Shown: positions 1-64,000 of the stretch, in pieces
Position numbering within the stretch: the first letter of the stretch is position 1
How the letters are laid out: the number at the start of each line of letters is the position of its first letter
DNA from: Rhodothermales bacterium
GTDB taxonomy: Bacteria; Bacteroidota; Rhodothermia; Rhodothermales; UBA10348
DNA: 64,000 bases
NCBI GenBank assembly: GCA_040221055.1
Contig: JAVJVN010000009.1
Span: 158,257 to 222,256 of the forward strand
Reading direction: 5' to 3'
Position numbers and translations under genes: made by a program
Notes under the pieces: model-generated
Told to the model about the DNA's origin: nothing
Seen by the model: the letters and a program-made list of their open reading frames with translations, nothing else
Databases searched by the model: none

Positions 1-47
1 CAAAGCTGCCACCGACCACTGACCCCCATCGACTGACTCCCGCCACC

Positions 48-2402
48 ATGCGCGCCTTCCTCCTCCTGTTGGTCTTCTGCCTTTCCGTCCCGTCCGTGGG
101 AGCCCAGGCCTTGTTGGAGGCCCACATCCTTGGCCCACGTGCCGTTGAACTGACGGTCGATGAATCTGCAAAACCCTTCCGCTCGGAAGATCTGTCATTG
201 ACCGGGCTGGATGGACGGATCATCCCCATCGCCTCTATCCTACCCAAGCGCGCCGATACCTATCTGGTCGTCCCGGCGCAGGACATGGATCCCACCCGGT
301 TACATGTTCTGGCATCCGGAAAGGACGGCAGCCAGGTCTTTGTTCGCCGGGATGCCTGGTTCAAGACGCTCTATTCCGACAAGCCCCTGGGCGCGATTGT
401 GTCGGAAGATCGCACGCATACCGATTTCCGTGTGTTCGCGCCGCGGGCAACCCTGGTCCGTCTGCACCTGTTCTCGGACCGGTACGGGGATCTGGATGCA
501 CCCGACAAATCCATCGACATGAATCGTGACCGGGACGGGGTATGGGAGGCCACAGAGCCTGGAAACCACCACGGCGTGTACTACACGTATACCGTGCACG
601 GCCCGGATGAGCCCGGCAACTGGTTCCATGGGACGCATCCGGTTCACCTCACCGATCCCTACGCCCTCGTCAGTGACGACTCATTCGGAAAGGCTCGCGT
701 GTGGATTCCTGACGCCCCCCCGGTACCGGTCAAGGGCGGACGCCCTTCCATGGAAGACGTGATTGCCTATGAGGTGCATGTACAGGACTTCACCGATGCG
801 CTTCCGGTTGCCGATCACCTGAAAGGCACGTTCTCCGCCATGGCCATGCCGGGCCTGAAGAACGAAGATGGACACCGTGTGGGATTCGACTACCTCGTCG
901 ACCTGGGTATCAATGTGGTCCATCTCATGCCGGTCCAGGAGTACCTGCATTATCCGGACGCTGAATGGCAGGCCGCGTTCGCGGATAACCCGTACATGAT
1001 TGAACAGGATATTGCCCGGGAAAATTACCAGTGGGGCTACCGGACGACGCATGCGCTGGCCGTGGAGTCCCGCTTCCGGGATCGTCGCTCGGATCGGGGG
1101 CTGGAACCCGAACCCGGAGAGGAACGCAGACAGTTCAAGCAACTCGTTCAGGCCTTCCATGAAAAGGGCATATCCGTCATCATTGATGTCGTGCCGAATC
1201 ACACCGGCGAGAACATGGACGGTCGGCACCTCCTGCTGAATTTCAATGGATTCGATCTGCCCTACTATCACCGGACGGACGATTCGCTCCGCCATATCGG
1301 ACCCTTTGGCAACGAGATCAAATCGGAAGAACGACCCATGGTCCAGCGATGGATCCTGGATCAGTTGCGGCACTGGGTCGAGGTTCTCGGTGTGGATGGC
1401 TTCCGAATAGATCTGGCTGGACAGATCGACGAGCAAACCCTTCTCTGGATCAAGTCAGAGTTGCCTTCCGACTTGATCATCTACGGGGAAGCCTGGATTC
1501 CGCCATCCGACCCCGAAGTAGCCTCGGATCCTGATTTTGGCTGGTACAAGGCCGATTCCCCGATAACGTATTTCCAGGATGACGCCCGGAATGCCTTCAA
1601 GGGGCCGGTTTCCGACCCGATCAATCCGCTGACCGATCGCGGTTTCGCAGGAGGTGACGGCTCCGTACGCGAGCGTGCCGTGTTGGGATTGACGAACGGT
1701 TGGGCCGAAGAAGGCGACCCAAACCGCGGTATCAACTACCTGGACATCCATGACAACTGGACACTGGCAGATCAATTCAGCAATGAAGATTGGAACGGGT
1801 TGCTCCACGTGGATGAGAAGGCATTCAGGATTGCCGCAACCTTGTTGTTCACGTCGCTTGGTCCGATCGTACTGCACGGAGGAACGGAAATCATGCGATC
1901 CAAGGGTCATGCCCCACTCGAAGAGGTCGTCAGATGGACGGAGACCGGGCCCCTCTATTTTCACGGAAAGCGGGACTCATACAATCTGCGGAGAGCCAAT
2001 CGATTCCTGTGGGATACGGTCGGTGCTACGACGCCCATGGACTATGCCGGAATGCTGGCCTACTGGAAAGGTCTTGTGGAATTGAGGCTGTCCCATGCCG
2101 GAAGCGTGTTCCGAATGGGGGGCTCCTCGCCGGATGAAGGGCATTATGACTTCATTACTCCGGACAACACGCAGTTGCTGGGTTATCGTGTCGGCGACGA
2201 GGTATTCGTACTCATGAACACGTCGTTCGAAGACGCGGAATTCCATGACCTGCCTCCCTTCGACGGCGCGTGGCGCCTGGTTGCGGACGGAAACCGGATT
2301 GATCTGACCGGCTTGGGAGAACAGACGCTCTCCGGGACAATCCCGTTCATTCCCGTTCCTGCACAAACCGCTCTGGTCTGGGTCCGGAATCCGGACAATT
2401 AG
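48..2402 (+). CDS. Secreted pullulanase-type alpha-glucan debranching enzyme (GH13)
   Basis: A 784-residue GH13 glycosidase, most likely type I pullulanase-like, cleaving alpha-1,6 branches in glycogen, pullulan or starch. Residues 1-20 form a signal peptide (hydrophobic core, then VGAQA), so it acts outside the cytoplasm. A CBM48-like beta domain near residues 120-225 (FRVFAPRATLVRLHLF) precedes the barrel. All four GH13 regions are visible: DVVPNHTGE; GFRIDLAG with nucleophile D455; YGEAW with acid/base E481; and YLDIHDN with D569. The YQWGY sequence near residue 325 matches the pullulanase YNWGYDP signature only loosely, so exact specificity is uncertain. Its stop codon overlaps the stop of the convergent OsmC gene by 4 bp. 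The 47 bp upstream are cut by the window edge and show no clear promoter. Confidence 0.88.
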   Translation: MRAFLLLLVFCLSVPSVGAQALLEAHILGPRAVELTVDESAKPFRSEDLSLTGLDGRIIPIASILPKRADTYLVVPAQDMDPTRLHVLASGKDGSQVFVRRDAWFKTLYSDKPLGAIVSEDRTHTDFRVFAPRATLVRLHLFSDRYGDLDAPDKSIDMNRDRDGVWEATEPGNHHGVYYTYTVHGPDEPGNWFHGTHPVHLTDPYALVSDDSFGKARVWIPDAPPVPVKGGRPSMEDVIAYEVHVQDFTDALPVADHLKGTFSAMAMPGLKNEDGHRVGFDYLVDLGINVVHLMPVQEYLHYPDAEWQAAFADNPYMIEQDIARENYQWGYRTTHALAVESRFRDRRSDRGLEPEPGEERRQFKQLVQAFHEKGISVIIDVVPNHTGENMDGRHLLLNFNGFDLPYYHRTDDSLRHIGPFGNEIKSEERPMVQRWILDQLRHWVEVLGVDGFRIDLAGQIDEQTLLWIKSELPSDLIIYGEAWIPPSDPEVASDPDFGWYKADSPITYFQDDARNAFKGPVSDPINPLTDRGFAGGDGSVRERAVLGLTNGWAEEGDPNRGINYLDIHDNWTLADQFSNEDWNGLLHVDEKAFRIAATLLFTSLGPIVLHGGTEIMRSKGHAPLEEVVRWTETGPLYFHGKRDSYNLRRANRFLWDTVGATTPMDYAGMLAYWKGLVELRLSHAGSVFRMGGSSPDEGHYDFITPDNTQLLGYRVGDEVFVLMNTSFEDAEFHDLPPFDGAWRLVADGNRIDLTGLGEQTLSGTIPFIPVPAQTALVWVRNPDN

Positions 2403-2869
2403 GGCGTCTCGACCGGATTACTGGAACCGCCATCGTATGGTGTTCCGTTGATTTCGAACGACCATGCAATGGACGCCGACTTCTCGAGCGTCTTCGCCAC
2501 GGAGCAATACTTTCCCAGGCTCAGATCGACGGCCCGACGGACCTTCACTTCATCCAGTTCACCCGTGAGTCTGAAGTGCACGTGAACGTGATCATAGAGC
2601 GAAGGGCTCGTCCCGTCCGGCTTGTGTCCGTGGACGTCAATTTCCAGGGTACGGATGTCCTGTCGGGATTTTTCCAGGATGGACACGACGTCCACGCCGC
2701 TGCACCCGCCAATGGCCATCATCAGCAACTGCATGGGACCCACCCCGTTGCCCTTGCCGTCTTCATAAGCCGTGGCATCGTCGATATCCACGACATGCCC
2801 GGCGGCATTCGTGGCCTTGAAGTGATAGGGTTGTTCCTGCCTCGCAAGATGGACGCGGATGTCAGCCAT
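2399..2869 (-). CDS. OsmC/YhfA-family peroxiredoxin-like protein
   Basis: A 156-residue OsmC-family protein. The two family cysteines are present: C56 in GGCSGVD and C122 in KYCSVAK, the pair that reduces organic hydroperoxides in OsmC/Ohr enzymes. The sequence looks closer to the YhfA-like branch than to Ohr, so a real peroxide substrate is not assured. It has no signal peptide and should be cytoplasmic. It is the last gene of the long minus-strand cluster; its start overlaps the end of surE by 8 bp, suggesting translational coupling. Its stop overlaps the convergent glycosidase stop by 4 bp, leaving no room for a terminator. Confidence 0.85.
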
Positions 2870-3671
2870 GGTCTTCGTCGAATGTTTTCATCATGGACCA
2901 ATCCTGCATGGCGGGCAAAGCCGCGTGGGCAGTCAGGTCGTGCAGGACGGGTGTCACCGACACCCATCCATTATCAATGGCCCAAAGGTCTGTATTTTCA
3001 CCCGGATCCAGATTTCGAAAGGTGCCCGAGAGCCAGTAATAGGGTCGATCGAATGGATCGCGCCGTTCCGCGAATGATTCCTCCCACATGGACCGCGCCT
3101 GCCGCGTCGGCATGATGCCCTTGATCCGTGACAGGGGTAAATCGGGGATATTCACGTTCAAGAGGATCCCGGCCGGCATGCCGTTGGCCAATACCCACTC
3201 TGCCAATTGCCGCGCAATCCGGGCAGACGCCTCGTAATCACCCGTACCCCACCGGCAGTGGGAAAACGCGATGGCTGGGATGCCCAGTATGGAAGCTTCC
3301 GTTGCCGCACTGACCGTCCCGGAATAGATGACGTTCACGGCCGTATTCGGGCCGTGATTGATCCCCGATACGACAAGATCCGGTTTCCGGGGTACGAGCT
3401 TGTCCAAGGCCAGTTTGACGCAGTCGGCTGGTGTTCCATCAACGGCCCATGCCTTCAATGCGCCCGTAGGCCCCCGGAATGGCCACGGACGAGCACGGAC
3501 TGGATCCCGCATGGTAATGGCGTGACCGACGGCGCTTTGCTCCGCGATGGGCGCAACCACCACAATTTCTCCAAGTCCATCCAGTCCGGCTGCCAGCGAG
3601 AGGATTCCCGGAGCATCTATGCCGTCATCATTGCAGACCAGAATCAGCGGTCTCTCAGTAGCTTTCGTCAT
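2862..3671 (-). CDS. surE: 5'/3'-nucleotidase SurE
   Basis: A 269-residue SurE nucleotidase, which removes phosphate from nucleoside 5'- and 3'-monophosphates. Metal ligands of the family are present: the N-terminal NDDG (D15, D16), S46 in EQSAVGH and N105 in SGINHGPN. The frame is open for 17 more codons upstream, but I chose ATG at 3671 because the family starts just before the first beta strand ([11 protein letters not shown]); this start overlaps panB by 17 bp. It is followed by osmC with an 8-bp overlap. There is no signal peptide, so it is cytoplasmic. Confidence 0.92.
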
Positions 3672-4488
3672 CAGATGGAAATTTTCGCTCCCGTACATCC
3701 GATACGTACGACCGGACCGCATCGGTAATCAGGGTATCCAGCGCAGCATAGCGGCGGACAAAACGCGGATGGAAATCAGTCGTGAGACCCAGCGCATCGT
3801 GCGTGACCAGGACTTGCCCATCGGTTCCGGGTCCCGCGCCGATGCCAATGGTCGGAATACTCAGCGTTCCGGAGACTTCGCGCGCCAATGCAGCCGGGAT
3901 TTTTTCCAGGACGATGGCAAATACACCGGCCTCCTGCAACCGGATGGCGTCTTCCCGGAGTTCATCGGCTTCCAATTCTTCTCGCGCGCGCACCTTGTAG
4001 GTACCGAAGCGATAGATGGATTGCGGTGTAAGCCCCAGGTGTCCCATGACCGGAATGCCGGCTTCAATCAGGCGTTCAGCCGTGGGAACCACGGATCGCC
4101 CACCCTCCAACTTGACGGCATGGGCGCCTGCCTCCTTCATGATCCGGATGGCCGAGGCCAGGGCTTCACGACTGTTGCCCTGGTAGGAACCGAACGGCAT
4201 ATCGACGACCACGAGGGCACGCTCCACCCCACGGACCACGCACTGGGCGTGGTAGATCATATGATCCAACGTGATCGGCAGGGTCGTTTCATGCCCGGCC
4301 ATGACATTCGACGCGGAATCACCCACCAACAGGATGTCGATACCAGCCCCGTCAATGATCCGGGCGGACGTGTAGTCGTACGCTGTCAACATCGCAATGG
4401 GCATGTGCGATGCCTTCATTTCCTGCAGCGTTTGGGTGGTAACCCGCTTTATGCCTTCAGGATCAAGGTCCGGAGTTGCTTTGCTCAC
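3655..4488 (-). CDS. panB: 3-methyl-2-oxobutanoate hydroxymethyltransferase
   Basis: A 277-residue PanB, which transfers a hydroxymethyl group from 5,10-methylene-THF to 2-oxoisovalerate to give ketopantoate, the first step of pantothenate synthesis. Family blocks are clear: [24 protein letters not shown] (metal-binding Asp), [13 protein letters not shown] and [11 protein letters not shown]. Length is normal. It lies 11 bp after the first-listed ompH gene and overlaps surE, so it is part of the same transcription unit as bamA. No panC or panD is in the window. Confidence 0.95.
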
Positions 4489-4499
4489 GACGTGCTACG

Positions 4500-5051
4500 T
4501 CAGTTTCCTGGCGTAGTATCGTCTTCCTCGATCTCGATTCCCAATCGGGATGCGATATCCAGGTTCAGATTGACAATCCGGTCTTCCTTGACGAACAACA
4601 AGGCCGGAGAACGGAGCACGACGTCCAGGTTTTTTTCAGTGGCCACCTGGTCAATGACCGATTGGACGCGGTCCAGCAGGGGCGCCATGAGTTCTTCCTG
4701 GCGGGCCGCGATTTCCGCGTCCTTGGCCTCAGCAGATTGCTGGATTTCCGCCTGCAGGGCGCCCAGCTCCTGTTCGCGTTCGGCCTGGCGTTCCGGAGAC
4801 AGCAGCGGCTTCTGGCGCTCATAACGGGCTACACGCTCCTGGAAATCCTCGGCCAGTGCCTGGAGGGCCTGCTGTCCGGTCTGGACTTCCTGCGCCAACT
4901 GACGCTGGATGTTCTGATAGTCCGGCATGTACTGGATGATCAGCTCGGGATCGGCGTAACCAATGCGGAGTGTCTGGGCCTGGGATTCGGTGGTCGGCAA
5001 CGCGACGACCGCCAGCAGGATGGCGAAAGGAACGAGAAATCGCTTGATCAT
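4500..5051 (-). CDS. OmpH/Skp-family periplasmic chaperone (copy 1)
   Basis: A 183-residue OmpH/Skp family protein. Residues 1-26 form a signal peptide (MIKRFLVPFAILLAVVAL, then SQAQ). The mature part starts with the usual strand (LRIGYADPELIIQ) and continues as a long charged coiled coil of about 100 residues, rich in Q, E and A, as in Skp, which holds unfolded outer-membrane proteins in the periplasm. It follows a second OmpH gene by 47 bp, and both lie downstream of bamA, the classical order. Confidence 0.9.
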   Translation of the reverse strand: MIKRFLVPFAILLAVVALPTTESQAQTLRIGYADPELIIQYMPDYQNIQRQLAQEVQTGQQALQALAEDFQERVARYERQKPLLSPERQAEREQELGALQAEIQQSAEAKDAEIAARQEELMAPLLDRVQSVIDQVATEKNLDVVLRSPALLFVKEDRIVNLNLDIASRLGIEIEEDDTTPGN

Positions 5052-5098
5052 GATTCGGATGATTTACAGGTGGGTCCGACCGGAGTCGGCTTGATGGG

Positions 5099-5644
5099 TC
5101 AGTTGTTACGGCCCTGCGTACTCTCAACGTCTATGCCAAGTTCGCGAAGGACCAGGTCACTCAGGTTGTATTGCTCACGGCGGAACATGAAAAGGAACTC
5201 ACCGGCCGTATCGAAGACGTAGTCATAGCCCTCTGCCGTTGCCACTTCCTCGATGGCGGCAAGGATGCGTTCCTGAAGCGGTCGCATGAGCTGTTCCTGT
5301 TGCAGGAATATGTCCCCTTCCGGTCCGAAATACTTGACCCGCAGACGCTCCAGTTCATCTTCCGCACGTACGATTTCCTGGCGGCGGCGCTGCCGTTCCT
5401 CGTTGGTGTAAAGCAATTCGCGATCCTGGTACTCCCTGAATCGGTTATCCAGGTCCCTGCGCATGTCATCCAGTTCCTTTTGCCATTCCGATGCCAAACG
5501 ATCCAGCTGTTGCTGTACCGTTGCGAACTCCGGGGTGCGCTCCAGGATATAGTCGGAGTCGATATATCCAATGGTCTGCTGGGCCCGCGCGTCGATCACG
5601 CCAACGGTCACCAGGAGAAGAAGACTGAACAAGGTCACGCGCAT
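5099..5644 (-). CDS. OmpH/Skp-family periplasmic chaperone (copy 2)
   Basis: A 181-residue OmpH/Skp paralogue. The signal peptide begins MRVTLFSLLLLVTVG and ends near DARAQ; the mature part opens QTIGYIDSDYILERTPEF and continues as a coiled coil. The frame is open far upstream into bamA, but only the last part resembles the family. I placed the start at 5644, with in-frame ATGs at 5668 and 5677 as alternatives. It lies 56 bp after bamA and 47 bp before the other OmpH. The pair is probably an old tandem duplication, because the two differ through most of the coil. Confidence 0.87.
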   Translation of the reverse strand: MRVTLFSLLLLVTVGVIDARAQQTIGYIDSDYILERTPEFATVQQQLDRLASEWQKELDDMRRDLDNRFREYQDRELLYTNEERQRRRQEIVRAEDELERLRVKYFGPEGDIFLQQEQLMRPLQERILAAIEEVATAEGYDYVFDTAGEFLFMFRREQYNLSDLVLRELGIDVESTQGRNN

Positions 5645-5700
5645 GAAAGTGTCTCGTATAATGGACATTTTGTGCATGGGATGGGGCATTCTGGACACGG

Positions 5701-8298
5701 TCAGAAGCCCTGCCCGAGGCTGAACTGGAAGGTCCACTTCCGCGTTCCATTGTGCTTTGTGGATACCGGCACGAATGCATCGAAGTTGTATCCATAGGCC
5801 ATTTCCACCATCCCGAGGATGGGCAGGAAGACGCGAGCGCCCAAACCCCCGGAGCGAAACACGTCCGTAGGATTGTACGCGCTGAACGTATCCCAGGAAT
5901 TGGCGGCATCCAGGAACAGGTACGGGGCTGCCTGCAACTGTTCGGACTGTATGGCTATCCACTGGATTTCCGCACCATACTTGTTGAGGATGCGCCCGCC
6001 AACCGGATCATTGCTCGCATTGCGCGGACCAAGAGCGGCCAGCGGATACCCCCGCATGTAAACAACATCCTTTCCGAAGAAACTGAAGAAGCCCTGCGTC
6101 TCAAAAGGTGACCCGCCCACCACGAACCGCTCAAACTCGACTTCGTCACCGGTCAGCGATCCGATGAAACCGTAATCGGCCGTGAAGCTGACGGACAGTT
6201 TCCGGGTCAGCGGTGCGTACCATGACGTATTCAAGCGCCACTTGTGGAACTGGATCAGGTCCCCGATAGGAGGAGCGACCTGTACGGACAGCAGGAATTT
6301 GGACCCCTGGCTCGGAAAGAGCGGGTGATTCGTGTTATTTCGCGACAGGTTCTGCGAGATGGTTACCTGTTGACTGACGCCCTGGGGCAACGTGGCAATC
6401 CAGTCCTGGTTCTGGAAATACTGGTAGCCGACGGACGTGGATGTACTGAACCAGTTGTCCGGCCACTTCAATCGCTGTTCGTAGAAGACGTTCTGGTTGA
6501 AGGTCAGCAACCGGCCGTTGGTGGTCCCCGCACCGGTATCCAGGAACGTCAGGCCCTTTATGCGGGAGAACGACGTGGAGAACCCGATCGGCTTCGGTTT
6601 GCCACGGAACCAGGGCTCCGTGAAGGACATGGAGTACTGCTGGTACCGGGATCCGTTGGTCTGGACGCCGACGCTGAACCGCTGTCCGTCACCAGTAGGC
6701 AACGGTGACCAAGCGTCCTTCTTGAAAATATTCTGGGCTGAGAAGTTGTTGAAGTTGAATCGCAACTGCAGGATGAGGCCGAATTGGCCCCACGTACCGG
6801 ACAACTCAAGCTGGCTCGTGCCCGTTTCAGCAAGGCTGTAGGCCAGGTCCACCGTCTGCGTCTCGTCACGGATTTCAATTCCCGGACCCGCCGCCAGCGA
6901 CTCCTGGGTGAAATAGTTCAGCTGCATGAGGCGGCGGATGGACTCCTGGATCTGGGAGCGTCGGAACGTCGATCCCGGAATGGTAGACAGTTCACGACGG
7001 ATGACGTGCTCCTTGGTGGTCGTATTTCCGGCGATCCCCACGGTGCCGTACGTATAGACATCCCCCTCGTACACGTTGAAGGTCAGGTCCAGGGAGTCCC
7101 CGTCGACGGTAACCCGCGGTTCCACCTGGAACCGCATGTGACCTGAATTCTGATACAGACTGTAGACGTCATTGTCCTTGCCCGTGCCGTACAGATTCTC
7201 ATCGATGGTTTTGCTGTTGTACGTATCGCCTTCGTACAGCCCCAGCCGTTCCGTCAACGCCTCGTCACTGTACAGCGTATTGCCCGTCCACTCGATATCC
7301 CGGACCGCATATTGGGGTCCCTCATCCACGGTCACTTCCAGGACCATGTAGGGGTCCGATCCGTCCGCGTTCATCATCATGACCGTATCCTGCACGACAC
7401 GCGCATCATAATGACCGTTCTCATTGTACAGCTGGACAATCCGGTCCAGGTCCTCCGCGAACGTGTCACGGTCCAGGATGGCTTTTCTCCAGAAGCGCAA
7501 GGTGGACTCCTTTTTCGTTTCCATCGCCTTCCGGAGTTTCCTGTCGGAAATCCCGGTATTTCCTGCGAAACGGATATCCTCGACCTTCACTTTCGGCCCG
7601 CGATCAATCCGGAAATCCAGGTCGATCGAACGATCGTCTATGCGTTCGCGAACGACATCGACGGTGGTCAGCGGGTGCCCCTTGTCCAGGTAGAAGTCCT
7701 CGATGATCTGGACGGTTCGGGCAATGGCACTCTCCTGTACCGGCCCCCTGGAAACCAACGGCACTTCCTTTCTCAGATCTTTGGCATGCCCTTTTTTCAC
7801 GCCCGAGAATTCGTACGAACCCAGGGTAGGTGCCCGCTGGACGCGGATGGCCAGAAAGACGCCCTGACCGACGCGGCGCTCCTGTACGATCTGGACATCC
7901 TCATAGGTGCCCAGTCGATGGATGGCCCGGATGGCTTCTGAAAAAGCAGGGTCGCCGGGAACGCTTACTTTCTGGCCGATGGTCAGCTGACTCGTCTGCT
8001 GGATGAAGCTGCGACTGAATTCGTCAACATCCCCCTCAACGGATATTCCGAGTATGTCCAGTTGCTCCGGTCGTGAATACGCCTGGGGCTCGAACTGGGC
8101 GAATGCGACCGTGGAGCCCTGGGCCAGGACGAGCAGAACCAAGGCCGGGAATAACAGATTGAGGAAACGGGGCAAGAGATATGAGCGGTCTGTTGAATGG
8201 TGCGGGCGGGGTAACGGTCCATACCGACGCCTGGTTTCACAAAATTGGGGCGAATACCGGTCCCCGACATGGCCCGTCGTCCGAGCGTACACCTTCAC
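5701..8298 (-). CDS. bamA: Outer membrane protein assembly factor BamA
   Basis: An 865-residue BamA/Omp85 protein that inserts beta-barrels into the outer membrane. After the leader come POTRA repeats over roughly residues 75-440, then a 16-strand barrel ending in ...FSLGQGF with the C-terminal phenylalanine expected of outer-membrane proteins. The GTG start overlaps the uppS stop by 4 bp (GTGA). The predicted export sequence (hydrophobic stretch about residues 41-60, cleavage near VAFA-Q at 67) lies behind a polar extension of about 38 residues, so an internal non-ATG start is possible. No other ATG lies between the GTG and the hydrophobic stretch. Confidence 0.93.
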   Translation of the reverse strand: MKVYARTTGHVGDRYSPQFCETRRRYGPLPRPHHSTDRSYLLPRFLNLLFPALVLLVLAQGSTVAFAQFEPQAYSRPEQLDILGISVEGDVDEFSRSFIQQTSQLTIGQKVSVPGDPAFSEAIRAIHRLGTYEDVQIVQERRVGQGVFLAIRVQRAPTLGSYEFSGVKKGHAKDLRKEVPLVSRGPVQESAIARTVQIIEDFYLDKGHPLTTVDVVRERIDDRSIDLDFRIDRGPKVKVEDIRFAGNTGISDRKLRKAMETKKESTLRFWRKAILDRDTFAEDLDRIVQLYNENGHYDARVVQDTVMMMNADGSDPYMVLEVTVDEGPQYAVRDIEWTGNTLYSDEALTERLGLYEGDTYNSKTIDENLYGTGKDNDVYSLYQNSGHMRFQVEPRVTVDGDSLDLTFNVYEGDVYTYGTVGIAGNTTTKEHVIRRELSTIPGSTFRRSQIQESIRRLMQLNYFTQESLAAGPGIEIRDETQTVDLAYSLAETGTSQLELSGTWGQFGLILQLRFNFNNFSAQNIFKKDAWSPLPTGDGQRFSVGVQTNGSRYQQYSMSFTEPWFRGKPKPIGFSTSFSRIKGLTFLDTGAGTTNGRLLTFNQNVFYEQRLKWPDNWFSTSTSVGYQYFQNQDWIATLPQGVSQQVTISQNLSRNNTNHPLFPSQGSKFLLSVQVAPPIGDLIQFHKWRLNTSWYAPLTRKLSVSFTADYGFIGSLTGDEVEFERFVVGGSPFETQGFFSFFGKDVVYMRGYPLAALGPRNASNDPVGGRILNKYGAEIQWIAIQSEQLQAAPYLFLDAANSWDTFSAYNPTDVFRSGGLGARVFLPILGMVEMAYGYNFDAFVPVSTKHNGTRKWTFQFSLGQGF

Positions 8299-9056
8299 CG
8301 ACTTCCGCCTACGCGTCCGAAGCGACGTTCCCGATCCTGGAAATCCTCGATGGCGGAATACAGGTGATTCCGACGGAAGTCCGGCCAGAACACCTCCGTG
8401 AAATGCAGCTCGGAATAGGCCAGTTGCCAGAGCAGGAAATTGGAAATGCGACGTTCTCCTCCAGTCCGGATCAGCAGATCAGGATCAGGCAGTTCCGGGT
8501 CGTTCAAGTACCGCCGGATGACTGTCTCGTCCACCAGTTCAGGATCCAGCTTACCGGCAGCGGCGTCTTTCGTCATGGATCGCGCCGCCTGTACGAGCTC
8601 CCACCGACCCGAGTACGACAGGGCAAGCGTGAGCACCATACCGGTGTTCGCGGACGTGGTCTCGACAACGCGTTCCAACTGGACCCGACAGGCGGGCGGC
8701 AGCATGGTCCGATCGCCAATGGAGGAAAAACGGATATTGTTGTCCTGCAATGTCTTGGCTTCCTTCTCCAACGACCGGATGAGCAACTGCATGAGGGCAT
8801 TCACTTCCGTGGCCGGACGACTCCAATTCTCCGTACTGAACGTGTAGAGCGTCAGATTGGAAATCCGGAGTTCCGCAGCCGCTTCCGTTACATCCCGAAC
8901 GGCCGCGATGCCTGCCCGGTGCCCCTGCACACGCGGCTTGCCTTTCTGGCGTGCCCATCGCCCATTGCCGTCCATGATGACCGCAATGTGGCCCGGTAGG
9001 GGGCCACGCGCTTTCAGCGCGTCCTGCCGGGCACGATCGTCCTTGTCCGAGCTCAC
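8295..9056 (-). CDS. uppS: Isoprenyl (undecaprenyl) diphosphate synthase
   Basis: A 253-residue cis-prenyltransferase making the C55 lipid carrier for peptidoglycan and O-antigen. The MDGNGRWA signature with catalytic D29 is intact, as are the downstream STENW block and the RTGGERRISNFLLWQ block that binds isopentenyl diphosphate. The start overlaps the rseP stop by 4 bp and its stop overlaps the bamA start by 4 bp, so three genes are tightly coupled. The usual neighbour cdsA is missing from this cluster. Confidence 0.95.
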   Translation of the reverse strand: MSSDKDDRARQDALKARGPLPGHIAVIMDGNGRWARQKGKPRVQGHRAGIAAVRDVTEAAAELRISNLTLYTFSTENWSRPATEVNALMQLLIRSLEKEAKTLQDNNIRFSSIGDRTMLPPACRVQLERVVETTSANTGMVLTLALSYSGRWELVQAARSMTKDAAAGKLDPELVDETVIRRYLNDPELPDPDLLIRTGGERRISNFLLWQLAYSELHFTEVFWPDFRRNHLYSAIEDFQDRERRFGRVGGSR

Positions 9057-10435
9057 AGGTTCAGGAAGTCATTGAAGATGACGAAAACCATGAAGATCAG
9101 GAGGACAACCATTCCTATCTGCTGCAGGATCATCCGCAACTTGAGCGACGGTTCCCTGCGCGTTACCCCTTCATAAATCAGGAAGACCAGGTGTCCCCCA
9201 TCCAGGGCCGGGATGGGCAGGATATTGATGATGGCCAGCGTGATGGACAGCACCGCCACGATATTCCAGAAAAAGGGTGCGCCCCTGTCCGCCGCCTCCT
9301 TTGTAGCCCGCGCAATCATGACCGGACCTCCGATGTTTTCCCGGAAGGCGTCCTGGCCGGTGAAAATGCGCTTCAGGCTCGTTCCTATGAGCCGGGTGTT
9401 GGTGAACATGTCGCCAAAACCTGCCGCGACCGCCTTTACCGGACCGTACGTCCGAGTCCGGAAGAGCTGGTTCACGCCGATCACATAAGCGGAAGCCGAT
9501 TCCTCCGCCGCTATCGGTATGTCAAAAAATGTGCCGGCGGCGACCTGTATGGAGTCCGGCAAACGGACAGAAGCAGAGGCCGGTAGGGACTGAATCGAGT
9601 CCGGTCGCAGGATCCGAAGCGTGAAAGGGGCATCCCTGTATGGCTGGATAAGGGGTGGCACGTCCGACCAGAATGACACCAAGCTGTCGCCAATGGCTAC
9701 GACCTTGTCACCGGCTCGCAGCCCAGCGCGGTCAGCAGGTGAATCGGGGGAGACATAGCCGATGATGGCTGGATCGAATGCAATTCCGTGCTCGCCCTTC
9801 GACTGGTTCAGTCGCGTCATGATGTCGTCCGGACCCGAGAGCGTGAGGATCTCCTCGCCTCGACGAACCGTGAGGACGGGCGGGTTGGCCAGGAGCATTT
9901 CCTGTATGCTGAAATAGGACTCGCCACCGTCATACGGCTGACCATTCATGGACAACAGTTCATCCTGGGTCCGGAGCCCCATATCATAGGCGATGGATCC
10001 TTCCGTAACGAGCAGCGGGCCATCTGCCGGCACGTACATTTCCCCGTAGGTCGCCTTCAACCCGGCAAATATCAACGCGGCCAGGATGAAATTGAACAGG
10101 ACGCCGCCGGTAATCACCAGTATCCGTTGCCAAACAGGTTTTGCCCGGAACTCATACTCCTTGGGCTCCTCGGACAACGAATCGGTATCCATGCTCTCAT
10201 CCACCATGCCCACGATCTTGACGTATCCACCGAGTGGCGTCAACCCCAGGACATATTCGGTCTCCCCCCATGTGAAGCCAAGCACTTTCGGTGGAAAACC
10301 CACCGAGAACTTCTCCACACGCATCTTGAACAATTTGGCAAACAGGAAATGCCCCAACTCGTGAATGAACACGAGGATCATGATTGCCAGGAGGACCCAT
10401 CCAACATAGGACAGGATATTGATCACAGATTCCAT
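9053..10435 (-). CDS. rseP: Site-2 intramembrane zinc metalloprotease RseP
   Basis: A 460-residue S2P protease. The catalytic HELGH is at residues 25-29 in the first membrane segment, with the second zinc site (ALDGGHLVF) near residue 410 in a late segment. Two PDZ domains lie between, with the best core at GYVSPDSPADRAGLRAGDKV. The C-terminus is a membrane helix. It presumably cleaves a membrane-bound anti-sigma factor or leftover signal peptides, but no rseA or sigma-E gene is in the window. It lies 53 bp after dxr. Confidence 0.94.
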   Translation of the reverse strand: MESVINILSYVGWVLLAIMILVFIHELGHFLFAKLFKMRVEKFSVGFPPKVLGFTWGETEYVLGLTPLGGYVKIVGMVDESMDTDSLSEEPKEYEFRAKPVWQRILVITGGVLFNFILAALIFAGLKATYGEMYVPADGPLLVTEGSIAYDMGLRTQDELLSMNGQPYDGGESYFSIQEMLLANPPVLTVRRGEEILTLSGPDDIMTRLNQSKGEHGIAFDPAIIGYVSPDSPADRAGLRAGDKVVAIGDSLVSFWSDVPPLIQPYRDAPFTLRILRPDSIQSLPASASVRLPDSIQVAAGTFFDIPIAAEESASAYVIGVNQLFRTRTYGPVKAVAAGFGDMFTNTRLIGTSLKRIFTGQDAFRENIGGPVMIARATKEAADRGAPFFWNIVAVLSITLAIINILPIPALDGGHLVFLIYEGVTRREPSLKLRMILQQIGMVVLLIFMVFVIFNDFLNL

Positions 10436-10488
10436 TGAGTCGCTGCCGTAAAGACGGGCAGAAGGATTGGATACGACAGTAGCCCGGT

Positions 10489-11664
10489 CTAATGAACCCG
10501 TGTCCCCATGAGTTCCGCAGCCAGGGCCCTCGCTTCGGCATCCAGGGCCAGCCGGTCGGCTACGCTCGTGGTCGCCCGGCCGGACAATCGGGAAAGCACT
10601 CCTTCATTGATCCTCGGAATGTCCGGAAACGAGGCCCTCCCGACCAGGAATGCACCCACGGAGACCTCATTGGCTGCATTCAGGACGGCCGTGGCCGACG
10701 GACCGGCATCCAATGCTTCAAAAGCCAAGCGAAGGCAAGGGAAACGACCCGTATCGGGCGGTTCGAAGGTCATGGACGAGGCCGTGGACCAATCCACACC
10801 CGGTCGGGATGCCGGCCATCGTTCCGGAAATGCCAGGGCGTACTGGATGGGCAGCTTCATGTCGGGCGGGCCCAGTTGTGCCATGGTCGATCCGTCGTGG
10901 AATTCCACCATGGAATGGATAACGGACTGCGGATGCACGACGACGGCAATCCGGTCTGACATGACATTGAACAGCCATCGGGCCTCGATGACCTCAAGCC
11001 CTTTGTTCATCATGGTCGCCGAATCAATCGATATCTTGGCACCCATGTCCCAATTCGGATGCTTCAGGGCATCGGCTGGCGTCACGTGCTTCATGGCATC
11101 GCTCGTCCACTCCCTGAACGGCCCCCCACTCGCTGTGAGGACAATGCGCCGGATATCCTCCATCGCCTCGCCAGCCAGACACTGATAGATAGCCGAGTGC
11201 TCGGAGTCCACGGGAATGATGGATACGCCTTTCTGTTCGGCCGCACGGGTCACCAGATCTCCGGCCACGACCAGGGTTTCCTTGTTCGCAAGGGCAATCC
11301 GGCGGCCGCATGAAATGGCCGTGAGCGTCAATTCGAGGCCCGCGGCGCCGACCACCGCCGTCAATACGACATCCACGCCGGGCCAGGAAGCGGCGTCATT
11401 CAGGCCCTGCGTACCGACAAGGACCGTGATTCCGGACCCCGACAGCCCCTCCCGAACCCATGCACCCGCCGATTCGTCTCCGATGACCACGCATTCCGGA
11501 CGGAATTCCAGCGCCTGCCGTACCAACAATCCTGCGTTGGACCATGCCGTAAGCACCCGCACCTCCAATGCGTCCGGGTGACTCCGGATGACATCCAGCG
11601 CCTGGGTTCCGATGGACCCGGTCGAGCCGAATATGGCCACTTGTTGAGGTTCAGAGGGCATCAT
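10489..11664 (-). CDS. dxr: 1-deoxy-D-xylulose 5-phosphate reductoisomerase
   Basis: A 391-residue DXR, the committed step of the MEP isoprenoid pathway (NADPH, Mn/Mg). The NADPH loop GSTGSIG is close to the N-terminus; the metal site sits in VDSEHSA and the later ISIDSATMMNKGLE and EARWLF block. The frame is open 85 codons further upstream, but the family starts at MMPSEPQQVAIFGSTG, so ATG at 11664 (or the adjacent 11661) is used. It heads the rseP-uppS-bamA cluster, coupling isoprenoid supply with the UppS product. Confidence 0.95.
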   Translation of the reverse strand: MMPSEPQQVAIFGSTGSIGTQALDVIRSHPDALEVRVLTAWSNAGLLVRQALEFRPECVVIGDESAGAWVREGLSGSGITVLVGTQGLNDAASWPGVDVVLTAVVGAAGLELTLTAISCGRRIALANKETLVVAGDLVTRAAEQKGVSIIPVDSEHSAIYQCLAGEAMEDIRRIVLTASGGPFREWTSDAMKHVTPADALKHPNWDMGAKISIDSATMMNKGLEVIEARWLFNVMSDRIAVVVHPQSVIHSMVEFHDGSTMAQLGPPDMKLPIQYALAFPERWPASRPGVDWSTASSMTFEPPDTGRFPCLRLAFEALDAGPSATAVLNAANEVSVGAFLVGRASFPDIPRINEGVLSRLSGRATTSVADRLALDAEARALAAELMGTRVH

Positions 11665-11718
11665 GAAACATACACTGCACCGGCTCGATATTAAAGGCCC
11701 AAACATCGAGTCCGACGC
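11665..11718. promoter_or_regulatory. Divergent intergenic region, dxr / TPR gene
   Basis: The 54 bp between two outward-facing genes must carry start signals for both the dxr cluster and the TPR-serS cluster. It contains an AT-rich core (ATATTAAAG) inside a short inverted repeat, CTCGAT and ATCGAG. I see no convincing -35 or Bacteroidota -33 element. Confidence 0.35.
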
Positions 11719-13584
11719 ATGATCCGCAGCCTGTTCCTGTCTTTCTTCCTCTTGTTGACCCTGGATGTCCGGGGGCAGGATTCGCGGCAGTCCACCGAAG
11801 ATCAGGAGGACTCCCAGATCGCCCGCTTCCAGCTCGCGGAGACGTTCATCCAGGCGGGTCAATACGAACGCGCCATTCCCTTGCTGGAAGAATTGAGTGC
11901 GTCCAACCCGGCTACACACGTGTTTTACGAGCGCCTCCGGGAATCGTACGAGCAGTTGAAGCGGTACGACGATGCCATCCAGCTCATCGAATCGCGGATA
12001 GCGTCAAGTCCGACTCCTGAAGTGTTCATGGTCGAAAAAGCTCGTCTCCAGTTCCTGTCCGGCATGGAAGAACCAGCCCGAGCCACCTGGATGGCCGTCG
12101 TGGACCGGCAGCCCTTGTCCCCGTCCGTGTATCTCATGGTGTACCGATCCCTGCTCCAGGTCCGGTTGTTCGACTACGCCATTGACGTACTTGAGCGGGG
12201 TCGCCGGGAAATGGAGAGCCCTTCGCTCTTCCAGACCGACCTCGCCCAACTCTACTCGTTGACCTCCCAGCATGGCCAGGCTGCCACGGAATACCTGGCG
12301 TTGATCGAAGAGAATGCCGGGCAACTCAATTTCGTGAAGAGCCGACTCGGGCAATATCTCACGGACGATGAATCGGTGGCGGCCAGTTTGACGCCCGTTG
12401 AAGAAGCCGTCGCGCGCGCGCCACTGAACCGGTCGTTCCGGGAGCTGCAGGCCTGGTTGTACGTGGAAATGGATCGGTTTTCCGATGCGCTCGCCGTCTA
12501 CAGTGCGATCGATCGACTGGAGAACGAGGAGGGCAAGACGCTGTTCGGCTTCGGACTCGCGGCGGTCGATGCGGGCGCCTTCGATGTGGCCATGGAAGCC
12601 TTCGAGGAAGTCCTGACCCGACACCCGGAAGCCCCATCCGCTCCCGATGCCATGCGCGGGCTTGGACTCATGCAGGAGGCCTGGGCTGAAACCTTGTCTG
12701 AGACTGCCGTCGGTCCGGACGGAACCCCCTTGGACTCCCATTACACGCGAGCGCTGGAAACGTATGAGCGTTTCCTTATTGACTATCCCCAGCATGCCCA
12801 CGTCGCCGACGTACTGCAACGGATGGGGCGTCTCCACCAGGACGTATTCCTCAACATGGAAGCAGCGGAAATGGTGTTGTCGGAAGTCATAGCCCGTTAT
12901 CCGGGCACTCAGGCGGCAGACCAGGCTGAATTCGACATGGGTCGACTGGCCATCTCAACAGATCGGTTGACCGATGCCCGGATCCGGTTCACGCGACTGG
13001 TCACCCGGCTTCGCACGGGGGAATTGGCCGATGCCGCCCGGTTCGAACTGGCCAAACTGCACTTCTACCAGGGTGAATTCGACATCGCAAAGAGTCTGGT
13101 CGAGGCCATGCAGGAGCAGACATCCACCGATGTGGCCAACGACGCCATCGAGTTCAAGGTCATGCTGAACGACAATCGTGGGCCGGACTCCCTGGACACG
13201 GCCCTCCGCCGGTATGCGCGTGCCATGCTGGAGCAACGGCAACGGCAGACTGCGAATGCCCTTCTGACCCTGAATCATCTGCTGGACGAATTCGGATCCC
13301 ACAAGCTGGCGGACGATGCCCATTTCCTCAGGGCACAGGTATACGAGGAACTGCAGCAGTATGAGGATGCCATCCAGGCCTGGCTGGAACTGCCCCTCTT
13401 CTACCCGAAGTCCTTCCTTGGGGACCGCAGCCTGTTCCAGGCGGCGCGCGTGGCAGATCGGCGCCTGGGTGATGGCGATCGGGCTATTGCCCTCTACGAA
13501 CGTATCCTGACTGATTTTCCCCGTTCGCTCCTGGTCCGGGAAGCCCGTGACCACATCCGGATTTTAAGAGGTGAGCAGGTATGA
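11719..13584 (+). CDS. Exported tetratricopeptide-repeat protein
   Basis: A 621-residue protein with a signal peptide (MIRSLFLSFFLLLTLDVRGQ) and TPR-type helical repeats through most of its length, for example AETFIQAGQYERAIPLLEEL near residue 40, with further YDDAIQLIE and FDVAMEAFEE units. The C-terminal third has BamD/CpoB-like TPRs (YPGTQAADQAEFDMGRL). It is probably a periplasmic or outer-membrane-associated scaffold; no enzymatic motif is seen. Its end overlaps the following GATase-like gene by 4 bp, so the two products may act together. Confidence 0.82.
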   Translation: MIRSLFLSFFLLLTLDVRGQDSRQSTEDQEDSQIARFQLAETFIQAGQYERAIPLLEELSASNPATHVFYERLRESYEQLKRYDDAIQLIESRIASSPTPEVFMVEKARLQFLSGMEEPARATWMAVVDRQPLSPSVYLMVYRSLLQVRLFDYAIDVLERGRREMESPSLFQTDLAQLYSLTSQHGQAATEYLALIEENAGQLNFVKSRLGQYLTDDESVAASLTPVEEAVARAPLNRSFRELQAWLYVEMDRFSDALAVYSAIDRLENEEGKTLFGFGLAAVDAGAFDVAMEAFEEVLTRHPEAPSAPDAMRGLGLMQEAWAETLSETAVGPDGTPLDSHYTRALETYERFLIDYPQHAHVADVLQRMGRLHQDVFLNMEAAEMVLSEVIARYPGTQAADQAEFDMGRLAISTDRLTDARIRFTRLVTRLRTGELADAARFELAKLHFYQGEFDIAKSLVEAMQEQTSTDVANDAIEFKVMLNDNRGPDSLDTALRRYARAMLEQRQRQTANALLTLNHLLDEFGSHKLADDAHFLRAQVYEELQQYEDAIQAWLELPLFYPKSFLGDRSLFQAARVADRRLGDGDRAIALYERILTDFPRSLLVREARDHIRILRGEQV

Positions 13585-14846
13585 TGATGCGCATAGTGAC
13601 CTTGTTGATGCTTGTCGCCCTGACGCGGCCCGGCGTCCTGGCACAGGATGTCCTCGTGCCCATGGATGCGGTGCAGACGGACCACTTGAAAGCCTATGGC
13701 GTGGTGTTCTGGGCGCTGGAGCGGAATATCGAGGTGGACTGGCTCCTGAATTACCGCGGTGGCTCTTTCCTGCTGGCCGCAACCGAGCCCGTCCAGTCGG
13801 AACTGCGCATTCGTGGCGTGGCTTTCGAGACGATCTCAGCCGCGGCCTCGGCCACCATCATCAGCACGGTTGAGGCCGAGGACAGCAACACGTCCATCGT
13901 CCGTCTGGAGAAGGCCCCCGAGATTGCCGTCTATGCCCCGGACCAGACGTTGCCGTGGGACGATGCCGTCCTGCTCGCCCTGAACTATGCAGAAGTACCC
14001 TACGACATGATATACGATGAGGAGATCATGTCCGGACGCCTTGAGGATTACGACTGGGTACATCTGCACCATGAGGACTTCACGGGACAATACGGCAAGT
14101 TCCTGACCTACCGATCAGCAGCGTGGTATATCGAACAACAGCGGGTCGCTGAACTGTCTGCCCGCAATCTGGGCTTCCGTAAAGTATCGGAGTTGAAATC
14201 CGCGGTAGCAGAGGAAATCCGCATGTATGTCGGAGGTGGTGGTTTCCTTTTTGCCATGTGTTCCGGCACGGACACCTTCGATATCGCACTGGCGGCGCAT
14301 CAAACCGATATCGTGCCGTCGGAATATGACGGGGACCCGATCGATCCCGCAGCGCTCTCGAAACTCGACTTCGAGCGGACGTTCGCCTTCCAGGACTTCC
14401 GGCCCATCTTCAATGCGCGGGAATATGAACACTCGGACATTGACTCCGGTCCACCGCCACCCCAGCTGCGGAATCCTGCCGTGGATTACTTCACATTGTT
14501 CGAATTCAGCGCAAAGTACGATCCCGTCCCGACCATGCTCACCCAGAATCACGTAGCCACGGTGAAGGGGTTCGTCGGACAGACCACCAACTTCCGTAAA
14601 CCCCTTGTCAAACCGAACGTCACCATCCTCGCCGAGGCTCCGGGACGGAATGAAGTACGCTATCTGCACGGTGTTTTCGGCGAGGGCACATTCACGTTCT
14701 ACGGTGGACACGACCCGGAAGATTACCAGCACTTCGTGGGTGACGAGCCCACCGACCTCTCCCTGCACAAGCACTCCCCGGGCTACCGGCTCATCCTCAA
14801 CAACATCCTTTTTCCGGCTGCGAAAAAGAAGAAACAAAAAACCTGA
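13581..14846 (+). CDS. Secreted GATase1-like protein (often labelled asparagine synthetase B)
   Basis: A 421-residue protein with a signal peptide (about residues 1-21, ending LAQ). The opening block LVPMDAVQTDHLKAYGVVFWAL followed by LLNYRGGSFLL is, from memory, the hallmark of a Bacteroidota family usually named 'asparagine synthetase B'. It has neither the N-terminal Cys glutaminase nor the ATP-PP domain of AsnB. The middle reads like a class-I amidotransferase/flavodoxin-type fold, with a possible nucleophile elbow at FAMCSGTD (C227) and conserved acidic and His residues (HLHHEDF). Enzymatic activity is unknown. It is translationally coupled to the TPR gene before it and to the thioesterase after it (TGATG). 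Confidence 0.75.
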   Translation: MMMRIVTLLMLVALTRPGVLAQDVLVPMDAVQTDHLKAYGVVFWALERNIEVDWLLNYRGGSFLLAATEPVQSELRIRGVAFETISAAASATIISTVEAEDSNTSIVRLEKAPEIAVYAPDQTLPWDDAVLLALNYAEVPYDMIYDEEIMSGRLEDYDWVHLHHEDFTGQYGKFLTYRSAAWYIEQQRVAELSARNLGFRKVSELKSAVAEEIRMYVGGGGFLFAMCSGTDTFDIALAAHQTDIVPSEYDGDPIDPAALSKLDFERTFAFQDFRPIFNAREYEHSDIDSGPPPPQLRNPAVDYFTLFEFSAKYDPVPTMLTQNHVATVKGFVGQTTNFRKPLVKPNVTILAEAPGRNEVRYLHGVFGEGTFTFYGGHDPEDYQHFVGDEPTDLSLHKHSPGYRLILNNILFPAAKKKKQKT

Positions 14847-15382
14847 TGGCTGACCCGCGTCCCGAACGTCCCGTTTCCGTTTCCCGGTGTGTCATGAGCG
14901 AGTTGGTGCTGCCCAATGACACGAACGGCCTTGGGAATCTCATGGGTGGCCGACTGCTCCACTGGATGGACGTTTGCGCCGCCATTTCCTCCCAACGGCA
15001 CGCCGGGATGGTCTGCGTGACAGCTTCGGTCGACAATGTGGAGTTCCACTCACCCATCCTGCAGTCCGAAATCGTCGTCCTCGAAAGCCAGGTGAACCGG
15101 GCCTTCCGTTCCTCCATGGAAATCGAGATCAATGTCTATGCCGAGAACCCGCGGAAGAACACCCGTCGACATTGCAACCGTGCTTATTTCACCTTCGTGG
15201 CCGTCGGCGCGGACGGCAAGCCCGTCGTGGTACCGGCCTCCCGCCCAGAAACCCCGGAGGAGCAGGAAAAGTCCAATGCGGCCATGCGTCGGCGTGAGTT
15301 CCGCTTGCTCCTGTCCGGTCGGATGGAGCCCTCCGATGCCGTACATGTCCAAGACTACCTCGCATCGTTCAGGAGTGCGTAG
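14846..15382 (+). CDS. Acyl-CoA thioesterase, hotdog fold (YciA/ACOT-like)
   Basis: A 178-residue single-hotdog thioesterase hydrolysing acyl-CoA to free acid and CoA. The N-terminal motif PNDTNGLGNLMGGRLLHWMD corresponds to the family helix signature with its catalytic Asn/Asp region; VEFHSPI and RRHCNRAYFTFVAV are core strands. It is cytoplasmic, with no signal peptide. It begins on the last base of the preceding stop codon (TGATG) and its 3' end overlaps the next small gene. Confidence 0.86.
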   Translation: MADPRPERPVSVSRCVMSELVLPNDTNGLGNLMGGRLLHWMDVCAAISSQRHAGMVCVTASVDNVEFHSPILQSEIVVLESQVNRAFRSSMEIEINVYAENPRKNTRRHCNRAYFTFVAVGADGKPVVVPASRPETPEEQEKSNAAMRRREFRLLLSGRMEPSDAVHVQDYLASFRSA

Positions 15383-15833
15383 GGAACGCCTGTTGGCACT
15401 CCTGGTGCTGCTGGCTGCGTTCGTGGCCGGTAATCCTTCCGACGGACGGGCCCAGGGCCGCAGCCACCACCTCGAAATCGGCGGCATGGTCGGCCGCTTG
15501 TCCGGTCTCTCCGTCAAGGTTGCCGGAAGCGGCCCCACGGCTCGTTCCTACGACGCCCACCTGTCCTTCAATGCGTCCGGGTACGCATCCCTTTCCGGCC
15601 ACGTCCTTCGGGAGCGTCCGCTCAAGGACAGTCCCTTGGTGACCTTCCTGGGACCGGGACTGAACCTCGGATTGGACGATTCGGAAGTTTTTCTTGGGCC
15701 ATCGGCCGAATTGGGTGTATTTTTCGCATTGTCCAGGTATCGCGCCTTTCTTCAGCTCGTGCCTCAATTGCATCTCGTCCCGGAGTTGCGGGGAGATGTA
15801 CTCGCCGCCGCCGGACTGCGACTCACCTTTTGA
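15375..15833 (+). CDS. Small predicted outer-membrane beta-barrel protein
   Basis: A protein of about 152 residues with a signal peptide (RLLALLVLLAAFVAG, then DGRAQ) and then alternating hydrophobic/polar strands ending ...AGLRLTF. The terminal phenylalanine and strand pattern suggest a small outer-membrane barrel. I recognise no family. The start is uncertain: GTG at 15375 overlaps the thioesterase by 8 bp, ATG at 15345 overlaps by 38 bp, and TTG at 15393 is also possible. It sits between cytoplasmic enzymes, so context does not reveal its role. Confidence 0.65.
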   Translation: MRRERLLALLVLLAAFVAGNPSDGRAQGRSHHLEIGGMVGRLSGLSVKVAGSGPTARSYDAHLSFNASGYASLSGHVLRERPLKDSPLVTFLGPGLNLGLDDSEVFLGPSAELGVFFALSRYRAFLQLVPQLHLVPELRGDVLAAAGLRLTF

Positions 15834-15845
15834 ATCCCCCTTTCC

Positions 15846-16769
15846 TTGTTGTATCGTCGTGTTCTGATTACGGGAGCCAATGGCCTGCTCGGCCAGCAGC
15901 TTGTCCGCCGGATGGGTGGGCAGCCCGAGTATGATGTGCTGGCCACCGGACTTGACGATGAACCCCGGTTCTCGGGTGGCTCCTGCGGATACGCCCGACT
16001 GGATGTGACGCAGCCGGAACGGGTAAAGGAAGTCTTCCTGGATTTCGCGCCCGACGTGGTCATCAACTGCGCTGCCATGACCAATGTGGATGCGTGCGAG
16101 GCCAACAAGGAGGCGTGCTGGCAACTCAATGCGGACAGCGTGGAAACCCTGGCCAGGAGATGTCTGCAGACAGGAGCCCGTCTCGTGCAGTTGTCCACGG
16201 ATTTCATCTTCGATGGCGAGCACGGACCGTATCGGGAAAATGCACGTCCCAACCCGCTTTCGTATTACGGACGATCCAAGTTGGCTGGCGAAAATGCGGC
16301 GCGTGGAGCCGGTATGGATCGCTGGGCCATCGTTCGAACCGTGCTCGTTTATGGCCATGCCGAGGGTCTGACCCGGTCGAACATCGTGCTCTGGTTGCTG
16401 GACAAGTTCTCCCGTGGTGAGTCCGTGAACATGGTCACCGACCAGTGGCGAACGCCAACGTATGCACCCGATCTCGCCGCCGGCGTCGAGCGCCTCATCC
16501 GGTTCGGAAAACATGGCGTCTACCACCTGTCCGGTCGGGATTTCATGTCCATCCATGAACTGGCCCTCGAGACCGCTGAGGTTTTCGGGTTCGATCCCGG
16601 TCTCATACAGCCTGCCACGGCTTCCACTTTTTCCCAAGCCGCCCGGCGACCCGCCCGGTCGGGCTTCATCATCCTCAAGGCCGAAACGGAGGTCGGGTAC
16701 AATCCCCGGCCATTCCGGGAGGCGCTTGTCCATCTCGGACAGGAACTCGGCTTGAAAACCTATGCCTGA
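15846..16769 (+). CDS. RmlD-like dTDP-4-dehydrorhamnose reductase family protein
   Basis: A 307-residue extended SDR. The nucleotide loop [12 protein letters not shown] is at the N-terminus; [23 protein letters not shown] and the catalytic Y141-G-R-S-K145 are all present. These are RmlD hallmarks, where the enzyme reduces dTDP-4-keto-rhamnose using NAD(P)H. No rmlA, rmlB or rmlC is nearby, so the true sugar substrate is open. No ATG fits; TTG at 15846 or 15849 appears to be the start, 12 bp after the previous gene. serS follows after 2 bp. Confidence 0.82.
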
Positions 16770-16771
16770 AC

Positions 16772-18055
16772 ATGCTTGACATCCAACTTCTTCGCGAGTC
16801 TCCCGAACGGGTCCGAAAGGCCATCCAGGACAAGGGAACCGGGCAACCGGACCTGGTCGATCACATCCTTGAGGCCGATGCCACGTGGCGGGACACGGTA
16901 ACGCGGACGCAGCAACTCAAGACCGACGCCAACGCTGCCGCCCGACAGATCGGTGAGCTCATGAAGAGTGGTGAGCGCGACAAGGCCCAGGACCTGATGG
17001 CCCGGACGGCGGCCGCTAAAAAGGATCTTCAAGCCCTGGAACAGGAGGCCCGCCAGCAGGAGGAAGCGCTCGAGGGCTTGTTGCTGGAAGTGCCGAACAT
17101 CCCACATCCATCCGTTCCCGTCGGACGCACTCCGGACGAGAATGTGACTGCTTTCGAGTGGGGGTCCCCCCCATCCTTCAACTTCGAGCCCAAACCCCAT
17201 TGGGAACTGATCGAAGATCTCGGTCTCGCGGATTTCGATCGCGGATCCAAGGTGACCGGTGCCGGATTTCCCTTTTACCTGGGTGCCGGCGCGCGCCTTC
17301 AGCGGGCTCTGATCCAGTTCTTCCTGGATACCGCCGTCCACGAAGGCGGCTATACGGAAGTCCAGGCCCCGCTCGTCGTCAACGAGGATTCGGCACGAGG
17401 AACCGGGCAATTGCCGGACAAGGAGGACCTCATGTACGAGGCCAGGCGGGACGGGCTCTACCTCATCCCCACCGCCGAGGTCCCCGTAACGAATTTCCAT
17501 CGCGACGAAATCATTGACGAAGCAGACCTTCCGCTGACGTATTGCGCCTATACGCCCTGCTTCCGACGGGAAGCAGGTTCACATGGCAAGGATGTACGCG
17601 GTCTGAATCGCTTGCACCAATTCGACAAGGTGGAACTCGTCCGGTTCGTCGTTCCCGATTCCAGCTACGATGAACTGGAAATCCTGCGGGACGACGCAGA
17701 GCGCATCCTGCAGTTGCTCGGACTGCCTTACCGACGATTGTTGATGTGCACGGGCGACATGGGCTTCACCCAGTCGAAAAAGTATGACCTGGAGGTCTGG
17801 AGCGCCGGGCAGCAGCGGTGGCTCGAAGTCAGCTCGATTTCGAATTTCGAAGGCTTCCAGGCCCGCCGGATGCGCATCCGCTACCGTCCCGAGGGCGGCG
17901 GCAAACCGCAGATCCTGCATACCCTGAACGGCAGCGGCCTGGCGGTCCCACGCATTGTTGCCGCCCTGCTTGAAAACGGTCAGCAAGCCGATGGTAGCGT
18001 CATGCTGCCGGAAGTCCTCCACCGGTACATGGGTACGGACCGGATAGGCGCCTGA
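16772..18055 (+). CDS. serS: Seryl-tRNA synthetase
   Basis: A 427-residue class II synthetase charging tRNA-Ser. The N-terminal antiparallel coiled coil spans about residues 25-110; motif 2 is seen as [21 protein letters not shown] and motif 3 as [16 protein letters not shown]. Length and order match bacterial SerS. It is the last gene of the plus-strand cluster and is followed by hairpins and a copy of a dispersed repeat end. Confidence 0.97.
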
Positions 18056-18069
18056 CGAACCACCGGCGA

Positions 18070-18083
18070 CGGTAGGACTACCG
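18070..18083. terminator. Short hairpin downstream of serS
   Basis: CGGTAG and CTACCG pair around a GA loop, 15 bp after the serS stop. No T-run follows, so it is at best a weak terminator or processing site. The adjacent repeat end (18094-18114) can form a second stem, GGGCGT with ACGCCC. Confidence 0.3.
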
Positions 18084-18090
18084 ACCTCTA

Positions 18091-18113
18091 TTAGGGCGTG
18101 TTCACACTACGCC
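18091..18113. repeat. Solitary copy of dispersed repeat end
   Basis: These 23 bases, beginning TTAGGGCGTGTTCACAC, are identical to 39160-39182, the left end of the 271-bp element. Here the motif stands alone between the convergent genes serS and acyl-CoA dehydrogenase, and no matching right end is found nearby. With the next base it forms an imperfect palindrome. It may be a remnant of the same element or a short dispersed repeat that also ends transcription. Confidence 0.75.
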
Positions 18114-18121
18114 CTGGCTGC

Positions 18122-20155
18122 TCAGCCCGCCATTTCCGGCGTGGTCACGCCACCCGATCCATCTCCACCGGTCTTGACGGACTGCGTGGCGGCTTTGGCG
18201 GAGTCGCCGGGAAACTGCTGGATGTGATCGGTCTGCACGGGCTTGCCCTTTCCGGCTTTGGTGGGCGATGCTTCGTGAATATAGAAGTCCGAATCCGGAA
18301 GCGTATCGACGAAGGAGCGAACCTTGGCGGCAGCCGTTCGCATGGTATGATCGGCGTTGGCGCGGACCGCGCGCAGCTCCGACTCCAACCGCAACTCGAG
18401 CAGGTCGAAGGCGTGCGCGAACAGCGCCTTGTCCTTCTCGAATTCCGGATGATCCTGTGCGGTGCGCATGAGGCGGTCCATCTTGGACAGCGATGCACTC
18501 ATGGCGAACAGGTAAATGCCGGAATTGGCCAACCGGGCCTGGGTTGCCTGATGCGTCACGATGTCATTCTCGTGCCATTTACTGGCCATCTTGAACATGT
18601 GTGCGTGCTTCTGGATGAGCTGGGACAATCGCTCCGCATGCGCCTCCAGGGAAGCATGCACGCCCTTCACGGCCGGCGCTGAGCGCTTGAAACCGAGGTA
18701 CAACTCGGCGGCGAGTGGAATGGCCCGACTCAGAATCCTGGGATTGATGGCATTGCGCAGGAATCGTCCCGTATTCCCGAGGAAGGACTCGTCCGAATCC
18801 CAACCAAGGGCGTCCTTGATGCCGAGCATCTGTTCGGCCAGTTGCTTGCCGCCATACGCAAACACGAAGGGCTGCATGACTTCGTTGGAGCCCTCCACTA
18901 TGCGGTGGATCCGGTTGTCCCGCCAGGCGCGCTCCACTTCGTGCTCGGTCATGTAGCCTTCGCCGCCCATGATCTCCATGGCATCGTCAATGACTTCCCA
19001 ACCCAGCTGCGAGCAGAATACTTTCGTCATGGCCGTTTCGACCATGATATCCTTGTCACCGCGGTCAAGCATGCCCGTCATGGTGTACAGGACCGCGTCG
19101 GCGGCCCAGGTCCATGCATACATCCGGGCAATCCGCTCCTGGACAAGTTCGAACTCCGCCAGCGGGCGACCGAACTGATAGCGGGACTGGACCCACTTCG
19201 TGGACTGGGCGGCCGAACGTTTCGCCGCGCCCGTAATCCCGGCGCTGAGCGTACAGCGACCGAAGTTCAGACACGTCAGGGCCACGTGCAGCCCCCTGCC
19301 TTCCTCATGGAGCAGGTTTTCCCGGGGCACTTTCACGTCCGTGAACCGGATCCGCGCCTGCCACGTTCCCCGGATGCCCGTCTTCGAACGGTTCTTCTCA
19401 AAAATATCCACGCCTTCCATGTCCGGCGTCAGGATGAGTGCCGTCACGGCATCCCGCTCCTTGCCCTTGACCACCACGCGCTGGTTGGCCATGACCGTCA
19501 GGATGCCACTCAACGCTCCCGACGTGCTCCACTTCTTCTCTCCGTTCAGGATGTAATGGGATCCGTCCTGAGACAGTACACAACGCGTTTCCTGTCCTGC
19601 GGCATCGGAACCCACGTTGGGCTCGGACAGGCAGAACGCGGACAATGTTTTGCGGGCCACCATCGGGAGATACGCGGCTTTCTGCTCTTCGGTACCGAAC
19701 AGCATGATGGCCTTGCATCCAATGGACTGATGCGCCGAAACCATGACTCCGGTCGACCCGCAGTAGGCACCGATCATCTCCAGCACCCGGTTGTAGCTCG
19801 TAATACCCAGCCCCAGGCCGCCATAGGACTCGGGGATGGTCATCCCCATCACGCCCATGTCGAACAGGCGCTGGATGACCCAGTCGGGGATGTATTGCTC
19901 CTGGTCGATTTCAATGGCCGGATGCTCGTTCTTCAGGTACACCTCGAGCTCGTCCAGCAATCGATCGCATTTTGCCCGCTCCTCATCCGATTCCGCTGGG
20001 AACGGGAAAATCAGTTCCGGACGGAATCGCCCCCAGAACAGGTTCTTGGCGAAGCCCAATTCGTCCGGCTCCGGACCCATCATGCGTTCGATATCCTGGA
20101 TCATTTTCTGATCCTGTGCGGAAACGTTCTTGAGCTTGAGCGTGTCGAGTCCCAT
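18122..20155 (-). CDS. Acyl-CoA dehydrogenase, long form
   Basis: A 677-residue FAD-dependent acyl-CoA dehydrogenase introducing the alpha-beta double bond of acyl-CoAs. The canonical three-domain core covers about residues 80-460: IPESYGGLGLG, FCLSEPNVGSDA with the substrate-binding Ser/Thr stretch, KKWSTSGALSG, and the C-terminal helical block IMGGEGYMTEHEVERAWRD and VEGSNEVMQ. The core is followed by a second helical domain of about 170 residues, as in very-long-chain (ACADVL-like) enzymes, and a low-complexity tail with KAATQSVKTGG. It is a single gene, divergent from pyrF; no ETF or thiolase is adjacent. Confidence 0.92.
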   Translation of the reverse strand: MGLDTLKLKNVSAQDQKMIQDIERMMGPEPDELGFAKNLFWGRFRPELIFPFPAESDEERAKCDRLLDELEVYLKNEHPAIEIDQEQYIPDWVIQRLFDMGVMGMTIPESYGGLGLGITSYNRVLEMIGAYCGSTGVMVSAHQSIGCKAIMLFGTEEQKAAYLPMVARKTLSAFCLSEPNVGSDAAGQETRCVLSQDGSHYILNGEKKWSTSGALSGILTVMANQRVVVKGKERDAVTALILTPDMEGVDIFEKNRSKTGIRGTWQARIRFTDVKVPRENLLHEEGRGLHVALTCLNFGRCTLSAGITGAAKRSAAQSTKWVQSRYQFGRPLAEFELVQERIARMYAWTWAADAVLYTMTGMLDRGDKDIMVETAMTKVFCSQLGWEVIDDAMEIMGGEGYMTEHEVERAWRDNRIHRIVEGSNEVMQPFVFAYGGKQLAEQMLGIKDALGWDSDESFLGNTGRFLRNAINPRILSRAIPLAAELYLGFKRSAPAVKGVHASLEAHAERLSQLIQKHAHMFKMASKWHENDIVTHQATQARLANSGIYLFAMSASLSKMDRLMRTAQDHPEFEKDKALFAHAFDLLELRLESELRAVRANADHTMRTAAAKVRSFVDTLPDSDFYIHEASPTKAGKGKPVQTDHIQQFPGDSAKAATQSVKTGGDGSGGVTTPEMAG

Positions 20156-20336
20156 GGTCGATCGGAGGTTGAGTGAGCAATGACCCGCCCTTTTGCCGGC
20201 CGGGTACAGTCAGTATTCCGGGCACCAAATACGGTTCCAGAACGTCATTCTGGCCGGTGAACAGTGTTAAGTTCAGGATTGCTATTTTCCACTGTTCAGC
20301 GCACTGGAACACGAATTCAATCATCATCAATTTTCT
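20156..20336. promoter_or_regulatory. Divergent intergenic region, acyl-CoA dehydrogenase / pyrF
   Basis: 181 bp without a gene. It holds a perfect 9-bp inverted repeat, TGAACAGTG (20258-20266) and CACTGTTCA (20290-20298), separated by 23 bp, and a smaller hairpin CCAGAA/TTCTGG at 20238-20254. The inverted repeat is 38 bp before the pyrF GTG start and could be an operator for either gene. I see no clear -10/-35 pair. Confidence 0.4.
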
Positions 20337-21152
20337 GTGAACGCGACTTTTTCATCCCGGCTGATGGCCCTGCAGACGGAACGTCGATCCGTGGTCTGCG
20401 TCGGCCTGGACCCCGATCCGTCACGGCTGCCGACCCACCTCGGTACCGATCCCCATGTTGCCACCCGGGAGTTCTGCCTGCAAATCATCCGGGCCACCAA
20501 GGAGTCGGCTTGCGCTTACAAATTCAATTTTGCCTTCTTCGAGGCGCTCGGGTCCACGGGGCTGGACATCCTGTCCGAGACGGTAGCCGAGGCCAGAAAC
20601 CATGCGCTTACCATCGCCGATGCCAAACGGGGAGACATCGGCAACTCAGCCTCCTTCTATGCATCGTCCGTGTTTGCTGATCTGGGATTCGACAGTGTAA
20701 CCGTCGCCCCGTACATGGGCCGCGATTCAGTGGAGCCCTTCCTTCAACATGCGGGTACGTGCGCGTTCATCCTGGCCCGGACGTCCAATCCGGGAGGTGA
20801 TGATTTCCAGCGGATGGACGTTGCCGGTAGGCCGCTGTACGAGCACGTGGCACGATCCGCTGCCGATTGGGCGTCCGCGCTGCCGGCCGAGGCAGGTCTG
20901 GTCGTCGGAGCCACGGACCTCGATGCGCTGGCCCATCTGCGCCGGATCCTGCCCGACACCCCTTTCCTCATTCCCGGTGTAGGTGCCCAGGGAGGCGCGC
21001 CGGGAGCCGTCATGCAGGCCAACGGAGGAGGTCCGGTACTGGTCAACAGCAGTCGTGGAATCATCTACGCTTCGCAGGATCGGGATTACGCAGCCGCCGC
21101 TGCCCGGGCCACCCGACAACTGGCCGACGAACTCCGCGAGGTGCAGCCATGA
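20337..21152 (+). CDS. pyrF: Orotidine 5'-phosphate decarboxylase
   Basis: A 271-residue OMP decarboxylase converting OMP to UMP. The active-site DAKRGDIGN block with K97 is intact; VCVGLDPDPSRLP at the N-terminus and LVNSSRGIIYA near the end mark the longer, type 2 (mycobacterial/Bacteroidota) subgroup. The start codon is GTG. It overlaps the downstream ABM-domain gene by 4 bp (ATGA). No other pyrimidine gene is in the window. Confidence 0.95.
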   Translation: MNATFSSRLMALQTERRSVVCVGLDPDPSRLPTHLGTDPHVATREFCLQIIRATKESACAYKFNFAFFEALGSTGLDILSETVAEARNHALTIADAKRGDIGNSASFYASSVFADLGFDSVTVAPYMGRDSVEPFLQHAGTCAFILARTSNPGGDDFQRMDVAGRPLYEHVARSAADWASALPAEAGLVVGATDLDALAHLRRILPDTPFLIPGVGAQGGAPGAVMQANGGGPVLVNSSRGIIYASQDRDYAAAAARATRQLADELREVQP

Positions 21153-21520
21153 CGGAGCAGCGGGAATCGTTGGAACAGCGCGGACCAACCGCGCAGACCG
21201 GCCTGCATCGCGTCGTTCGCATGACCTTCCGTACCGAAGCCGTGCCCGAGTTCCTGGAGATTTTCGCGGATGTCGTGGCCGATATCCGCCGGCAACCCGG
21301 CTGTCTGCACGTTGAACTCATGCGCGACGCACAGTGGCCCGACGTGTACGCCACATTCAGCGTCTGGAAATCCGAAGCCGCCTTGGAGGCCTACCGGCAG
21401 ACGCCGTTCTTCCGCAAGACCTGGTCGCTGACCAAAGCGCTGTTCGCCGCCCCCCCACGTGCCGAGAGCTACGGACCTGTCAGCACTACGCAGGAGCCCG
21501 CGTCAAAGCGTAACCGATAG
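21149..21520 (+). CDS. Antibiotic biosynthesis monooxygenase (ABM)-domain protein
   Basis: A 123-residue protein. Residues 20-100 match the small dimeric alpha-beta barrel ABM domain: RVVRMTFRTEAVPEFLEIF, GCLHVELMRD, and the WKSEAALEAYRQTPFFRK block. ABM proteins are cofactor-free or haem-binding monooxygenases, but many have no known reaction. The first 19 residues are a polar extension. It is coupled to pyrF by ATGA, and its last 18 bp overlap the 3' end of the opposing TonB-receptor gene. Confidence 0.78.
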   Translation: MTEQRESLEQRGPTAQTGLHRVVRMTFRTEAVPEFLEIFADVVADIRRQPGCLHVELMRDAQWPDVYATFSVWKSEAALEAYRQTPFFRKTWSLTKALFAAPPRAESYGPVSTTQEPASKRNR

Positions 21521-23518
21521 TCCGGCGTGGAGCGATCTTCCCGGGGCCGGCAACCCGGTCTGTGGCTCCACGACCGCATCCAGGATGTTCCGGACACCGA
21601 TCCGGATATCCACGAACGTCCCTGCGTCCGAGACGACCGACCGCCAGCGGACCTGGCCGTCCAGCGTTGCTGCACCTTCCAGTCGATCCGTACCGGGTGA
21701 CGGAGACATGCCCCAGGAAGGCCCGCGGTAGGACACCGACGCCCGTACCGCCCATCGCTGCAGGAACGTACGTTCCACATCCACCCTACCCAGCCTCTCC
21801 GGCTTTTCGATCATGCGTACCGACGCGCCATCCTGACGTGCCCGATGCCACATGACGGAGGCGTGTGCATCCATTCGAACCCGCCCGGGCATCGAGATAC
21901 CGACGACGCTTTCGACTCCGGTGGTATGACTTCCGTCCAGGTTGACACGCCGTCGCTTCGTCCCTTCCAAGGTTTGCACCCACTCCTGATCAATCGTGTG
22001 ACGGGATCGTCGATGAAACGCCGTGACTTCCAGGCCCATGATGTCCCGCGCATACCCCAGGGTCCATTCGCCCATCCACACGGACTCCGGCCGAAGTCCC
22101 GGATTTACAACGAATCGGTGCAAGGCCTCACCGAACAATTCCCGCAGCGTCGGAAAACGTGCTTTCTTTCCGGCTGCGGCCTGGAGCCACCAGTGGTCCC
22201 CATGACGATACTGCCAGGTGGCATGAGCCGTCCAGTCCAGGAATGGATCCCGTCGGGGTTTTTCTCCGGTCACAGGCATGAACTGTGCATCGAGGCTCCC
22301 GCCTGCACCCCACCGCATCGCCGACCCCAGCCTGCCTGCAACATCCACTCCGGACGACAGCAGGATCTGACCGAATTGTTCGTTGAGTCCAGGCACGCTT
22401 CCCTCCGGGAGTGGCATGTCCCGTTGATGATGGGTTGACCCCGTACCGAAAAGCGACCATGTCACCCGCGCTCCGCGCCATGTCGATTGTGTCCGGGACC
22501 GGAAACCGACGGACCGGTCCCGATCCTGCTGTCGCCCGTCCGGTGCGGCATAGTTGCCGTCGGGGAAGTCGTGGATGACCTGCCCGAACCGGGTCCACCA
22601 CAGGGAAAGATCCCAACCGGGGAGCGGGCGTCCTCCGGCAATGAGGGTCGAGAACGTCCAGTCGGGATACCGCCAATAGCGGACTGCTCCGGATTCCGCT
22701 GGAAGATGTCCTTCGGGTGCCACGCCTTTCCGCCCGTCGACGTGCAGGATCGAGAAGGCGAGCCGATTGGACCACGACACACGTCCGAACACGGTTCCCC
22801 TGTGCATGTCGGTATTGGTTCGCCAGCGTCCTGCCTGGTTGAAGGGCAATTCCGCATTGTCAGGTACGGGAAGTCCGCTGCGTCCGAGCAGGGAGGCCAT
22901 GCCGATCCAGGACCAGGCGCGACCGGATCCGGACACCAATCCGTGGACATGCCGCTCCTGGCCTGTTCCAGCACGTACCTCCATCTCTACCAGGCCCTCC
23001 GGATCCAGGACCGACCGGGTCTCCAACTGGATGACACCGCCAGCCGTGTTGGGTCCGAACGACGACGACGCAATTCCCCGGACCACCGTCATTCCACCCA
23101 GCACGGACGCCGGAAGCATGTCCAGATCCATACGATTGTCCCACGGAATGTTCAGTGGGGCGCCGTCGAGCAGCAAGGATACTTGCCGCTCGCCGGCGCC
23201 CCGGATGTAGACCAGGTGTTCTCCGCGGGAGTTGGTCTGGATGTGGGCTCCGGGAACCAGCTCCAGGACGTCGGCCACTCCGACGCCACCCAAGCCTGCC
23301 AGTCGAGCCAGGGAGGTACGATACACGGACGAGCCGTTCGGAAAGGTCGAGCGAGGCTCAGCGCCGGCTGAAATGACGATTCCCGCCAGATCATACTGGC
23401 GCAATGAATCCGGAGGAAGCGTACTCCCATCCTGAGCTGAACACACGTCGGCAAAGAGACACAGGTACAGGAAGGCCCGTGCGACGCGACGTGTCCATCC
23501 GGAACCCACCCGACCCAT
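21503..23518 (-). CDS. TonB-dependent outer-membrane receptor
   Basis: A 671-residue receptor. The signal peptide ends near FADVCSAQ. The plug domain lies about residues 40-170: LAGIVISAGAEPRSTF resembles a TonB box region, and ADVLELVPGAHIQTN, VYIRGAGERQVSLLLDGAPLN and GGVIQLETRS follow. A 22-strand barrel ends ...GRSLHAGLSVTL. The start at 23518 shares one base with the glgC stop (TGATG), so it is translationally coupled to glgC. The substrate is not evident: it resembles BtuB/FepA types and is not a SusC with a SusD partner. Confidence 0.88.
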   Translation of the reverse strand: MGRVGSGWTRRVARAFLYLCLFADVCSAQDGSTLPPDSLRQYDLAGIVISAGAEPRSTFPNGSSVYRTSLARLAGLGGVGVADVLELVPGAHIQTNSRGEHLVYIRGAGERQVSLLLDGAPLNIPWDNRMDLDMLPASVLGGMTVVRGIASSSFGPNTAGGVIQLETRSVLDPEGLVEMEVRAGTGQERHVHGLVSGSGRAWSWIGMASLLGRSGLPVPDNAELPFNQAGRWRTNTDMHRGTVFGRVSWSNRLAFSILHVDGRKGVAPEGHLPAESGAVRYWRYPDWTFSTLIAGGRPLPGWDLSLWWTRFGQVIHDFPDGNYAAPDGRQQDRDRSVGFRSRTQSTWRGARVTWSLFGTGSTHHQRDMPLPEGSVPGLNEQFGQILLSSGVDVAGRLGSAMRWGAGGSLDAQFMPVTGEKPRRDPFLDWTAHATWQYRHGDHWWLQAAAGKKARFPTLRELFGEALHRFVVNPGLRPESVWMGEWTLGYARDIMGLEVTAFHRRSRHTIDQEWVQTLEGTKRRRVNLDGSHTTGVESVVGISMPGRVRMDAHASVMWHRARQDGASVRMIEKPERLGRVDVERTFLQRWAVRASVSYRGPSWGMSPSPGTDRLEGAATLDGQVRWRSVVSDAGTFVDIRIGVRNILDAVVEPQTGLPAPGRSLHAGLSVTL

Positions 23519-24798
23519 CAAATGATGGTCCCGTCGGGAATCGTGGCGTTTTTCGGGATGACCACAATGCCGTCCCGGATGCACCAGTTCGGTCCATCGG
23601 CTTCCGTCAACCCGTCCCGGTTCCGGATGACGCATCCCTTGCCAATGCTGGCATTCCGGTCAATGATGGCATGCTCGATCACCGTATCGTCCCCCACTCC
23701 CGGAAATGCCGGACCCAGCGTGGTCGGCCGAATGTCCGGATCATGCCAGCGGAAAAAATCCGCCCCCATCATGATGGTGTTGCTCATGGTAACGTTGTTA
23801 CCGATGAAGGACCGGATCCCGATGACGCAGTTCGTGATCTTGGCATTCCCGATGACACTGGCCTCAGCCACCAGGGAATTCTCCACGAATGACTTCTCGA
23901 TTTTTGCCGGCGGGAGCATGCGGGCATTTGTGTAGATCGGCATGCGGGGATTGTACATGTCGAATTCGGGCGACTGACCGGCCAACATCAAGTTGGCATC
24001 AAAGAATGACCGGATGGTCCCGATGTCGCTCCAGTACCCGTCGAATGCATAGGAAGCAACCCGTTGTGAGCCAATAGCATTCGGGATTATCCCCTTGCCG
24101 AAGTCGTGGGCACCGGGCGCATCATCCAACAGTTTCTTGAGCACACCCCTGCTGAACACATAAATGCCCATGGAAGCCAGGAAGGTACGCCCGGCGGCCG
24201 TCATGGAAGGCGAAACCGGGCTTTCCTTTCCAGCCAACGAGTCCGCTGAAGGCTTCTCGTGGAACTCCGTGATGAATCCGTCTTCGTCGGTCTTCAGGAT
24301 GCCGAATCCGGGAGCATGGTCGGCGTGAACGGGAATGGTGGCAATACTGATATCCGCGCCGGAGCTGACATGGGCATTCAGCATGAGCCGGTAGTCCATG
24401 GTATACAGTTGATCTCCGGAAAGGATGAGCACATGCTCATACCGGTAGTTGACCAGGTGCTGCATGACCTGACGAACCGCATCGGCCGTTCCCTGGAACC
24501 ACTCCTTCGAGTCAGGGGTCTGTTCGGCAGCCAGGATGTTCACGAACCCGTCCCTGAATCGGTCGAACCGATAGGCCTGGGAAATATGCCGGTTCAGGCT
24601 CGCCGAGTTGAACTGCGTCAGGACAAAGATCCGATTGATATCGGAATTGATGCAGTTGGAGACCGGTATGTCGATAAGCCGGTATTTTCCCGCAAGGGGA
24701 ACCGCGGGCTTTGAACGCATTTGCGTCAAGGGATACAGGCGTGTACCTGCGCCTCCGCCCAGGATGATGGCCAGCGTATTTGCAGGATCATACGGCAT
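23518..24798 (-). CDS. glgC: Glucose-1-phosphate adenylyltransferase (ADP-glucose pyrophosphorylase)
   Basis: A 426-residue GlgC, making ADP-glucose from glucose-1-P and ATP for glycogen synthesis. The loop [33 protein letters not shown] and [13 protein letters not shown] are of the cyanobacterial/plant type, as is the C-terminal left-handed beta-helix ([21 protein letters not shown]). The frame extends 26 codons upstream, but ATG at 24798 starts just before the first strand. glgA and glgB are not adjacent; the glycosidase at 48-2402 could act on the same polymer outside the cytoplasm. Confidence 0.94.
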
Positions 24799-24884
24799 GA
24801 GGTACAGTGTACTGCGTGCCGATGCACCCGTCAAGTTGTGAAATCGTGAAACCCCCGGCACCAAGGGTCGGTACACGGGCCACT
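24799..24884. promoter_or_regulatory. Divergent intergenic region, glgC / DUF4175 gene
   Basis: 86 bp between two genes transcribed outward. It must hold promoters for both units, but I see no clear consensus element and no large inverted repeat. Confidence 0.25.
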
Positions 24885-27800
24885 ATGAGCAAGGAATCAC
24901 AGGATTTGGTGGCGCGGATTCGGGATGGCTTGCGCCAGGCCAGGAAACGCATGGTCCAGGTGGCCCTCCTCCGGGGAACCATCCTGCTTTTTACGGTCCT
25001 TGCAGGCCTCTGGTCAGTGCTTTCCATCCTGGAAGCGTTGCTCTGGACCCCGCCTTCCATCCGTTCGGTCTTGCTGGCCGTGGCCGGCGTCGCCGTTTTG
25101 GGGGCCCTGACAGCGTGGATAGTCGTTCCGGTCGCCCGCGGGATGGGACTATTGCCTGGATTGCATGACATGGACGTGGCCCGCTTGATGGGGCGTCGCG
25201 AAGCCCTTGTCGGCGACTCCCTCATCAATTTGCTGCAGCTGTCCGCAGGTCAGCATTCCGATGCGCCACCGGATTTCGTGGACCAGGCGGTCCAGCGGCT
25301 GGCCCGACCACTCGATCGCGTTTCCTGGGAACGGATTGAGGAATTCCGTTCCGTGAACCCCCTGTTCCGGTGGAGTGTGCTACCCGTGTCCATCCTTCTG
25401 GTCTTCCTCCTGGCCGCTCCGAGCGTTTTCCTGTCCGCTTCGGAGCGACTCCTGCACCCCGGTACCACGTTCGAGAAGCCGGCTCCGTTCTCGCTCCGTG
25501 TTTCGCCTGGCCATGCAGAGCGTGTCGCCGGGGAGTCCCTTGTCGTCAGCGTGGCAGCGGACGGCGCCATTCCGGACGTGGCTCCCGTGGTGGAACGCCT
25601 CATCACGGGCGAATCGCGCCCACAGATCCTGGATGTCCAGGCCACGGGTCCGGCTTCCTGGTCCATGGAATTCCCTGACATCCTCCAGCCCTTCCGCTAC
25701 CGGGTCACTGCAGCAGGAATCGCATCGGAGTGGTATGACGTGCATGTCGTGAACCGTCCCATCGTACAGCAACTCCAGCTGGAACTGCTCCATCCGGGCT
25801 ACACACGCATACCGGCCCGCGTCCTTGAGCCCAACGTCGGAGACGTGACTGCATTGGCTGGTACCGTCGTCAGACCGCGTATCCGGACGGCCGGCGCCGA
25901 AGTCGGTCAAGGTTGGATCGCGTTCGCATCGGGAGATTCCATCGCCCTGGATCTGGAGGCCGGCATGGCCACGGCATCATTCGTCATCCGGGATTCCGAT
26001 GCCTACCACGTCACGTTGCGTTCGACGGAGGGCGTGTCCAACGCCACACCCATCCCCTATCGGATAACGGCGGTCCGTGACGGCGCACCGTCCATTTCCA
26101 TCCTGGCGCCCGAGCCCCTGACCAATCTGGATGATGACCAGCGTGCGTTCGTGCTGCTCCACTTCACGGATGATTTCGGTTTCCGGTCGCTGACACTCCA
26201 TTGGAGGCTGGCGGAGAGCCGATTCGGTACCGTCCAGGAGACCTTCTCATCCACGGAGCTGCCCCTGACCGAGCCCTATCTCCTGGACCAGGAGTTCAGC
26301 CATGAATGGAACGTGTCGTCCACGACTGGCCTCGTGCTTGCTCCCGGAGATGTCGTCGAGTACTACGCTGAAATCACCGACAACGATACCGTGACCGGCC
26401 CGAAGCGGGCGCAAACCCGCGTCCATCGGCTGCGCATGCCGTCCATTGCCGAGAAATACGAAGCGGTGGACAACCTGGAAGACGACACGGAAGAGAGTCT
26501 TGAGGAATTGATGGAGAAGGCGCAGAAAGCGCGGGAGGACTTCGAGGAGCTGCGTCGCAATCTCATGCAGAAGACGGAAGCCGAGTGGCAGGAAGAGCGT
26601 GCGTTGGAGCAACTCCAGGAGCAGCAGAAGCAAATGGAAGAAGCCGTCGAAGCCGTTTCCCAGAAAATGGAGGAGTTGGCCGACGAAATGTCCCGTAACG
26701 ACCTCGTCTCGGAGGAAACCCTCAATACGTTCGAAGAACTGCAACAGGTCGTCGAGGAAGTCCGGACTCCGGATTTGATGGAGGCCCTCCGTGAAATGCA
26801 GGAGTCCATCGAGCAGATGAATCCGAACCAGATGCAGGAAGCGATGGAGAAATTCGAGTTCTCCGAGCAACAGTATCAAGAGAGGCTGGAGCGGTCACTG
26901 AATCTGTTCAAAAACTTCCGCGTGCAGCAGGACCTCGAGGAAGTGGAGCGACGCGCCGAAGATCTTGCCCGGACCGAAGAAAAACTGGCGGAAGAGACCC
27001 AGGCGGAGAATGCCCAGGAAAAGGCCGAGGATCTTGCCAAACAACAGGAGCAAGCGTCGGAAGAGATGACCGCCCTGGAGGAAAAGATGGAAGAGATCCG
27101 GGAGCGCATGGAAGAGCTGAAGAATCAGCCGACCGAAGAAATGCAGGATCTTCTCGAAGACACGCAGGATCAGGAGATCCCGCAGAAAATGAAGGAGAAT
27201 GCGGAGCAGATGCGCCAGGGCGACATGAATCAGGCCCAGCAGCAACAGCAGGAGATGTCCGAACAACTGGATCAATTGTCGGGAGACCTGTCCAATATGC
27301 AGATGAACGCTGCGGGGGCACAGATGCAGCTCAATCTGGCCGGCATCCGGTCTGCCCTGGAAGACGTGCTTACCCTGTCCGTGGGACAGGAGCAGTTGCG
27401 GGTGGACGTGACCGGCTATGCCGTCGACTCCCCCCAACTCAGGGATGCAGCCCAACTTCAGGTGCGCTTGAGTGAAGGCCTGAGCGTCGTGGCCGATTCG
27501 CTGCAGCGCATTGCCCGTGAAGTTCCTCAGATGTCCAGGACCATCCAGGAGGAGACCGGCAGTGCGCTCCGGCAAATGTCGGAAGCGACGTCGGCGTTGA
27601 CGGAGCGGGCGGCCCGGCGCGCCGTGAATCATCAGCGCACCTCCATGACGCACATGAATGAATTGGCGCTGCTCCTGTCCGAATTGCTCAACCAGATGAA
27701 CAATGCATCCGGTGCCGGCCAGAGCAACATGTCCATGGAGCAGATGATGGAACAGCTCCAGAACATGGGCCAGCAGCAGCAACAGATCAATCAACAGATC

Positions 27801-28283
27801 CAGCAGCTGCTCAACGACATGCAGGGGAACCGACTGACCCAGGACATGACCGAACGGCTCCGACAAATGGGCGCCCAACAGGAGCAGATCCGTCAGCAGC
27901 TCCGTGAACTGAGTCGGAACCGTGAACTCCGGAACAAGGCCTTGGGTGACCTCAACCGCATTGCCGATCAAATGCAGGAAACCATTGAGGAACTGCAGGG
28001 CTCGCGGGTCAACCGACAGACCGTAGAGCGGCAACAGGAAATCCTGACCCGGTTGCTGGAGGCCTCGCGCTCCCTGGAACAGCGTGGCCGCGAGAACAAG
28101 CGGGAAGGTCGGACCGCTGAGGAAATCCTCCGGGACAGCCCGGCCGATCTGACGCAATCCGAACAGGCGGAGCGACTCCGTCGGGATCTCATCCGCGCCC
28201 TGGAGTCAGGTTACGCGGAAGACTACCAGGTCCTCATCCGGCGCTATTTCGAATTGCTTCAGCAGCAGGACCCGCGTCAATGA
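24885..28283 (+). CDS. DUF4175-like membrane-anchored giant coiled-coil protein
   Basis: A 1132-residue protein. Three N-terminal membrane segments lie about residues 30-57, 63-87 and 163-185; then a beta-rich region of about 350 residues (immunoglobulin-like strands), then a very long alpha-helical coiled coil from about residue 535 to 1000, extremely rich in E, Q and M. The architecture matches DUF4175 proteins of Bacteroidota, whose function is unknown. The long charged coil suggests a periplasm-spanning or scaffold role, but this is inference. The start is ATG 24885, because the 26 codons before it are proline/cysteine-rich and unlike a leader. Its last 50 bp overlap the opposing DCC gene. 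Confidence 0.78.
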   Translation: MSKESQDLVARIRDGLRQARKRMVQVALLRGTILLFTVLAGLWSVLSILEALLWTPPSIRSVLLAVAGVAVLGALTAWIVVPVARGMGLLPGLHDMDVARLMGRREALVGDSLINLLQLSAGQHSDAPPDFVDQAVQRLARPLDRVSWERIEEFRSVNPLFRWSVLPVSILLVFLLAAPSVFLSASERLLHPGTTFEKPAPFSLRVSPGHAERVAGESLVVSVAADGAIPDVAPVVERLITGESRPQILDVQATGPASWSMEFPDILQPFRYRVTAAGIASEWYDVHVVNRPIVQQLQLELLHPGYTRIPARVLEPNVGDVTALAGTVVRPRIRTAGAEVGQGWIAFASGDSIALDLEAGMATASFVIRDSDAYHVTLRSTEGVSNATPIPYRITAVRDGAPSISILAPEPLTNLDDDQRAFVLLHFTDDFGFRSLTLHWRLAESRFGTVQETFSSTELPLTEPYLLDQEFSHEWNVSSTTGLVLAPGDVVEYYAEITDNDTVTGPKRAQTRVHRLRMPSIAEKYEAVDNLEDDTEESLEELMEKAQKAREDFEELRRNLMQKTEAEWQEERALEQLQEQQKQMEEAVEAVSQKMEELADEMSRNDLVSEETLNTFEELQQVVEEVRTPDLMEALREMQESIEQMNPNQMQEAMEKFEFSEQQYQERLERSLNLFKNFRVQQDLEEVERRAEDLARTEEKLAEETQAENAQEKAEDLAKQQEQASEEMTALEEKMEEIRERMEELKNQPTEEMQDLLEDTQDQEIPQKMKENAEQMRQGDMNQAQQQQQEMSEQLDQLSGDLSNMQMNAAGAQMQLNLAGIRSALEDVLTLSVGQEQLRVDVTGYAVDSPQLRDAAQLQVRLSEGLSVVADSLQRIAREVPQMSRTIQEETGSALRQMSEATSALTERAARRAVNHQRTSMTHMNELALLLSELLNQMNNASGAGQSNMSMEQMMEQLQNMGQQQQQINQQIQQLLNDMQGNRLTQDMTERLRQMGAQQEQIRQQLRELSRNRELRNKALGDLNRIADQMQETIEELQGSRVNRQTVERQQEILTRLLEASRSLEQRGRENKREGRTAEEILRDSPADLTQSEQAERLRRDLIRALESGYAEDYQVLIRRYFELLQQQDPRQ

Positions 28284-28674
28284 ACCGCGCCTGCAGCTCG
28301 GGTGTCGGTATCCGACAGGTCTCCTGCTTCCCGAACCAGCGGTAGCGGTTGCGGGCTACCCAATGATATACGGCGTCCCTCAAAGCCCGGGGCACGATAC
28401 GGAACACGCGAAGCCAGGACCATGGAAACGGCATCCGGGATGCAATCCTCAACGCCGCATCCGATGCCGTATGGACGCCGTCCCCGTCAATCAGGACAAT
28501 ACTGTCCAGCCAGGCCTCATCCACTCGGGACTGCGCGAGCACCCGCCTGCCCTCCTCGGACTGCAATGCACCGAACCGGAAAACGGCATGGGGGTCACGG
28601 TCAATCACGAAATTGACACTGGCATTGCACAGATTGCAGACGCCATCGAAGAGTATGATCGGATGGGAAGGCAT
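28234..28674 (-). CDS. DCC-family (DUF393) thiol-disulfide oxidoreductase-like protein
   Basis: A 146-residue DUF393 protein. The signature ILFDGVCNLCN (DxxCxxC) opens the protein, followed by FRFGALQSEEGR and VLIDGDGVHTASDAAL, then the C-terminal YRWFGK block. The family has a thioredoxin-like fold with a CxxC pair but no proven reaction. ATG 28674 is used since the upstream 24 codons have no family match. The gene overlaps the 3' end of the DUF4175 gene by 50 bp tail to tail. Confidence 0.85.
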   Translation of the reverse strand: MPSHPIILFDGVCNLCNASVNFVIDRDPHAVFRFGALQSEEGRRVLAQSRVDEAWLDSIVLIDGDGVHTASDAALRIASRMPFPWSWLRVFRIVPRALRDAVYHWVARNRYRWFGKQETCRIPTPELQARFIDAGPAAEAIRNSAG

Positions 28675-28863
28675 CGTCCTTGGAACGCCCACCCCGTTCG
28701 AATGCTTCCTGTACAGGTAGATCACATGTGAATCTTGTAAAAACAATTCAAATGTGGTATTTTTAGTGTTCGTGTGAAGCTGGATGGAGACCTTTCTTCG
28801 GCCTCCGGTGCAGGAGCCTGGTCAATCGGTCGCCCATCCTTCGTTCCAACAAACGCTACAGGT
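28675..28863. promoter_or_regulatory. Divergent AT-rich promoter region upstream of GT5-like gene
   Basis: 189 bp between two outward-facing genes, clearly more AT-rich than the rest of the window around 28730-28765. TTG at 28737 and TATTTTTA about 20 bp later resemble the Bacteroidota -33/-7 pair (TTG, then TAnnTTTG), which would drive the plus-strand GT5-lipoprotein cluster. This is a visual match only. Confidence 0.35.
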
Positions 28864-29640
28864 ATGGCAAACCCGAAAAGGATACTGGTCATTTCAGGAG
28901 AAGTCGCTCCTTTTTCCGAAACGTCGTTCATTGCCGGCCTTGCCCGCAATCTTCCGGAAGCGCTTCACGAGACAGGTGAGTATGAGACGCGGATCATGAT
29001 GCCGCGCTATGCTACGGTCAGTGAACGAAGAAATCGGCTGCATGAGGTCATCCGATTGTCAGGAAGCGAAATTCGACTGGGAGAACGCGTGGAAACCCTC
29101 CGCGTCAAGGTGGCCTCCATCCCGGGCATCCGGCTCCAGGTCTACTTCATGGACAATGTCCACTACTTCAAACGGAAGGGCATTTTTGCGGACCGTCAGG
29201 GCAAGCTGTTCGAGGACAACCTGGAACGGGCCGCTTTTTTCTCCAGGAGTGTCATCCGGACCATCCGGAACCTGGGTTGGCAACCGGATCTGGTTCACGC
29301 CTTCGGTTGGATGAGCGGGTTCGTGCCCTATGTCCTGCGGACGGAATTCGCCAACGACGAATTGTTCAAGGATGCCAAGATTGCATATACCCCGCAAGTC
29401 GTGGAATTCGACGGCGCGCTGAAGGAAGGTGATATCGCCGGGCTGAGCCTTGAGGCCGATGCTGACCTTGTCGGGCTCAGCCCGAACCGGATTGGCATGC
29501 GGTATGCGGATGGCGTCATTTTCCCGGAACAGCTGGAAGCGCTTGCTGAAGGTCATCCGGTATTCAAAGGGACCATCGAAGAACAGCGCGACCAGGCCAT
29601 GGCCCTTTACGACTCCATCCGGCCGGTCGTAGCTGTCTGA
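28864..29640 (+). CDS. Single-domain starch/glycogen synthase-like protein (GT5 N-terminal domain only)
   Basis: A 258-residue protein corresponding to the N-terminal Rossmann domain of GT5 starch synthases: RILVISGEVAPFSE, then NLPEAL, MPRYATVSERRNRLHEVI and HAFGWMSGFVPYVLR. Full GT5 enzymes are about 480 residues with a second Rossmann domain that carries the nucleotide site; that domain is absent here, and there is no adjacent open frame encoding it. The KTGGL substrate loop is replaced by SETSFIAGLA. This short form is common in Bacteroidota as I recall, so it is a distinct family rather than a broken gene. Catalysis on ADP-glucose is unlikely. ATG 28864 is chosen over an in-frame ATG at 28774. 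Confidence 0.8.
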   Translation: MANPKRILVISGEVAPFSETSFIAGLARNLPEALHETGEYETRIMMPRYATVSERRNRLHEVIRLSGSEIRLGERVETLRVKVASIPGIRLQVYFMDNVHYFKRKGIFADRQGKLFEDNLERAAFFSRSVIRTIRNLGWQPDLVHAFGWMSGFVPYVLRTEFANDELFKDAKIAYTPQVVEFDGALKEGDIAGLSLEADADLVGLSPNRIGMRYADGVIFPEQLEALAEGHPVFKGTIEEQRDQAMALYDSIRPVVAV

Positions 29641-29689
29641 TCACAGCGGGAAACCTGACACTCCAGCAGTGCATTGTAGGTGAACTCGT

Positions 29690-29730
29690 CGAAAACCCCA
29701 TCGGCCTCGGTCAGTGGGGTTTTCGGTTTG
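29690..29730 (+). terminator. Rho-independent-like terminator after GT5-like gene
   Basis: A perfect 10-bp stem, CGAAAACCCC (29690-29699) with GGGGTTTTCG (29716-29725), loop 16 nt, followed by GTTTG. The A-run in the left arm and T-run in the right arm make it potentially bidirectional. It separates the GT5-like gene from the lipoprotein gene, so these may be partly uncoupled. Confidence 0.7.
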
Positions 29731-29756
29731 TACGCTCGTTTCATATTGACGACTGA

Positions 29757-30908
29757 ATGTACCGTCCTCCAGCGACAGCCCTGTTCCTGATTCTTGCCAC
29801 GCTCCTCTCCACCGGATGCAGTGATGACCCCTCAAACGTAGGTATCGGTCTGGTCGATGCCCAAGCCGGCGATGCGCTGGTGGAAACCCACGATGCCGTG
29901 ACTTTTGCGGCCGATGGGCCCGCGGATATCACCGGCGGGGACATCACAACCGGTGCCACGCGGGCCCTCGCCGGGCTTGTGGACGATCCGAGGATCGGCG
30001 TCTTCACCGCCAATGGATTCGTTGACTTCGTACCGTCCGGGACCTTCCCCGCGTCCTTTACCTCGGGCACGGTTTCGTATGTGGAGCTGCTTCTGGATAT
30101 CGATTACGTCCACGGTGATACGACCCGGACCCTTGGAATGGACGTATCGGACATTTCGACGGCATGGACGAGCGTCGGTCGTCGTGCCGATACCACGTTG
30201 ACGGTCGGTTCACCCATCCAGGCCTTCGATGTCAACCCGATCTCCCGGACGGTACGGGTTGTCATGCCGGACGAATGGGTCGCCGTCAATGGGGCCGTTC
30301 TCCGGTCCACGACCTTCCAGGACGATTTCCACGGCTTCCGCATCCGGGGTCTCTCGGGCAATGCCGTGGTCGGATTCAACCTGGTCAACTCCCGCATGCG
30401 TGCATCGGCCGTGGCCGGCGACACGGTATCGTTCGCCATGTCAAAAGTATTGACCACGCTGCCCGCCGATCCGACCGGCGGACCGGCGGGTGCGGTCGTG
30501 CTCCAGGATGCCGGCCGCAATACCGTCACACTGAAATTTCCGGACCTGCCCTCCATGGCCGTCCATCAGGCCGTGGTACGGGCCCAGGTGTACACGCCAC
30601 AAGCAGAGGATCCCCAGGGATTTGCACGCCCTGTGCCACCGGCTATCGGACTCCGGGCGGTGACTGCGGACAATTCCGTCCGCCTGCCACTGCTGACCGT
30701 GCAGGCGGCCGAAGACGGATCTGTGGTGTTCGAGGACCCCATCATCACGCGGATCATGCAGCAAGCCGTCCTCGGCTTGTCCGAGTTCGACCGTTTCGAG
30801 CTGTATATCCCGACCGGCAGCTCAACCGTCGGATCGTTGTCGCTGACGGGTGGACCATCGGCCGGCGGTGGCCCTCGCCTGATCGTTACCCATACTCCGC
30901 TTGATTGA
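29757..30908 (+). CDS. Predicted outer-membrane lipoprotein (DUF4270-like position)
   Basis: A 383-residue lipoprotein: a hydrophobic signal followed by a lipobox LLSTGC with C21 as the lipidated residue, then SDDPSNVGIGL. The rest is beta-rich, with repeated patterns such as VSYVELLLDID and LTGGPSAGGGPRLIVTH. In Bacteroidota a DUF4270 lipoprotein commonly follows the same short GT5 gene; the gene position and overall build agree, but I cannot confirm the family by eye. It starts 27 bp after the terminator and is followed 3 bp later by an outer-membrane protein gene. Confidence 0.65.
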   Translation: MYRPPATALFLILATLLSTGCSDDPSNVGIGLVDAQAGDALVETHDAVTFAADGPADITGGDITTGATRALAGLVDDPRIGVFTANGFVDFVPSGTFPASFTSGTVSYVELLLDIDYVHGDTTRTLGMDVSDISTAWTSVGRRADTTLTVGSPIQAFDVNPISRTVRVVMPDEWVAVNGAVLRSTTFQDDFHGFRIRGLSGNAVVGFNLVNSRMRASAVAGDTVSFAMSKVLTTLPADPTGGPAGAVVLQDAGRNTVTLKFPDLPSMAVHQAVVRAQVYTPQAEDPQGFARPVPPAIGLRAVTADNSVRLPLLTVQAAEDGSVVFEDPIITRIMQQAVLGLSEFDRFELYIPTGSSTVGSLSLTGGPSAGGGPRLIVTHTPLD

Positions 30909-30911
30909 GCC

Positions 30912-32210
30912 ATGCTGAAGTTTACCCGACCTGCCTTGGCGGCCATCGCCCTTCTTGTCTTCACGGGCGCATCCTTGTCCATGGCCCAGAGCCGTTCAGA
31001 CGGCTCGGTCTACTCCCGTTTCGGACTCGGTGAGCGTGCGTTTTTCCTGTCCTCCCAGTCCCAGGCGATGGGTCATGCCGGCTCGGCGCTCGGATCGTTC
31101 CGGTACGCGAACCTCGCGAATCCGGCGGGTCTGGCCGATCAGTTTTTCACCCGTGTGAACGGTGGAATGACCATGGAGCGCCTTACCTCCTCCGAAACCG
31201 GTCTCGACGACAGCATACTGAATTCGGGGCGGTTCAATGCCGTGCACATCAGCTTCCCCATCCGGACGCGCAAGACAGGCATCGGTCTGTCGCTCGAACC
31301 GTTCACTCATGTGAACTACCGGATTGACAAGACCACGAGCATTGTCGCCGACGGAACGGAAACCCCCGTACTGACAACTTTCCAGGGAAACGGGGGTCTT
31401 TATCAAATGACAGGGGCATTGGGGCAGCGGCTCACGCCCAACCTGTCTGCCGGACTGGCCGTCTCGTACGTCTTCGGCCTGCTGGAAGAAGCCCAACGGA
31501 CCACCTTCAACAATGTACGATTCACGGACAGCGACATATCCAACAATACCCGCCTCAGTGGTGCATCGGCCACACTGGGACTCCGGTTCCAGCGACAGGG
31601 TATCCTTGGATGGGATCGTCCGATAGCCATGGGTCTGTCCGTGACACTCCCCTCGACGCTCTCCGGCGAACGGACGCTGACGTTGGACGCCGGGTCCACG
31701 TCCGATACCCTTACCGTCGTCGGATCCGGGAATATCGATCTGCCCGTACGCATCCTTTTCGGCCTCATGTTCCAACCAGCGACGGAGTGGACTGTAGTCG
31801 CCGATGTACACCATGAACGATGGTCGTCCCTTTCTTCGGACTTTTCCCTGCCCGGCGTCGGAGCGGGGAACCAGGGCGTGATGGACCGCACCAGACTGGC
31901 GGCCGGATTCGAATACTGGCCCGGAGCACGACGTCCGTTCGGCCCCTATTTCGTACGAATGGCGTACAGAATGGGCGTTTACATGGACGAGTCGTATGTT
32001 TCGCCGCATCCTTCAGAACAGATCCGGTCCGTCGGTGTAACCGGGGGCGTCAGCGTTCCAACCGGCATTCCCGGCACGACTATTGATCTGAATCTGGATG
32101 TCGGGCGTCGAGGGACGACCTCCGATGGTCTCGTCAGGGATCGGTACATGAAATTCGGTATAAACATAAATTTTGGTGAACGTTGGTTCGACCGCTTGCC
32201 ACTCGGCTGA
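30912..32210 (+). CDS. Predicted outer-membrane beta-barrel protein (FadL/PorV-like)
   Basis: A 432-residue protein with a signal peptide (ending SLSMAQ) and a glycine-rich N-terminal block, YSRFGLGERAFFLSSQSQAMGHAGSAL, where SQAMGHAG and NLANPAGLA recall FadL/PorV-type outer-membrane proteins of Bacteroidota. Alternating beta strands run to the end (KFGININFGERWF). The role is unknown: transport of hydrophobic compounds or a secretion-shuttle function are both possible. It is directly coupled to the lipoprotein gene upstream (3 bp) and followed by an exported TPR protein. Confidence 0.7.
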   Translation: MLKFTRPALAAIALLVFTGASLSMAQSRSDGSVYSRFGLGERAFFLSSQSQAMGHAGSALGSFRYANLANPAGLADQFFTRVNGGMTMERLTSSETGLDDSILNSGRFNAVHISFPIRTRKTGIGLSLEPFTHVNYRIDKTTSIVADGTETPVLTTFQGNGGLYQMTGALGQRLTPNLSAGLAVSYVFGLLEEAQRTTFNNVRFTDSDISNNTRLSGASATLGLRFQRQGILGWDRPIAMGLSVTLPSTLSGERTLTLDAGSTSDTLTVVGSGNIDLPVRILFGLMFQPATEWTVVADVHHERWSSLSSDFSLPGVGAGNQGVMDRTRLAAGFEYWPGARRPFGPYFVRMAYRMGVYMDESYVSPHPSEQIRSVGVTGGVSVPTGIPGTTIDLNLDVGRRGTTSDGLVRDRYMKFGININFGERWFDRLPLG

Positions 32211-32252
32211 CAGGACCAGGATCTTACCTTCATCAGTCATTCAAAGACCACC

Positions 32253-33584
32253 ATGATCAGGAAGAACGCACCCAATCCGAAAATCGTCATGCTGACGCTG
32301 CTGATGGCATTGTTCGCCACCACAGGCGTTTCCAAGGCTGCCTTCGCCCAGAATGAATGCGAAGCCGCCGACGAGAACACCATCCGGATGAACTACAGCC
32401 TCTATTACGAGGACTTCAAGATCGAGAGCTACGAGACGGCGCTTCCGTATTTGCGTTGGATCCTGAAGTGCGCCCCGGCATTCCCGACGAATTCCGACCG
32501 CAATTACCGTCGTGCCGTGGAGGCCTACACCGGTATTGCCACGTCCCTGGAAGATCCGGAGCTGCGCCGCGCCTACCTCGACAGCGCGCTCTACATCCAC
32601 GATGTAGCCGTGCCCGAGTTGTCGGCTGCTGGCGCTGAAGTAAGCGAGTCCTGGTGGATCTTCAACAAGGGTCGATTCATCCAGACCCACGGTGCGGACC
32701 TCCCCGATCTGCAATCCGAAGTCGGCAGCCTCTATCTGCAGACCTACGAACTCGACAAGGAGAGCCTGCAGTCCTATTACATCAACTTCATCATCGATGA
32801 CTTCGTGCGGAAGGAAGACAAGGCGTCGGCCGTCGACTTCATGGACCGCGTGGAATCCGACTTCCCGGACAACCAGGAACTGCAGGACTTGATCGACCAG
32901 TGGCGCGGACAGCTGTTCACGTCACCCGCCGAGCGGATTTCCTTCCTCGAGGGCCAGATTGAAAAGAATCCTGACGATTCGGAACTGAAGGAAGAACTCC
33001 TTGAGCTCTACATGCAGGAAGGGATGCGCGACCTGGCCTATGAGTTGTCCGAATCCGTCATGCAGACCTCCCCTTCTGCGCGACTGTATCGCGTTGTGGG
33101 CAAGATGCGCCTGGAGGATGGAGACTCTGACGATGCCATTCGCCTCTACGAGGAATCCCTCACCATGGAGGGCGGCATGGAGTCTGCCCGTGAGGTGTAC
33201 TACAACATCGGCATCGCCCATCAGCAGGAAGGACGGTTGGCGCGTGCACGTACGGCCTTCAGGGAAGCACTGAGTGCAGACCCCAATTACGCCATTGCGC
33301 TGATTGCCATCGGCGACCTGTACGTCTCGGCCGTCCAGGGCTGCGGATCGTTCGAGCGTGAGGACCGAGCCGTTTACTGGCTCGCGGCCGACTACTTTGA
33401 ACGGGCAGCAGCCCGCGCAGCCGACGATCGGATTGCTCAGCAGGCCCGCAGCCGCGTCTCGAACATCGCCCGGTTCTTCCCGACCGCTGAAGACAAGTTC
33501 TTCAAGAACTGGAATCCCGGCGACCGATTTGCCATCGACTTCGGTTGCTATACATGGATCAATGAATCGACCACCGTTCGTTGA
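32253..33584 (+). CDS. Exported tetratricopeptide-repeat protein
   Basis: A 443-residue protein with a signal peptide (membrane-like stretch IVMLTLLMALFATTGV, cleavage near AAFAQ) followed by helical repeats. Clear TPRs occur near residues 290-380, for example DSDDAIRLYEESLTM and YYNIGIAHQQEGRLARARTAF, then ALIAIGDLY. Four cysteines in the mature part could form disulfides. It closes the lipoprotein-barrel-TPR unit and is followed by a strong terminator, so the three probably work together at the outer membrane. Confidence 0.8.
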   Translation: MIRKNAPNPKIVMLTLLMALFATTGVSKAAFAQNECEAADENTIRMNYSLYYEDFKIESYETALPYLRWILKCAPAFPTNSDRNYRRAVEAYTGIATSLEDPELRRAYLDSALYIHDVAVPELSAAGAEVSESWWIFNKGRFIQTHGADLPDLQSEVGSLYLQTYELDKESLQSYYINFIIDDFVRKEDKASAVDFMDRVESDFPDNQELQDLIDQWRGQLFTSPAERISFLEGQIEKNPDDSELKEELLELYMQEGMRDLAYELSESVMQTSPSARLYRVVGKMRLEDGDSDDAIRLYEESLTMEGGMESAREVYYNIGIAHQQEGRLARARTAFREALSADPNYAIALIAIGDLYVSAVQGCGSFEREDRAVYWLAADYFERAAARAADDRIAQQARSRVSNIARFFPTAEDKFFKNWNPGDRFAIDFGCYTWINESTTVR

Positions 33585-33615
33585 CGGCAGTTGACCTGAT
33601 CATTCGGTATATTTC

Positions 33616-33653
33616 GGGGGCGGAACACACGCGTGTTCCGCCCCCACTTTTTT
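33616..33653 (+). terminator. Strong Rho-independent terminator
   Basis: A perfect 13-bp stem GGGGGCGGAACAC / GTGTTCCGCCCCC around a 4-nt loop ACGC, followed by AC and six T. It lies 31 bp after the TPR gene and 31 bp before eno, cleanly separating the two transcription units. Confidence 0.93.
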
Positions 33654-33660
33654 GGCCTGA

Positions 33661-34974
<1,314 letters not shown>

Positions 34975-34985
34975 ACCCTGGCACC

Positions 34986-35294
34986 ATGACCTGGATTTCC
35001 GACATCAAGAGCTTTTTTCTTGCCCGACGTCGGTTGGTTCTGCTGGGTTTGGGGATCGGTGCCATTTTCTGGTTCCTCTTCCTGGACAGCCACAGCCTGT
35101 GGACCCGTGTACAGTTGCATCGTGAACATGCACGACTGAGTGCGCACAATGCGGCCATTGCCGCGGAGATCGAGGAATTGGAAACCAAGCTCTCGCGGCC
35201 CCTTACCGACGACGAAGTGGAGCGGATAGCCAGGGAGGAGTACGGTATGCAGCGGGAGGACGAGACCGTTTACCCGATTGAGGCCCACCCGTGA
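34986..35294 (+). CDS. FtsB/DivIC-family septum formation initiator
   Basis: A 102-residue bitopic protein with a short cytoplasmic N-terminus, a single membrane segment (VLLGLGIGAIFWFLFL, about residues 18-34), a periplasmic coiled coil (residues 36-70) and the family C-terminal block DEVERIAREEYGMQREDETVYPI. FtsB binds FtsL and FtsQ in the divisome. The eno-ftsB order is widely conserved. It ends 4 bp inside the next gene. Confidence 0.9.
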   Translation: MTWISDIKSFFLARRRLVLLGLGIGAIFWFLFLDSHSLWTRVQLHREHARLSAHNAAIAAEIEELETKLSRPLTDDEVERIAREEYGMQREDETVYPIEAHP

Positions 35295-36313
35295 ACATGA
35301 CGATGTCCATGCCCCAACTTGCCATTGGAATCGACCTGGGTGGAACGGCCATCAAGGCCGGTCTCGTATCTTCGGAAACCGGGTTGCTGGCGGAACGGAT
35401 TGCCGATACGGATGCCGATCGTGGTCCGGCCTACATTCTGGACACCATCGCCGATCTCGTCCGGACGCTCTCTGCGGAGGCCGGTCACGCCACCTTGGCC
35501 GGTGTCGGCGTGGGTGCCCCGGGTGCCATCAGTTGGGATCGCACGACCGTATCCTGGCCGCCGAATTTTCCGGGTTGGGAGGTCGTACACCTGGGCAAGG
35601 AATTGGCCTCGCGACTGGACAGCACGATGCTGACCATGGTGGAAAACGATGCCAATGCCGCCGGCCTGGGATCGGCTCACTACGGAGCCGGCAAACAGTT
35701 CGACTCGTTCATCATGGTCACCCTCGGGACGGGCGTCGGAGGTGCCATCATCTATCAGAATCGCATTTTCCGCGGCTCCACGGGCGCCGCCGGTGAAATC
35801 GGTCACATGACCATCGATTATGAGGGACCTGTGGCGCGCAGTGGCGTCTCGGGGGCCATTGAAGCCTATCTCGGGCAGCGGTTCCTTTCCCGGCATGCAC
35901 GATACCGATTGATGAATCGCAAGGACAGCCTCCTCCACCAGATGGCGGGTCCCGATTTGATGGGGATCACACCGAAAATGCTGTACGATGCGGCGATGTC
36001 CGGTGACGAGGGTGCCCGTGAAGTATTGGCCTGGGCCGGCCATAAACTGGGATGCGTCCTGGGTTCGGCCGCCAATCTGCTGGACATCCGCAAATTCGTT
36101 GTGGGTGGTGGGCTCTCGGGTGCTGGTGACCTCATTCTGGATGCCACCCGCCGGACCCTGCCGTCGTTCGTTCTCCCGGCGTTGGCCGACGATCTCGAAG
36201 TGGTCCAGGAAACCGCCGGAAATGACGTCGGTATGCTTGGAGCCGCACATCTTATTTTCCAACACGTTGACGAAAAAGGTTTCCATTCCGGAACCGTGCA
36301 CCGTGCACCGTAG
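35291..36313 (+). CDS. ROK-family sugar kinase (glucokinase-like) lacking the zinc cysteines
   Basis: A 340-residue ROK kinase. The ATP phosphate loop IGIDLGGTAIKAGLV, catalytic D120 in ENDANAAGLG, the TLGTGVGGAII block and GEIGHM with His172 are conserved. The usual CxCGxxGCxE zinc site is ARSGVSGAIE here: A182, S184 and A189 replace the three cysteines. ROK glucokinases phosphorylate glucose to glucose-6-P, but the metal-less site leaves the substrate uncertain. The start GTG 35291 overlaps ftsB by 4 bp; ATG 35297 is an alternative. Its end overlaps lptD by 11 bp. Confidence 0.85.
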   Translation: MNMTMSMPQLAIGIDLGGTAIKAGLVSSETGLLAERIADTDADRGPAYILDTIADLVRTLSAEAGHATLAGVGVGAPGAISWDRTTVSWPPNFPGWEVVHLGKELASRLDSTMLTMVENDANAAGLGSAHYGAGKQFDSFIMVTLGTGVGGAIIYQNRIFRGSTGAAGEIGHMTIDYEGPVARSGVSGAIEAYLGQRFLSRHARYRLMNRKDSLLHQMAGPDLMGITPKMLYDAAMSGDEGAREVLAWAGHKLGCVLGSAANLLDIRKFVVGGGLSGAGDLILDATRRTLPSFVLPALADDLEVVQETAGNDVGMLGAAHLIFQHVDEKGFHSGTVHRAP

Positions 36314-38906
36314 GACCTGCGGTGGCGCACCCCTCTCCCGGTGCCTCGCCTTCATCGTTTTTCTGACCCTTTCTTCCGTTCGTCTCCACGCGCAGTCCGT
36401 CGACGGGAATGAACTGTCCGAACCGGTCGTGTTCTCTGCGGCGGACTCCCTGGTCATTGTCCTGGGAAGCGACGCCAGGACCGCCACCCTGTTCGGCGAG
36501 GCCGAGGTTTCCTATGAGGAAGCCCGACTCAATGCTTTTGCCATCAACCTGTTTTTCGACAAGGACCGGCTGCGGGCCAGTGGCAGACAGGACACGACCG
36601 GTTGGATTGGCCGGCCGACCTTTACACAGGGTTCGGAAGCATTCACCGGGGACTCCCTTTTTTTCGATATGGTCAGTCGCCGCGGACGCGTGGTCGGAGC
36701 GCAGACCGCCATCGAGGAAGGGTTCATACGTGCCGCATCGGTAACCGCCGGGGAAGACAGTACGCTCTACGTCCGGGACGGGGCCTATACCACCTGTGCC
36801 TGCGTGGAGGATCCGTCCTACTCCTTGCGGTCGGACAAGATGAAGCTCATCAATCGGAAGTGGATCTACACGGGGCCCATCCAACTGTACCTCTACAACA
36901 TCCCTACCCCGCTCTGGCTGCCCTTCGGTTTCCTGCCCGCCCAGGACACCCGCCGTTCAGGCCCCCTTCCTCCTACGTACGGGGAAGACCAATTCGGATT
37001 CTACCTGCGTGATTTCGGATGGTACTTTGCGATGAATGACTACATGGACCTCCAACTCCAGGCCGGATTCTGGACGCAGGGCAGTTGGGAATCGCGTGTC
37101 CTGTACCGCTACAACAAACGATATGGCTTCGATGGTCAAACCCGGATTGATTACGCGCGCTTCCGGAGCGGCGTGAGAGGCGACCCTGCGTTCTCCATCC
37201 GACAGACCGGCTCGTTTCGCTGGACGCACAACCAGACCATCGGCCAGTCCGCAAATATGAATGCCGGCGTGAACTTGTCGTCATCCACGTACCTGCGCGC
37301 GGTATCGCAGCAATATGATGACCGGATCCGGCAGGATATCCAGTCGACCCTCCGTTTTTCAAAACGATGGACCGGCCAGAACCTGTCCGTGCAACTGGAT
37401 CAACGCCAGCAACTCGCGACCGGGCAGGTATCCATGACGCTTCCTTCGTTCCGTTTCTCACAGAGCAGCTTCAAACCGTTCAGCACGGATGGACGCGCGC
37501 CGGGCCAACAGGAAGGCATACGGGACAAGCTTACCATGAGCTATTCCTTCAATGTGGACAATCGGTTCAGTTTCTCACCGAAAGCGTCATTCCCGGATGA
37601 CCCGGGCGCGGAAGATATCACATGGTGGGATGCCCTCCGATCTCCCGAAGACTATCGGCGGGCGACCAATGGAACGGATCCATTTTCTTTCCAGGCCAGC
37701 CACCGGATTCCCGTTTCCGCCCCCTTTTCCGTGCGGCGAATACCGGGATTGGGTGCCGTCAATCTGAACCTGTCGCCGGCGGTCAACTATACGGAAGACT
37801 GGTTCATCCGCACCGAAACCCGATCGCTCGCGCCGGATTCCTCGGGTGTGCAGTCGGAGTCCGAAGCGGAGTTCTTTGCGCTGAGACAATACAATACGTC
37901 CCTTTCCGGGAGCACCGTGTTCTACGGTCTCTTCCCAGTGTCGGCCTTCGGGTTCGACGGGCTTCGCCACACCCTGCGACCGAATGTGGGATTCACGTTC
38001 CGCCCGGATTTTTATGCCGAACGATTCGGGTACACCCGGACCTATACCGATGCAGACGGTGAATCGGTTACCTATGCCGCTGTTCCAGGTGTGGGACGTG
38101 GCAAGCAGCAGGCCCTCACGTTTTCCTTGAACAACACCTTCGAAACCCGTCGCAGCGATCCCGACGCTCCGGCGGACGGGCGACTTCAGACCCTGAAGTT
38201 GTTGGACCTGTCAGCCTCCACCAGCTACAATTTTGCTGCCGATTCGCTCAAATTCAATGATGTGCGTCTTACGGCCCGGACCCGGCTTCTCGGCAAAGTG
38301 GATGTGGATGCCCGCAGCACGTTCTCGGCCTATGATGTGGATCCGTCCGGACGGACCATCAATGCGCAGGCCTTCTCCCTGAGGACACCCTTTGGCCGCC
38401 TGACATCCGCCGACATCACCATGCGCACGTCGCTACGGAGTCGGCGGGGTTCCGGGGACCGGCCACTGACGGCGCCACGCGGAAGCATGGTTCCAGGTAC
38501 TGGACAGATGACCGGACAGATCCTGCAGAACACCATGACGTCGCCGCAGACGGATTTTTCCATTCCTTGGTCCTTGAGTCTGGACCTGTCCTGGGGAATG
38601 GTGAATACAGGCGTCCAGACCATCCGGCGGGCGACCGTGAACAGCTCCTTCGATCTCAGCCTGACACCCAATTGGAAAGTTACCGGGCGAACCGGTTACG
38701 ACTTCGAACGTCAGGAGCTGGTGACTTCCAACTTGGCACTGGCTCGGGATTTCGACTGCTGGCAGATGTCGTTCAACTGGATTCCGTTCGGGAATTATCA
38801 GTCCTGGGGATTCGATCTGCACGTCAAGAGCGGCCACTTGCGCGATCTTCTCCGTATCCGGCAACCCAAGTCGGACGTTCGCGATCGATTCGGATCCTTG
38901 TTGTAA
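36303..38906 (+). CDS. lptD: LPS-assembly outer-membrane protein LptD (Bacteroidota type)
   Basis: An 867-residue LptD-like protein inserting LPS into the outer membrane. The signal peptide (RCLAFIVFLTLSSVRLHAQ) precedes an OstA/LptA-like beta-jellyroll (about residues 40-170; VLGSDARTATLFGEAEVSYEEARL), then a cysteine-bearing strap (TTCACVED), the IPTPLWLPFGFLP block typical of Bacteroidota LptD, and a large barrel. The open frame runs back into the ROK gene, but GTG 36303 is the start that yields a signal peptide. No lptE is adjacent. The next small gene starts at its last stop base. Confidence 0.88.
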   Translation: MHRRTCGGAPLSRCLAFIVFLTLSSVRLHAQSVDGNELSEPVVFSAADSLVIVLGSDARTATLFGEAEVSYEEARLNAFAINLFFDKDRLRASGRQDTTGWIGRPTFTQGSEAFTGDSLFFDMVSRRGRVVGAQTAIEEGFIRAASVTAGEDSTLYVRDGAYTTCACVEDPSYSLRSDKMKLINRKWIYTGPIQLYLYNIPTPLWLPFGFLPAQDTRRSGPLPPTYGEDQFGFYLRDFGWYFAMNDYMDLQLQAGFWTQGSWESRVLYRYNKRYGFDGQTRIDYARFRSGVRGDPAFSIRQTGSFRWTHNQTIGQSANMNAGVNLSSSTYLRAVSQQYDDRIRQDIQSTLRFSKRWTGQNLSVQLDQRQQLATGQVSMTLPSFRFSQSSFKPFSTDGRAPGQQEGIRDKLTMSYSFNVDNRFSFSPKASFPDDPGAEDITWWDALRSPEDYRRATNGTDPFSFQASHRIPVSAPFSVRRIPGLGAVNLNLSPAVNYTEDWFIRTETRSLAPDSSGVQSESEAEFFALRQYNTSLSGSTVFYGLFPVSAFGFDGLRHTLRPNVGFTFRPDFYAERFGYTRTYTDADGESVTYAAVPGVGRGKQQALTFSLNNTFETRRSDPDAPADGRLQTLKLLDLSASTSYNFAADSLKFNDVRLTARTRLLGKVDVDARSTFSAYDVDPSGRTINAQAFSLRTPFGRLTSADITMRTSLRSRRGSGDRPLTAPRGSMVPGTGQMTGQILQNTMTSPQTDFSIPWSLSLDLSWGMVNTGVQTIRRATVNSSFDLSLTPNWKVTGRTGYDFERQELVTSNLALARDFDCWQMSFNWIPFGNYQSWGFDLHVKSGHLRDLLRIRQPKSDVRDRFGSLL

Positions 38907-39163
38907 TGGTCATTCCGGGACGTATACGTATGGAATTGACGGTGCAGTCGCTGGACCGGGAAATCGCCACGGCGTTGCTCCGGCTCTTCGAGGACCAACT
39001 CGCATTGGCCGGGGTCGACAATCTGCTGTTCAAGGTGCAGGACCGGGTCGTAACGATTGCCGGCAGCGTACCGACGGAGGCGGACATCCGGTCCATCCTG
39101 CAACTGGCCTCGGACGTTCCGGACGTCCTGTCAGTCATCAGCGAGCTTGAGGTCAAGCCTTAG
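38906..39163 (+). CDS. Small BON-domain-like protein
   Basis: An 85-residue protein whose last 45 residues read as a BON-type alpha-beta fold: VVTIAGSVPTEADIRSILQLA followed by DVPDVLSVISELEV. BON domains bind phospholipid or other envelope components. No signal peptide is evident. ATG 38906 overlaps the lptD stop by one base (TAATG); ATG 38930 is an alternative. The stop codon TAG is formed by the first three bases of the adjoining inverted-repeat element. Confidence 0.62.
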   Translation: MVIPGRIRMELTVQSLDREIATALLRLFEDQLALAGVDNLLFKVQDRVVTIAGSVPTEADIRSILQLASDVPDVLSVISELEVKP

Positions 39164-39198
39164 GGCGTGTTCACACTACGCCAGAGCCCGCTGACGGC

Positions 39199-39287
39199 GG
39201 CCAATTTGGTGCCCGCCAAGGCGGACGAGCCGAAGTGTAGCAGCGTTACTCGAGGGGAGGACAACGCCGGTGGGTGCCAAATTGGCC
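39199..39287 (+). ncRNA. Left internal hairpin of the inverted-repeat element
   Basis: Bases 39199-39217 (GGCCAATTTGGTGCCCGCC) pair with 39269-39287 in a 19-bp stem with no true mismatch if read as plus-strand RNA: 16 Watson-Crick and 3 G-U pairs (39210/276, 211/275, 215/271). On the minus strand the same three would be A-C/C-A mismatches. The loop is 51 nt. Transcription has not been shown. Confidence 0.5.
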
Positions 39288-39304
39288 CCGTCCCTTCGGG
39301 TAGC

Positions 39305-39393
39305 GTCGGAAATGGCGTTTCTCTGTGTTGTTCGTCGCTCGTATGACGCTGCCATACTTCACTCCTCTCGCCGTGATAAACGCCATTTCTGAT
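39305..39393 (+). ncRNA. Right internal hairpin of the inverted-repeat element
   Basis: Bases 39305-39320 pair with 39378-39393: a perfect 12-bp core GAAATGGCGTTT plus 4 outer pairs, two of them G-U on the plus strand. The 57-nt loop, read on the minus strand, resembles the loop of the left hairpin (shared GAAGT, GCAGCGT and ACAAC blocks), while the stem sequences are unrelated yet self-complementary. Confidence 0.5.
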
Positions 39394-39428
39394 AGCTACA
39401 GCAGGTTCTGGCGTAGTGTGAACACGCC

Positions 39429-40430
39429 CTAGAAGTCGTTGTCCACGAAGCGGAAGTGACGAACGGAAAGGCGCATGTCATCCGACGACGGGTTGTAGGC
39501 ACCCGGAATAAGTGCGCGCAGCAACTCCTCCCCTGATCGTACCACGAGCTCCGTTACGAAGCCCAGGAATTGCCGACTTTCCACACGCACCGGCACGCCG
39601 TCCGGGGAGGGAACCAGGTCTTCCGCGCGGACCACAAGGGCCTTGTCCGGCCCGGGGCGATCGATTCCAACCAGGTCCTTTATACTTCGCGCGTCGGTCA
39701 GAACGTTGGCGCCACCGAGGAAAGAGGCCACGAACGCACTCTGCGGTTCCCTGTAAAGGTCCTCGGGCTTGCCCCACTCCACAATCCGCCCCGCCCGCAT
39801 GACCGCTATACGGTCGCTGAGAGCCATGGCCTCCTCCTGGTCGTGGGTCACGTAAATGCTCGTCAGTCCAATGCGGTGCTGCAACGCTTTCAACTCGCGC
39901 CTGGTCTGGTGCCGCAAGGCCACGTCCAGGTTGGACAAGGGCTCGTCAAACAGGATAACCTTGGGTTCCACGGCTACGGCCCGCGCCAATGCGACACGTT
40001 GCTGCTGTCCGCCGGAAAGGGACGTTACGGGCGAATCCTGGTATTCCACCATGTCCACACGCTCAAGCGCATCCTGGACTCGTTTCCGGATTTCCGACTT
40101 CGCTACGCGGCGTACCGACAGGCCGTATCCCACATTGCGACCGACTGTCATGTGCGGAAACAGCGCGTAGTTCTGGAATACCATGGCCGTGGGCCGCTTC
40201 CGCGCGGAGAGTCCCGAGATATCCGTCCCATCCAGAAGGATGCGACCGGAATCGAGCGGTTCGAACCCCGCAACCATGCGGAGGGTCGTTGACTTCCCGC
40301 AACCGCTTGGACCGAGCAAGGAAAAAAAGGAGCCTGGTGGGATGTCCAGCGTGAGTCCATCCACGGCAACGAGTCCGCCGAACGTGCGACGCACGTCGAA
40401 GGTCTGAACATGTGCGCCGTGGACCTCCAC
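39429..40430 (-). CDS. ABC transporter ATP-binding protein (CysA/PotA/FbpC type), orphan
   Basis: A 333-residue importer-type ATPase. Walker A GPSGCGKST (40-48), Q-loop FQNYALFPHMT, signature LSGGQQQR (138-145), Walker B VILFDEP (158-164), D-loop SNLD and switch THDQEE are all intact; a TOBE-like domain follows from about residue 240. This subclass energises uptake of spermidine, ferric iron, sulfate or maltose, but no permease or binding-protein gene is in the window. Start lies 1 bp after the sucC stop, so the two are co-transcribed. Its TAG stop is supplied by the right end of the inverted-repeat element. Confidence 0.88.
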   Translation of the reverse strand: MEVHGAHVQTFDVRRTFGGLVAVDGLTLDIPPGSFFSLLGPSGCGKSTTLRMVAGFEPLDSGRILLDGTDISGLSARKRPTAMVFQNYALFPHMTVGRNVGYGLSVRRVAKSEIRKRVQDALERVDMVEYQDSPVTSLSGGQQQRVALARAVAVEPKVILFDEPLSNLDVALRHQTRRELKALQHRIGLTSIYVTHDQEEAMALSDRIAVMRAGRIVEWGKPEDLYREPQSAFVASFLGGANVLTDARSIKDLVGIDRPGPDKALVVRAEDLVPSPDGVPVRVESRQFLGFVTELVVRSGEELLRALIPGAYNPSSDDMRLSVRHFRFVDNDF

Positions 40431-40431
40431 G

Positions 40432-41604
40432 TCAGGACAGCGCCTGGTTCACCTTGTCGGCGGCTTCCTGGAACTGGATGGCCGTACGCACGGCGAGTCC
40501 ACTCTCATCCAGGATGACCTTGGCTTCCTCTGCATTGGTACCCTGCAGACGAACGATCAACGGGATGGTGATGTCCACATTCCGGGCCGCCTGGACAATT
40601 CCCTTGGCAACACGGTCACAGCGTACAATGCCGCCGAAAATATTCACGAGGAGCACCTTCACGTTCGGATCCGAAAGGATGATCCGGAAGCCGGCTTCCA
40701 CGGTCTCCGGACTTGCCGTTCCTCCGACATCGAGAAAATTGGCCGGATCCCCGCCTGCCAACTTGATGATGTCCATGGTACCCATGGCCAGTCCGGCACC
40801 ATTCACCATGCATCCGACATTGCCATCCAACTTGATGTAGTTCAGGTTGTGCTTTCCGGCTTCCACCTCGAGCGGATCTTCTTCGTCGACATCCCGCAAT
40901 TCCGCGTAATCCTTGTGGCGGAACATCGCATTGTCATCCAGATCCATTTTGGCATCGATGGCCAGCACGTCGCCCTGCTTGGTCAGCGTGAGTGGATTGA
41001 TTTCAGCCAGCGTACAATCAGCTTCGTGATACGCCCGATACAGGGCCATGATGAACTTGACGGCCGACTTGAACGCCTGCCCTTCCAAACCGAGTCCGAA
41101 GGCAATTTTCCGCGCCTGGAAACCCTGCAGACCAATCAACGGGTCTACCCATTCCTTCAGGATCTTTTCAGGCGTTTCCTCAGCGACCGTTTCGATTTCC
41201 ACACCGCCTTCGGTGGACGCCATGATGACCGGCATATTCGCCTGCCTGTCCAGCGTGATGCCGAGGTAGAATTCCTTGTCGATATCCACGGCATCGGCGA
41301 TCAGCACCCGACGGACCTTCTGACCTTCCGGACCGGTCTGGTGCGTCACCAGCTGCATACCCAGAATGGCGGCCGCCTTCTCCCGGACCTCATCAATACC
41401 ACGCGCCAATTTGACGCCTCCGCCCTTTCCCCGGCCTCCGGCATGGATCTGGGCCTTCACGACGAACAGGTCCGTACCTGTTTCGGCGTTCATTTTCCGG
41501 GCGGCTGCTACAGCCTCGTCTACCGAAGCAGCTACAATTCCGGGTTGGACGGCTACGCCATACGATGCAAGAAGATCTTTCGCCTGGTACTCGTGGACTT
41601 TCAT
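40432..41604 (-). CDS. sucC: Succinyl-CoA ligase, beta subunit
   Basis: A 390-residue Suc[23 protein letters not shown] at the start, the ATP-grasp region, [40 protein letters not shown] and [14 protein letters not shown] are standard. It forms succinyl-CoA ligase with SucD, which is not in the window. Divergent from the lptF/G gene; followed by the orphan ABC ATPase. Confidence 0.97.
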
Positions 41605-41718
41605 GGATTCTGGAATTCGTACGTTGACAATCCTAAGAAACTACAGCCGAAAAGTCGGCCTTGCAGGACCACAAACAGAGGTCCCGACGTATTCGTTGTT
41701 TCTTTCACCTTTGCCTGC
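41605..41718. promoter_or_regulatory. Divergent intergenic region, sucC / lptF-lptG family gene
   Basis: 114 bp holding start signals for both genes. A TTGACA hexamer occurs at 41622-41627 on the plus strand, but no good -10 sits 17 bp beyond it. Nothing else stands out. Confidence 0.3.
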
Positions 41719-42804
41719 ATGTCCATATACGATCGGCACATCATTGCGCGGCTGCTGAAGGGGTATTTCGCCTTGGTCGGGGGACTCATCCTGTTTTTCA
41801 TTGTGCTCCATTACGTGGAATACGTGGACGATTTCCTGGATCGCGGCGCCACCATGAAAGATGTTTTCCTGGTCTACTATCCGAATTATGTCCCCGAAAT
41901 CGTCCGGCTCATAAGCCCGCTGGCCCTCTATCTGGCCGCCGTTTTCCTTACGGGGCGGCTCGCCCAACACCTGGAAATATCCTCGCTTCAAACATCGGGT
42001 GTCCGGCTGGGACGCCTCATGCTGCCCTATCTCGCGGTCGGAATGGTGCTTACGATTGTCCTGTTCTGGATGGGCGGCTGGGTGGTTCCGACGACCAATA
42101 CGGTGCGCTTGGCCTTCGAACAGGAGTACACCAAGTCCGGTGCCCGCAGACTGGAATATGCGAATATCCATCGGCAGAACGAGCCAGGCAGCATGCTCAG
42201 TGTGAACTTCTACGAGCCGACGTCACAAACGGCCACGTCTGTGACACTCGAACAATTCAGTGATCGTCAGCGTCTGGTATCGCGCATTGATGCCCCCCGG
42301 ATGAGCTGGGTGGATTCCCTTGGCGTGTGGCGCCTGTACGATCCGACCGTACGGACGTTCGATCCCTCGGGCACGGAAACAAGGGTAAACCATGCGCTGC
42401 TCGATACCCTCCTTTCACTTCAGCCCAGGGATCTGGCGCGTACCCAGGGTGACGTGGATGCCATGACCCTGCCTGAGGCGCACGCGTACATCGAAACATT
42501 GAAGCGAACCGGTGCCAACCGGGTAGGACAGCCGCAGGTGGCCTATTTCAGCCGATATTCCTATCCGCTCGCGCATATCATCCTACTTCTGCTCGCCGTC
42601 CCGATGGCATCGGTGCGACGCCGCGGCGGCCAGGCGGTCCAGATCGGTCTCGGACTGTTCATTGCCTTTTCCTACCTGGCCGTCATGAAGTTGACGGAAC
42701 CCTTCGGGTATTCGGAAATGATCCCTCCGATTGCGGCAGCCTGGCTGCCTCACGTCCTGTTCCTGGCCGCCTCCTTGATCCTCCTGGCCCGGACACGCAC
42801 CTGA
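41719..42804 (+). CDS. LptF/LptG-family LPS export permease
   Basis: A 361-residue YjgP/YjgQ family permease. Membrane segments cluster at both ends: residues about 12-35, 58-80 and 100-122, then a beta-jellyroll periplasmic domain (about 130-265), then three helices around 270-355 (YPLAHIILLLLAVPMASVRRRGG). LptF and LptG form the transmembrane part of the LPS-extracting ABC exporter with LptB. By sequence I cannot say whether this is F or G. The open frame reaches back antisense through sucC; ATG 41719 (MSIYDRHIIARLLKGY) is the real start. Functionally linked to lptD. Confidence 0.9.
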   Translation: MSIYDRHIIARLLKGYFALVGGLILFFIVLHYVEYVDDFLDRGATMKDVFLVYYPNYVPEIVRLISPLALYLAAVFLTGRLAQHLEISSLQTSGVRLGRLMLPYLAVGMVLTIVLFWMGGWVVPTTNTVRLAFEQEYTKSGARRLEYANIHRQNEPGSMLSVNFYEPTSQTATSVTLEQFSDRQRLVSRIDAPRMSWVDSLGVWRLYDPTVRTFDPSGTETRVNHALLDTLLSLQPRDLARTQGDVDAMTLPEAHAYIETLKRTGANRVGQPQVAYFSRYSYPLAHIILLLLAVPMASVRRRGGQAVQIGLGLFIAFSYLAVMKLTEPFGYSEMIPPIAAAWLPHVLFLAASLILLARTRT

Positions 42805-42830
42805 TCCGTTTCAGCGTCCTGCAGGCCCGT

Positions 42831-43157
42831 TCAGGCCTCGCCACCCGGTACCCCGAAGTGAACGGCCGGATTCGACGCCTGTGATTCGTCAATTTCGCCA
42901 TGTGACCGTTCATAGCGATCAATATTCTCCGCCAAGGCGTGCAACAACCGCTTGGCGTGCTGTGGTGTAACGATAATGCGACTCTTCACACGGGCTTTCG
43001 GTACGCCCGGCATGACTCGGATGAAGTCCAGGATGAACTCCTCGGACGAATGCGCCAGCATGACCAGGTTCGAATAGATCCCCTCGGCCACTTCTTCGCT
43101 CAATTCAATATTCAGCTGGTTTCCAGCCTTCTTCGGCTCCTTCTTGTTGTCGGTCAT
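42831..43157 (-). CDS. DUF3467 family protein
   Basis: A 108-residue protein with the DUF3467 pattern NQLNIELSEEVAEGIYSNLVMLAHS, then FILDFIRVMPGVPKARVKSRIIVTPQHAKRLLHAL. The function of the family is unknown; it is small, cytoplasmic and widespread. ATG overlaps the cbs stop by 4 bp. It ends 26 bp from the convergent permease gene. Confidence 0.9.
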   Translation of the reverse strand: MTDNKKEPKKAGNQLNIELSEEVAEGIYSNLVMLAHSSEEFILDFIRVMPGVPKARVKSRIIVTPQHAKRLLHALAENIDRYERSHGEIDESQASNPAVHFGVPGGEA

Positions 43158-44530
43158 GGGGTCGATTGTTTGGAAAGTGCTTCAATCAGATCGCTCTTTG
43201 TGATGATCTGGAACGAGTCCCCGGTTCTGAGCATGACGGCTCCCGGTGCCTCACTCAAGAGGCGTGTCAGGCCCTCCAAGGGGAGGTCGGGCTCCACTAC
43301 GGGGAGCGGAGCACCCATGTTCTCCCGAACCGGATGATTTCTTGCCTGCGGGTCCTTGACGAGCCGATTGAGGACGACGGATTCCGTCATACTTCCTACC
43401 ACGTCTTCCCCGTTCAGGACCGGGATCTGGGAGATGCCGTGTTCCACCATGCGATCAATAGCCACACCCAACGTATCCTCGGGCGAAACGGACACCAGTG
43501 ACCGATCCGACCGCAATGACCCGGCGCGGATTTCAGCCGGACTGTCCAGGAATCCATTGTTGCGCATCCAGGCATCGTTGTACGTCTTGGACAGGTAACG
43601 GAATCCGGAGTCCGGCATGAGCACCACGACCACATCATCCGGCGAAAGCGTGCCGGCCTGTTCCTTCAGCCAATTCAAGGCACCGACCACGACCAGTCCG
43701 CCTGTCTGCCCTACGAACAGCCCTTCTTCCCGGGCCAATCGACGCGTCATGAGCATGTTCTCCTTGTCGGTACCGCGGGTGTACGCATCGACAATATCGA
43801 AGTCCATGTTGCCGGCCAGGATATCTTCTCCGGCGCCCTCGGTCACATAGGGATAGATCTCGGATTCGTCGAACTCCCGGGTGTGGAAGTACTTGAAGTA
43901 AACCGATCCATAGGTGTCGACACCAATGACTTTGATGTTCGGGTCCTGCTCTTTCAGATAGCGACCGGTCCCGGAAATGGTACCGCCGGTTCCGGCCGTG
44001 GCAATGAAGTGGGTAATCCTGCCATCGGTCTGATCCCAGATTTCAGGGCCCGTCGTCCGATAATGTGCCTCGGCATTGGCGGCATTGTCGTATTGGTTCA
44101 GATAGACGGCGTTGGGCGTCTCCTCAGCCAGGCGCCGGGCCACGCTGTAATAGGAACGGGGATCCTCCGGCGCCACATTGGTGGGACAGACCAGGACCTC
44201 CGCACCCAGGGCGCGAAGCACATCCACCTTTTCCTGGCTCTGCTTGTCCGTGGTCGTGAACACACACCGATAGCCACGGGAAATGGCAGCCAGAGCTATG
44301 CCTGTTCCGGTATTTCCGCTGGTTCCTTCCACGATGGTCCCGCCCGGTTTGAGTTTTCCGGAGCGCTCGGCTGCCTCTATCATGGCAATGCCTATCCGGT
44401 CCTTGACCGAGAGTCCCGGATTGAAATATTCGACCTTGGCCAGGACCGTGCACGGCACGTCCTTGGCGACCCGATTCAATCGAATGAGCGGGGTATTTCC
44501 GATGGTCTCAAGAATACTGTCGTGCCACAT
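43154..44530 (-). CDS. Cystathionine beta-synthase
   Basis: A 458-residue PLP enzyme of the cysteine synthase/CBS family. NTPLIRLNR, PLP-lysine K43 in LSVKDRIG, the phosphate loop EGTSGNTGTGIALA and GTGGTISGTGRYLKE are intact. Two CBS domains occupy about residues 335-455, the arrangement of cystathionine beta-synthase (serine plus homocysteine to cystathionine) rather than O-acetylserine sulfhydrylase, although no haem-binding N-terminus is present. The frame extends 73 codons upstream but ATG 44530 is the family start. Coupled to DUF3467. Confidence 0.88.
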   Translation of the reverse strand: MWHDSILETIGNTPLIRLNRVAKDVPCTVLAKVEYFNPGLSVKDRIGIAMIEAAERSGKLKPGGTIVEGTSGNTGTGIALAAISRGYRCVFTTTDKQSQEKVDVLRALGAEVLVCPTNVAPEDPRSYYSVARRLAEETPNAVYLNQYDNAANAEAHYRTTGPEIWDQTDGRITHFIATAGTGGTISGTGRYLKEQDPNIKVIGVDTYGSVYFKYFHTREFDESEIYPYVTEGAGEDILAGNMDFDIVDAYTRGTDKENMLMTRRLAREEGLFVGQTGGLVVVGALNWLKEQAGTLSPDDVVVVLMPDSGFRYLSKTYNDAWMRNNGFLDSPAEIRAGSLRSDRSLVSVSPEDTLGVAIDRMVEHGISQIPVLNGEDVVGSMTESVVLNRLVKDPQARNHPVRENMGAPLPVVEPDLPLEGLTRLLSEAPGAVMLRTGDSFQIITKSDLIEALSKQSTP

Positions 44531-44577
44531 GGTATTTTGCGTTGAACGTTCCCGTGAAGGTACGGCCTCTCCCCAAC

Positions 44578-46014
44578 ATGATCGACCCCGAACTACTCGT
44601 CGCCACGTGTGATCCGACGGGACTCGTACTTTGGCGAAACCGCAGCTGGACCCGTGTGATGGGTAGCGACGACGACCTGTGGTCCGGTCTCGTGGAAACC
44701 GATCGTGAATTGGCCCGACAGAATCTTCAGGAAGCCGCGCGCGGGGCACTCGTATCGCATGCCCTTTTCATGGTCACCCGACCCATGCGCGATGAGCCGC
44801 TGCCGGTCCTGCTGCATTTCATTCCCGTACGTTCCGGCAGCACCTGGCACGTCGCCATCAGCGGCGAAGTCCTGGCCGAGCCGGAAACCTGGACCGAGAG
44901 CCAGACCGAGCGCCACAGGATGGAGACGCTCGGCCGGATGACCATGGGAATGGCCCATGACTTCAACAACTTGCTGAGCGGGATCCTTGGACACCTCGCA
45001 TTGTGGCGTGCAGAAGATCCCGAAGGCGCGTCGCGTGCTGCATTGCATATCGGCACCATGGAACGGGCGGCCACGGACGGTGCAGAACTCATCCAGAAAG
45101 TTCAGCGATACATCCGCCAGGAATCCCGGTCCGGATTTGCCCCGGTTGATGTCTCGGGGCTCCTCCTGGAATGCATTGCATTCACACGACCCTACTGGTT
45201 CAATGAGCCTCGCCGGAACGGCATCGAAATCACGTTCGATCACAACCTCCCGGTCCTTCCGTCCATTCTGGGTTCGGCAGCGGAATTGCGAGATGTCATG
45301 GTGAATCTCATCCTGAATGCCGTGCATGCCATGCCCGACGGTGGAAAGTTGCAGCTGTCGGCCGCCCTGGATGGAGAGCGGGTCCGCGTTGACCTCAAGG
45401 TTACCGGACTGGGCATGAGCCCGGAGGTCGCCGATCGCATTTTCGAACCGTTGTTCAGCACCAAAGGAGAAAAGGGAACGGGCATGGGTCTCGCCGTGGC
45501 CGCTGGCATAGTGCGGGAGCATGACGGGGAAATCCGGGTCGAAACCGAACCCGGTGCCGGGAGCACATTCACGTTGTTGCTCCCCCTCCCGGTTCAGCAA
45601 GCGCCAAAAGAAAGCACGCTTCCTGCCTCCTCCCGCCTTGAACCTGGCGAGGAAATCCATCGCACCATCCTGGTCGTTGACGACGAGGCCATGGTCCGGA
45701 ATGTTGTAACCCGATTGCTCGAGCTCCGGGGACACACCGTGCTGGCCGCATCTTCCGGTGCCGAGGGCATGGATGTCCTTGAGCGACACCCCGTCGACCT
45801 GGTCATCACCGATCAGGGCATGCCAAGGATGAGCGGACGGGAGCTGGCCCATCATATTGCCATACGGCATCCCGAACTGCCGGTGGTACTCTTGACGGGG
45901 GACACGGATTTGAACGTGAATGAGGCGGAAATCGCCCGCGTACTGACAAAACCATTCAAGATCGATGACCTTTCAAAGGCCATCGCCGAATTGGTCACGC
46001 ACACGACATCCTGA
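44578..46014 (+). CDS. Hybrid sensor histidine kinase/response regulator with degenerate G1 box
   Basis: A 478-residue soluble hybrid. A PAS-like domain covers about residues 5-105, then HisKA with H127 (MGMAHDFNNLL), HATPase with N-box N247 (LILNAVHAM), F-box (EPLFSTKGEKGTGMGL) and a C-terminal receiver (363-475) with acidic pair DDE, phospho-acceptor D412 (ITDQGMP) and K458. The G1 box reads VTGLGM: the aspartate that contacts adenine in DxGxG is V275. No membrane segment is present, so it senses a cytoplasmic cue. ATG 44578 is preferred; TTG 44542 and GTG 44554 are in frame. No cognate regulator is adjacent. Confidence 0.87.
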   Translation: MIDPELLVATCDPTGLVLWRNRSWTRVMGSDDDLWSGLVETDRELARQNLQEAARGALVSHALFMVTRPMRDEPLPVLLHFIPVRSGSTWHVAISGEVLAEPETWTESQTERHRMETLGRMTMGMAHDFNNLLSGILGHLALWRAEDPEGASRAALHIGTMERAATDGAELIQKVQRYIRQESRSGFAPVDVSGLLLECIAFTRPYWFNEPRRNGIEITFDHNLPVLPSILGSAAELRDVMVNLILNAVHAMPDGGKLQLSAALDGERVRVDLKVTGLGMSPEVADRIFEPLFSTKGEKGTGMGLAVAAGIVREHDGEIRVETEPGAGSTFTLLLPLPVQQAPKESTLPASSRLEPGEEIHRTILVVDDEAMVRNVVTRLLELRGHTVLAASSGAEGMDVLERHPVDLVITDQGMPRMSGRELAHHIAIRHPELPVVLLTGDTDLNVNEAEIARVLTKPFKIDDLSKAIAELVTHTTS

Positions 46015-46100
46015 CATGAACCCGGCTTTGGCCTGGTTTTTGAATGTACCGGGTACAGGCGACACGGCCTGCCATATTTGTAACCGACCTTTATCCCCAC

Positions 46101-48602
46101 ATGTCACAGGACGTCCTGTTGGTTTTGAGCGACGACCCGGAACAAAGCATTCCGCTTCCCACGGCCGACGAAGAGAAAGAAATGAGCACGTCCGACGTTC
46201 CGGACGTGCTTCCCATATTGACCCTCAGGAACACGGTGCTGTTTCCCGGTGTCGTCCTTCCCATTACGGTCGGACGGGACACCTCCCTGAAATTGGTCAA
46301 GGATGCATTCGGAGACGACAAGTTGATTGGTGTCGTTGCCCAGAAGAGCACCGATACTGAGAACCCGACGCCTGCCGACCTCTATTCGACCGGAACGGTA
46401 GCCAGTATCCTGAAGCTCATCAAGATGCCTGATGGTTCAAAATCCATCGTCATCCAGGGCAAGCGACGCTTCCATGTGGAAGAGTATATCCAGGAGGAGC
46501 CGTACTTCTCGGCACGGGTCACGCCCATTGTCGAAGAAACACCGGGAGAGGACATTGAGCTGGAGGCCCGCATCCGTTCCATCAAGGAATTGGCCATCCA
46601 GATCGTCAACCTGTCGCCGAATTTGCCGAGCGAAGCGGCTTTTGCCATCCAGCACATTGACTCGCCCACGTTCCTCATCCATTTCATTGCATCGAATCTG
46701 CAGATCGAGGTTGCCGAGAAGCAGCAGCTGCTGGAGACCATTCCGTTGATCGAGCGGGCTGAGCTCGTCATGAATCACCTGAACCAGGAGTTGCAGGTCA
46801 TGCAACTCTCTGAGGAAATCCGGTCCCGCGTAAAGACCGATGTGGATCAGCAGCAACGGGAATATTTGCTGCGCCAACAAATGAAGGCCATCCAGGATGA
46901 GCTGGGTGAAGGCGAAGGCGTCATGGGCGAGGTTGCCGAATTGCGGGAACGGCTGGATGAAAAGAACCTGCCGGACCATGTATTCGAGACGGTGGACAAG
47001 GAAATCGACAAACTTTCGCGATCCAACCCGGCCTCACCCGACTATGCAGTGACCCGGAATTACATCGACTGGATCCTGGATACGCCATGGACGGAGTATT
47101 CCGAGGACCACCTGGACATCCGCCGCGCGGGCGACATCCTGGATGAAGACCATTACGGGTTGGAGCAGGTCAAGAAACGGATCCTGGAACACCTGGCCGT
47201 ACTGAAACTGAAGGGCGATATGAAATCGCCCATCCTCTGCTTCCACGGTCCCCCAGGGGTTGGAAAGACCAGCCTCGGCAAGAGTATTGCGCGGGCACTC
47301 GGACGCGAATTCGTTCGGATGAGTCTGGGCGGCGTTCGGGACGAAGCCGAAATCCGGGGCCATCGCCGAACCTATGTGGGCGCATTGCCGGGACGGATCA
47401 TCCAGGGCATGAAGAAAGCCGGCAAGGCCAATCCCGTTTTCATGCTGGATGAGGTGGACAAACTCGGAAACGACTTCCGGGGCGATCCGTCATCCGCGCT
47501 GCTGGAGGTCCTCGACCCCGAGCAAAACTTCGCCTTCAACGACCACTACCTGGAGTTGGACTACGATCTGTCGAAGGTGCTATTCATTGCCACGGCAAAC
47601 TACCTGGAAATGATACCTGCTCCGCTCAGGGATCGCATGGAAATGATCGAGATCACCGGCTATACGCAGGAGGAGAAGCTCGCCATTGCCAAGCAGTATC
47701 TGGTCCCGCGTCAGATTGAGCGGAACGGCCTGAAAAAACAGCAACTGAAAATCTCCGATGCCGCATTGAAGCTGATCATTGACGGATACACTCGGGAGTC
47801 CGGGGTTCGTCAATTGGAGCGGACCATCGGGGCCGTCGCACGCGGAGTGGCCAAACAGATTGCCATGGAAGAATCCGACGGAGAAAAGGTGGATGCACCG
47901 GACGTGGAGACGTATCTCAAGGCTCGGATCCACTTTTCGGACACCGCAGAGCGGACCGAGGTACCGGGCGTATCGACGGGATTGGCGTGGACGCCCGTCG
48001 GAGGCGATATCCTCTTCATTGAAGCCTCCGTCGCACGCGGGTCGGGACGGATGATCCTGACGGGACAATTGGGCGATGTCATGAAGGAGTCCGCCCAGGC
48101 CGCGCTCTCGTACGTGAAAGCCAACGCCGACACGTGGAACATTCCCCCGGATGCATTCCGTTACTGGGATCTGCATGTCCACGTACCTGCCGGCGCCATC
48201 CCCAAGGATGGACCTTCCGCTGGCGTCGCCATGCTGTCCGCACTGATTTCCATTTTCACCCAGCGCCGTGTCCGGCATACCGTCGCCATGACCGGTGAAA
48301 TCACCCTGCGCGGATTGGTCCTGCCAGTAGGTGGAATAAAGGAAAAAGTCCTTGCCGCGAAGCGGGCCGGAATCAAAACCGTCATTCTTCCGGACAAGAA
48401 CCAGAAGGACATCGATGAGCTCAAGCCTTCATCGCTGAAGGGACTCAAGGTCATCTATGTCAAACGCATGGAAGAAGTCCTCGACCACGTGCTTCTGAAG
48501 CGCCCCGAAACCAACCCGGAGACCTTCTTCACCGTGCCCGATTCCGAGAAACGCGGCACGCCGCGGAATGAGTCGGGCAAGGTCGTGGTCATGGATCCGT
48601 GA
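46101..48602 (+). CDS. lon: ATP-dependent protease Lon
   Basis: An 833-residue LonA. The N-terminal substrate-binding domain (LPILTLRNTVLFPGVVLPITVGR), a coiled-coil region (QQREYLLRQQMKAIQDELGE), Walker A GPPGVGKTSLGKS near residue 382, FMLDEVDKLG Walker B, and a protease domain with catalytic Ser in PKDGPSAGVAM near 706 and Lys in GGIKEKVLAAKRAG are all present. ATG 46101 gives a 27-residue leader before ATG 46182, either of which is possible. 86 bp separate it from the kinase; TATTTG at 46076 could be part of a promoter. Its end overlaps the opposing small gene by 14 bp. Confidence 0.96.
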   Translation: MSQDVLLVLSDDPEQSIPLPTADEEKEMSTSDVPDVLPILTLRNTVLFPGVVLPITVGRDTSLKLVKDAFGDDKLIGVVAQKSTDTENPTPADLYSTGTVASILKLIKMPDGSKSIVIQGKRRFHVEEYIQEEPYFSARVTPIVEETPGEDIELEARIRSIKELAIQIVNLSPNLPSEAAFAIQHIDSPTFLIHFIASNLQIEVAEKQQLLETIPLIERAELVMNHLNQELQVMQLSEEIRSRVKTDVDQQQREYLLRQQMKAIQDELGEGEGVMGEVAELRERLDEKNLPDHVFETVDKEIDKLSRSNPASPDYAVTRNYIDWILDTPWTEYSEDHLDIRRAGDILDEDHYGLEQVKKRILEHLAVLKLKGDMKSPILCFHGPPGVGKTSLGKSIARALGREFVRMSLGGVRDEAEIRGHRRTYVGALPGRIIQGMKKAGKANPVFMLDEVDKLGNDFRGDPSSALLEVLDPEQNFAFNDHYLELDYDLSKVLFIATANYLEMIPAPLRDRMEMIEITGYTQEEKLAIAKQYLVPRQIERNGLKKQQLKISDAALKLIIDGYTRESGVRQLERTIGAVARGVAKQIAMEESDGEKVDAPDVETYLKARIHFSDTAERTEVPGVSTGLAWTPVGGDILFIEASVARGSGRMILTGQLGDVMKESAQAALSYVKANADTWNIPPDAFRYWDLHVHVPAGAIPKDGPSAGVAMLSALISIFTQRRVRHTVAMTGEITLRGLVLPVGGIKEKVLAAKRAGIKTVILPDKNQKDIDELKPSSLKGLKVIYVKRMEEVLDHVLLKRPETNPETFFTVPDSEKRGTPRNESGKVVVMDP

Positions 48603-48831
48603 ACTCCTCCAGGATGCGGGCATCGTCCACGCCATCCCGGGTGCGCTCTCCCAACCCATCCCTGAAGGCGCGCTCGGTTTCCTCCCAGAGGAAACCGAGC
48701 GCGCCCACGGCAATACCCAACAGTCCGGTAGCGACCTCAACGGCCGTACCGGCGACGTAAATCACTTTTCCGGCCGGGTTCAATTTGTCGAACTCTACGA
48801 CGCGTCGGGGATCATTCCGGGGCTGGGTCAT
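48589..48831 (-). CDS. Small predicted single-pass membrane protein
   Basis: An 80-residue protein. A hydrophobic stretch GKVIYVAGTAVEVATGLLGIAVGALGFLW (about 20-48) is one likely membrane segment, followed by an acidic/charged tail. I recognise no family. ATG 48831 lies 4 bp after the stop of the 109-residue gene, so the pair is co-transcribed behind ppdK. Its last 14 bp overlap the end of lon on the other strand. Confidence 0.6.
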   Translation of the reverse strand: MTQPRNDPRRVVEFDKLNPAGKVIYVAGTAVEVATGLLGIAVGALGFLWEETERAFRDGLGERTRDGVDDARILEEFTDP

Positions 48832-48835
48832 GTGG

Positions 48836-49165
48836 TCACCCTTCCCCCCGCTGTTCCGGGGAGTCGGAGTCGGAATCGGATCCAGCGCCAACGTCTCCGT
48901 CAGACCCGGCTTCCGGGGCTGAGCCGCCCGCACGATCCGCAGGCGCGGGACCATCATCCGCACAGGCCTTGCGCGCCGTACGGATGGCTTCCTCCATGGC
49001 ATCCGCAAAGATGTCCGAGGCCTTCTGGACCCCGCCTACCGCGGCAGACAACATGTTCTCCATCAGGAAGGAGAGCTTCTCATCCGTCGTCAGCGCATTG
49101 AACGCTGCCTGTGCCGCCGTGAACGATTCACTGCGTGATTCCTTCGCCTTGTTGTCGTCGGCCAT
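48836..49165 (-). CDS. Small acidic-tailed protein of unknown function
   Basis: A 109-residue protein with a helical N-terminal two-thirds (AAQAAFNALTTDEKLSFLMEN and VQKASDIFADAMEEAIRTA) and a low-complexity tail rich in G, S, D and E (SDSDSDSPEQ). It is cytoplasmic with no signal peptide. I recognise no family; the helical part loosely recalls phasin-like or chaperone-binding proteins, which is only an impression. Its ATG is directly preceded by a perfect 14-bp inverted repeat that includes the only Shine-Dalgarno-like AAGG. Confidence 0.6.
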   Translation of the reverse strand: MADDNKAKESRSESFTAAQAAFNALTTDEKLSFLMENMLSAAVGGVQKASDIFADAMEEAIRTARKACADDGPAPADRAGGSAPEAGSDGDVGAGSDSDSDSPEQRGEG

Positions 49166-49209
49166 GTCCGTCTACCTTGATGGGTTTGTACAATACAAGG
49201 TAGACGGAC
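49166..49209 (-). promoter_or_regulatory. Perfect 14-bp hairpin between ppdK and the 109-residue gene
   Basis: GTCCGTCTACCTTG (49166-49179) is perfectly complementary to 49196-49209, with a 16-nt loop holding the palindrome TTGTACAA. On the minus strand the 3' arm reads CAAGGTAGACGGAC and is followed immediately by the ATG at 49165, so the AAGG ribosome-binding-like sequence is inside the stem. There is no T-run, so a classical intrinsic terminator is doubtful. It may act as a translational switch, an RNA processing site or an operator. Confidence 0.65.
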
Positions 49210-49225
49210 GGGCCGACGGCGAGTT

Positions 49226-51865
49226 TCAGGCGAGTGCCGCCTGGGCCGCCGCGAGGCGGGCAATCGGTACGCGGAAGGGAGAGCAGGAGACGTAGTCCAT
49301 ACCCACCTTGTAGCAGAAATGCACCGATCGGGGATCGCCGCCGTGCTCTCCACAGATACCGACTTTAAGCCCTTCCCTGGTCTCGCGACCCCGTGAGGTA
49401 CCGATTTCAACCAGCTGGCCGACGCCAGACACATCGAGGGACTGGAATGGATCCTCCGGCAGGATCTTCATGTCCACGTAGACGGGAAGGAAGGTACCCG
49501 CGTCGTCCCGGCTGTAACCGAAGGTCATCTGCGTCAGGTCGTTCGTGCCGAATGAGAAGAATTCCGCTTCGAGCGCAATCTCGTTGGCCGTGAGCGCGGC
49601 CCGGGGAATTTCGATCATGGTTCCGACCAGGTATTCGACCCGGCTACCCTTCTCTTCGAATACCTTTTCGACCGTACGATTAATGACGGCTTTCTGGTTG
49701 GCGAACTCCTGGACGGTACCGATGAGCGGAACCATGATTTCAGGCAATACTTCAACGCCCTGTTCGGCCAATTCCACAGCCGCCTCCATGATGGCCCGCG
49801 TCTGCATTTCGGTGATCTCCGGGTAGGTGATCCCCAGGCGACAACCGCGATGACCCAACATGGGGTTGAACTCGCTCAGGGCAGCCACCTTGGCCTTCAC
49901 GACCGCGAGCGATACCCCCATCTGCTTGGCCATCTCCTCCTGGTCCGACTCTTCGTGCGGCAGGAACTCATGCAGTGGTGGATCGAGCAGACGAACCGTT
50001 ACCGGCTTGCCGGCCATGGCCTTGAAAATGCCCAGGAAGTCGTCCTTCTGGTACGGTAACAGCTTCGCCAGCGCCTTGCGGCGATCGGCTTCTGTTTCGG
50101 CCAGGATCATCTCGCGGACACTGTCAATACGGTCGCCTTCAAAGAACATGTGTTCCGTGCGACACAGACCGATACCTTCGGCGCCGAACTCGATGGCCTT
50201 CTCGGCGTCTGCCGGAGAATCGGCATTGGTCCGGACCTTCATCGTGCGGTTCTCATCCACCCACTCCATGAACTGGGAGAAATCACCCGTCAATTCCGGG
50301 GCTACCAGTTCCTGGGCACCCAGAATGACTTCTCCGGTGGTCCCGTTGATGGAAACCCAGTCGCCTTCCTTGACCGTGACCTTGCCGTTCGTGAACGAGG
50401 CGGCCTTGTAGTTGATGACAATCTCCGAGCACCCGGCCACGCACGGCTTGCCCCATCCGCGGGCCACGACAGCCGCATGGGAGGTCATGCCACCCCGTGA
50501 GGTCAGGATCCCCTCGGCAGCATTCATGCCGCCGACGTCCTCTGGAGAGGTTTCAATGCGGACCAGGACTACTTTCTTGCCGTCGGCATGGGCCTTCTCG
50601 GCGGCATCTGCTGAAAACACGACCTGCCCAACGGCCGCCCCCGGCGATGCAGGCAGCCCCTTGGCGACGACGTCACTCTTGTACGCAGTCACATCCTTGA
50701 ATCCCGGATGCAACAGCTGGTCCAGGTGCCCGGGCTCCACGAGGTCACGAACGGCTTCCTTGCTTGAGACGAGGCCCTCCTTCACCATGTCGACCGCGAT
50801 CTTGATGGCAGCCGCACCCGTACGCTTCCCGGAACGGGTCTGCAGGATGAACAGATTCCCGTCCTGGACGGTGAACTCGATATCCTGCATGTTGTGGTAA
50901 TGCTTCTCGAGGCGCTGTGTGACTTCAACCAGCTGCTTGTACGCCGCCGGGAATTCACTCGCCATCTGCGAAATGTCCTCCGGTGTACGGATTCCGGCTA
51001 CCACATCCTCACCCTGGGCATTGACCAGGAATTCCCCGTAAAGTTTGTTCTCGCCGTTGGACGGGTTGCGCGTGAAGAGCACCCCGGTTCCGGACTCTGG
51101 ACCCATGTTTCCGAAGACCATGGCCTGCACATTCACGGCCGTCCCGATGAGGCCCTGGATCTTGTTGATGGCACGGTACTTGGCAGCCCGATCGCTGTCC
51201 CACGATCCGAATACAGCGTTGATGGACAGGGAGAGCTGCTCGAACGGGTCGTCAGGGAACATGTAGCCGGTATGCTTCCGGTAAATGGCCTTGTACCGAT
51301 CCACAAGAACTTTCAGATCATCGCCCGTAAGATCCACATCGTTGCTGACGCCACGCTCCTGCTTGAGTCCTTCAATGGCCTCCTCGAAATGCTCATGATG
51401 GACGCCCATGACGACATCACCGAACATGTCGATGAAGCGTCGGTACGCATCGTACGCGAAACGGACGTTCCCGGTGTGTTTCGCCAGTCCTTCCACGGCC
51501 TCGTCATTCAGGCCCAGGTTCAATACCGTATCCATCATACCGGGCATGGACACCGCGGCCCCTGAACGAACGGAAACCAACAGGGGATTCTTGGCATCAC
51601 CGAACCCGGCTCCCATGGCTTCTTCGATATGGCGGATGCCATCCCGGACCTGCTCTTCCAGATGCGATGGCCAAACACCGCCGTGGTCACTGTAGTACTT
51701 GCAGGCCTGCGTGCTCACCGTGAAGCCGGGAGGCACGGGCAACCCGATGGAGCTCATTTCGGCAAGGTTGGCACCTTTGCCTCCCAGCAGGGCTTTCATG
51801 CTGCGGTCGCCGTCGGTCTTCGATCCCCCGAAAGGATAGACCATTTTCTTCAGGACGTCTGTCAT
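49226..51865 (-). CDS. ppdK: Pyruvate, phosphate dikinase
   Basis: An 879-residue PPDK interconverting pyruvate + ATP + Pi and PEP + AMP + PPi. The N-terminal ATP-grasp starts at [29 protein letters not shown]; the swivelling His domain has [13 protein letters not shown] with the phospho-His near residue 458; the PEP/pyruvate barrel has [12 protein letters not shown] and [14 protein letters not shown], ending [14 protein letters not shown] and [10 protein letters not shown]. Length is normal. No regulatory protein (PPDK-RP) gene is adjacent. Two small unknown genes follow. Confidence 0.97.
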
Positions 51866-52061
51866 CTCTGTGCGCGTTCGAATGTGATAATTATGTGCGT
51901 AACCGAGTGAATATACTGTTCCACGGGAGCGGGTCTAAGGCCGTCACGCCAAGAAATCATTAATCGTTGCGCTGGAAGCCCTTCCGGAAGACCTTCGGAA
52001 CGCATGTACCCCTCCCGGCGTGAGAGGGCCACCTTAATTCGTATCCTTTGCCCCCCTGCGC
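51866..52061. promoter_or_regulatory. Divergent intergenic region, ppdK / topA
   Basis: 196 bp without a gene. AT-rich islands at 51888-51915 (ATAATTATG, ATATAC) suit a minus-strand ppdK promoter, and GTATCCTTTG at 52038-52047 resembles a Bacteroidota -7 box for topA. CTTCCGGAAG near 51980 is a 10-bp palindrome. No tRNA or riboswitch fold was seen. Confidence 0.35.
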
Positions 52062-54722
52062 ATGAATCGGCTCGTTGTTGTTGAGTCCCCTACCAAGGCC
52101 CGAACCATCCGGAAATTCCTCCCCGACTCGTACCGGGTCGAGGCCAGTATGGGACACATACGGGATCTGCCTGGATCGGCGTCCGAAATCCCGGAGAAGT
52201 ACAAAAAGGAGAAGTGGTCCCGGCTCGGCGTGAATGTGGAGGATGATTTTTCCCCCCTCTACGTCGTTGCAGCCAACAAGAAGAAGACCGTCAGCATGCT
52301 GAAAGATGCGCTGAAGGATGCCGAGGAGCTCTTCATTGCAACGGACGAAGACCGCGAGGGAGAATCGATCGGGTGGCATCTCCTGGAAGCCCTGCGCCCG
52401 AGTGTCCCGGTGCGTCGCATGGTCTTCCACGAGATCACGAAATCCGCCATCATGGATGCGTTGGAGCACACCCGGGACATGGATACCCGCTTGGTGGATG
52501 CCCAGGAGACACGACGCATCCTGGACCGCCTGGTAGGCTACAGCATATCCCCGCTGCTCTGGAAGAAGATTGCCCCCCGGCTCAGCGCAGGTCGCGTGCA
52601 GAGCGTGGCAGTGCGCATCCTCGTGCAGCGGGAGACCGAGCGCATCCTTTTCATTCCGGCCTCCTATTGGGATCTGTTTGCCTCGCTCATGAAAGGCGCG
52701 ACACCGTTCGAGGCGTCCATGACGCATCTTTCCGCCATTCCCCTGGCCTCCGGCAAGAATTTCGACCAGAATACCGGGCGATTGACCGCAGGTACGGTGG
52801 ACGGGAAAGACGTGATTGTCCTGACGGAGGACCGTGCCCGGAAATTGCGGGATGAACTGAAGGAGGCGTCGCTGACCGTCCGCAATGTCGATACGCGAGT
52901 GACGAGCCGGCATCCGGCTGCGCCCTTCATTACGTCGTCCCTGCAGCAGGAGGCCAGTCGGAAACTCCGCTTGTCCGCGCGCGATACCATGCGTGTCGCC
53001 CAGAAGCTGTACGAGAACGGCCATATCACGTACATGCGTACCGATTCGACCGCGCTTTCGGACGAGGCCATCAGGGCCAGTCGGCGGGCGGTTGAAAATC
53101 TGTACGGGAAGGACTACCTGTCCGATGGGCCGCGACAGTATGCGGGCAAAGTGCGGAATGCCCAGGAAGCCCATGAGGCCATCCGGCCAGCCGGGACCGA
53201 AATGCGTACGGCGGATCAGCTTGGCCTGTCCGACCGGGAGCATGCCCTGTATGATCTGATCTGGAAACGTACCGTTGCCTCGCAGATGGCCGAGGCGCGT
53301 ATCCGTCAAACAACGGTCCACCTGGAGGCTGACACCTCCGATGGCCCGGCGCGCTTCCGCGCCAGTGGCCGATCCATCGTGTTTCCCGGCTTCTTCCGTG
53401 CCTACGTCGAGGGTTCGGACGATCCGGAGGCGGCACTGGAAAACCGGGACGCCCCCCTGCCGGATCTGGCCGAGGGCGATTCGATTCCCATCAGGGATCT
53501 GGAGGCCAAGGGTCATGAGACGAAGCCACCTGCCCGATTTACCGATGCCTCACTTATCAAATTATTGGAGGAGGAAGGAATCGGTCGTCCGTCCACCTAC
53601 GCCTCCATCATCGATACCATTGTCAATCGCGGGTACGTCCGGCGCCAGGGCAGTCAACTCATTCCCACGTTCACTGCGTTTGCCACGGACAACCTGCTGA
53701 AGGATCAGTTCAGTCAGTTCGTGGACATCGGGTTCACGGCCGAAATGGAAGACGTGCTCGATGAGATCGCCAGCGGAAAGCGGGAATCGCTTCCCTATCT
53801 GAAGGAATTCTACAGCGGCACGAACGGATTGGAGAGCATGGTCGCAGACGGACTCGACGCGATTGATGCGCGGGAAGTCTCGGCGATCGGATTCGAGAAA
53901 TGGGCCCCTTACGTCGTGCGTGTCGGTCGGTATGGTCCCTACGTGGAGACCGGAGAAGGCGACGACCGGATCATGGCCTCTGTCCCGGACGACACCGCGC
54001 CCGGCGACCTGACGGCCGAGGACCTGGCACGCTTCATTGAGGAGAAAGAGCGAGGCGATGACGTCCTGGGTATCCATCCCGAGTCGGACGAGCCTGTTTT
54101 CGTCAAGAAGGGACCGTACGGTTTCTACGTTCAGCTCGGCGACGACGAACAGGAGGGCAAGCCCAAGCGCATTTCCGTACCCAAAACCATGGATCCGGCC
54201 GCTATCGATCTGGATGCAGCGGTCAACTTGCTTCGATTGCCGCGTGAGCTGGGAAATCACCCGGAGTCCGGAGCGGTCATCAAGGCCAACATCGGACGAT
54301 TCGGCCCCTACGTGCAGCACGGTTCCACGTTCGCTTCGCTGACCAAGGACGACGATGTGCTCCACGTGGACCTGGACCGCGCGCTGGAGTTGATCGTCAA
54401 GAAAGAGGCGCGCAACAAGCCGCTCCTCAAAGTCGGGGTACACCCGGAGTCGGAGGAGCCCATTGAGGTGTTCGAGGGACGATACGGGCCGTACATCAAG
54501 CATCAGAAAACCAACGCGTCGCTGCCCAAGGGGACCGAAGTTGCTGATGTCACGCTGGAGCTTGCCCTGAAACTGCTGGCCGAGAAGTCCGCCGGCAAGA
54601 AGGGAGCGAAGGCCAAGCCGAAAGCGAAGGCCAAAGCGAAGGCCAAGCCTAAAGGCACGTCCAAGAAGAAAGCCGCTCCCGGTAAGACGGCCCCGAAGAA
54701 AGCCGCACCGAAGAAGAAATGA
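52062..54722 (+). CDS. topA: DNA topoisomerase I
   Basis: An 886-residue type IA topoisomerase relaxing negative supercoils. The Toprim domain (LVVVESPTKARTI and TDEDREGESIGWHL), the active-site tyrosine Y324 in ITYMRTDSTAL and the toroid motifs (SAGRVQSVAVRI, GIGRPSTYASII) are intact. The C-terminal third carries repeated KxGxYGPYV-type modules (RVGRYGPYVETG, GPYGFYVQLG, GRFGPYVQHG, GRYGPYIKHQ) instead of cysteine zinc ribbons, then a Lys/Ala/Pro tail of about 40 residues (AKPKAKAKAKAKPK) like histone H1-type DNA-binding tails. Confidence 0.96.
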   Translation: MNRLVVVESPTKARTIRKFLPDSYRVEASMGHIRDLPGSASEIPEKYKKEKWSRLGVNVEDDFSPLYVVAANKKKTVSMLKDALKDAEELFIATDEDREGESIGWHLLEALRPSVPVRRMVFHEITKSAIMDALEHTRDMDTRLVDAQETRRILDRLVGYSISPLLWKKIAPRLSAGRVQSVAVRILVQRETERILFIPASYWDLFASLMKGATPFEASMTHLSAIPLASGKNFDQNTGRLTAGTVDGKDVIVLTEDRARKLRDELKEASLTVRNVDTRVTSRHPAAPFITSSLQQEASRKLRLSARDTMRVAQKLYENGHITYMRTDSTALSDEAIRASRRAVENLYGKDYLSDGPRQYAGKVRNAQEAHEAIRPAGTEMRTADQLGLSDREHALYDLIWKRTVASQMAEARIRQTTVHLEADTSDGPARFRASGRSIVFPGFFRAYVEGSDDPEAALENRDAPLPDLAEGDSIPIRDLEAKGHETKPPARFTDASLIKLLEEEGIGRPSTYASIIDTIVNRGYVRRQGSQLIPTFTAFATDNLLKDQFSQFVDIGFTAEMEDVLDEIASGKRESLPYLKEFYSGTNGLESMVADGLDAIDAREVSAIGFEKWAPYVVRVGRYGPYVETGEGDDRIMASVPDDTAPGDLTAEDLARFIEEKERGDDVLGIHPESDEPVFVKKGPYGFYVQLGDDEQEGKPKRISVPKTMDPAAIDLDAAVNLLRLPRELGNHPESGAVIKANIGRFGPYVQHGSTFASLTKDDDVLHVDLDRALELIVKKEARNKPLLKVGVHPESEEPIEVFEGRYGPYIKHQKTNASLPKGTEVADVTLELALKLLAEKSAGKKGAKAKPKAKAKAKAKPKGTSKKKAAPGKTAPKKAAPKKK

Positions 54723-54728
54723 CGGCAG

Positions 54729-54741
54729 GCCGGACACCGGC
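54729..54741. terminator. Weak hairpin between topA and rsgA
   Basis: GCCGG aca CCGGC lies 7 bp after the topA stop in the 39-bp gap between convergent genes; a wider AGGGCG/CGCCCT pair lies beside it. No T-run on either strand. Confidence 0.25.
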
Positions 54742-54761
54742 GCAGGGCGTCTTAACGGTCC

Positions 54762-55694
54762 CTATCGCCCTACGTCCTTGTCTCCCATATGAATGGAGTG
54801 CAGGATGTTGAGATAGCTCTCATACCGCTCTTCCACGATTTCACCGGCTTCGACCATTTCCTTGATCCGGCAGCCCGGTTCGTGGTCGTGCGTACAATCA
54901 GGGTATCGGCACTCGTGCAGGTTTTCGCGCATTTCGACGAATCGGTGACTGAGTTCGGCCGGACCGATATCCACGAGCCCGTATTCCCTGAGTCCGGGTG
55001 TATCAGCTACGTATCCCCCGTTGCCCAACGGAATCAGTTCTGCGAACGTGGTCGTATGTTTTCCCTTGCGGGTCCGCTCACTGACCTCGCCCGTACGCAG
55101 ATCCGCCAACGGTTCCAGGGCATTGATGAGGGATGACTTCCCGACGCCGGACGGCCCTACAATGACGTGGATATGGTTGGCCAGTTGGTCGCGCAATTCC
55201 GGGATTCCCACACCCGTGCGGGTGCTCGTGAAGAGAACCGGGTATCCCAGATCGCGGTAGGTCTCTGACCAGAAATCCATGGCGTCCTCGCTTCGCTCGT
55301 CAATCAGATCCGCCTTGTTGATGATGATGCCGGCCGGAATCTCCCACGCTTCGGCCATCACCAGGAAGCGGTCCACCAGGCCGCCATTGAATTTGGGCTC
55401 CTGGACGCTCTGCACAACCCACGCCGCGTCCACATTGGCGACGATCACGTGCTCCCGACCGACCCGCCGACCGGCCGCCCGTCGGGTCAGTTTATTGTGA
55501 CGTTCACCGATATCCGTGATCAGTCCCGTGCCGTCCTCGTTCATGGACAGCGTGACGTGATCTCCGATGACGACGGGATTCGTGGCAACGCGTCCATCCA
55601 GTCTGAACTTGCCCCGGATGGTACACGAAACAATGCCGGTGGCGGTACGGACCTGGTACCAACTTCCGGTCGACCGGATGACGACGCCTTCCAC
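54762..55694 (-). CDS. rsgA: Ribosome small-subunit-dependent GTPase A
   Basis: A 310-residue circularly permuted GTPase that matures the 30S subunit. An OB fold (VIRSTGSWYQVRT, CTIRGKFR) precedes the permuted G motifs in order G4 INKADLI, then G1 GPSGVGKSSL, then G3 DTPGLRE, followed by the zinc knuckle CRYPDCTHDHEPGC. GTG at 55694 is chosen since the family starts directly at the OB strand; longer frames overlap the upstream gene. The previous stop is 1 bp away, so it is coupled with the two small membrane-protein genes. Confidence 0.93.
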   Translation of the reverse strand: MEGVVIRSTGSWYQVRTATGIVSCTIRGKFRLDGRVATNPVVIGDHVTLSMNEDGTGLITDIGERHNKLTRRAAGRRVGREHVIVANVDAAWVVQSVQEPKFNGGLVDRFLVMAEAWEIPAGIIINKADLIDERSEDAMDFWSETYRDLGYPVLFTSTRTGVGIPELRDQLANHIHVIVGPSGVGKSSLINALEPLADLRTGEVSERTRKGKHTTTFAELIPLGNGGYVADTPGLREYGLVDIGPAELSHRFVEMRENLHECRYPDCTHDHEPGCRIKEMVEAGEIVEERYESYLNILHSIHMGDKDVGR

Positions 55695-55695
55695 G

Positions 55696-56043
55696 TCAGC
55701 GGGTCCGCGTGCGGCTGGGGATGGGCGACGTTGAAATGACTTCCTCTTCCTCGTCCAGACGAACACGCTTGTCTGCCGGGGGCAACGCGTGGACCGCATC
55801 TCCCCGGTCGGCCAACCGGGCTTCCAGGTCTTCTAGGGCCTGACGCAACGGCTCGGTGCCTTCGTCCACGGCCCGACGCATGAGACGCTCGAGTTCCGAT
55901 GTCGTCAAGCTCCCGTCACCGGATCGTGATCCCGCCTGCAATTCTTTGGTCTTTCGCCTGTGCCCCAGGACCATGCCCGTCAGGACAATCGAGGTCACCA
56001 TCGTAAACATGAACAGGAACAGGAACAGGATTTCTTCAGGCAT
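55696..56043 (-). CDS. Small membrane protein with DGSLxTSEL motif, copy B
   Basis: A 115-residue protein with one N-terminal membrane segment (EEILFLFLFMFTMVTSIVLTGMVLG) followed by a cytoplasmic helical tail. The tail carries DGSLTTSELERLMRRAVDE, closely matching DGSLRTSELDALIRRAVDD in the gene just upstream, then an acidic stretch with LDEEEEV. Overlaps the upstream paralogue by 8 bp and precedes rsgA by 1 bp. I know no family; the build resembles small Psp-type membrane proteins only in general shape. Confidence 0.62.
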   Translation of the reverse strand: MPEEILFLFLFMFTMVTSIVLTGMVLGHRRKTKELQAGSRSGDGSLTTSELERLMRRAVDEGTEPLRQALEDLEARLADRGDAVHALPPADKRVRLDEEEEVISTSPIPSRTRTR

Positions 56044-56296
56044 GGTGCTCGGATTCGTCTGGCGGTGTGTCAGGGCCGGGAAGCAGCAGCTTTTCCCGCT
56101 CAAGGTACGGTTCAAGCGCATTCTGGACGGCATCGTCCACGGCCCGGCGGATGAGTGCATCCAGTTCGGACGTCCGGAGGCTGCCGTCGGACGCGGGTTC
56201 GGCCAGGGCCTGGGATTTCTTGAAATCCAAGGCCATCTTGACCAGCAACAAGGCCGATCCGAAGACGATTCCGACGATGAGTACAGGTATTAACAT
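56036..56296 (-). CDS. Small membrane protein with DGSLxTSEL motif, copy A
   Basis: An 86-residue protein with one membrane segment at the start (MLIPVLIVGIVFGSALLLVKM), then a charged helix carrying DGSLRTSELDALIRRAVDD and a proline/acidic end. It is a shortened relative of the next gene. ATG 56296 is used (the longer frame has 12 Arg-rich residues). First gene of the unit with copy B and rsgA, and 42 bp downstream of a glutaryl-CoA dehydrogenase gene on the same strand. Confidence 0.62.
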   Translation of the reverse strand: MLIPVLIVGIVFGSALLLVKMALDFKKSQALAEPASDGSLRTSELDALIRRAVDDAVQNALEPYLEREKLLLPGPDTPPDESEHHA

Positions 56297-56338
56297 GCCC
56301 CGGTTACGCCCGTCGCCGTGACGAGGTTGCACGCGCCA

Positions 56339-57550
56339 TTACAGGTCGTTACCCCGTGGCGTGAACGACTGGATGCCGGTCAACTCACGTCCGACAATCA
56401 GCCCGTGGATATCGTACGTCCCTTCGTAGGTATTGACGCTCTCGAGGTTGACCATGTGATGGATAACCCGGTATTCGCCCGTAATACCATTGCCTCCCAT
56501 CATGTCCCGGGCCGTGCGTGCGATTTCCAGTGCCTTGCCGCAGTTGTTGCGCTTGGCCAGGGATATCATGGCGGGATTGAGTTGCCCCGCATCCTTGAGC
56601 TGACCCAGACGATGAGCCAGCAGTTGCATCTGCGTGATTTCAGTCACCATGTTGGCCAATTTCGTCTGGATGAGCTGCATGGCTCCCAGGGGATACCCGA
56701 ACTGCTTGCGCTCCATGACATACTGCCGGGCCCGCTGATAGCAATTCTCAGCCGCTCCCACGACACCCCAGACGATCCCGTAACGGGCGCTGTTCAGGCA
56801 CGAGAACGGTCCCTTAAGGCCCGTGACGTCCGGGAACATCATGTCATCGGGCACGAAGACATCTTCGAGGACAATTTCACCGGTATGGGACGCACGCAGG
56901 GACATCTTGTTGTGGGTCACCGGCGCCGAGTATCCCTTCGACTTCGCGTCCACGAGGAATCCCCGGATGACACCTTTGTCGCCGCTCTTCTCCTTGGCTT
57001 TGGCCCAGACGACGGCCACGTCGGCCACCGGTGAGTTCGTAATCCACATCTTCGCACCATTCAGGATCCACCCCCCATCGCCGCGTACGGCGGTCGTAAC
57101 CATCGAACCGGGGTCCGATCCGTGATCCGGTTCGGTCAGGCCGAAACAGCCAATGACCTCGGCGGTCGCCAATTTCGGCAACCATGTTTCGCGCATGGCA
57201 TCCGTCCCGAAAATGTGGATGGGGTGCATGACCAGCGACGACTGGACGCTGGCAAATGAACGATAGCCGGAATCAACCCGCTCCAGCTCCCGCGCAACCA
57301 GCCCATACGCCGTATGACTGGCGCCCACGCCGCCATACTGCTCCGGAATCGTGGCACCGAGCAATCCGAGCTCTCCCAGTTCCTTCGGGATCTCGGCATG
57401 GAAAATGCCCTCCTGGTTTCCCTCCAGCGCACGGGGCTCCAGTCGGGTTTGGGCATATTCGCGAGCCGTTTCCATGATCAGGCGCTCCTCTTCGCCCAGC
57501 ATGGATTCGAAATTGAATGCGTCGTCGGGATTGAACGGTGGCAGCGGCAT
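56339..57550 (-). CDS. Glutaryl-CoA dehydrogenase
   Basis: A 403-residue acyl-CoA dehydrogenase best matching glutaryl-CoA dehydrogenase, which oxidises and decarboxylates glutaryl-CoA to crotonyl-CoA in lysine/tryptophan breakdown. Diagnostic are SGYRSFASVQSSLVMHPIHIFGT, GCFGLTEPDHGSDPGSM and the C-terminal TYEGTYDIHGLIVGRELTGIQSF with the catalytic Glu near 376. ATG 57550 is chosen 12 codons inside the open frame. It may share a transcript with the small membrane-protein genes and rsgA. Confidence 0.88.
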   Translation of the reverse strand: MPLPPFNPDDAFNFESMLGEEERLIMETAREYAQTRLEPRALEGNQEGIFHAEIPKELGELGLLGATIPEQYGGVGASHTAYGLVARELERVDSGYRSFASVQSSLVMHPIHIFGTDAMRETWLPKLATAEVIGCFGLTEPDHGSDPGSMVTTAVRGDGGWILNGAKMWITNSPVADVAVVWAKAKEKSGDKGVIRGFLVDAKSKGYSAPVTHNKMSLRASHTGEIVLEDVFVPDDMMFPDVTGLKGPFSCLNSARYGIVWGVVGAAENCYQRARQYVMERKQFGYPLGAMQLIQTKLANMVTEITQMQLLAHRLGQLKDAGQLNPAMISLAKRNNCGKALEIARTARDMMGGNGITGEYRVIHHMVNLESVNTYEGTYDIHGLIVGRELTGIQSFTPRGNDL

Positions 57551-57684
57551 GGCGATGGTTGGAATGACGGATTGGCGTAGTTTCAAAGATACGACGGCAC
57601 ACCCGCCACGTCAGTACTTTACGTGATTTCCACGCAGTTGGCGTACCTTGGGCGATTCCATCCTCTGCCGCCTTCGGCCACCCC
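57551..57684. promoter_or_regulatory. Divergent intergenic region, glutaryl-CoA dehydrogenase / tyrA
   Basis: 134 bp carrying start signals for both directions. TACTTTACG and GTACCTTGG on the plus strand are the only TTTG/TTG-like elements I notice; nothing convincing. Confidence 0.25.
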
Positions 57685-58824
57685 ATGCGTCCCTCCGAGC
57701 CCACGCCTGACTCTTTCCGACCGACGTCCGATTGGCCCCGTACCATGGCCCTCGTCGGCACGGGTCTAATGGGCGGATCCCTCGGATTGGCCGCCAGGAG
57801 TCGGTTTCCGGATCTGACCGTCGTGGGATGGGACGATCCGGCCACAATGCAGATGGCCCTTCGGACCGGAGCCATCTCCCAGGCCGGTTCATCACTCGCA
57901 GAAACGGTTCGGGGAGCTGACCTGGTGGTGGTCTGTACGCCGGTGGGTACTGCACTGGATATCCTGGGGGAAATCGGAGAATCGGTCTCCGACCATGCGG
58001 TCATCACGGATATCGGGTCCGTCAAGCAGCCTGTTGCGACGCGCGCTTCCAAAGTGCTGCCGTCCTCCGTCCTGTTCATCGGTGGCCACCCCATGACCGG
58101 ATCGGAGAAATCCGGCGTGGAACATGCCGACGCCCTGCTGTATGAGAACGCAACCTGGATCCTGACACCTCCTGCACATGAGGACGCTCGTTACCATGGA
58201 CTGGTCTCATTCCTGGGTCGTCTCGGAGCCCGCATCATGGAACTGCCCGCCGATCGACACGATGCGATTGCCGCCCGCGTCAGCCACCTCCCGCAATTGC
58301 TGGCCGTACTCCTGGTCAACGTCATTTCATCGGATCGGCACCGATACCCGGAACTGCTAGAGATGGCAGCTGGTGGTTTTCGCGACATGACGCGGATTGC
58401 CAGTTCGCCGTTTGCCATGTGGAGGGATATATTGGCATCGAATGATCGCGAGATACATGCCGTCCTGTCCGCTTTTTCTGACCGTTTGCAGGCCCTTTCG
58501 AATGCCGTTCGGGACGCTGACCTGCCGTCCATCGCGGCCTCTTTCAATGACGCCGAGCAGACGCGTGATTTCGTTCCGTCCGACCGCAAGGGCTTCCTGC
58601 ATCCCCTATCCAACATCTATGTCTTCGCCGATGACAAACCGGGAGCACTCGTACGCATTACGTCCACACTTTTCGATGCCCGGATCAACATCCGGGATAT
58701 CGAGTTGCTCCGGATCCGGGAAGGTACGGGCGGAACGTTCCGGCTTGGATTCGTATCGCCGGAACATGCCACATCCGCTGTCGAAGCACTGACCGAGGTC
58801 GGTATCCGGGCTTATAGACTTTGA
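57685..58824 (+). CDS. tyrA: Prephenate dehydrogenase with C-terminal ACT domain
   Basis: A 379-residue TyrA: prephenate + NAD to 4-hydroxyphenylpyruvate. NAD loop MALVGTGLMGGSLGLA (residues 21-36), VVVCTPVG, TDIGSVKQPV, GGHPMTGSEKSG with the catalytic His and HDAIAARVSHLPQLL are intact. Residues about 305-379 form an ACT domain (NIYVFADDKPGALVRITSTLF), suggesting feedback by tyrosine. The N-terminal 20 residues are an extension; ATG 57745 would give a family-length protein. gcvT follows after 19 bp. Confidence 0.93.
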   Translation: MRPSEPTPDSFRPTSDWPRTMALVGTGLMGGSLGLAARSRFPDLTVVGWDDPATMQMALRTGAISQAGSSLAETVRGADLVVVCTPVGTALDILGEIGESVSDHAVITDIGSVKQPVATRASKVLPSSVLFIGGHPMTGSEKSGVEHADALLYENATWILTPPAHEDARYHGLVSFLGRLGARIMELPADRHDAIAARVSHLPQLLAVLLVNVISSDRHRYPELLEMAAGGFRDMTRIASSPFAMWRDILASNDREIHAVLSAFSDRLQALSNAVRDADLPSIAASFNDAEQTRDFVPSDRKGFLHPLSNIYVFADDKPGALVRITSTLFDARINIRDIELLRIREGTGGTFRLGFVSPEHATSAVEALTEVGIRAYRL

Positions 58825-58843
58825 CTCCAATCACTACGTTCTC

Positions 58844-59953
58844 ATGTCCACCGAATTGAAGAAAACACCCCTCCACGATCGCCATGTGGCCCTGGGAGCC
58901 AAAATGGTGCCGTTTGCCGGCTACGACATGCCGGTCCAGTATGCCGGAATCATCGAAGAGCATACAGCCGTCCGGACGCGGGCCGGGTTGTTCGATGTCA
59001 GCCACATGGGCGAGGTACTGGTCAAGGGGCCGGCGGCCTTCTCGTTCGTGCAGAACCTGATCACCAATGATGTGGGCTCCCTGTATGACGGCAAGGCCCT
59101 CTATACAGCCATGTGCCGGGAAGACGGGGGTATTATCGACGACTTGCTTGTCTACCGTTGGACGTCCGAAATCTATACGCTCGTCATCAATGCCTCGCGT
59201 ATTGATGAGGATGTTGCATGGATGCACGCGAACAATCCCATGGGCGCCGAAATCCATGACGTATCGGATGTCACGGCGCTTATTGCCCTTCAGGGTCCGG
59301 CCTCGCTGGATATCCTCCGGAAAGCGACGGGACGGGATTGGTCGGATCTCCGATTCTATCATTTCGAACGTCCGGAGCGCTTCATGGACATGGAGCACAT
59401 CCTGGTTTCCCGTACGGGTTATACCGGTGAGCCCGGCGTCGAATTGTACTGTCCGAACGATCAGGCGGGGACCATCTGGGATGCGCTCCTGGAGGTCGGT
59501 GCGGAGTTCGGCATTGCCCCGGCCGGCCTGGGTGCGCGCGATACGCTCCGTCTGGAATCCGGGTACTGCCTTTACGGAAACGACATAACGACGGAAACGA
59601 ATCCGCTGGAGGCCGGACTGGGGTGGTTGACGAAACTGGATGCCGGACCGTTCATTGGCCGGGATGCGTTGCTCTCGGTGAAGGAGGCTGGTCCATCCCG
59701 GAGGTTGGTTGGATTCGTAGCCAGCGAACGTGGCATTCCCCGCCACGGCTACGACCTGTGCGCTCCTGACGGCACCGTGATCGGAACCGTTACCTCCGGT
59801 ACGCAAAGTCCCGTTCTTGCAAAAGGCATCGGTATGGGGTATGTACCCAATAAGCCAGAGTACACGACACCGGGATCGGAACTCCTCGTTTCGGCCCGCG
59901 GGCGTACCTTCGGTGTCACGGTCGAAAAGCCCCCGTTCCACGTAAACCGATAG
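58844..59953 (+). CDS. gcvT: Aminomethyltransferase (glycine cleavage T protein)
   Basis: A 369-residue GcvT, transferring the aminomethyl carbon of glycine from the H protein to THF. KKTPLHDRHVALGAKMVPFAGYDMPVQY, LFDVSHMGEV with the catalytic-site Asp region, NLITNDV, and SRTGYTGEPGVELYC are standard, with the C-terminal barrel (GTVTSGTQSPVLAKGIGMGYV). gcvH and gcvP are not in the window. ftsK starts 1 bp after its stop. Confidence 0.95.
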   Translation: MSTELKKTPLHDRHVALGAKMVPFAGYDMPVQYAGIIEEHTAVRTRAGLFDVSHMGEVLVKGPAAFSFVQNLITNDVGSLYDGKALYTAMCREDGGIIDDLLVYRWTSEIYTLVINASRIDEDVAWMHANNPMGAEIHDVSDVTALIALQGPASLDILRKATGRDWSDLRFYHFERPERFMDMEHILVSRTGYTGEPGVELYCPNDQAGTIWDALLEVGAEFGIAPAGLGARDTLRLESGYCLYGNDITTETNPLEAGLGWLTKLDAGPFIGRDALLSVKEAGPSRRLVGFVASERGIPRHGYDLCAPDGTVIGTVTSGTQSPVLAKGIGMGYVPNKPEYTTPGSELLVSARGRTFGVTVEKPPFHVNR

Positions 59954-59954
59954 C

Positions 59955-62414
59955 ATGGCATCCACGGTCAAAAAGCGTTCCGGAGCACGATCGGGAAAAG
60001 GATCCGCTTCCGTCGTGTCCCCGGAAAGGAAGCAGGAAGTCCTGGGCATCATCCTGATGGCCATCGGGTTGCTGGTGGCGCTCGCGGTACTGACCTACAA
60101 CGCGGCAGATGACGGCGTTGCCCGCCGATTTTCGCTGGATCTCATCCTGCGTCCGGGGGATGATGTCGTCAATAATGCACTTGGACTGACCGGTGCCTGG
60201 CTGGCCCGCTTGCTCGTTCCCTCCTTCCTCGGCTACCCGGTGCTGCTCCTGTCCGGGTTGATCGGTGCATGGGGGTACGTCCTGTTGCGCCACGGGGCGC
60301 CCGCATTCATGCGACTGGTCACGGTTCTGGTGATGCTGGCAACCTATATGCTGGCCGTCCTTTTCGGTTGGGTTTCCCTGCGTCTGGAAACGGACCTGCT
60401 TCATTGGAGCGGCCTGTGGGGCCTGGGGACGGCCGGATGGCTGGAGCGGATTGCCGGGGCTACCGGATCCATCATCCTGATCGTCCTGCTCTTGCTCGTG
60501 ACCGCATTACTCCTCGTGGATCGGGACATCCAGGCCACCATCGACCGGATTGAGAATACGTTCCGACGCCTGTTCCGGGCCCTTGAGGATTGGTGGTTCG
60601 GCCGCAAGGCGCGCAAAGAAGCCCGCCGTGACCGGCAAGAGGCCTTGCTCGAACAGAAACGGAAGGAAGTCGAGGCCGCCCGGCGGAACGATGCCCGGCA
60701 GCGGGAGACAACCCGCATGGAACAGCAGGCAGCCGCCCGACGGGAGGAGTTGCAACGTCAGCGACAACCGGAGCCCGTCCCTGACCAGCGTCCGCCGGCA
60801 GTACTGCCGGAACGGCGTCCGGAACCCGACCCTGCACGGGAGGACGGTGAACTCGAAATCCGCGTCCATGAGCAGAAGGTGGAGGAAAAAGCGCGCACGC
60901 GGAGGCCGGGAAGCCGGACGGGAGACTATGCGTTCGAGATGCCTCCGGTGGACTTGCTCGACGCGGCCGAAGTTGGTGGTCGTCGCGTTGATTATGATGA
61001 ACTCGAGGAAAACAAGCAGATCCTCCTGGACAAGCTGGCTACCTACAATATCGAAATCATCGGCATCGACGCGGTTGTCGGCCCGACGGTGACGTTGTAT
61101 GAATTGACACCCGCACCAGGCGTAAAGATCAGCCGGATCACGGCGCTCGAGAACGACCTGGCCATGGCGTTGGCCGCCCGGGGCATCCGAATGATCGCAC
61201 CCATCCCAGGCAAGTCGGCCATCGGTGTGGAAATCCCCAATCGTCACCGGGAATTGGTGCTCATCCGGGACGTTGTCGAAACGAAGACGTTTTCAGAGAC
61301 CAAGATGGAATTGCCGCTCATCCTGGGCAAGTCCATCGAGGGCGAGGTGGTTCTTCAGGACCTGACCAAGCTTCCCCACGTGCTCATGGCAGGTGCTACC
61401 GGTTCAGGCAAGTCGGTGGGCGTGAATACGTTCATTGCCGGCCTGCTCTACTCGGTACCCCCTTCCCTGTTGAAGTTCGTGATGATCGATCCGAAGAAGA
61501 TCGAACTCTCCGTCTACACGAATATCACATCCCACTACGTGGCCATGCCACCGGAGGCCGACGACGCCATCATCACCGACTTCCATCAGGCCCTCGGGAC
61601 GTTGAAATCCTGTGAACGGGAAATGGAACTGCGGTACGATCTGCTCAAGGATGCACAGGTGCGGTCCATCAAGGAATACAATGAGCGCTTCCGCACGGGC
61701 AATCTGGATGAGGACGCCGGGCACAAACTGCTGCCCTACATCGTCGTTGTCGTGGATGAATTGGCCGACCTCATGATGACCGCAGGGAAGGACATCGAAG
61801 CTCCGATTGCCCGCCTGGCACAGATGGCGCGCGCCGTAGGCATCCACCTCATCCTGGCCACACAGCGTCCGTCGGTGGATGTAATCACCGGGCTCATCAA
61901 AGCCAATTTCCCGGCACGGATTGCCTATCAGGTGGCTTCCAAGGTCGACTCCCGGACCATTCTTGACCAGAATGGTGCGGAGGGTCTGGTAGGCAACGGA
62001 GACTTGCTCTACATGCTCGGAAGTCGCGTCATGCGCCTGCAGGGTCCGTTCATTTCCCTTGGCGAAATAGACCGTGTCACGGGACATATCGTGGATCAGG
62101 AAGGACCGGGACCGTACATGCTGCCATCCATCGAGGAGTCCACCAGCGACCAGGGACCCGGCATGTCGTCCATGTCGGGGGGCGATCGCGACGAGCTCTT
62201 TGACGAGGCCGCCCACATCATTGTCCGCGCCCAGCAGGGCAGCGTGTCGCTCCTGCAGCGCAAGCTTTCCGTCGGCTATTCCAGGGCGGCCCGGATTGTG
62301 GACCAATTGGAAGATGCAGGGATTGTCGGCCCGTTTGAGGGCTCCAAGGCCCGGCAGGTTTACGTGGACGATGAAATGGCTTTGGACAATTTGTTGCGAG
62401 GCAATACGGAATGA
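59955..62414 (+). CDS. ftsK: DNA translocase FtsK/SpoIIIE
   Basis: An 819-residue FtsK. Four to five membrane helices fall in residues 28-190, followed by a charged, Arg/Pro-rich linker (about 195-330), then the motor: Walker A GATGSGKSVGVN near residue 480, VVVDELADLMM Walker B, ILATQRPSVDVITGLIKANFPARIA, and the gamma winged-helix at the C-terminus (AAHIIVRAQQGSVSLLQRKLSVGYSRAARIVDQLE) that reads KOPS sites. The linker is short compared with E. coli. It ends 4 bp inside purK. Confidence 0.96.
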   Translation: MASTVKKRSGARSGKGSASVVSPERKQEVLGIILMAIGLLVALAVLTYNAADDGVARRFSLDLILRPGDDVVNNALGLTGAWLARLLVPSFLGYPVLLLSGLIGAWGYVLLRHGAPAFMRLVTVLVMLATYMLAVLFGWVSLRLETDLLHWSGLWGLGTAGWLERIAGATGSIILIVLLLLVTALLLVDRDIQATIDRIENTFRRLFRALEDWWFGRKARKEARRDRQEALLEQKRKEVEAARRNDARQRETTRMEQQAAARREELQRQRQPEPVPDQRPPAVLPERRPEPDPAREDGELEIRVHEQKVEEKARTRRPGSRTGDYAFEMPPVDLLDAAEVGGRRVDYDELEENKQILLDKLATYNIEIIGIDAVVGPTVTLYELTPAPGVKISRITALENDLAMALAARGIRMIAPIPGKSAIGVEIPNRHRELVLIRDVVETKTFSETKMELPLILGKSIEGEVVLQDLTKLPHVLMAGATGSGKSVGVNTFIAGLLYSVPPSLLKFVMIDPKKIELSVYTNITSHYVAMPPEADDAIITDFHQALGTLKSCEREMELRYDLLKDAQVRSIKEYNERFRTGNLDEDAGHKLLPYIVVVVDELADLMMTAGKDIEAPIARLAQMARAVGIHLILATQRPSVDVITGLIKANFPARIAYQVASKVDSRTILDQNGAEGLVGNGDLLYMLGSRVMRLQGPFISLGEIDRVTGHIVDQEGPGPYMLPSIEESTSDQGPGMSSMSGGDRDELFDEAAHIIVRAQQGSVSLLQRKLSVGYSRAARIVDQLEDAGIVGPFEGSKARQVYVDDEMALDNLLRGNTE

Positions 62415-63544
62415 GTGGTTTCCCGACGGTCGGAATCCTGGGTGGCGGACAGCTTGGCCGGATGTCCGCCATGGCCGCCCTCCGGATGGGCCTGGATGTG
62501 AGAACGTTGTCTCCGTCATTCTCCGGGCCGGTGGCGTCGCTTGGACATGCCCACACCGGTGACTGGGAGGACGAACAGGTCATGAAGGCCTTCCTGGGGC
62601 ACGTCGATGTCGTTACGGTGGAGAGCGAATGGGCACCGGCCGATGTGGCGGCACGTGTTTCTGCTGGTGGGACACCCGTTTGGCCTTCACCCTCAACCCT
62701 GGAAACCATCCGGCACAAAGGACGCCAGAAGCGCGCGCTGGAAGCGTCCGGGGTTGCTGTCGCCCCATGGCGCAGTTGTCCCACGATTGCTGATGCCCGT
62801 CAAGCCGTGAAGGACTTCGGATTCCCCGTGATTGCCAAGCGGTTCGAAGGATCCTACGATGGGTACGGGAATGCTACCATCCGTACCGTTGAGGACGTGG
62901 AAACCGCATGGTCGGAGTTGGCCGCCGAGGATGGTCTGCTGATTGAAGACTTCATCGACTTCAAGCGTGAGTTGGCCGTGATGGTCGCCCGGCGTCCCTC
63001 CGGTCAGACCGTGGTCTATCCCGTGGTGGTAACGGAACAGAAGGATCACCGCTGTCACGCCGTATGGGTGCCCTCCGGCCTCACTCCGGATCGGATTGCG
63101 GCGGTCGAGGCCATGGCGCTTCAAGCCGCGGAAGCCGTTGACGCTGTTGGTGTCCTGGGTGTGGAGCTGTTTGAAGGCATGGATGGCACCCTTCTACTCA
63201 ATGAATTGGCGCCCCGCCCACACAATACCGGACACTACACCATCGAGGCGTGCCACACCTCCCAGTTTGAAAACCATATCCGGGCTGTGCTTGATTGGCC
63301 GCTTGGAGATCCCTCCCTTCGCGTTCCAGCCGCTGTCATGATCAACGTGCTTGGCCACAGGGCAGGAGCCCTGCACACCGACGGGTACACCAATGCCCTC
63401 GGCATTGACGGTGCCTCCGTCCATCTGTATGGCAAACGGGATGTGCGTCCCAAGCGAAAAATGGGTCATGTCACGGTTACGGCCCATACCGTCGAAGAAG
63501 CCCGTGAAAAAGCCGAGTCCGCCGCAGCCCTCATCCAGCTTTGA
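62411..63544 (+). CDS. purK: N5-carboxyaminoimidazole ribonucleotide synthase
   Basis: A 377-residue ATP-grasp enzyme, AIR + bicarbonate + ATP to N5-[27 protein letters not shown] at the start, the ATP-grasp core ([19 protein letters not shown]), and [19 protein letters not shown] with the catalytic Glu/Asn/Arg are typical. Overlaps ftsK by 4 bp and is followed by purE after 2 bp, the common purKE pairing, here in the order K then E. Confidence 0.97.
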
Positions 63545-63546
63545 CC

Positions 63547-64000
63547 ATGAACACTTCCCATCCAGGTACGACCGCATCCACCCCGCTTGTCGGCATTGCC
63601 ATGGGCAGTCAATCGGACTGGCCGACCATGGAGGCGGCAGCCGACATATTGAAGGACTTCGGCATCCCGTTCGAGGCCCGCGTTCTCTCGGCACATCGCA
63701 CGCCGGACAAAATGACGGAATGGGCCCAGAAAGCCCGTGAACGAGGAATGCGTGTCATCATAGCCGGCGCAGGCGGTGCTGCCCACTTGCCCGGCATGAT
63801 TGCCGCGTCCACGGTCCTACCCGTCATCGGTGTTCCGGTTGAAACCCGGAGCTTGAAGGGTCTGGACTCCCTGCTCTCCATTGTACAGATGCCCGGCGGA
63901 GTCCCTGTGGCCACGGTGGCTATCGGCAATGCGAAAAACGCTGCGCTGCTGGCCGTCCAGATCCTGGGGGCCGGCCAGGAACACCATCTGGATGCCATGG
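63547..64000 (+). CDS. purE: N5-CAIR mutase, catalytic subunit (partial, runs off the window)
   Basis: 151 codons of PurE are visible before the window ends; class I PurE is about 160-170 residues, so nearly all is present. [16 protein letters not shown], the loop [10 protein letters not shown] with the catalytic His, and [19 protein letters not shown] are intact, as is [24 protein letters not shown]. It converts N5-CAIR from PurK into CAIR. The start ATG 63547 is 2 bp after the purK stop. Confidence 0.95.

Follow-up and report, generated by a model that had tools for sequence, protein, structure and literature searches.

A starch synthase-derived pseudoenzyme gene beside predicted BAM canopy genes in Rhodothermales, with putative ECF-type promoter elements between them

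Introduction

The BAM machine of Bacteroidota and the wider FCB group carries a surface canopy composed of BamG and BamH, which was published in 2025 for F. johnsoniae (PMC12611786) and for B. thetaiotaomicron and P. gingivalis (PMC12578637), and it is stated in this literature that both proteins occur across six other FCB phyla. The presence of BamG and BamH in the bacterium considered here is therefore not new. A GlgA-GT5 gene fragment of Bacteroidetes has also been described (Chem. Rev. 2024, PMC11046441), which is very probably the same gene as the short GT5 gene analysed below; the available part of that article neither assigns it a role nor connects it with bamH, and does not describe a retained C-terminal helix. 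One such GT5 gene, BT_4307, has been taken to indicate glycogen storage (PMC10797578); reading it as a glycogen synthase is probably misleading. As regards regulation, the promoters bound by the ECF sigma factor SigP of P. gingivalis include those of T9SS genes, porV among them (PMC4800418). Our literature search, which covered the GT5 fragment, any connection of it with bamH and ECF control of bam genes, with most subscription journals outside its scope, returned nothing beyond the PMC papers cited here.

In this study, we have analysed a stretch of 64,000 nucleotides from a Rhodothermales bacterium (hereafter the window), in which a short GT5 gene is followed by genes for three exported proteins. 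The new element is a set of conserved ECF-type two-box sequences in the Rhodothermales gap between GT5 and bamH, one of which, P1, is shared with a PorV2-family gene.

Results

The features of the locus are collected in Table 1. The four genes and the terminator lie where an earlier note, made from sequence alone, had placed them, and the lipobox protein, the beta-barrel and the TPR protein with a signal-like N-terminus were recognized as such.

Table 1. Features of the window relevant to the GT5-bamH-bamG locus
Feature	Coordinates	Strand	Basis
bamA, BAM core	5701..8298	-	TIGR03303 348 bits (cut-off 297); POTRA and Omp85
GlgC, ADP-glucose pyrophosphorylase	23518..24876	-	PF00483 E 1.2e-60; PF25247 E 4.7e-43
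Short GT5-derived protein, 258 aa	28864..29640	+	PF08323 E 3e-38; active-site comparison; AF2 model; GlgA structure alignment
P1, putative ECF-type two-box promoter-like element GAAAC-N16-GCAT	29650..29674	+	Conserved in Rhodothermales gaps
Terminator-like hairpin between P1 and bamH, 13-bp main stem AAAACCCC/GGGGTTTT	29689..29726	+	Folding energy
Predicted bamH-like, DUF4270-related surface-lipoprotein-type protein, 383 aa	29757..30908	+	Lipobox, profile, fold
Predicted bamG, FadL-type outer-membrane barrel of BAM complex, 432 aa	30912..32210	+	NF053685, PDB match
Exported TPR protein, 443 aa	32253..33584	+	TPR Pfams; signal-like N-terminus
Strong intrinsic terminator, end of bamH-bamG-TPR unit	33616..33645	+	13-pair GC-rich stem, T-run tail
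LptD-family LPS assembly protein	35988..38906	+	PF19838 LptD_2 E 2.7e-118; true start probably further in

By sequence, the barrel is identified as BamG: it scores 267 bits against NF053685 (cut-off 250), all 20 aligned sequences match the same model at E<=0.001, and solved BamG chains are recovered at E 2.6e-26 (9n2d_B), 2.9e-21 (9hiv_F) and 2.7e-15 (9hjm_F). The preceding lipoprotein is, judging from its sequence and modelled fold, BamH-like. Its lipobox reads LLSTGC, Cys21 is invariant and followed by acidic residues in most alignment rows, the top three Foldseek matches are the BamH chains 9his_G, 9hjm_G and 9n2d_C (E 8e-13 to 1.5e-11, TMq 0.55-0.61), and a profile of 19 sequences matches PgBamH 9hjm_G at E 1.1e-12 across the N-terminal 166 positions. 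The link to DUF4270 suggested in the earlier note holds for the family, with 15 of the 19 Rhodothermales sequences matching PF14092 at E<=0.01; the window protein is outside those 15 and stays below threshold when searched alone (E 0.21, 11.1 bits versus a cut-off of 27), and a PF14092 search of its own genome gave no match.

The locus thus resembles the Bacteroidota BAM system, as given in the available text of PMC12611786 and PMC12578637, in having a BamG that passes the NCBIfam model and matches solved BamG, next to a lipobox protein of BamH fold, with BamA and BamD in the same genome; bamA lies 20 kb from bamH-bamG, and BamD is encoded outside the window. It differs from what that text describes in that bamH and bamG are adjacent, whereas in F. 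johnsoniae BamG (Fjoh_1412) and BamH (Fjoh_0823) have distant locus numbers, and in that the unit has a TPR gene in third position and ECF-type elements ahead of it. The TPR gene follows bamG in most relatives, is found downstream of GT5 in 57 of the 67 loci that extend far enough to include it, and adjoins BamG in other classes too; its product matched mostly generic TPR proteins among solved structures. The earlier view of an envelope system of unknown purpose is upheld as to the envelope and the conserved linkage, but the purpose is known, the genes being, by homology, those of BamH and BamG of BAM.

The short GT5 protein begins at ATG 28864, a start backed by relatives, with GTG 28774 disfavoured. 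Its match to GlgA models (PF08323) is confined to their first ~190 residues, and residues 5..253 of its AF2 model (pLDDT 86.6) align with residues 1..477 of E. coli GlgA (2qzs) with a Z of 24.3 (VIA-align). As in GlgA, there are an N-terminal Rossmann domain, whose fold is intact, and a C-terminal crossover helix, on which the last helix of GT5 superposes, with Y249 paired with Y473 of the E. coli enzyme. Unlike GlgA (about 480 residues), it lacks the C-terminal Rossmann domain with its R/K and E-P-C-G motifs, as do the other short members; SETSFIAGLA occupies the position of the K-T-G-G-L donor loop, as previously noted, and YTPQV stands at the site of the catalytic His (H161). The description of the protein as an N-terminal domain only is accordingly correct for the missing Rossmann domain, but not for the crossover helix, which is retained. 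A plain truncation was considered and rejected, since the last helix is kept and the C-terminal domain was instead excised. A tail model built from full-length proteins had its best match at the C-terminus in 19 of 33 short proteins, versus 0-4 of 33 in 20 shuffles, and found none in the window protein itself, this being a weak, sequence-only test of helix retention. A C-terminal GT-B domain was sought in frame downstream of GT5 and none was found, while a separate GlgA with intact motifs is encoded in the genome; ordinary starch synthesis by the short protein is, as the earlier note had held, unlikely.

Estimates of dN/dS were about 0.11 for GT5, 0.15 for bamG and 0.28 for bamH, at high dS, by which GT5 is judged to be under purifying selection. 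Because it evolves under constraint, this catalytically dead GlgA/GT5 relative is a pseudoenzyme rather than debris. In a midpoint-rooted tree with two long branches flagged, the short form has a single origin (35 rows, support 100/99) and is nested among full-length GT5s of other classes that also adjoin bamH-bamG, and the whole bam-linked clade stands apart from canonical GlgA (support 100/99). The linked full-length proteins have intact motifs in several lineages; the degenerate members L068 and L091 have drifted away from catalysis with the domain still present.

Linkage of GT5 with BamG was found in 28 of 29 genomes of the window's own class, in the short form, and in 32 of 35 genomes of other classes with full-length GT5. 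The suggested neighbourship of the short protein with a DUF4270 lipoprotein is real: in a phylum sample counted by hand, GT5 adjoins the DUF4270/BamH gene in 26 of 28 further short-GT5 genomes, presumably Bacteroidia (this label and that of Chlorobia are ones we inferred for these sampled genomes). The linkage is far above chance, so that the absence of conserved linkage envisaged in the earlier note did not materialize, and the bamH-bamG pair with its GT5 neighbour is older than the split of the sampled classes. Four presumed Bacteroidia loci (L056, L059, L060, L061) are tight, their open frames lying 8-33 nt apart or overlapping, and the Rhodothermales gap between GT5 and bamH measures 93-435 nt and contains promoter-like elements, in many cases along with a terminator-like hairpin. 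By eye, a GmhB-like HAD gene was seen between GT5 and bamH in locus L067 and beside GT5 in L092.

In the window, P1 sits 9 nt past the GT5 stop. The pattern GAAAC-N15/16-GCAT occurs in 34 of 69 Rhodothermales gaps (one with a spacer of 13; 33 of 69 when 14-17 is allowed), as against 0.24 in shuffles and 31 of 5115 other windows; among the more distant Rhodothermales gaps, 36 of 48 lack it. It also occurs upstream of PorV2-family genes in 20 of 25 usable loci (5 of 30 were dropped, the gene start not being located) and never inside these genes; upstream of PorV2 genes outside the window's family it was found in 0 of 4 usable loci. A second two-box element, P2 (YATACSA-N16-CGTT), is present in 24 of 68 Rhodothermales gaps and was not found in this window. 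Conserved boxes at 15-17 nt spacing upstream of a gene, as in ECF promoters, are thus present, and on sequence grounds the gap element looks like a putative stress-type (ECF) promoter; bamH-bamG-TPR probably forms a separate transcription unit. Both P1 and P2 differ from the motif proposed for SigP, and bamH and bamG go unmentioned in the available text on that factor (PMC4800418). A sigma-70-type scan, which is uninformative on ECF types, found no promoter-like site. The hairpin stretch at 29680-29760 folds with a dG of -32.2 (z -3.58), and such hairpins occur in 28 of 68 GT5-bamH gaps versus 8 of 3399 other windows. The position of P1 upstream of a terminator-like hairpin is odd for a bamH promoter.

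Discussion

We consider it likely that the locus comprises two adjacent units: bamH-bamG-TPR, encoding the BAM canopy behind a putative ECF-type promoter, and the GT5 gene, encoding a starch-synthase pseudoenzyme. The bamH-bamG-TPR unit (29757-33584) would be the Rhodothermales version of the canopy, for which homology with the F. johnsoniae and B. thetaiotaomicron structures, as presented in the available text of PMC12611786 and PMC12578637, suggests the following arrangement: (i) BamG, the FadL-type barrel, would stand behind BamA; (ii) the BamH lipoprotein, clamped to BamG, would arch over the site where new barrels exit from BamA; and (iii) BamH would thereby shelter extracellular parts of large outer-membrane proteins. 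Going by adjacency, the product of the TPR gene probably acts in the periplasm, assisting BAM or LPS transport. Judging from the conserved sequence, an ECF-sigma-type promoter just past the GT5 stop probably drives the unit, and canopy supply may follow envelope demand together with a PorV2-type outer-membrane protein. As for GT5, it would already have lain beside bamH-bamG in the ancestor of the phylum, have lost its C-terminal Rossmann domain once with the N-domain and C-terminal helix kept, and be held by purifying selection for a proposed non-catalytic cytosolic role, most likely binding a partner or ligand via the clade-specific residues R55/H60/R64/L65/Q92. An unnamed exported cluster is in this way assigned to the BAM canopy, whose genes are essential in F. 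johnsoniae; a concrete candidate promoter is offered for its control; and the question is raised why nearly all sampled genomes of the phylum keep a GT5-clade protein, mostly dead and usually beside an outer-membrane assembly gene.

The retention of GT5 can be explained by several rationales. It is possible, if on balance unlikely, that the protein has a part in glycogen or ADP-sugar metabolism, for instance as a regulatory subunit, and that its place beside bamH has been inherited by chance. The divergent GlgC gene 4 kb upstream, found also in the retrieved sequence around the locus in 8 of 20 relatives, the intact motifs of linked full-length GT5s in several lineages and the GmhB-like genes of L067 and L092 would fit such a role, but the genome has its separate intact GlgA, no GlgC was found close by in the remaining 12 relatives and only one weak match in a set of 20 loci, and accidental gene order seldom lasts this long. 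Adjacency kept in most genomes of all three groups, together with the tight spacing in L056, L059, L060 and L061, would be expected if the protein were dedicated to BAM or the outer membrane, acting in the cytosol as a scaffold or regulator that sets BamH/BamG production, perhaps via sugar-nucleotide sensing, and for that reason staying beside bamH; the depletion constructs of PMC12611786, in the text available, employ the promoter of fjoh_0824, numbered next to bamH Fjoh_0823, which we infer to be the GT5 gene. We nevertheless regard this explanation as rather unlikely: 26 presumed Chlorobia genomes have a GT5-clade protein with no BamG match over the cut-off and no DUF4270 match, so GT5 need not be a BAM factor, promoter-like elements and hairpins intervene before bamH in Rhodothermales, and the available text of PMC12611786 and PMC12578637 makes no mention of the protein. 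That the short form is still catalytic and obtains its C-terminal half from another protein is highly improbable; the N-domain fold is intact, but the part that remains has itself lost the catalytic His and, in the donor loop, the lysine and the GG, and the full-length L068 and L091 show the same loss of catalysis with the domain kept. Returning to a non-catalytic pseudoenzyme, a bolder version, which we put forward only as a speculation, is that GT5 could act as a phylum-wide cytosolic sensor tying envelope building to sugar-nucleotide supply, ligand or partner binding having replaced catalysis, and tune bamH-bamG output; in Rhodothermales, tandem ECF-type promoters could then place the BAM canopy and the T9SS-type PorV2 in one envelope-stress regulon.

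As for the gap elements, P1 and P2 may instead be bound by some other regulator, or form structured RNA elements in the leader of bamH. The hairpin directly after P1 and the readability of P2 on the opposite strand as well are consistent with this, as are the genome-wide counts: a large P1 regulon was sought in four genomes, giving 29 matches, similar to a reversed-pattern control in three of them (6 versus 7 in G000) and above it in G036 (8 versus 2), and without a genome-wide excess such a regulon is not supported. We find this interpretation doubtful, as P1 consists of two strong boxes at a nearly constant spacing of 15-16 nt with little information in between, the same arrangement stands upstream of PorV2 genes and not within them, and no credible Rfam family was found in 29500-30000. 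An ECF-type promoter remains our preferred reading of P1. On inspection by eye, each of the four genomes had a match at bamH; three had one at PorV2 and two at purF, the latter two coming from a single genus and proving little. The genome has 21 ECF-type genes over the cut-off, and of 27 ECF-type loci screened for P1 ahead of the sigma gene, as in autoregulation, 1 has it, with a spacer of 17, at the gene start, where it however overlaps the longest reading frame.

Conservation of the BAM canopy genes and of their GT5 neighbor

Comparison of sequences and predicted structures assigns the exported genes of the locus to the BAM canopy. Against the NCBIfam BamG model, the barrel protein reached 267 bits (cut-off, 250); it matched solved BamG chains with E values of 2.6e-26 to 2.7e-15, and all 20 aligned barrel sequences matched the BamG model. 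The lipoprotein alone is too diverged to match Pfam DUF4270 (E = 0.21); a profile of 19 lipoprotein sequences, 15 of which matched DUF4270 at E ≤ 0.01, retrieved Porphyromonas gingivalis BamH at E = 1.1e-12. For the AlphaFold2 model of the window lipoprotein (pLDDT, 87.8), the three solved BamH chains ranked first to third among the structure matches (E = 8e-13 to 1.5e-11); their TM-scores were moderate, at 0.55 to 0.61. The genome (3.32 Mb) carries bamA in the same window, encodes BamD on another contig and has an LptD-family gene downstream of the locus.

BamG and BamH and their occurrence in the FCB phyla are already published. One account (PMC12611786) describes both proteins as essential in Flavobacterium johnsoniae, where together with BamM they cover the exit site of BamA as a canopy, and reports BamADGH as the core across Bacteroidota and BamG/BamH in six further FCB phyla; another (PMC12578637) gives the same BamG-BamH unit for Bacteroides thetaiotaomicron and P. 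gingivalis and names Bt4306 as the BamH of the former. A review (PMC11046441) mentions that a fragment of GlgA-GT5 has survived in Bacteroidetes. Within the limits of the literature searched, we found no text linking this fragment with BamG/BamH, describing a single excision of the GT5 C-terminal domain or reporting ECF-type elements before bamH. The finding stands and is for the most part accounted for by BAM canopy genes that lie beside a conserved pseudoenzyme; the reason for retention of the GT5 remnant and the ECF-type elements are worth further work.

Features of the locus, in window coordinates
Feature	Position	Context
Gene for 1158-aa protein	24807-28283	
Short GT5-type gene, lipoprotein gene, barrel gene, TPR gene, strong terminator	28864-33645	
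P1 element (GAAAC-N15/16-GCAT)	29650-29674	9 nt past GT5 stop
Terminator-like hairpin AACCCC..GGGGTT	29689-29726	after P1-like element, before bamH; also in gaps of relatives
bamA	5701-8298	minus strand; same window as bamH-bamG

The bamH stop lies 3 nt before the bamG start and 42 nt separate bamG from the TPR gene, whereas the distance between GT5 and bamH is 116 nt. The named relatives of the genome are MAGs and species of Rhodothermales, Roseithermus sacchariphilus and Salinivenus among the latter, and a GT5 match was found in 60/60 close relatives searched, in G005 (a 70% complete genome) at paralogue level only. Of 20 fetched loci of the order, 19 had BamG downstream of GT5, and BamH and the TPR gene were each present there in 18 (exceptions, L045, L047 and L048). 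Among 80 named loci, 67 were usable because they extended 3 kb beyond GT5; BamH and BamG both followed in 57 of these, as did the TPR gene in 57. More distant loci (L182-L192) account for eight of the ten exceptions, either because the Rhodothermales profiles are weaker there or because bamG lies elsewhere; the other two, L167 and L178, have BamG with no BamH call.

Across a phylum sample of 118 genomes, GT5 was short and BamG-linked in 28/29 genomes of the same class. DUF4270/BamH adjoined a short GT5, with BamG elsewhere, in 26 of 28 further genomes by hand count (exceptions, G061 and G065), and in other classes BamG lay within 2.8 kb downstream of a full-length GT5 in 32 of 35 genomes. The remaining 26 genomes, all of one family (presumably Chlorobia), encode a full-length GT5-clade protein; in these, DUF4270 had no hit and BamG none above the cut-off. 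PMC8941943 and PMC10797578 give BT_4307 as a putative glycogen synthase, and the adjacent locus numbers BT_4307 and Bt4306 point to the same GT5-bamH neighborhood in B. thetaiotaomicron.

Several side observations concern the surroundings. The 1158-aa protein has long coiled-coil-like stretches and no credible Pfam family, and adjoins the locus in relatives too. The TPR gene also lies 3' of bamG outside Rhodothermales (loci L098, 10059-11393; L108, 5307-6554; L066; L086; L090); in L098, the next gene encodes a short lipoprotein-like product that on visual inspection resembles LptC, a hint that these genes share a role in the envelope. Visual inspection also showed a GmhB-like HAD gene and HldE-like pieces in the vicinity of GT5 in several classes (L067, 9510-10082; L092, 4239-4841; L068; L091; L063), a hint of ADP-heptose synthesis beside the ancestral cluster. 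A table in PMC8941943 lists BT_4307 among the proteins that a vitamin B12 probe enriched.

The short GT5 as a constrained pseudoenzyme

Missing from the short GT5 are the K-T-G-G-L loop, the catalytic His and the entire C-terminal Rossmann domain; all motifs are intact in the genome's other GT5, a separate GlgA. Residues 5 to 253 of its model (pLDDT, 86.6) superposed on residues 1 to 477 of the Escherichia coli GlgA chain (Z = 24.3; rmsd, 2.7; 230 residues). This alignment places the last helix on the GlgA C-terminal crossover helix, invariant Tyr249 aligning with E. coli Tyr473, and the retained helix indicates that the middle of GT5 was removed, not its end.

In a midpoint-rooted tree of 66 N-domains, in which two long branches were flagged, 35/35 short GT5s formed one clade (100/99) nested among the bam-linked full-length GT5s, and canonical GlgA (n = 14) stood apart from both (100/99). 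Some bam-linked full-length proteins keep every catalytic motif; those of L068 and L091 do not, and these, together with the presumed-Chlorobia proteins of L072 and L092, which have degenerate catalytic motifs, are probably inactive. Such degeneration in several full-length members indicates that catalysis has been lost repeatedly in a gene that was itself retained. For the presumed Chlorobia, the count gave one GT5 hit per genome, namely the GT5-clade protein.

R55, H60, R64, L65 and Q92 are conserved at 93 to 100% in the short, linked full-length and presumed-Chlorobia groups; at these positions no residue exceeds 36% in canonical GlgA. Between two species of the genus, dN/dS was about 0.11 for GT5, 0.15 for bamG and 0.28 for bamH, at high dS. 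The short GT5 is constrained for something other than glucose transfer.

Promoter-like elements and a hairpin in the GT5-bamH gap

P1 occurs in 34/69 GT5-bamH gaps of the order (shuffle mean, 0.24; reverse strand, 1; other windows, 31/5115). It is present in 20/20 loci nearest the window and in 12/48 others, and its information is concentrated in the two boxes with little between. P2 (YATACSA-N16-CGTT), absent from the window, occurs in 24/68 gaps (shuffles, 0.11; other windows, 3/3359), with a spacer of exactly 16 in 23/24. Among the 65 gaps that could be measured, P1 stands alone in 16 and P2 in 7; 17 carry the two together and 25 lack both. The layout of these promoter-like elements is that of ECF sigma promoters, and we take the GAAAC and CGTT boxes to resemble known ones.

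In 20/25 usable relatives (expected, 0.10), P1 also precedes the gene for a PorV2-family OMP by 39 to 132 nt; these comprise 20/21 within the window's family and 0/4 outside it. Against the PorV2 model, the OMP reached 299 bits and so fell slightly short of the cut-off of 325; it exceeded that of the wider PorV family. Between P1 and bamH, a terminator-like hairpin was found in 28/68 gaps versus 8/3399 windows (z = -3.58 in the window); it may terminate transcripts of GT5, give structure to the bamH leader or act as an attenuator.

P1-like sites were also seen before a STAS-like gene that has an ECF sigma gene behind it (L220, G000:C4:1960; L246), which may be chance, and directly ahead of purF in two genomes that belong to a single genus (L215 and L232).
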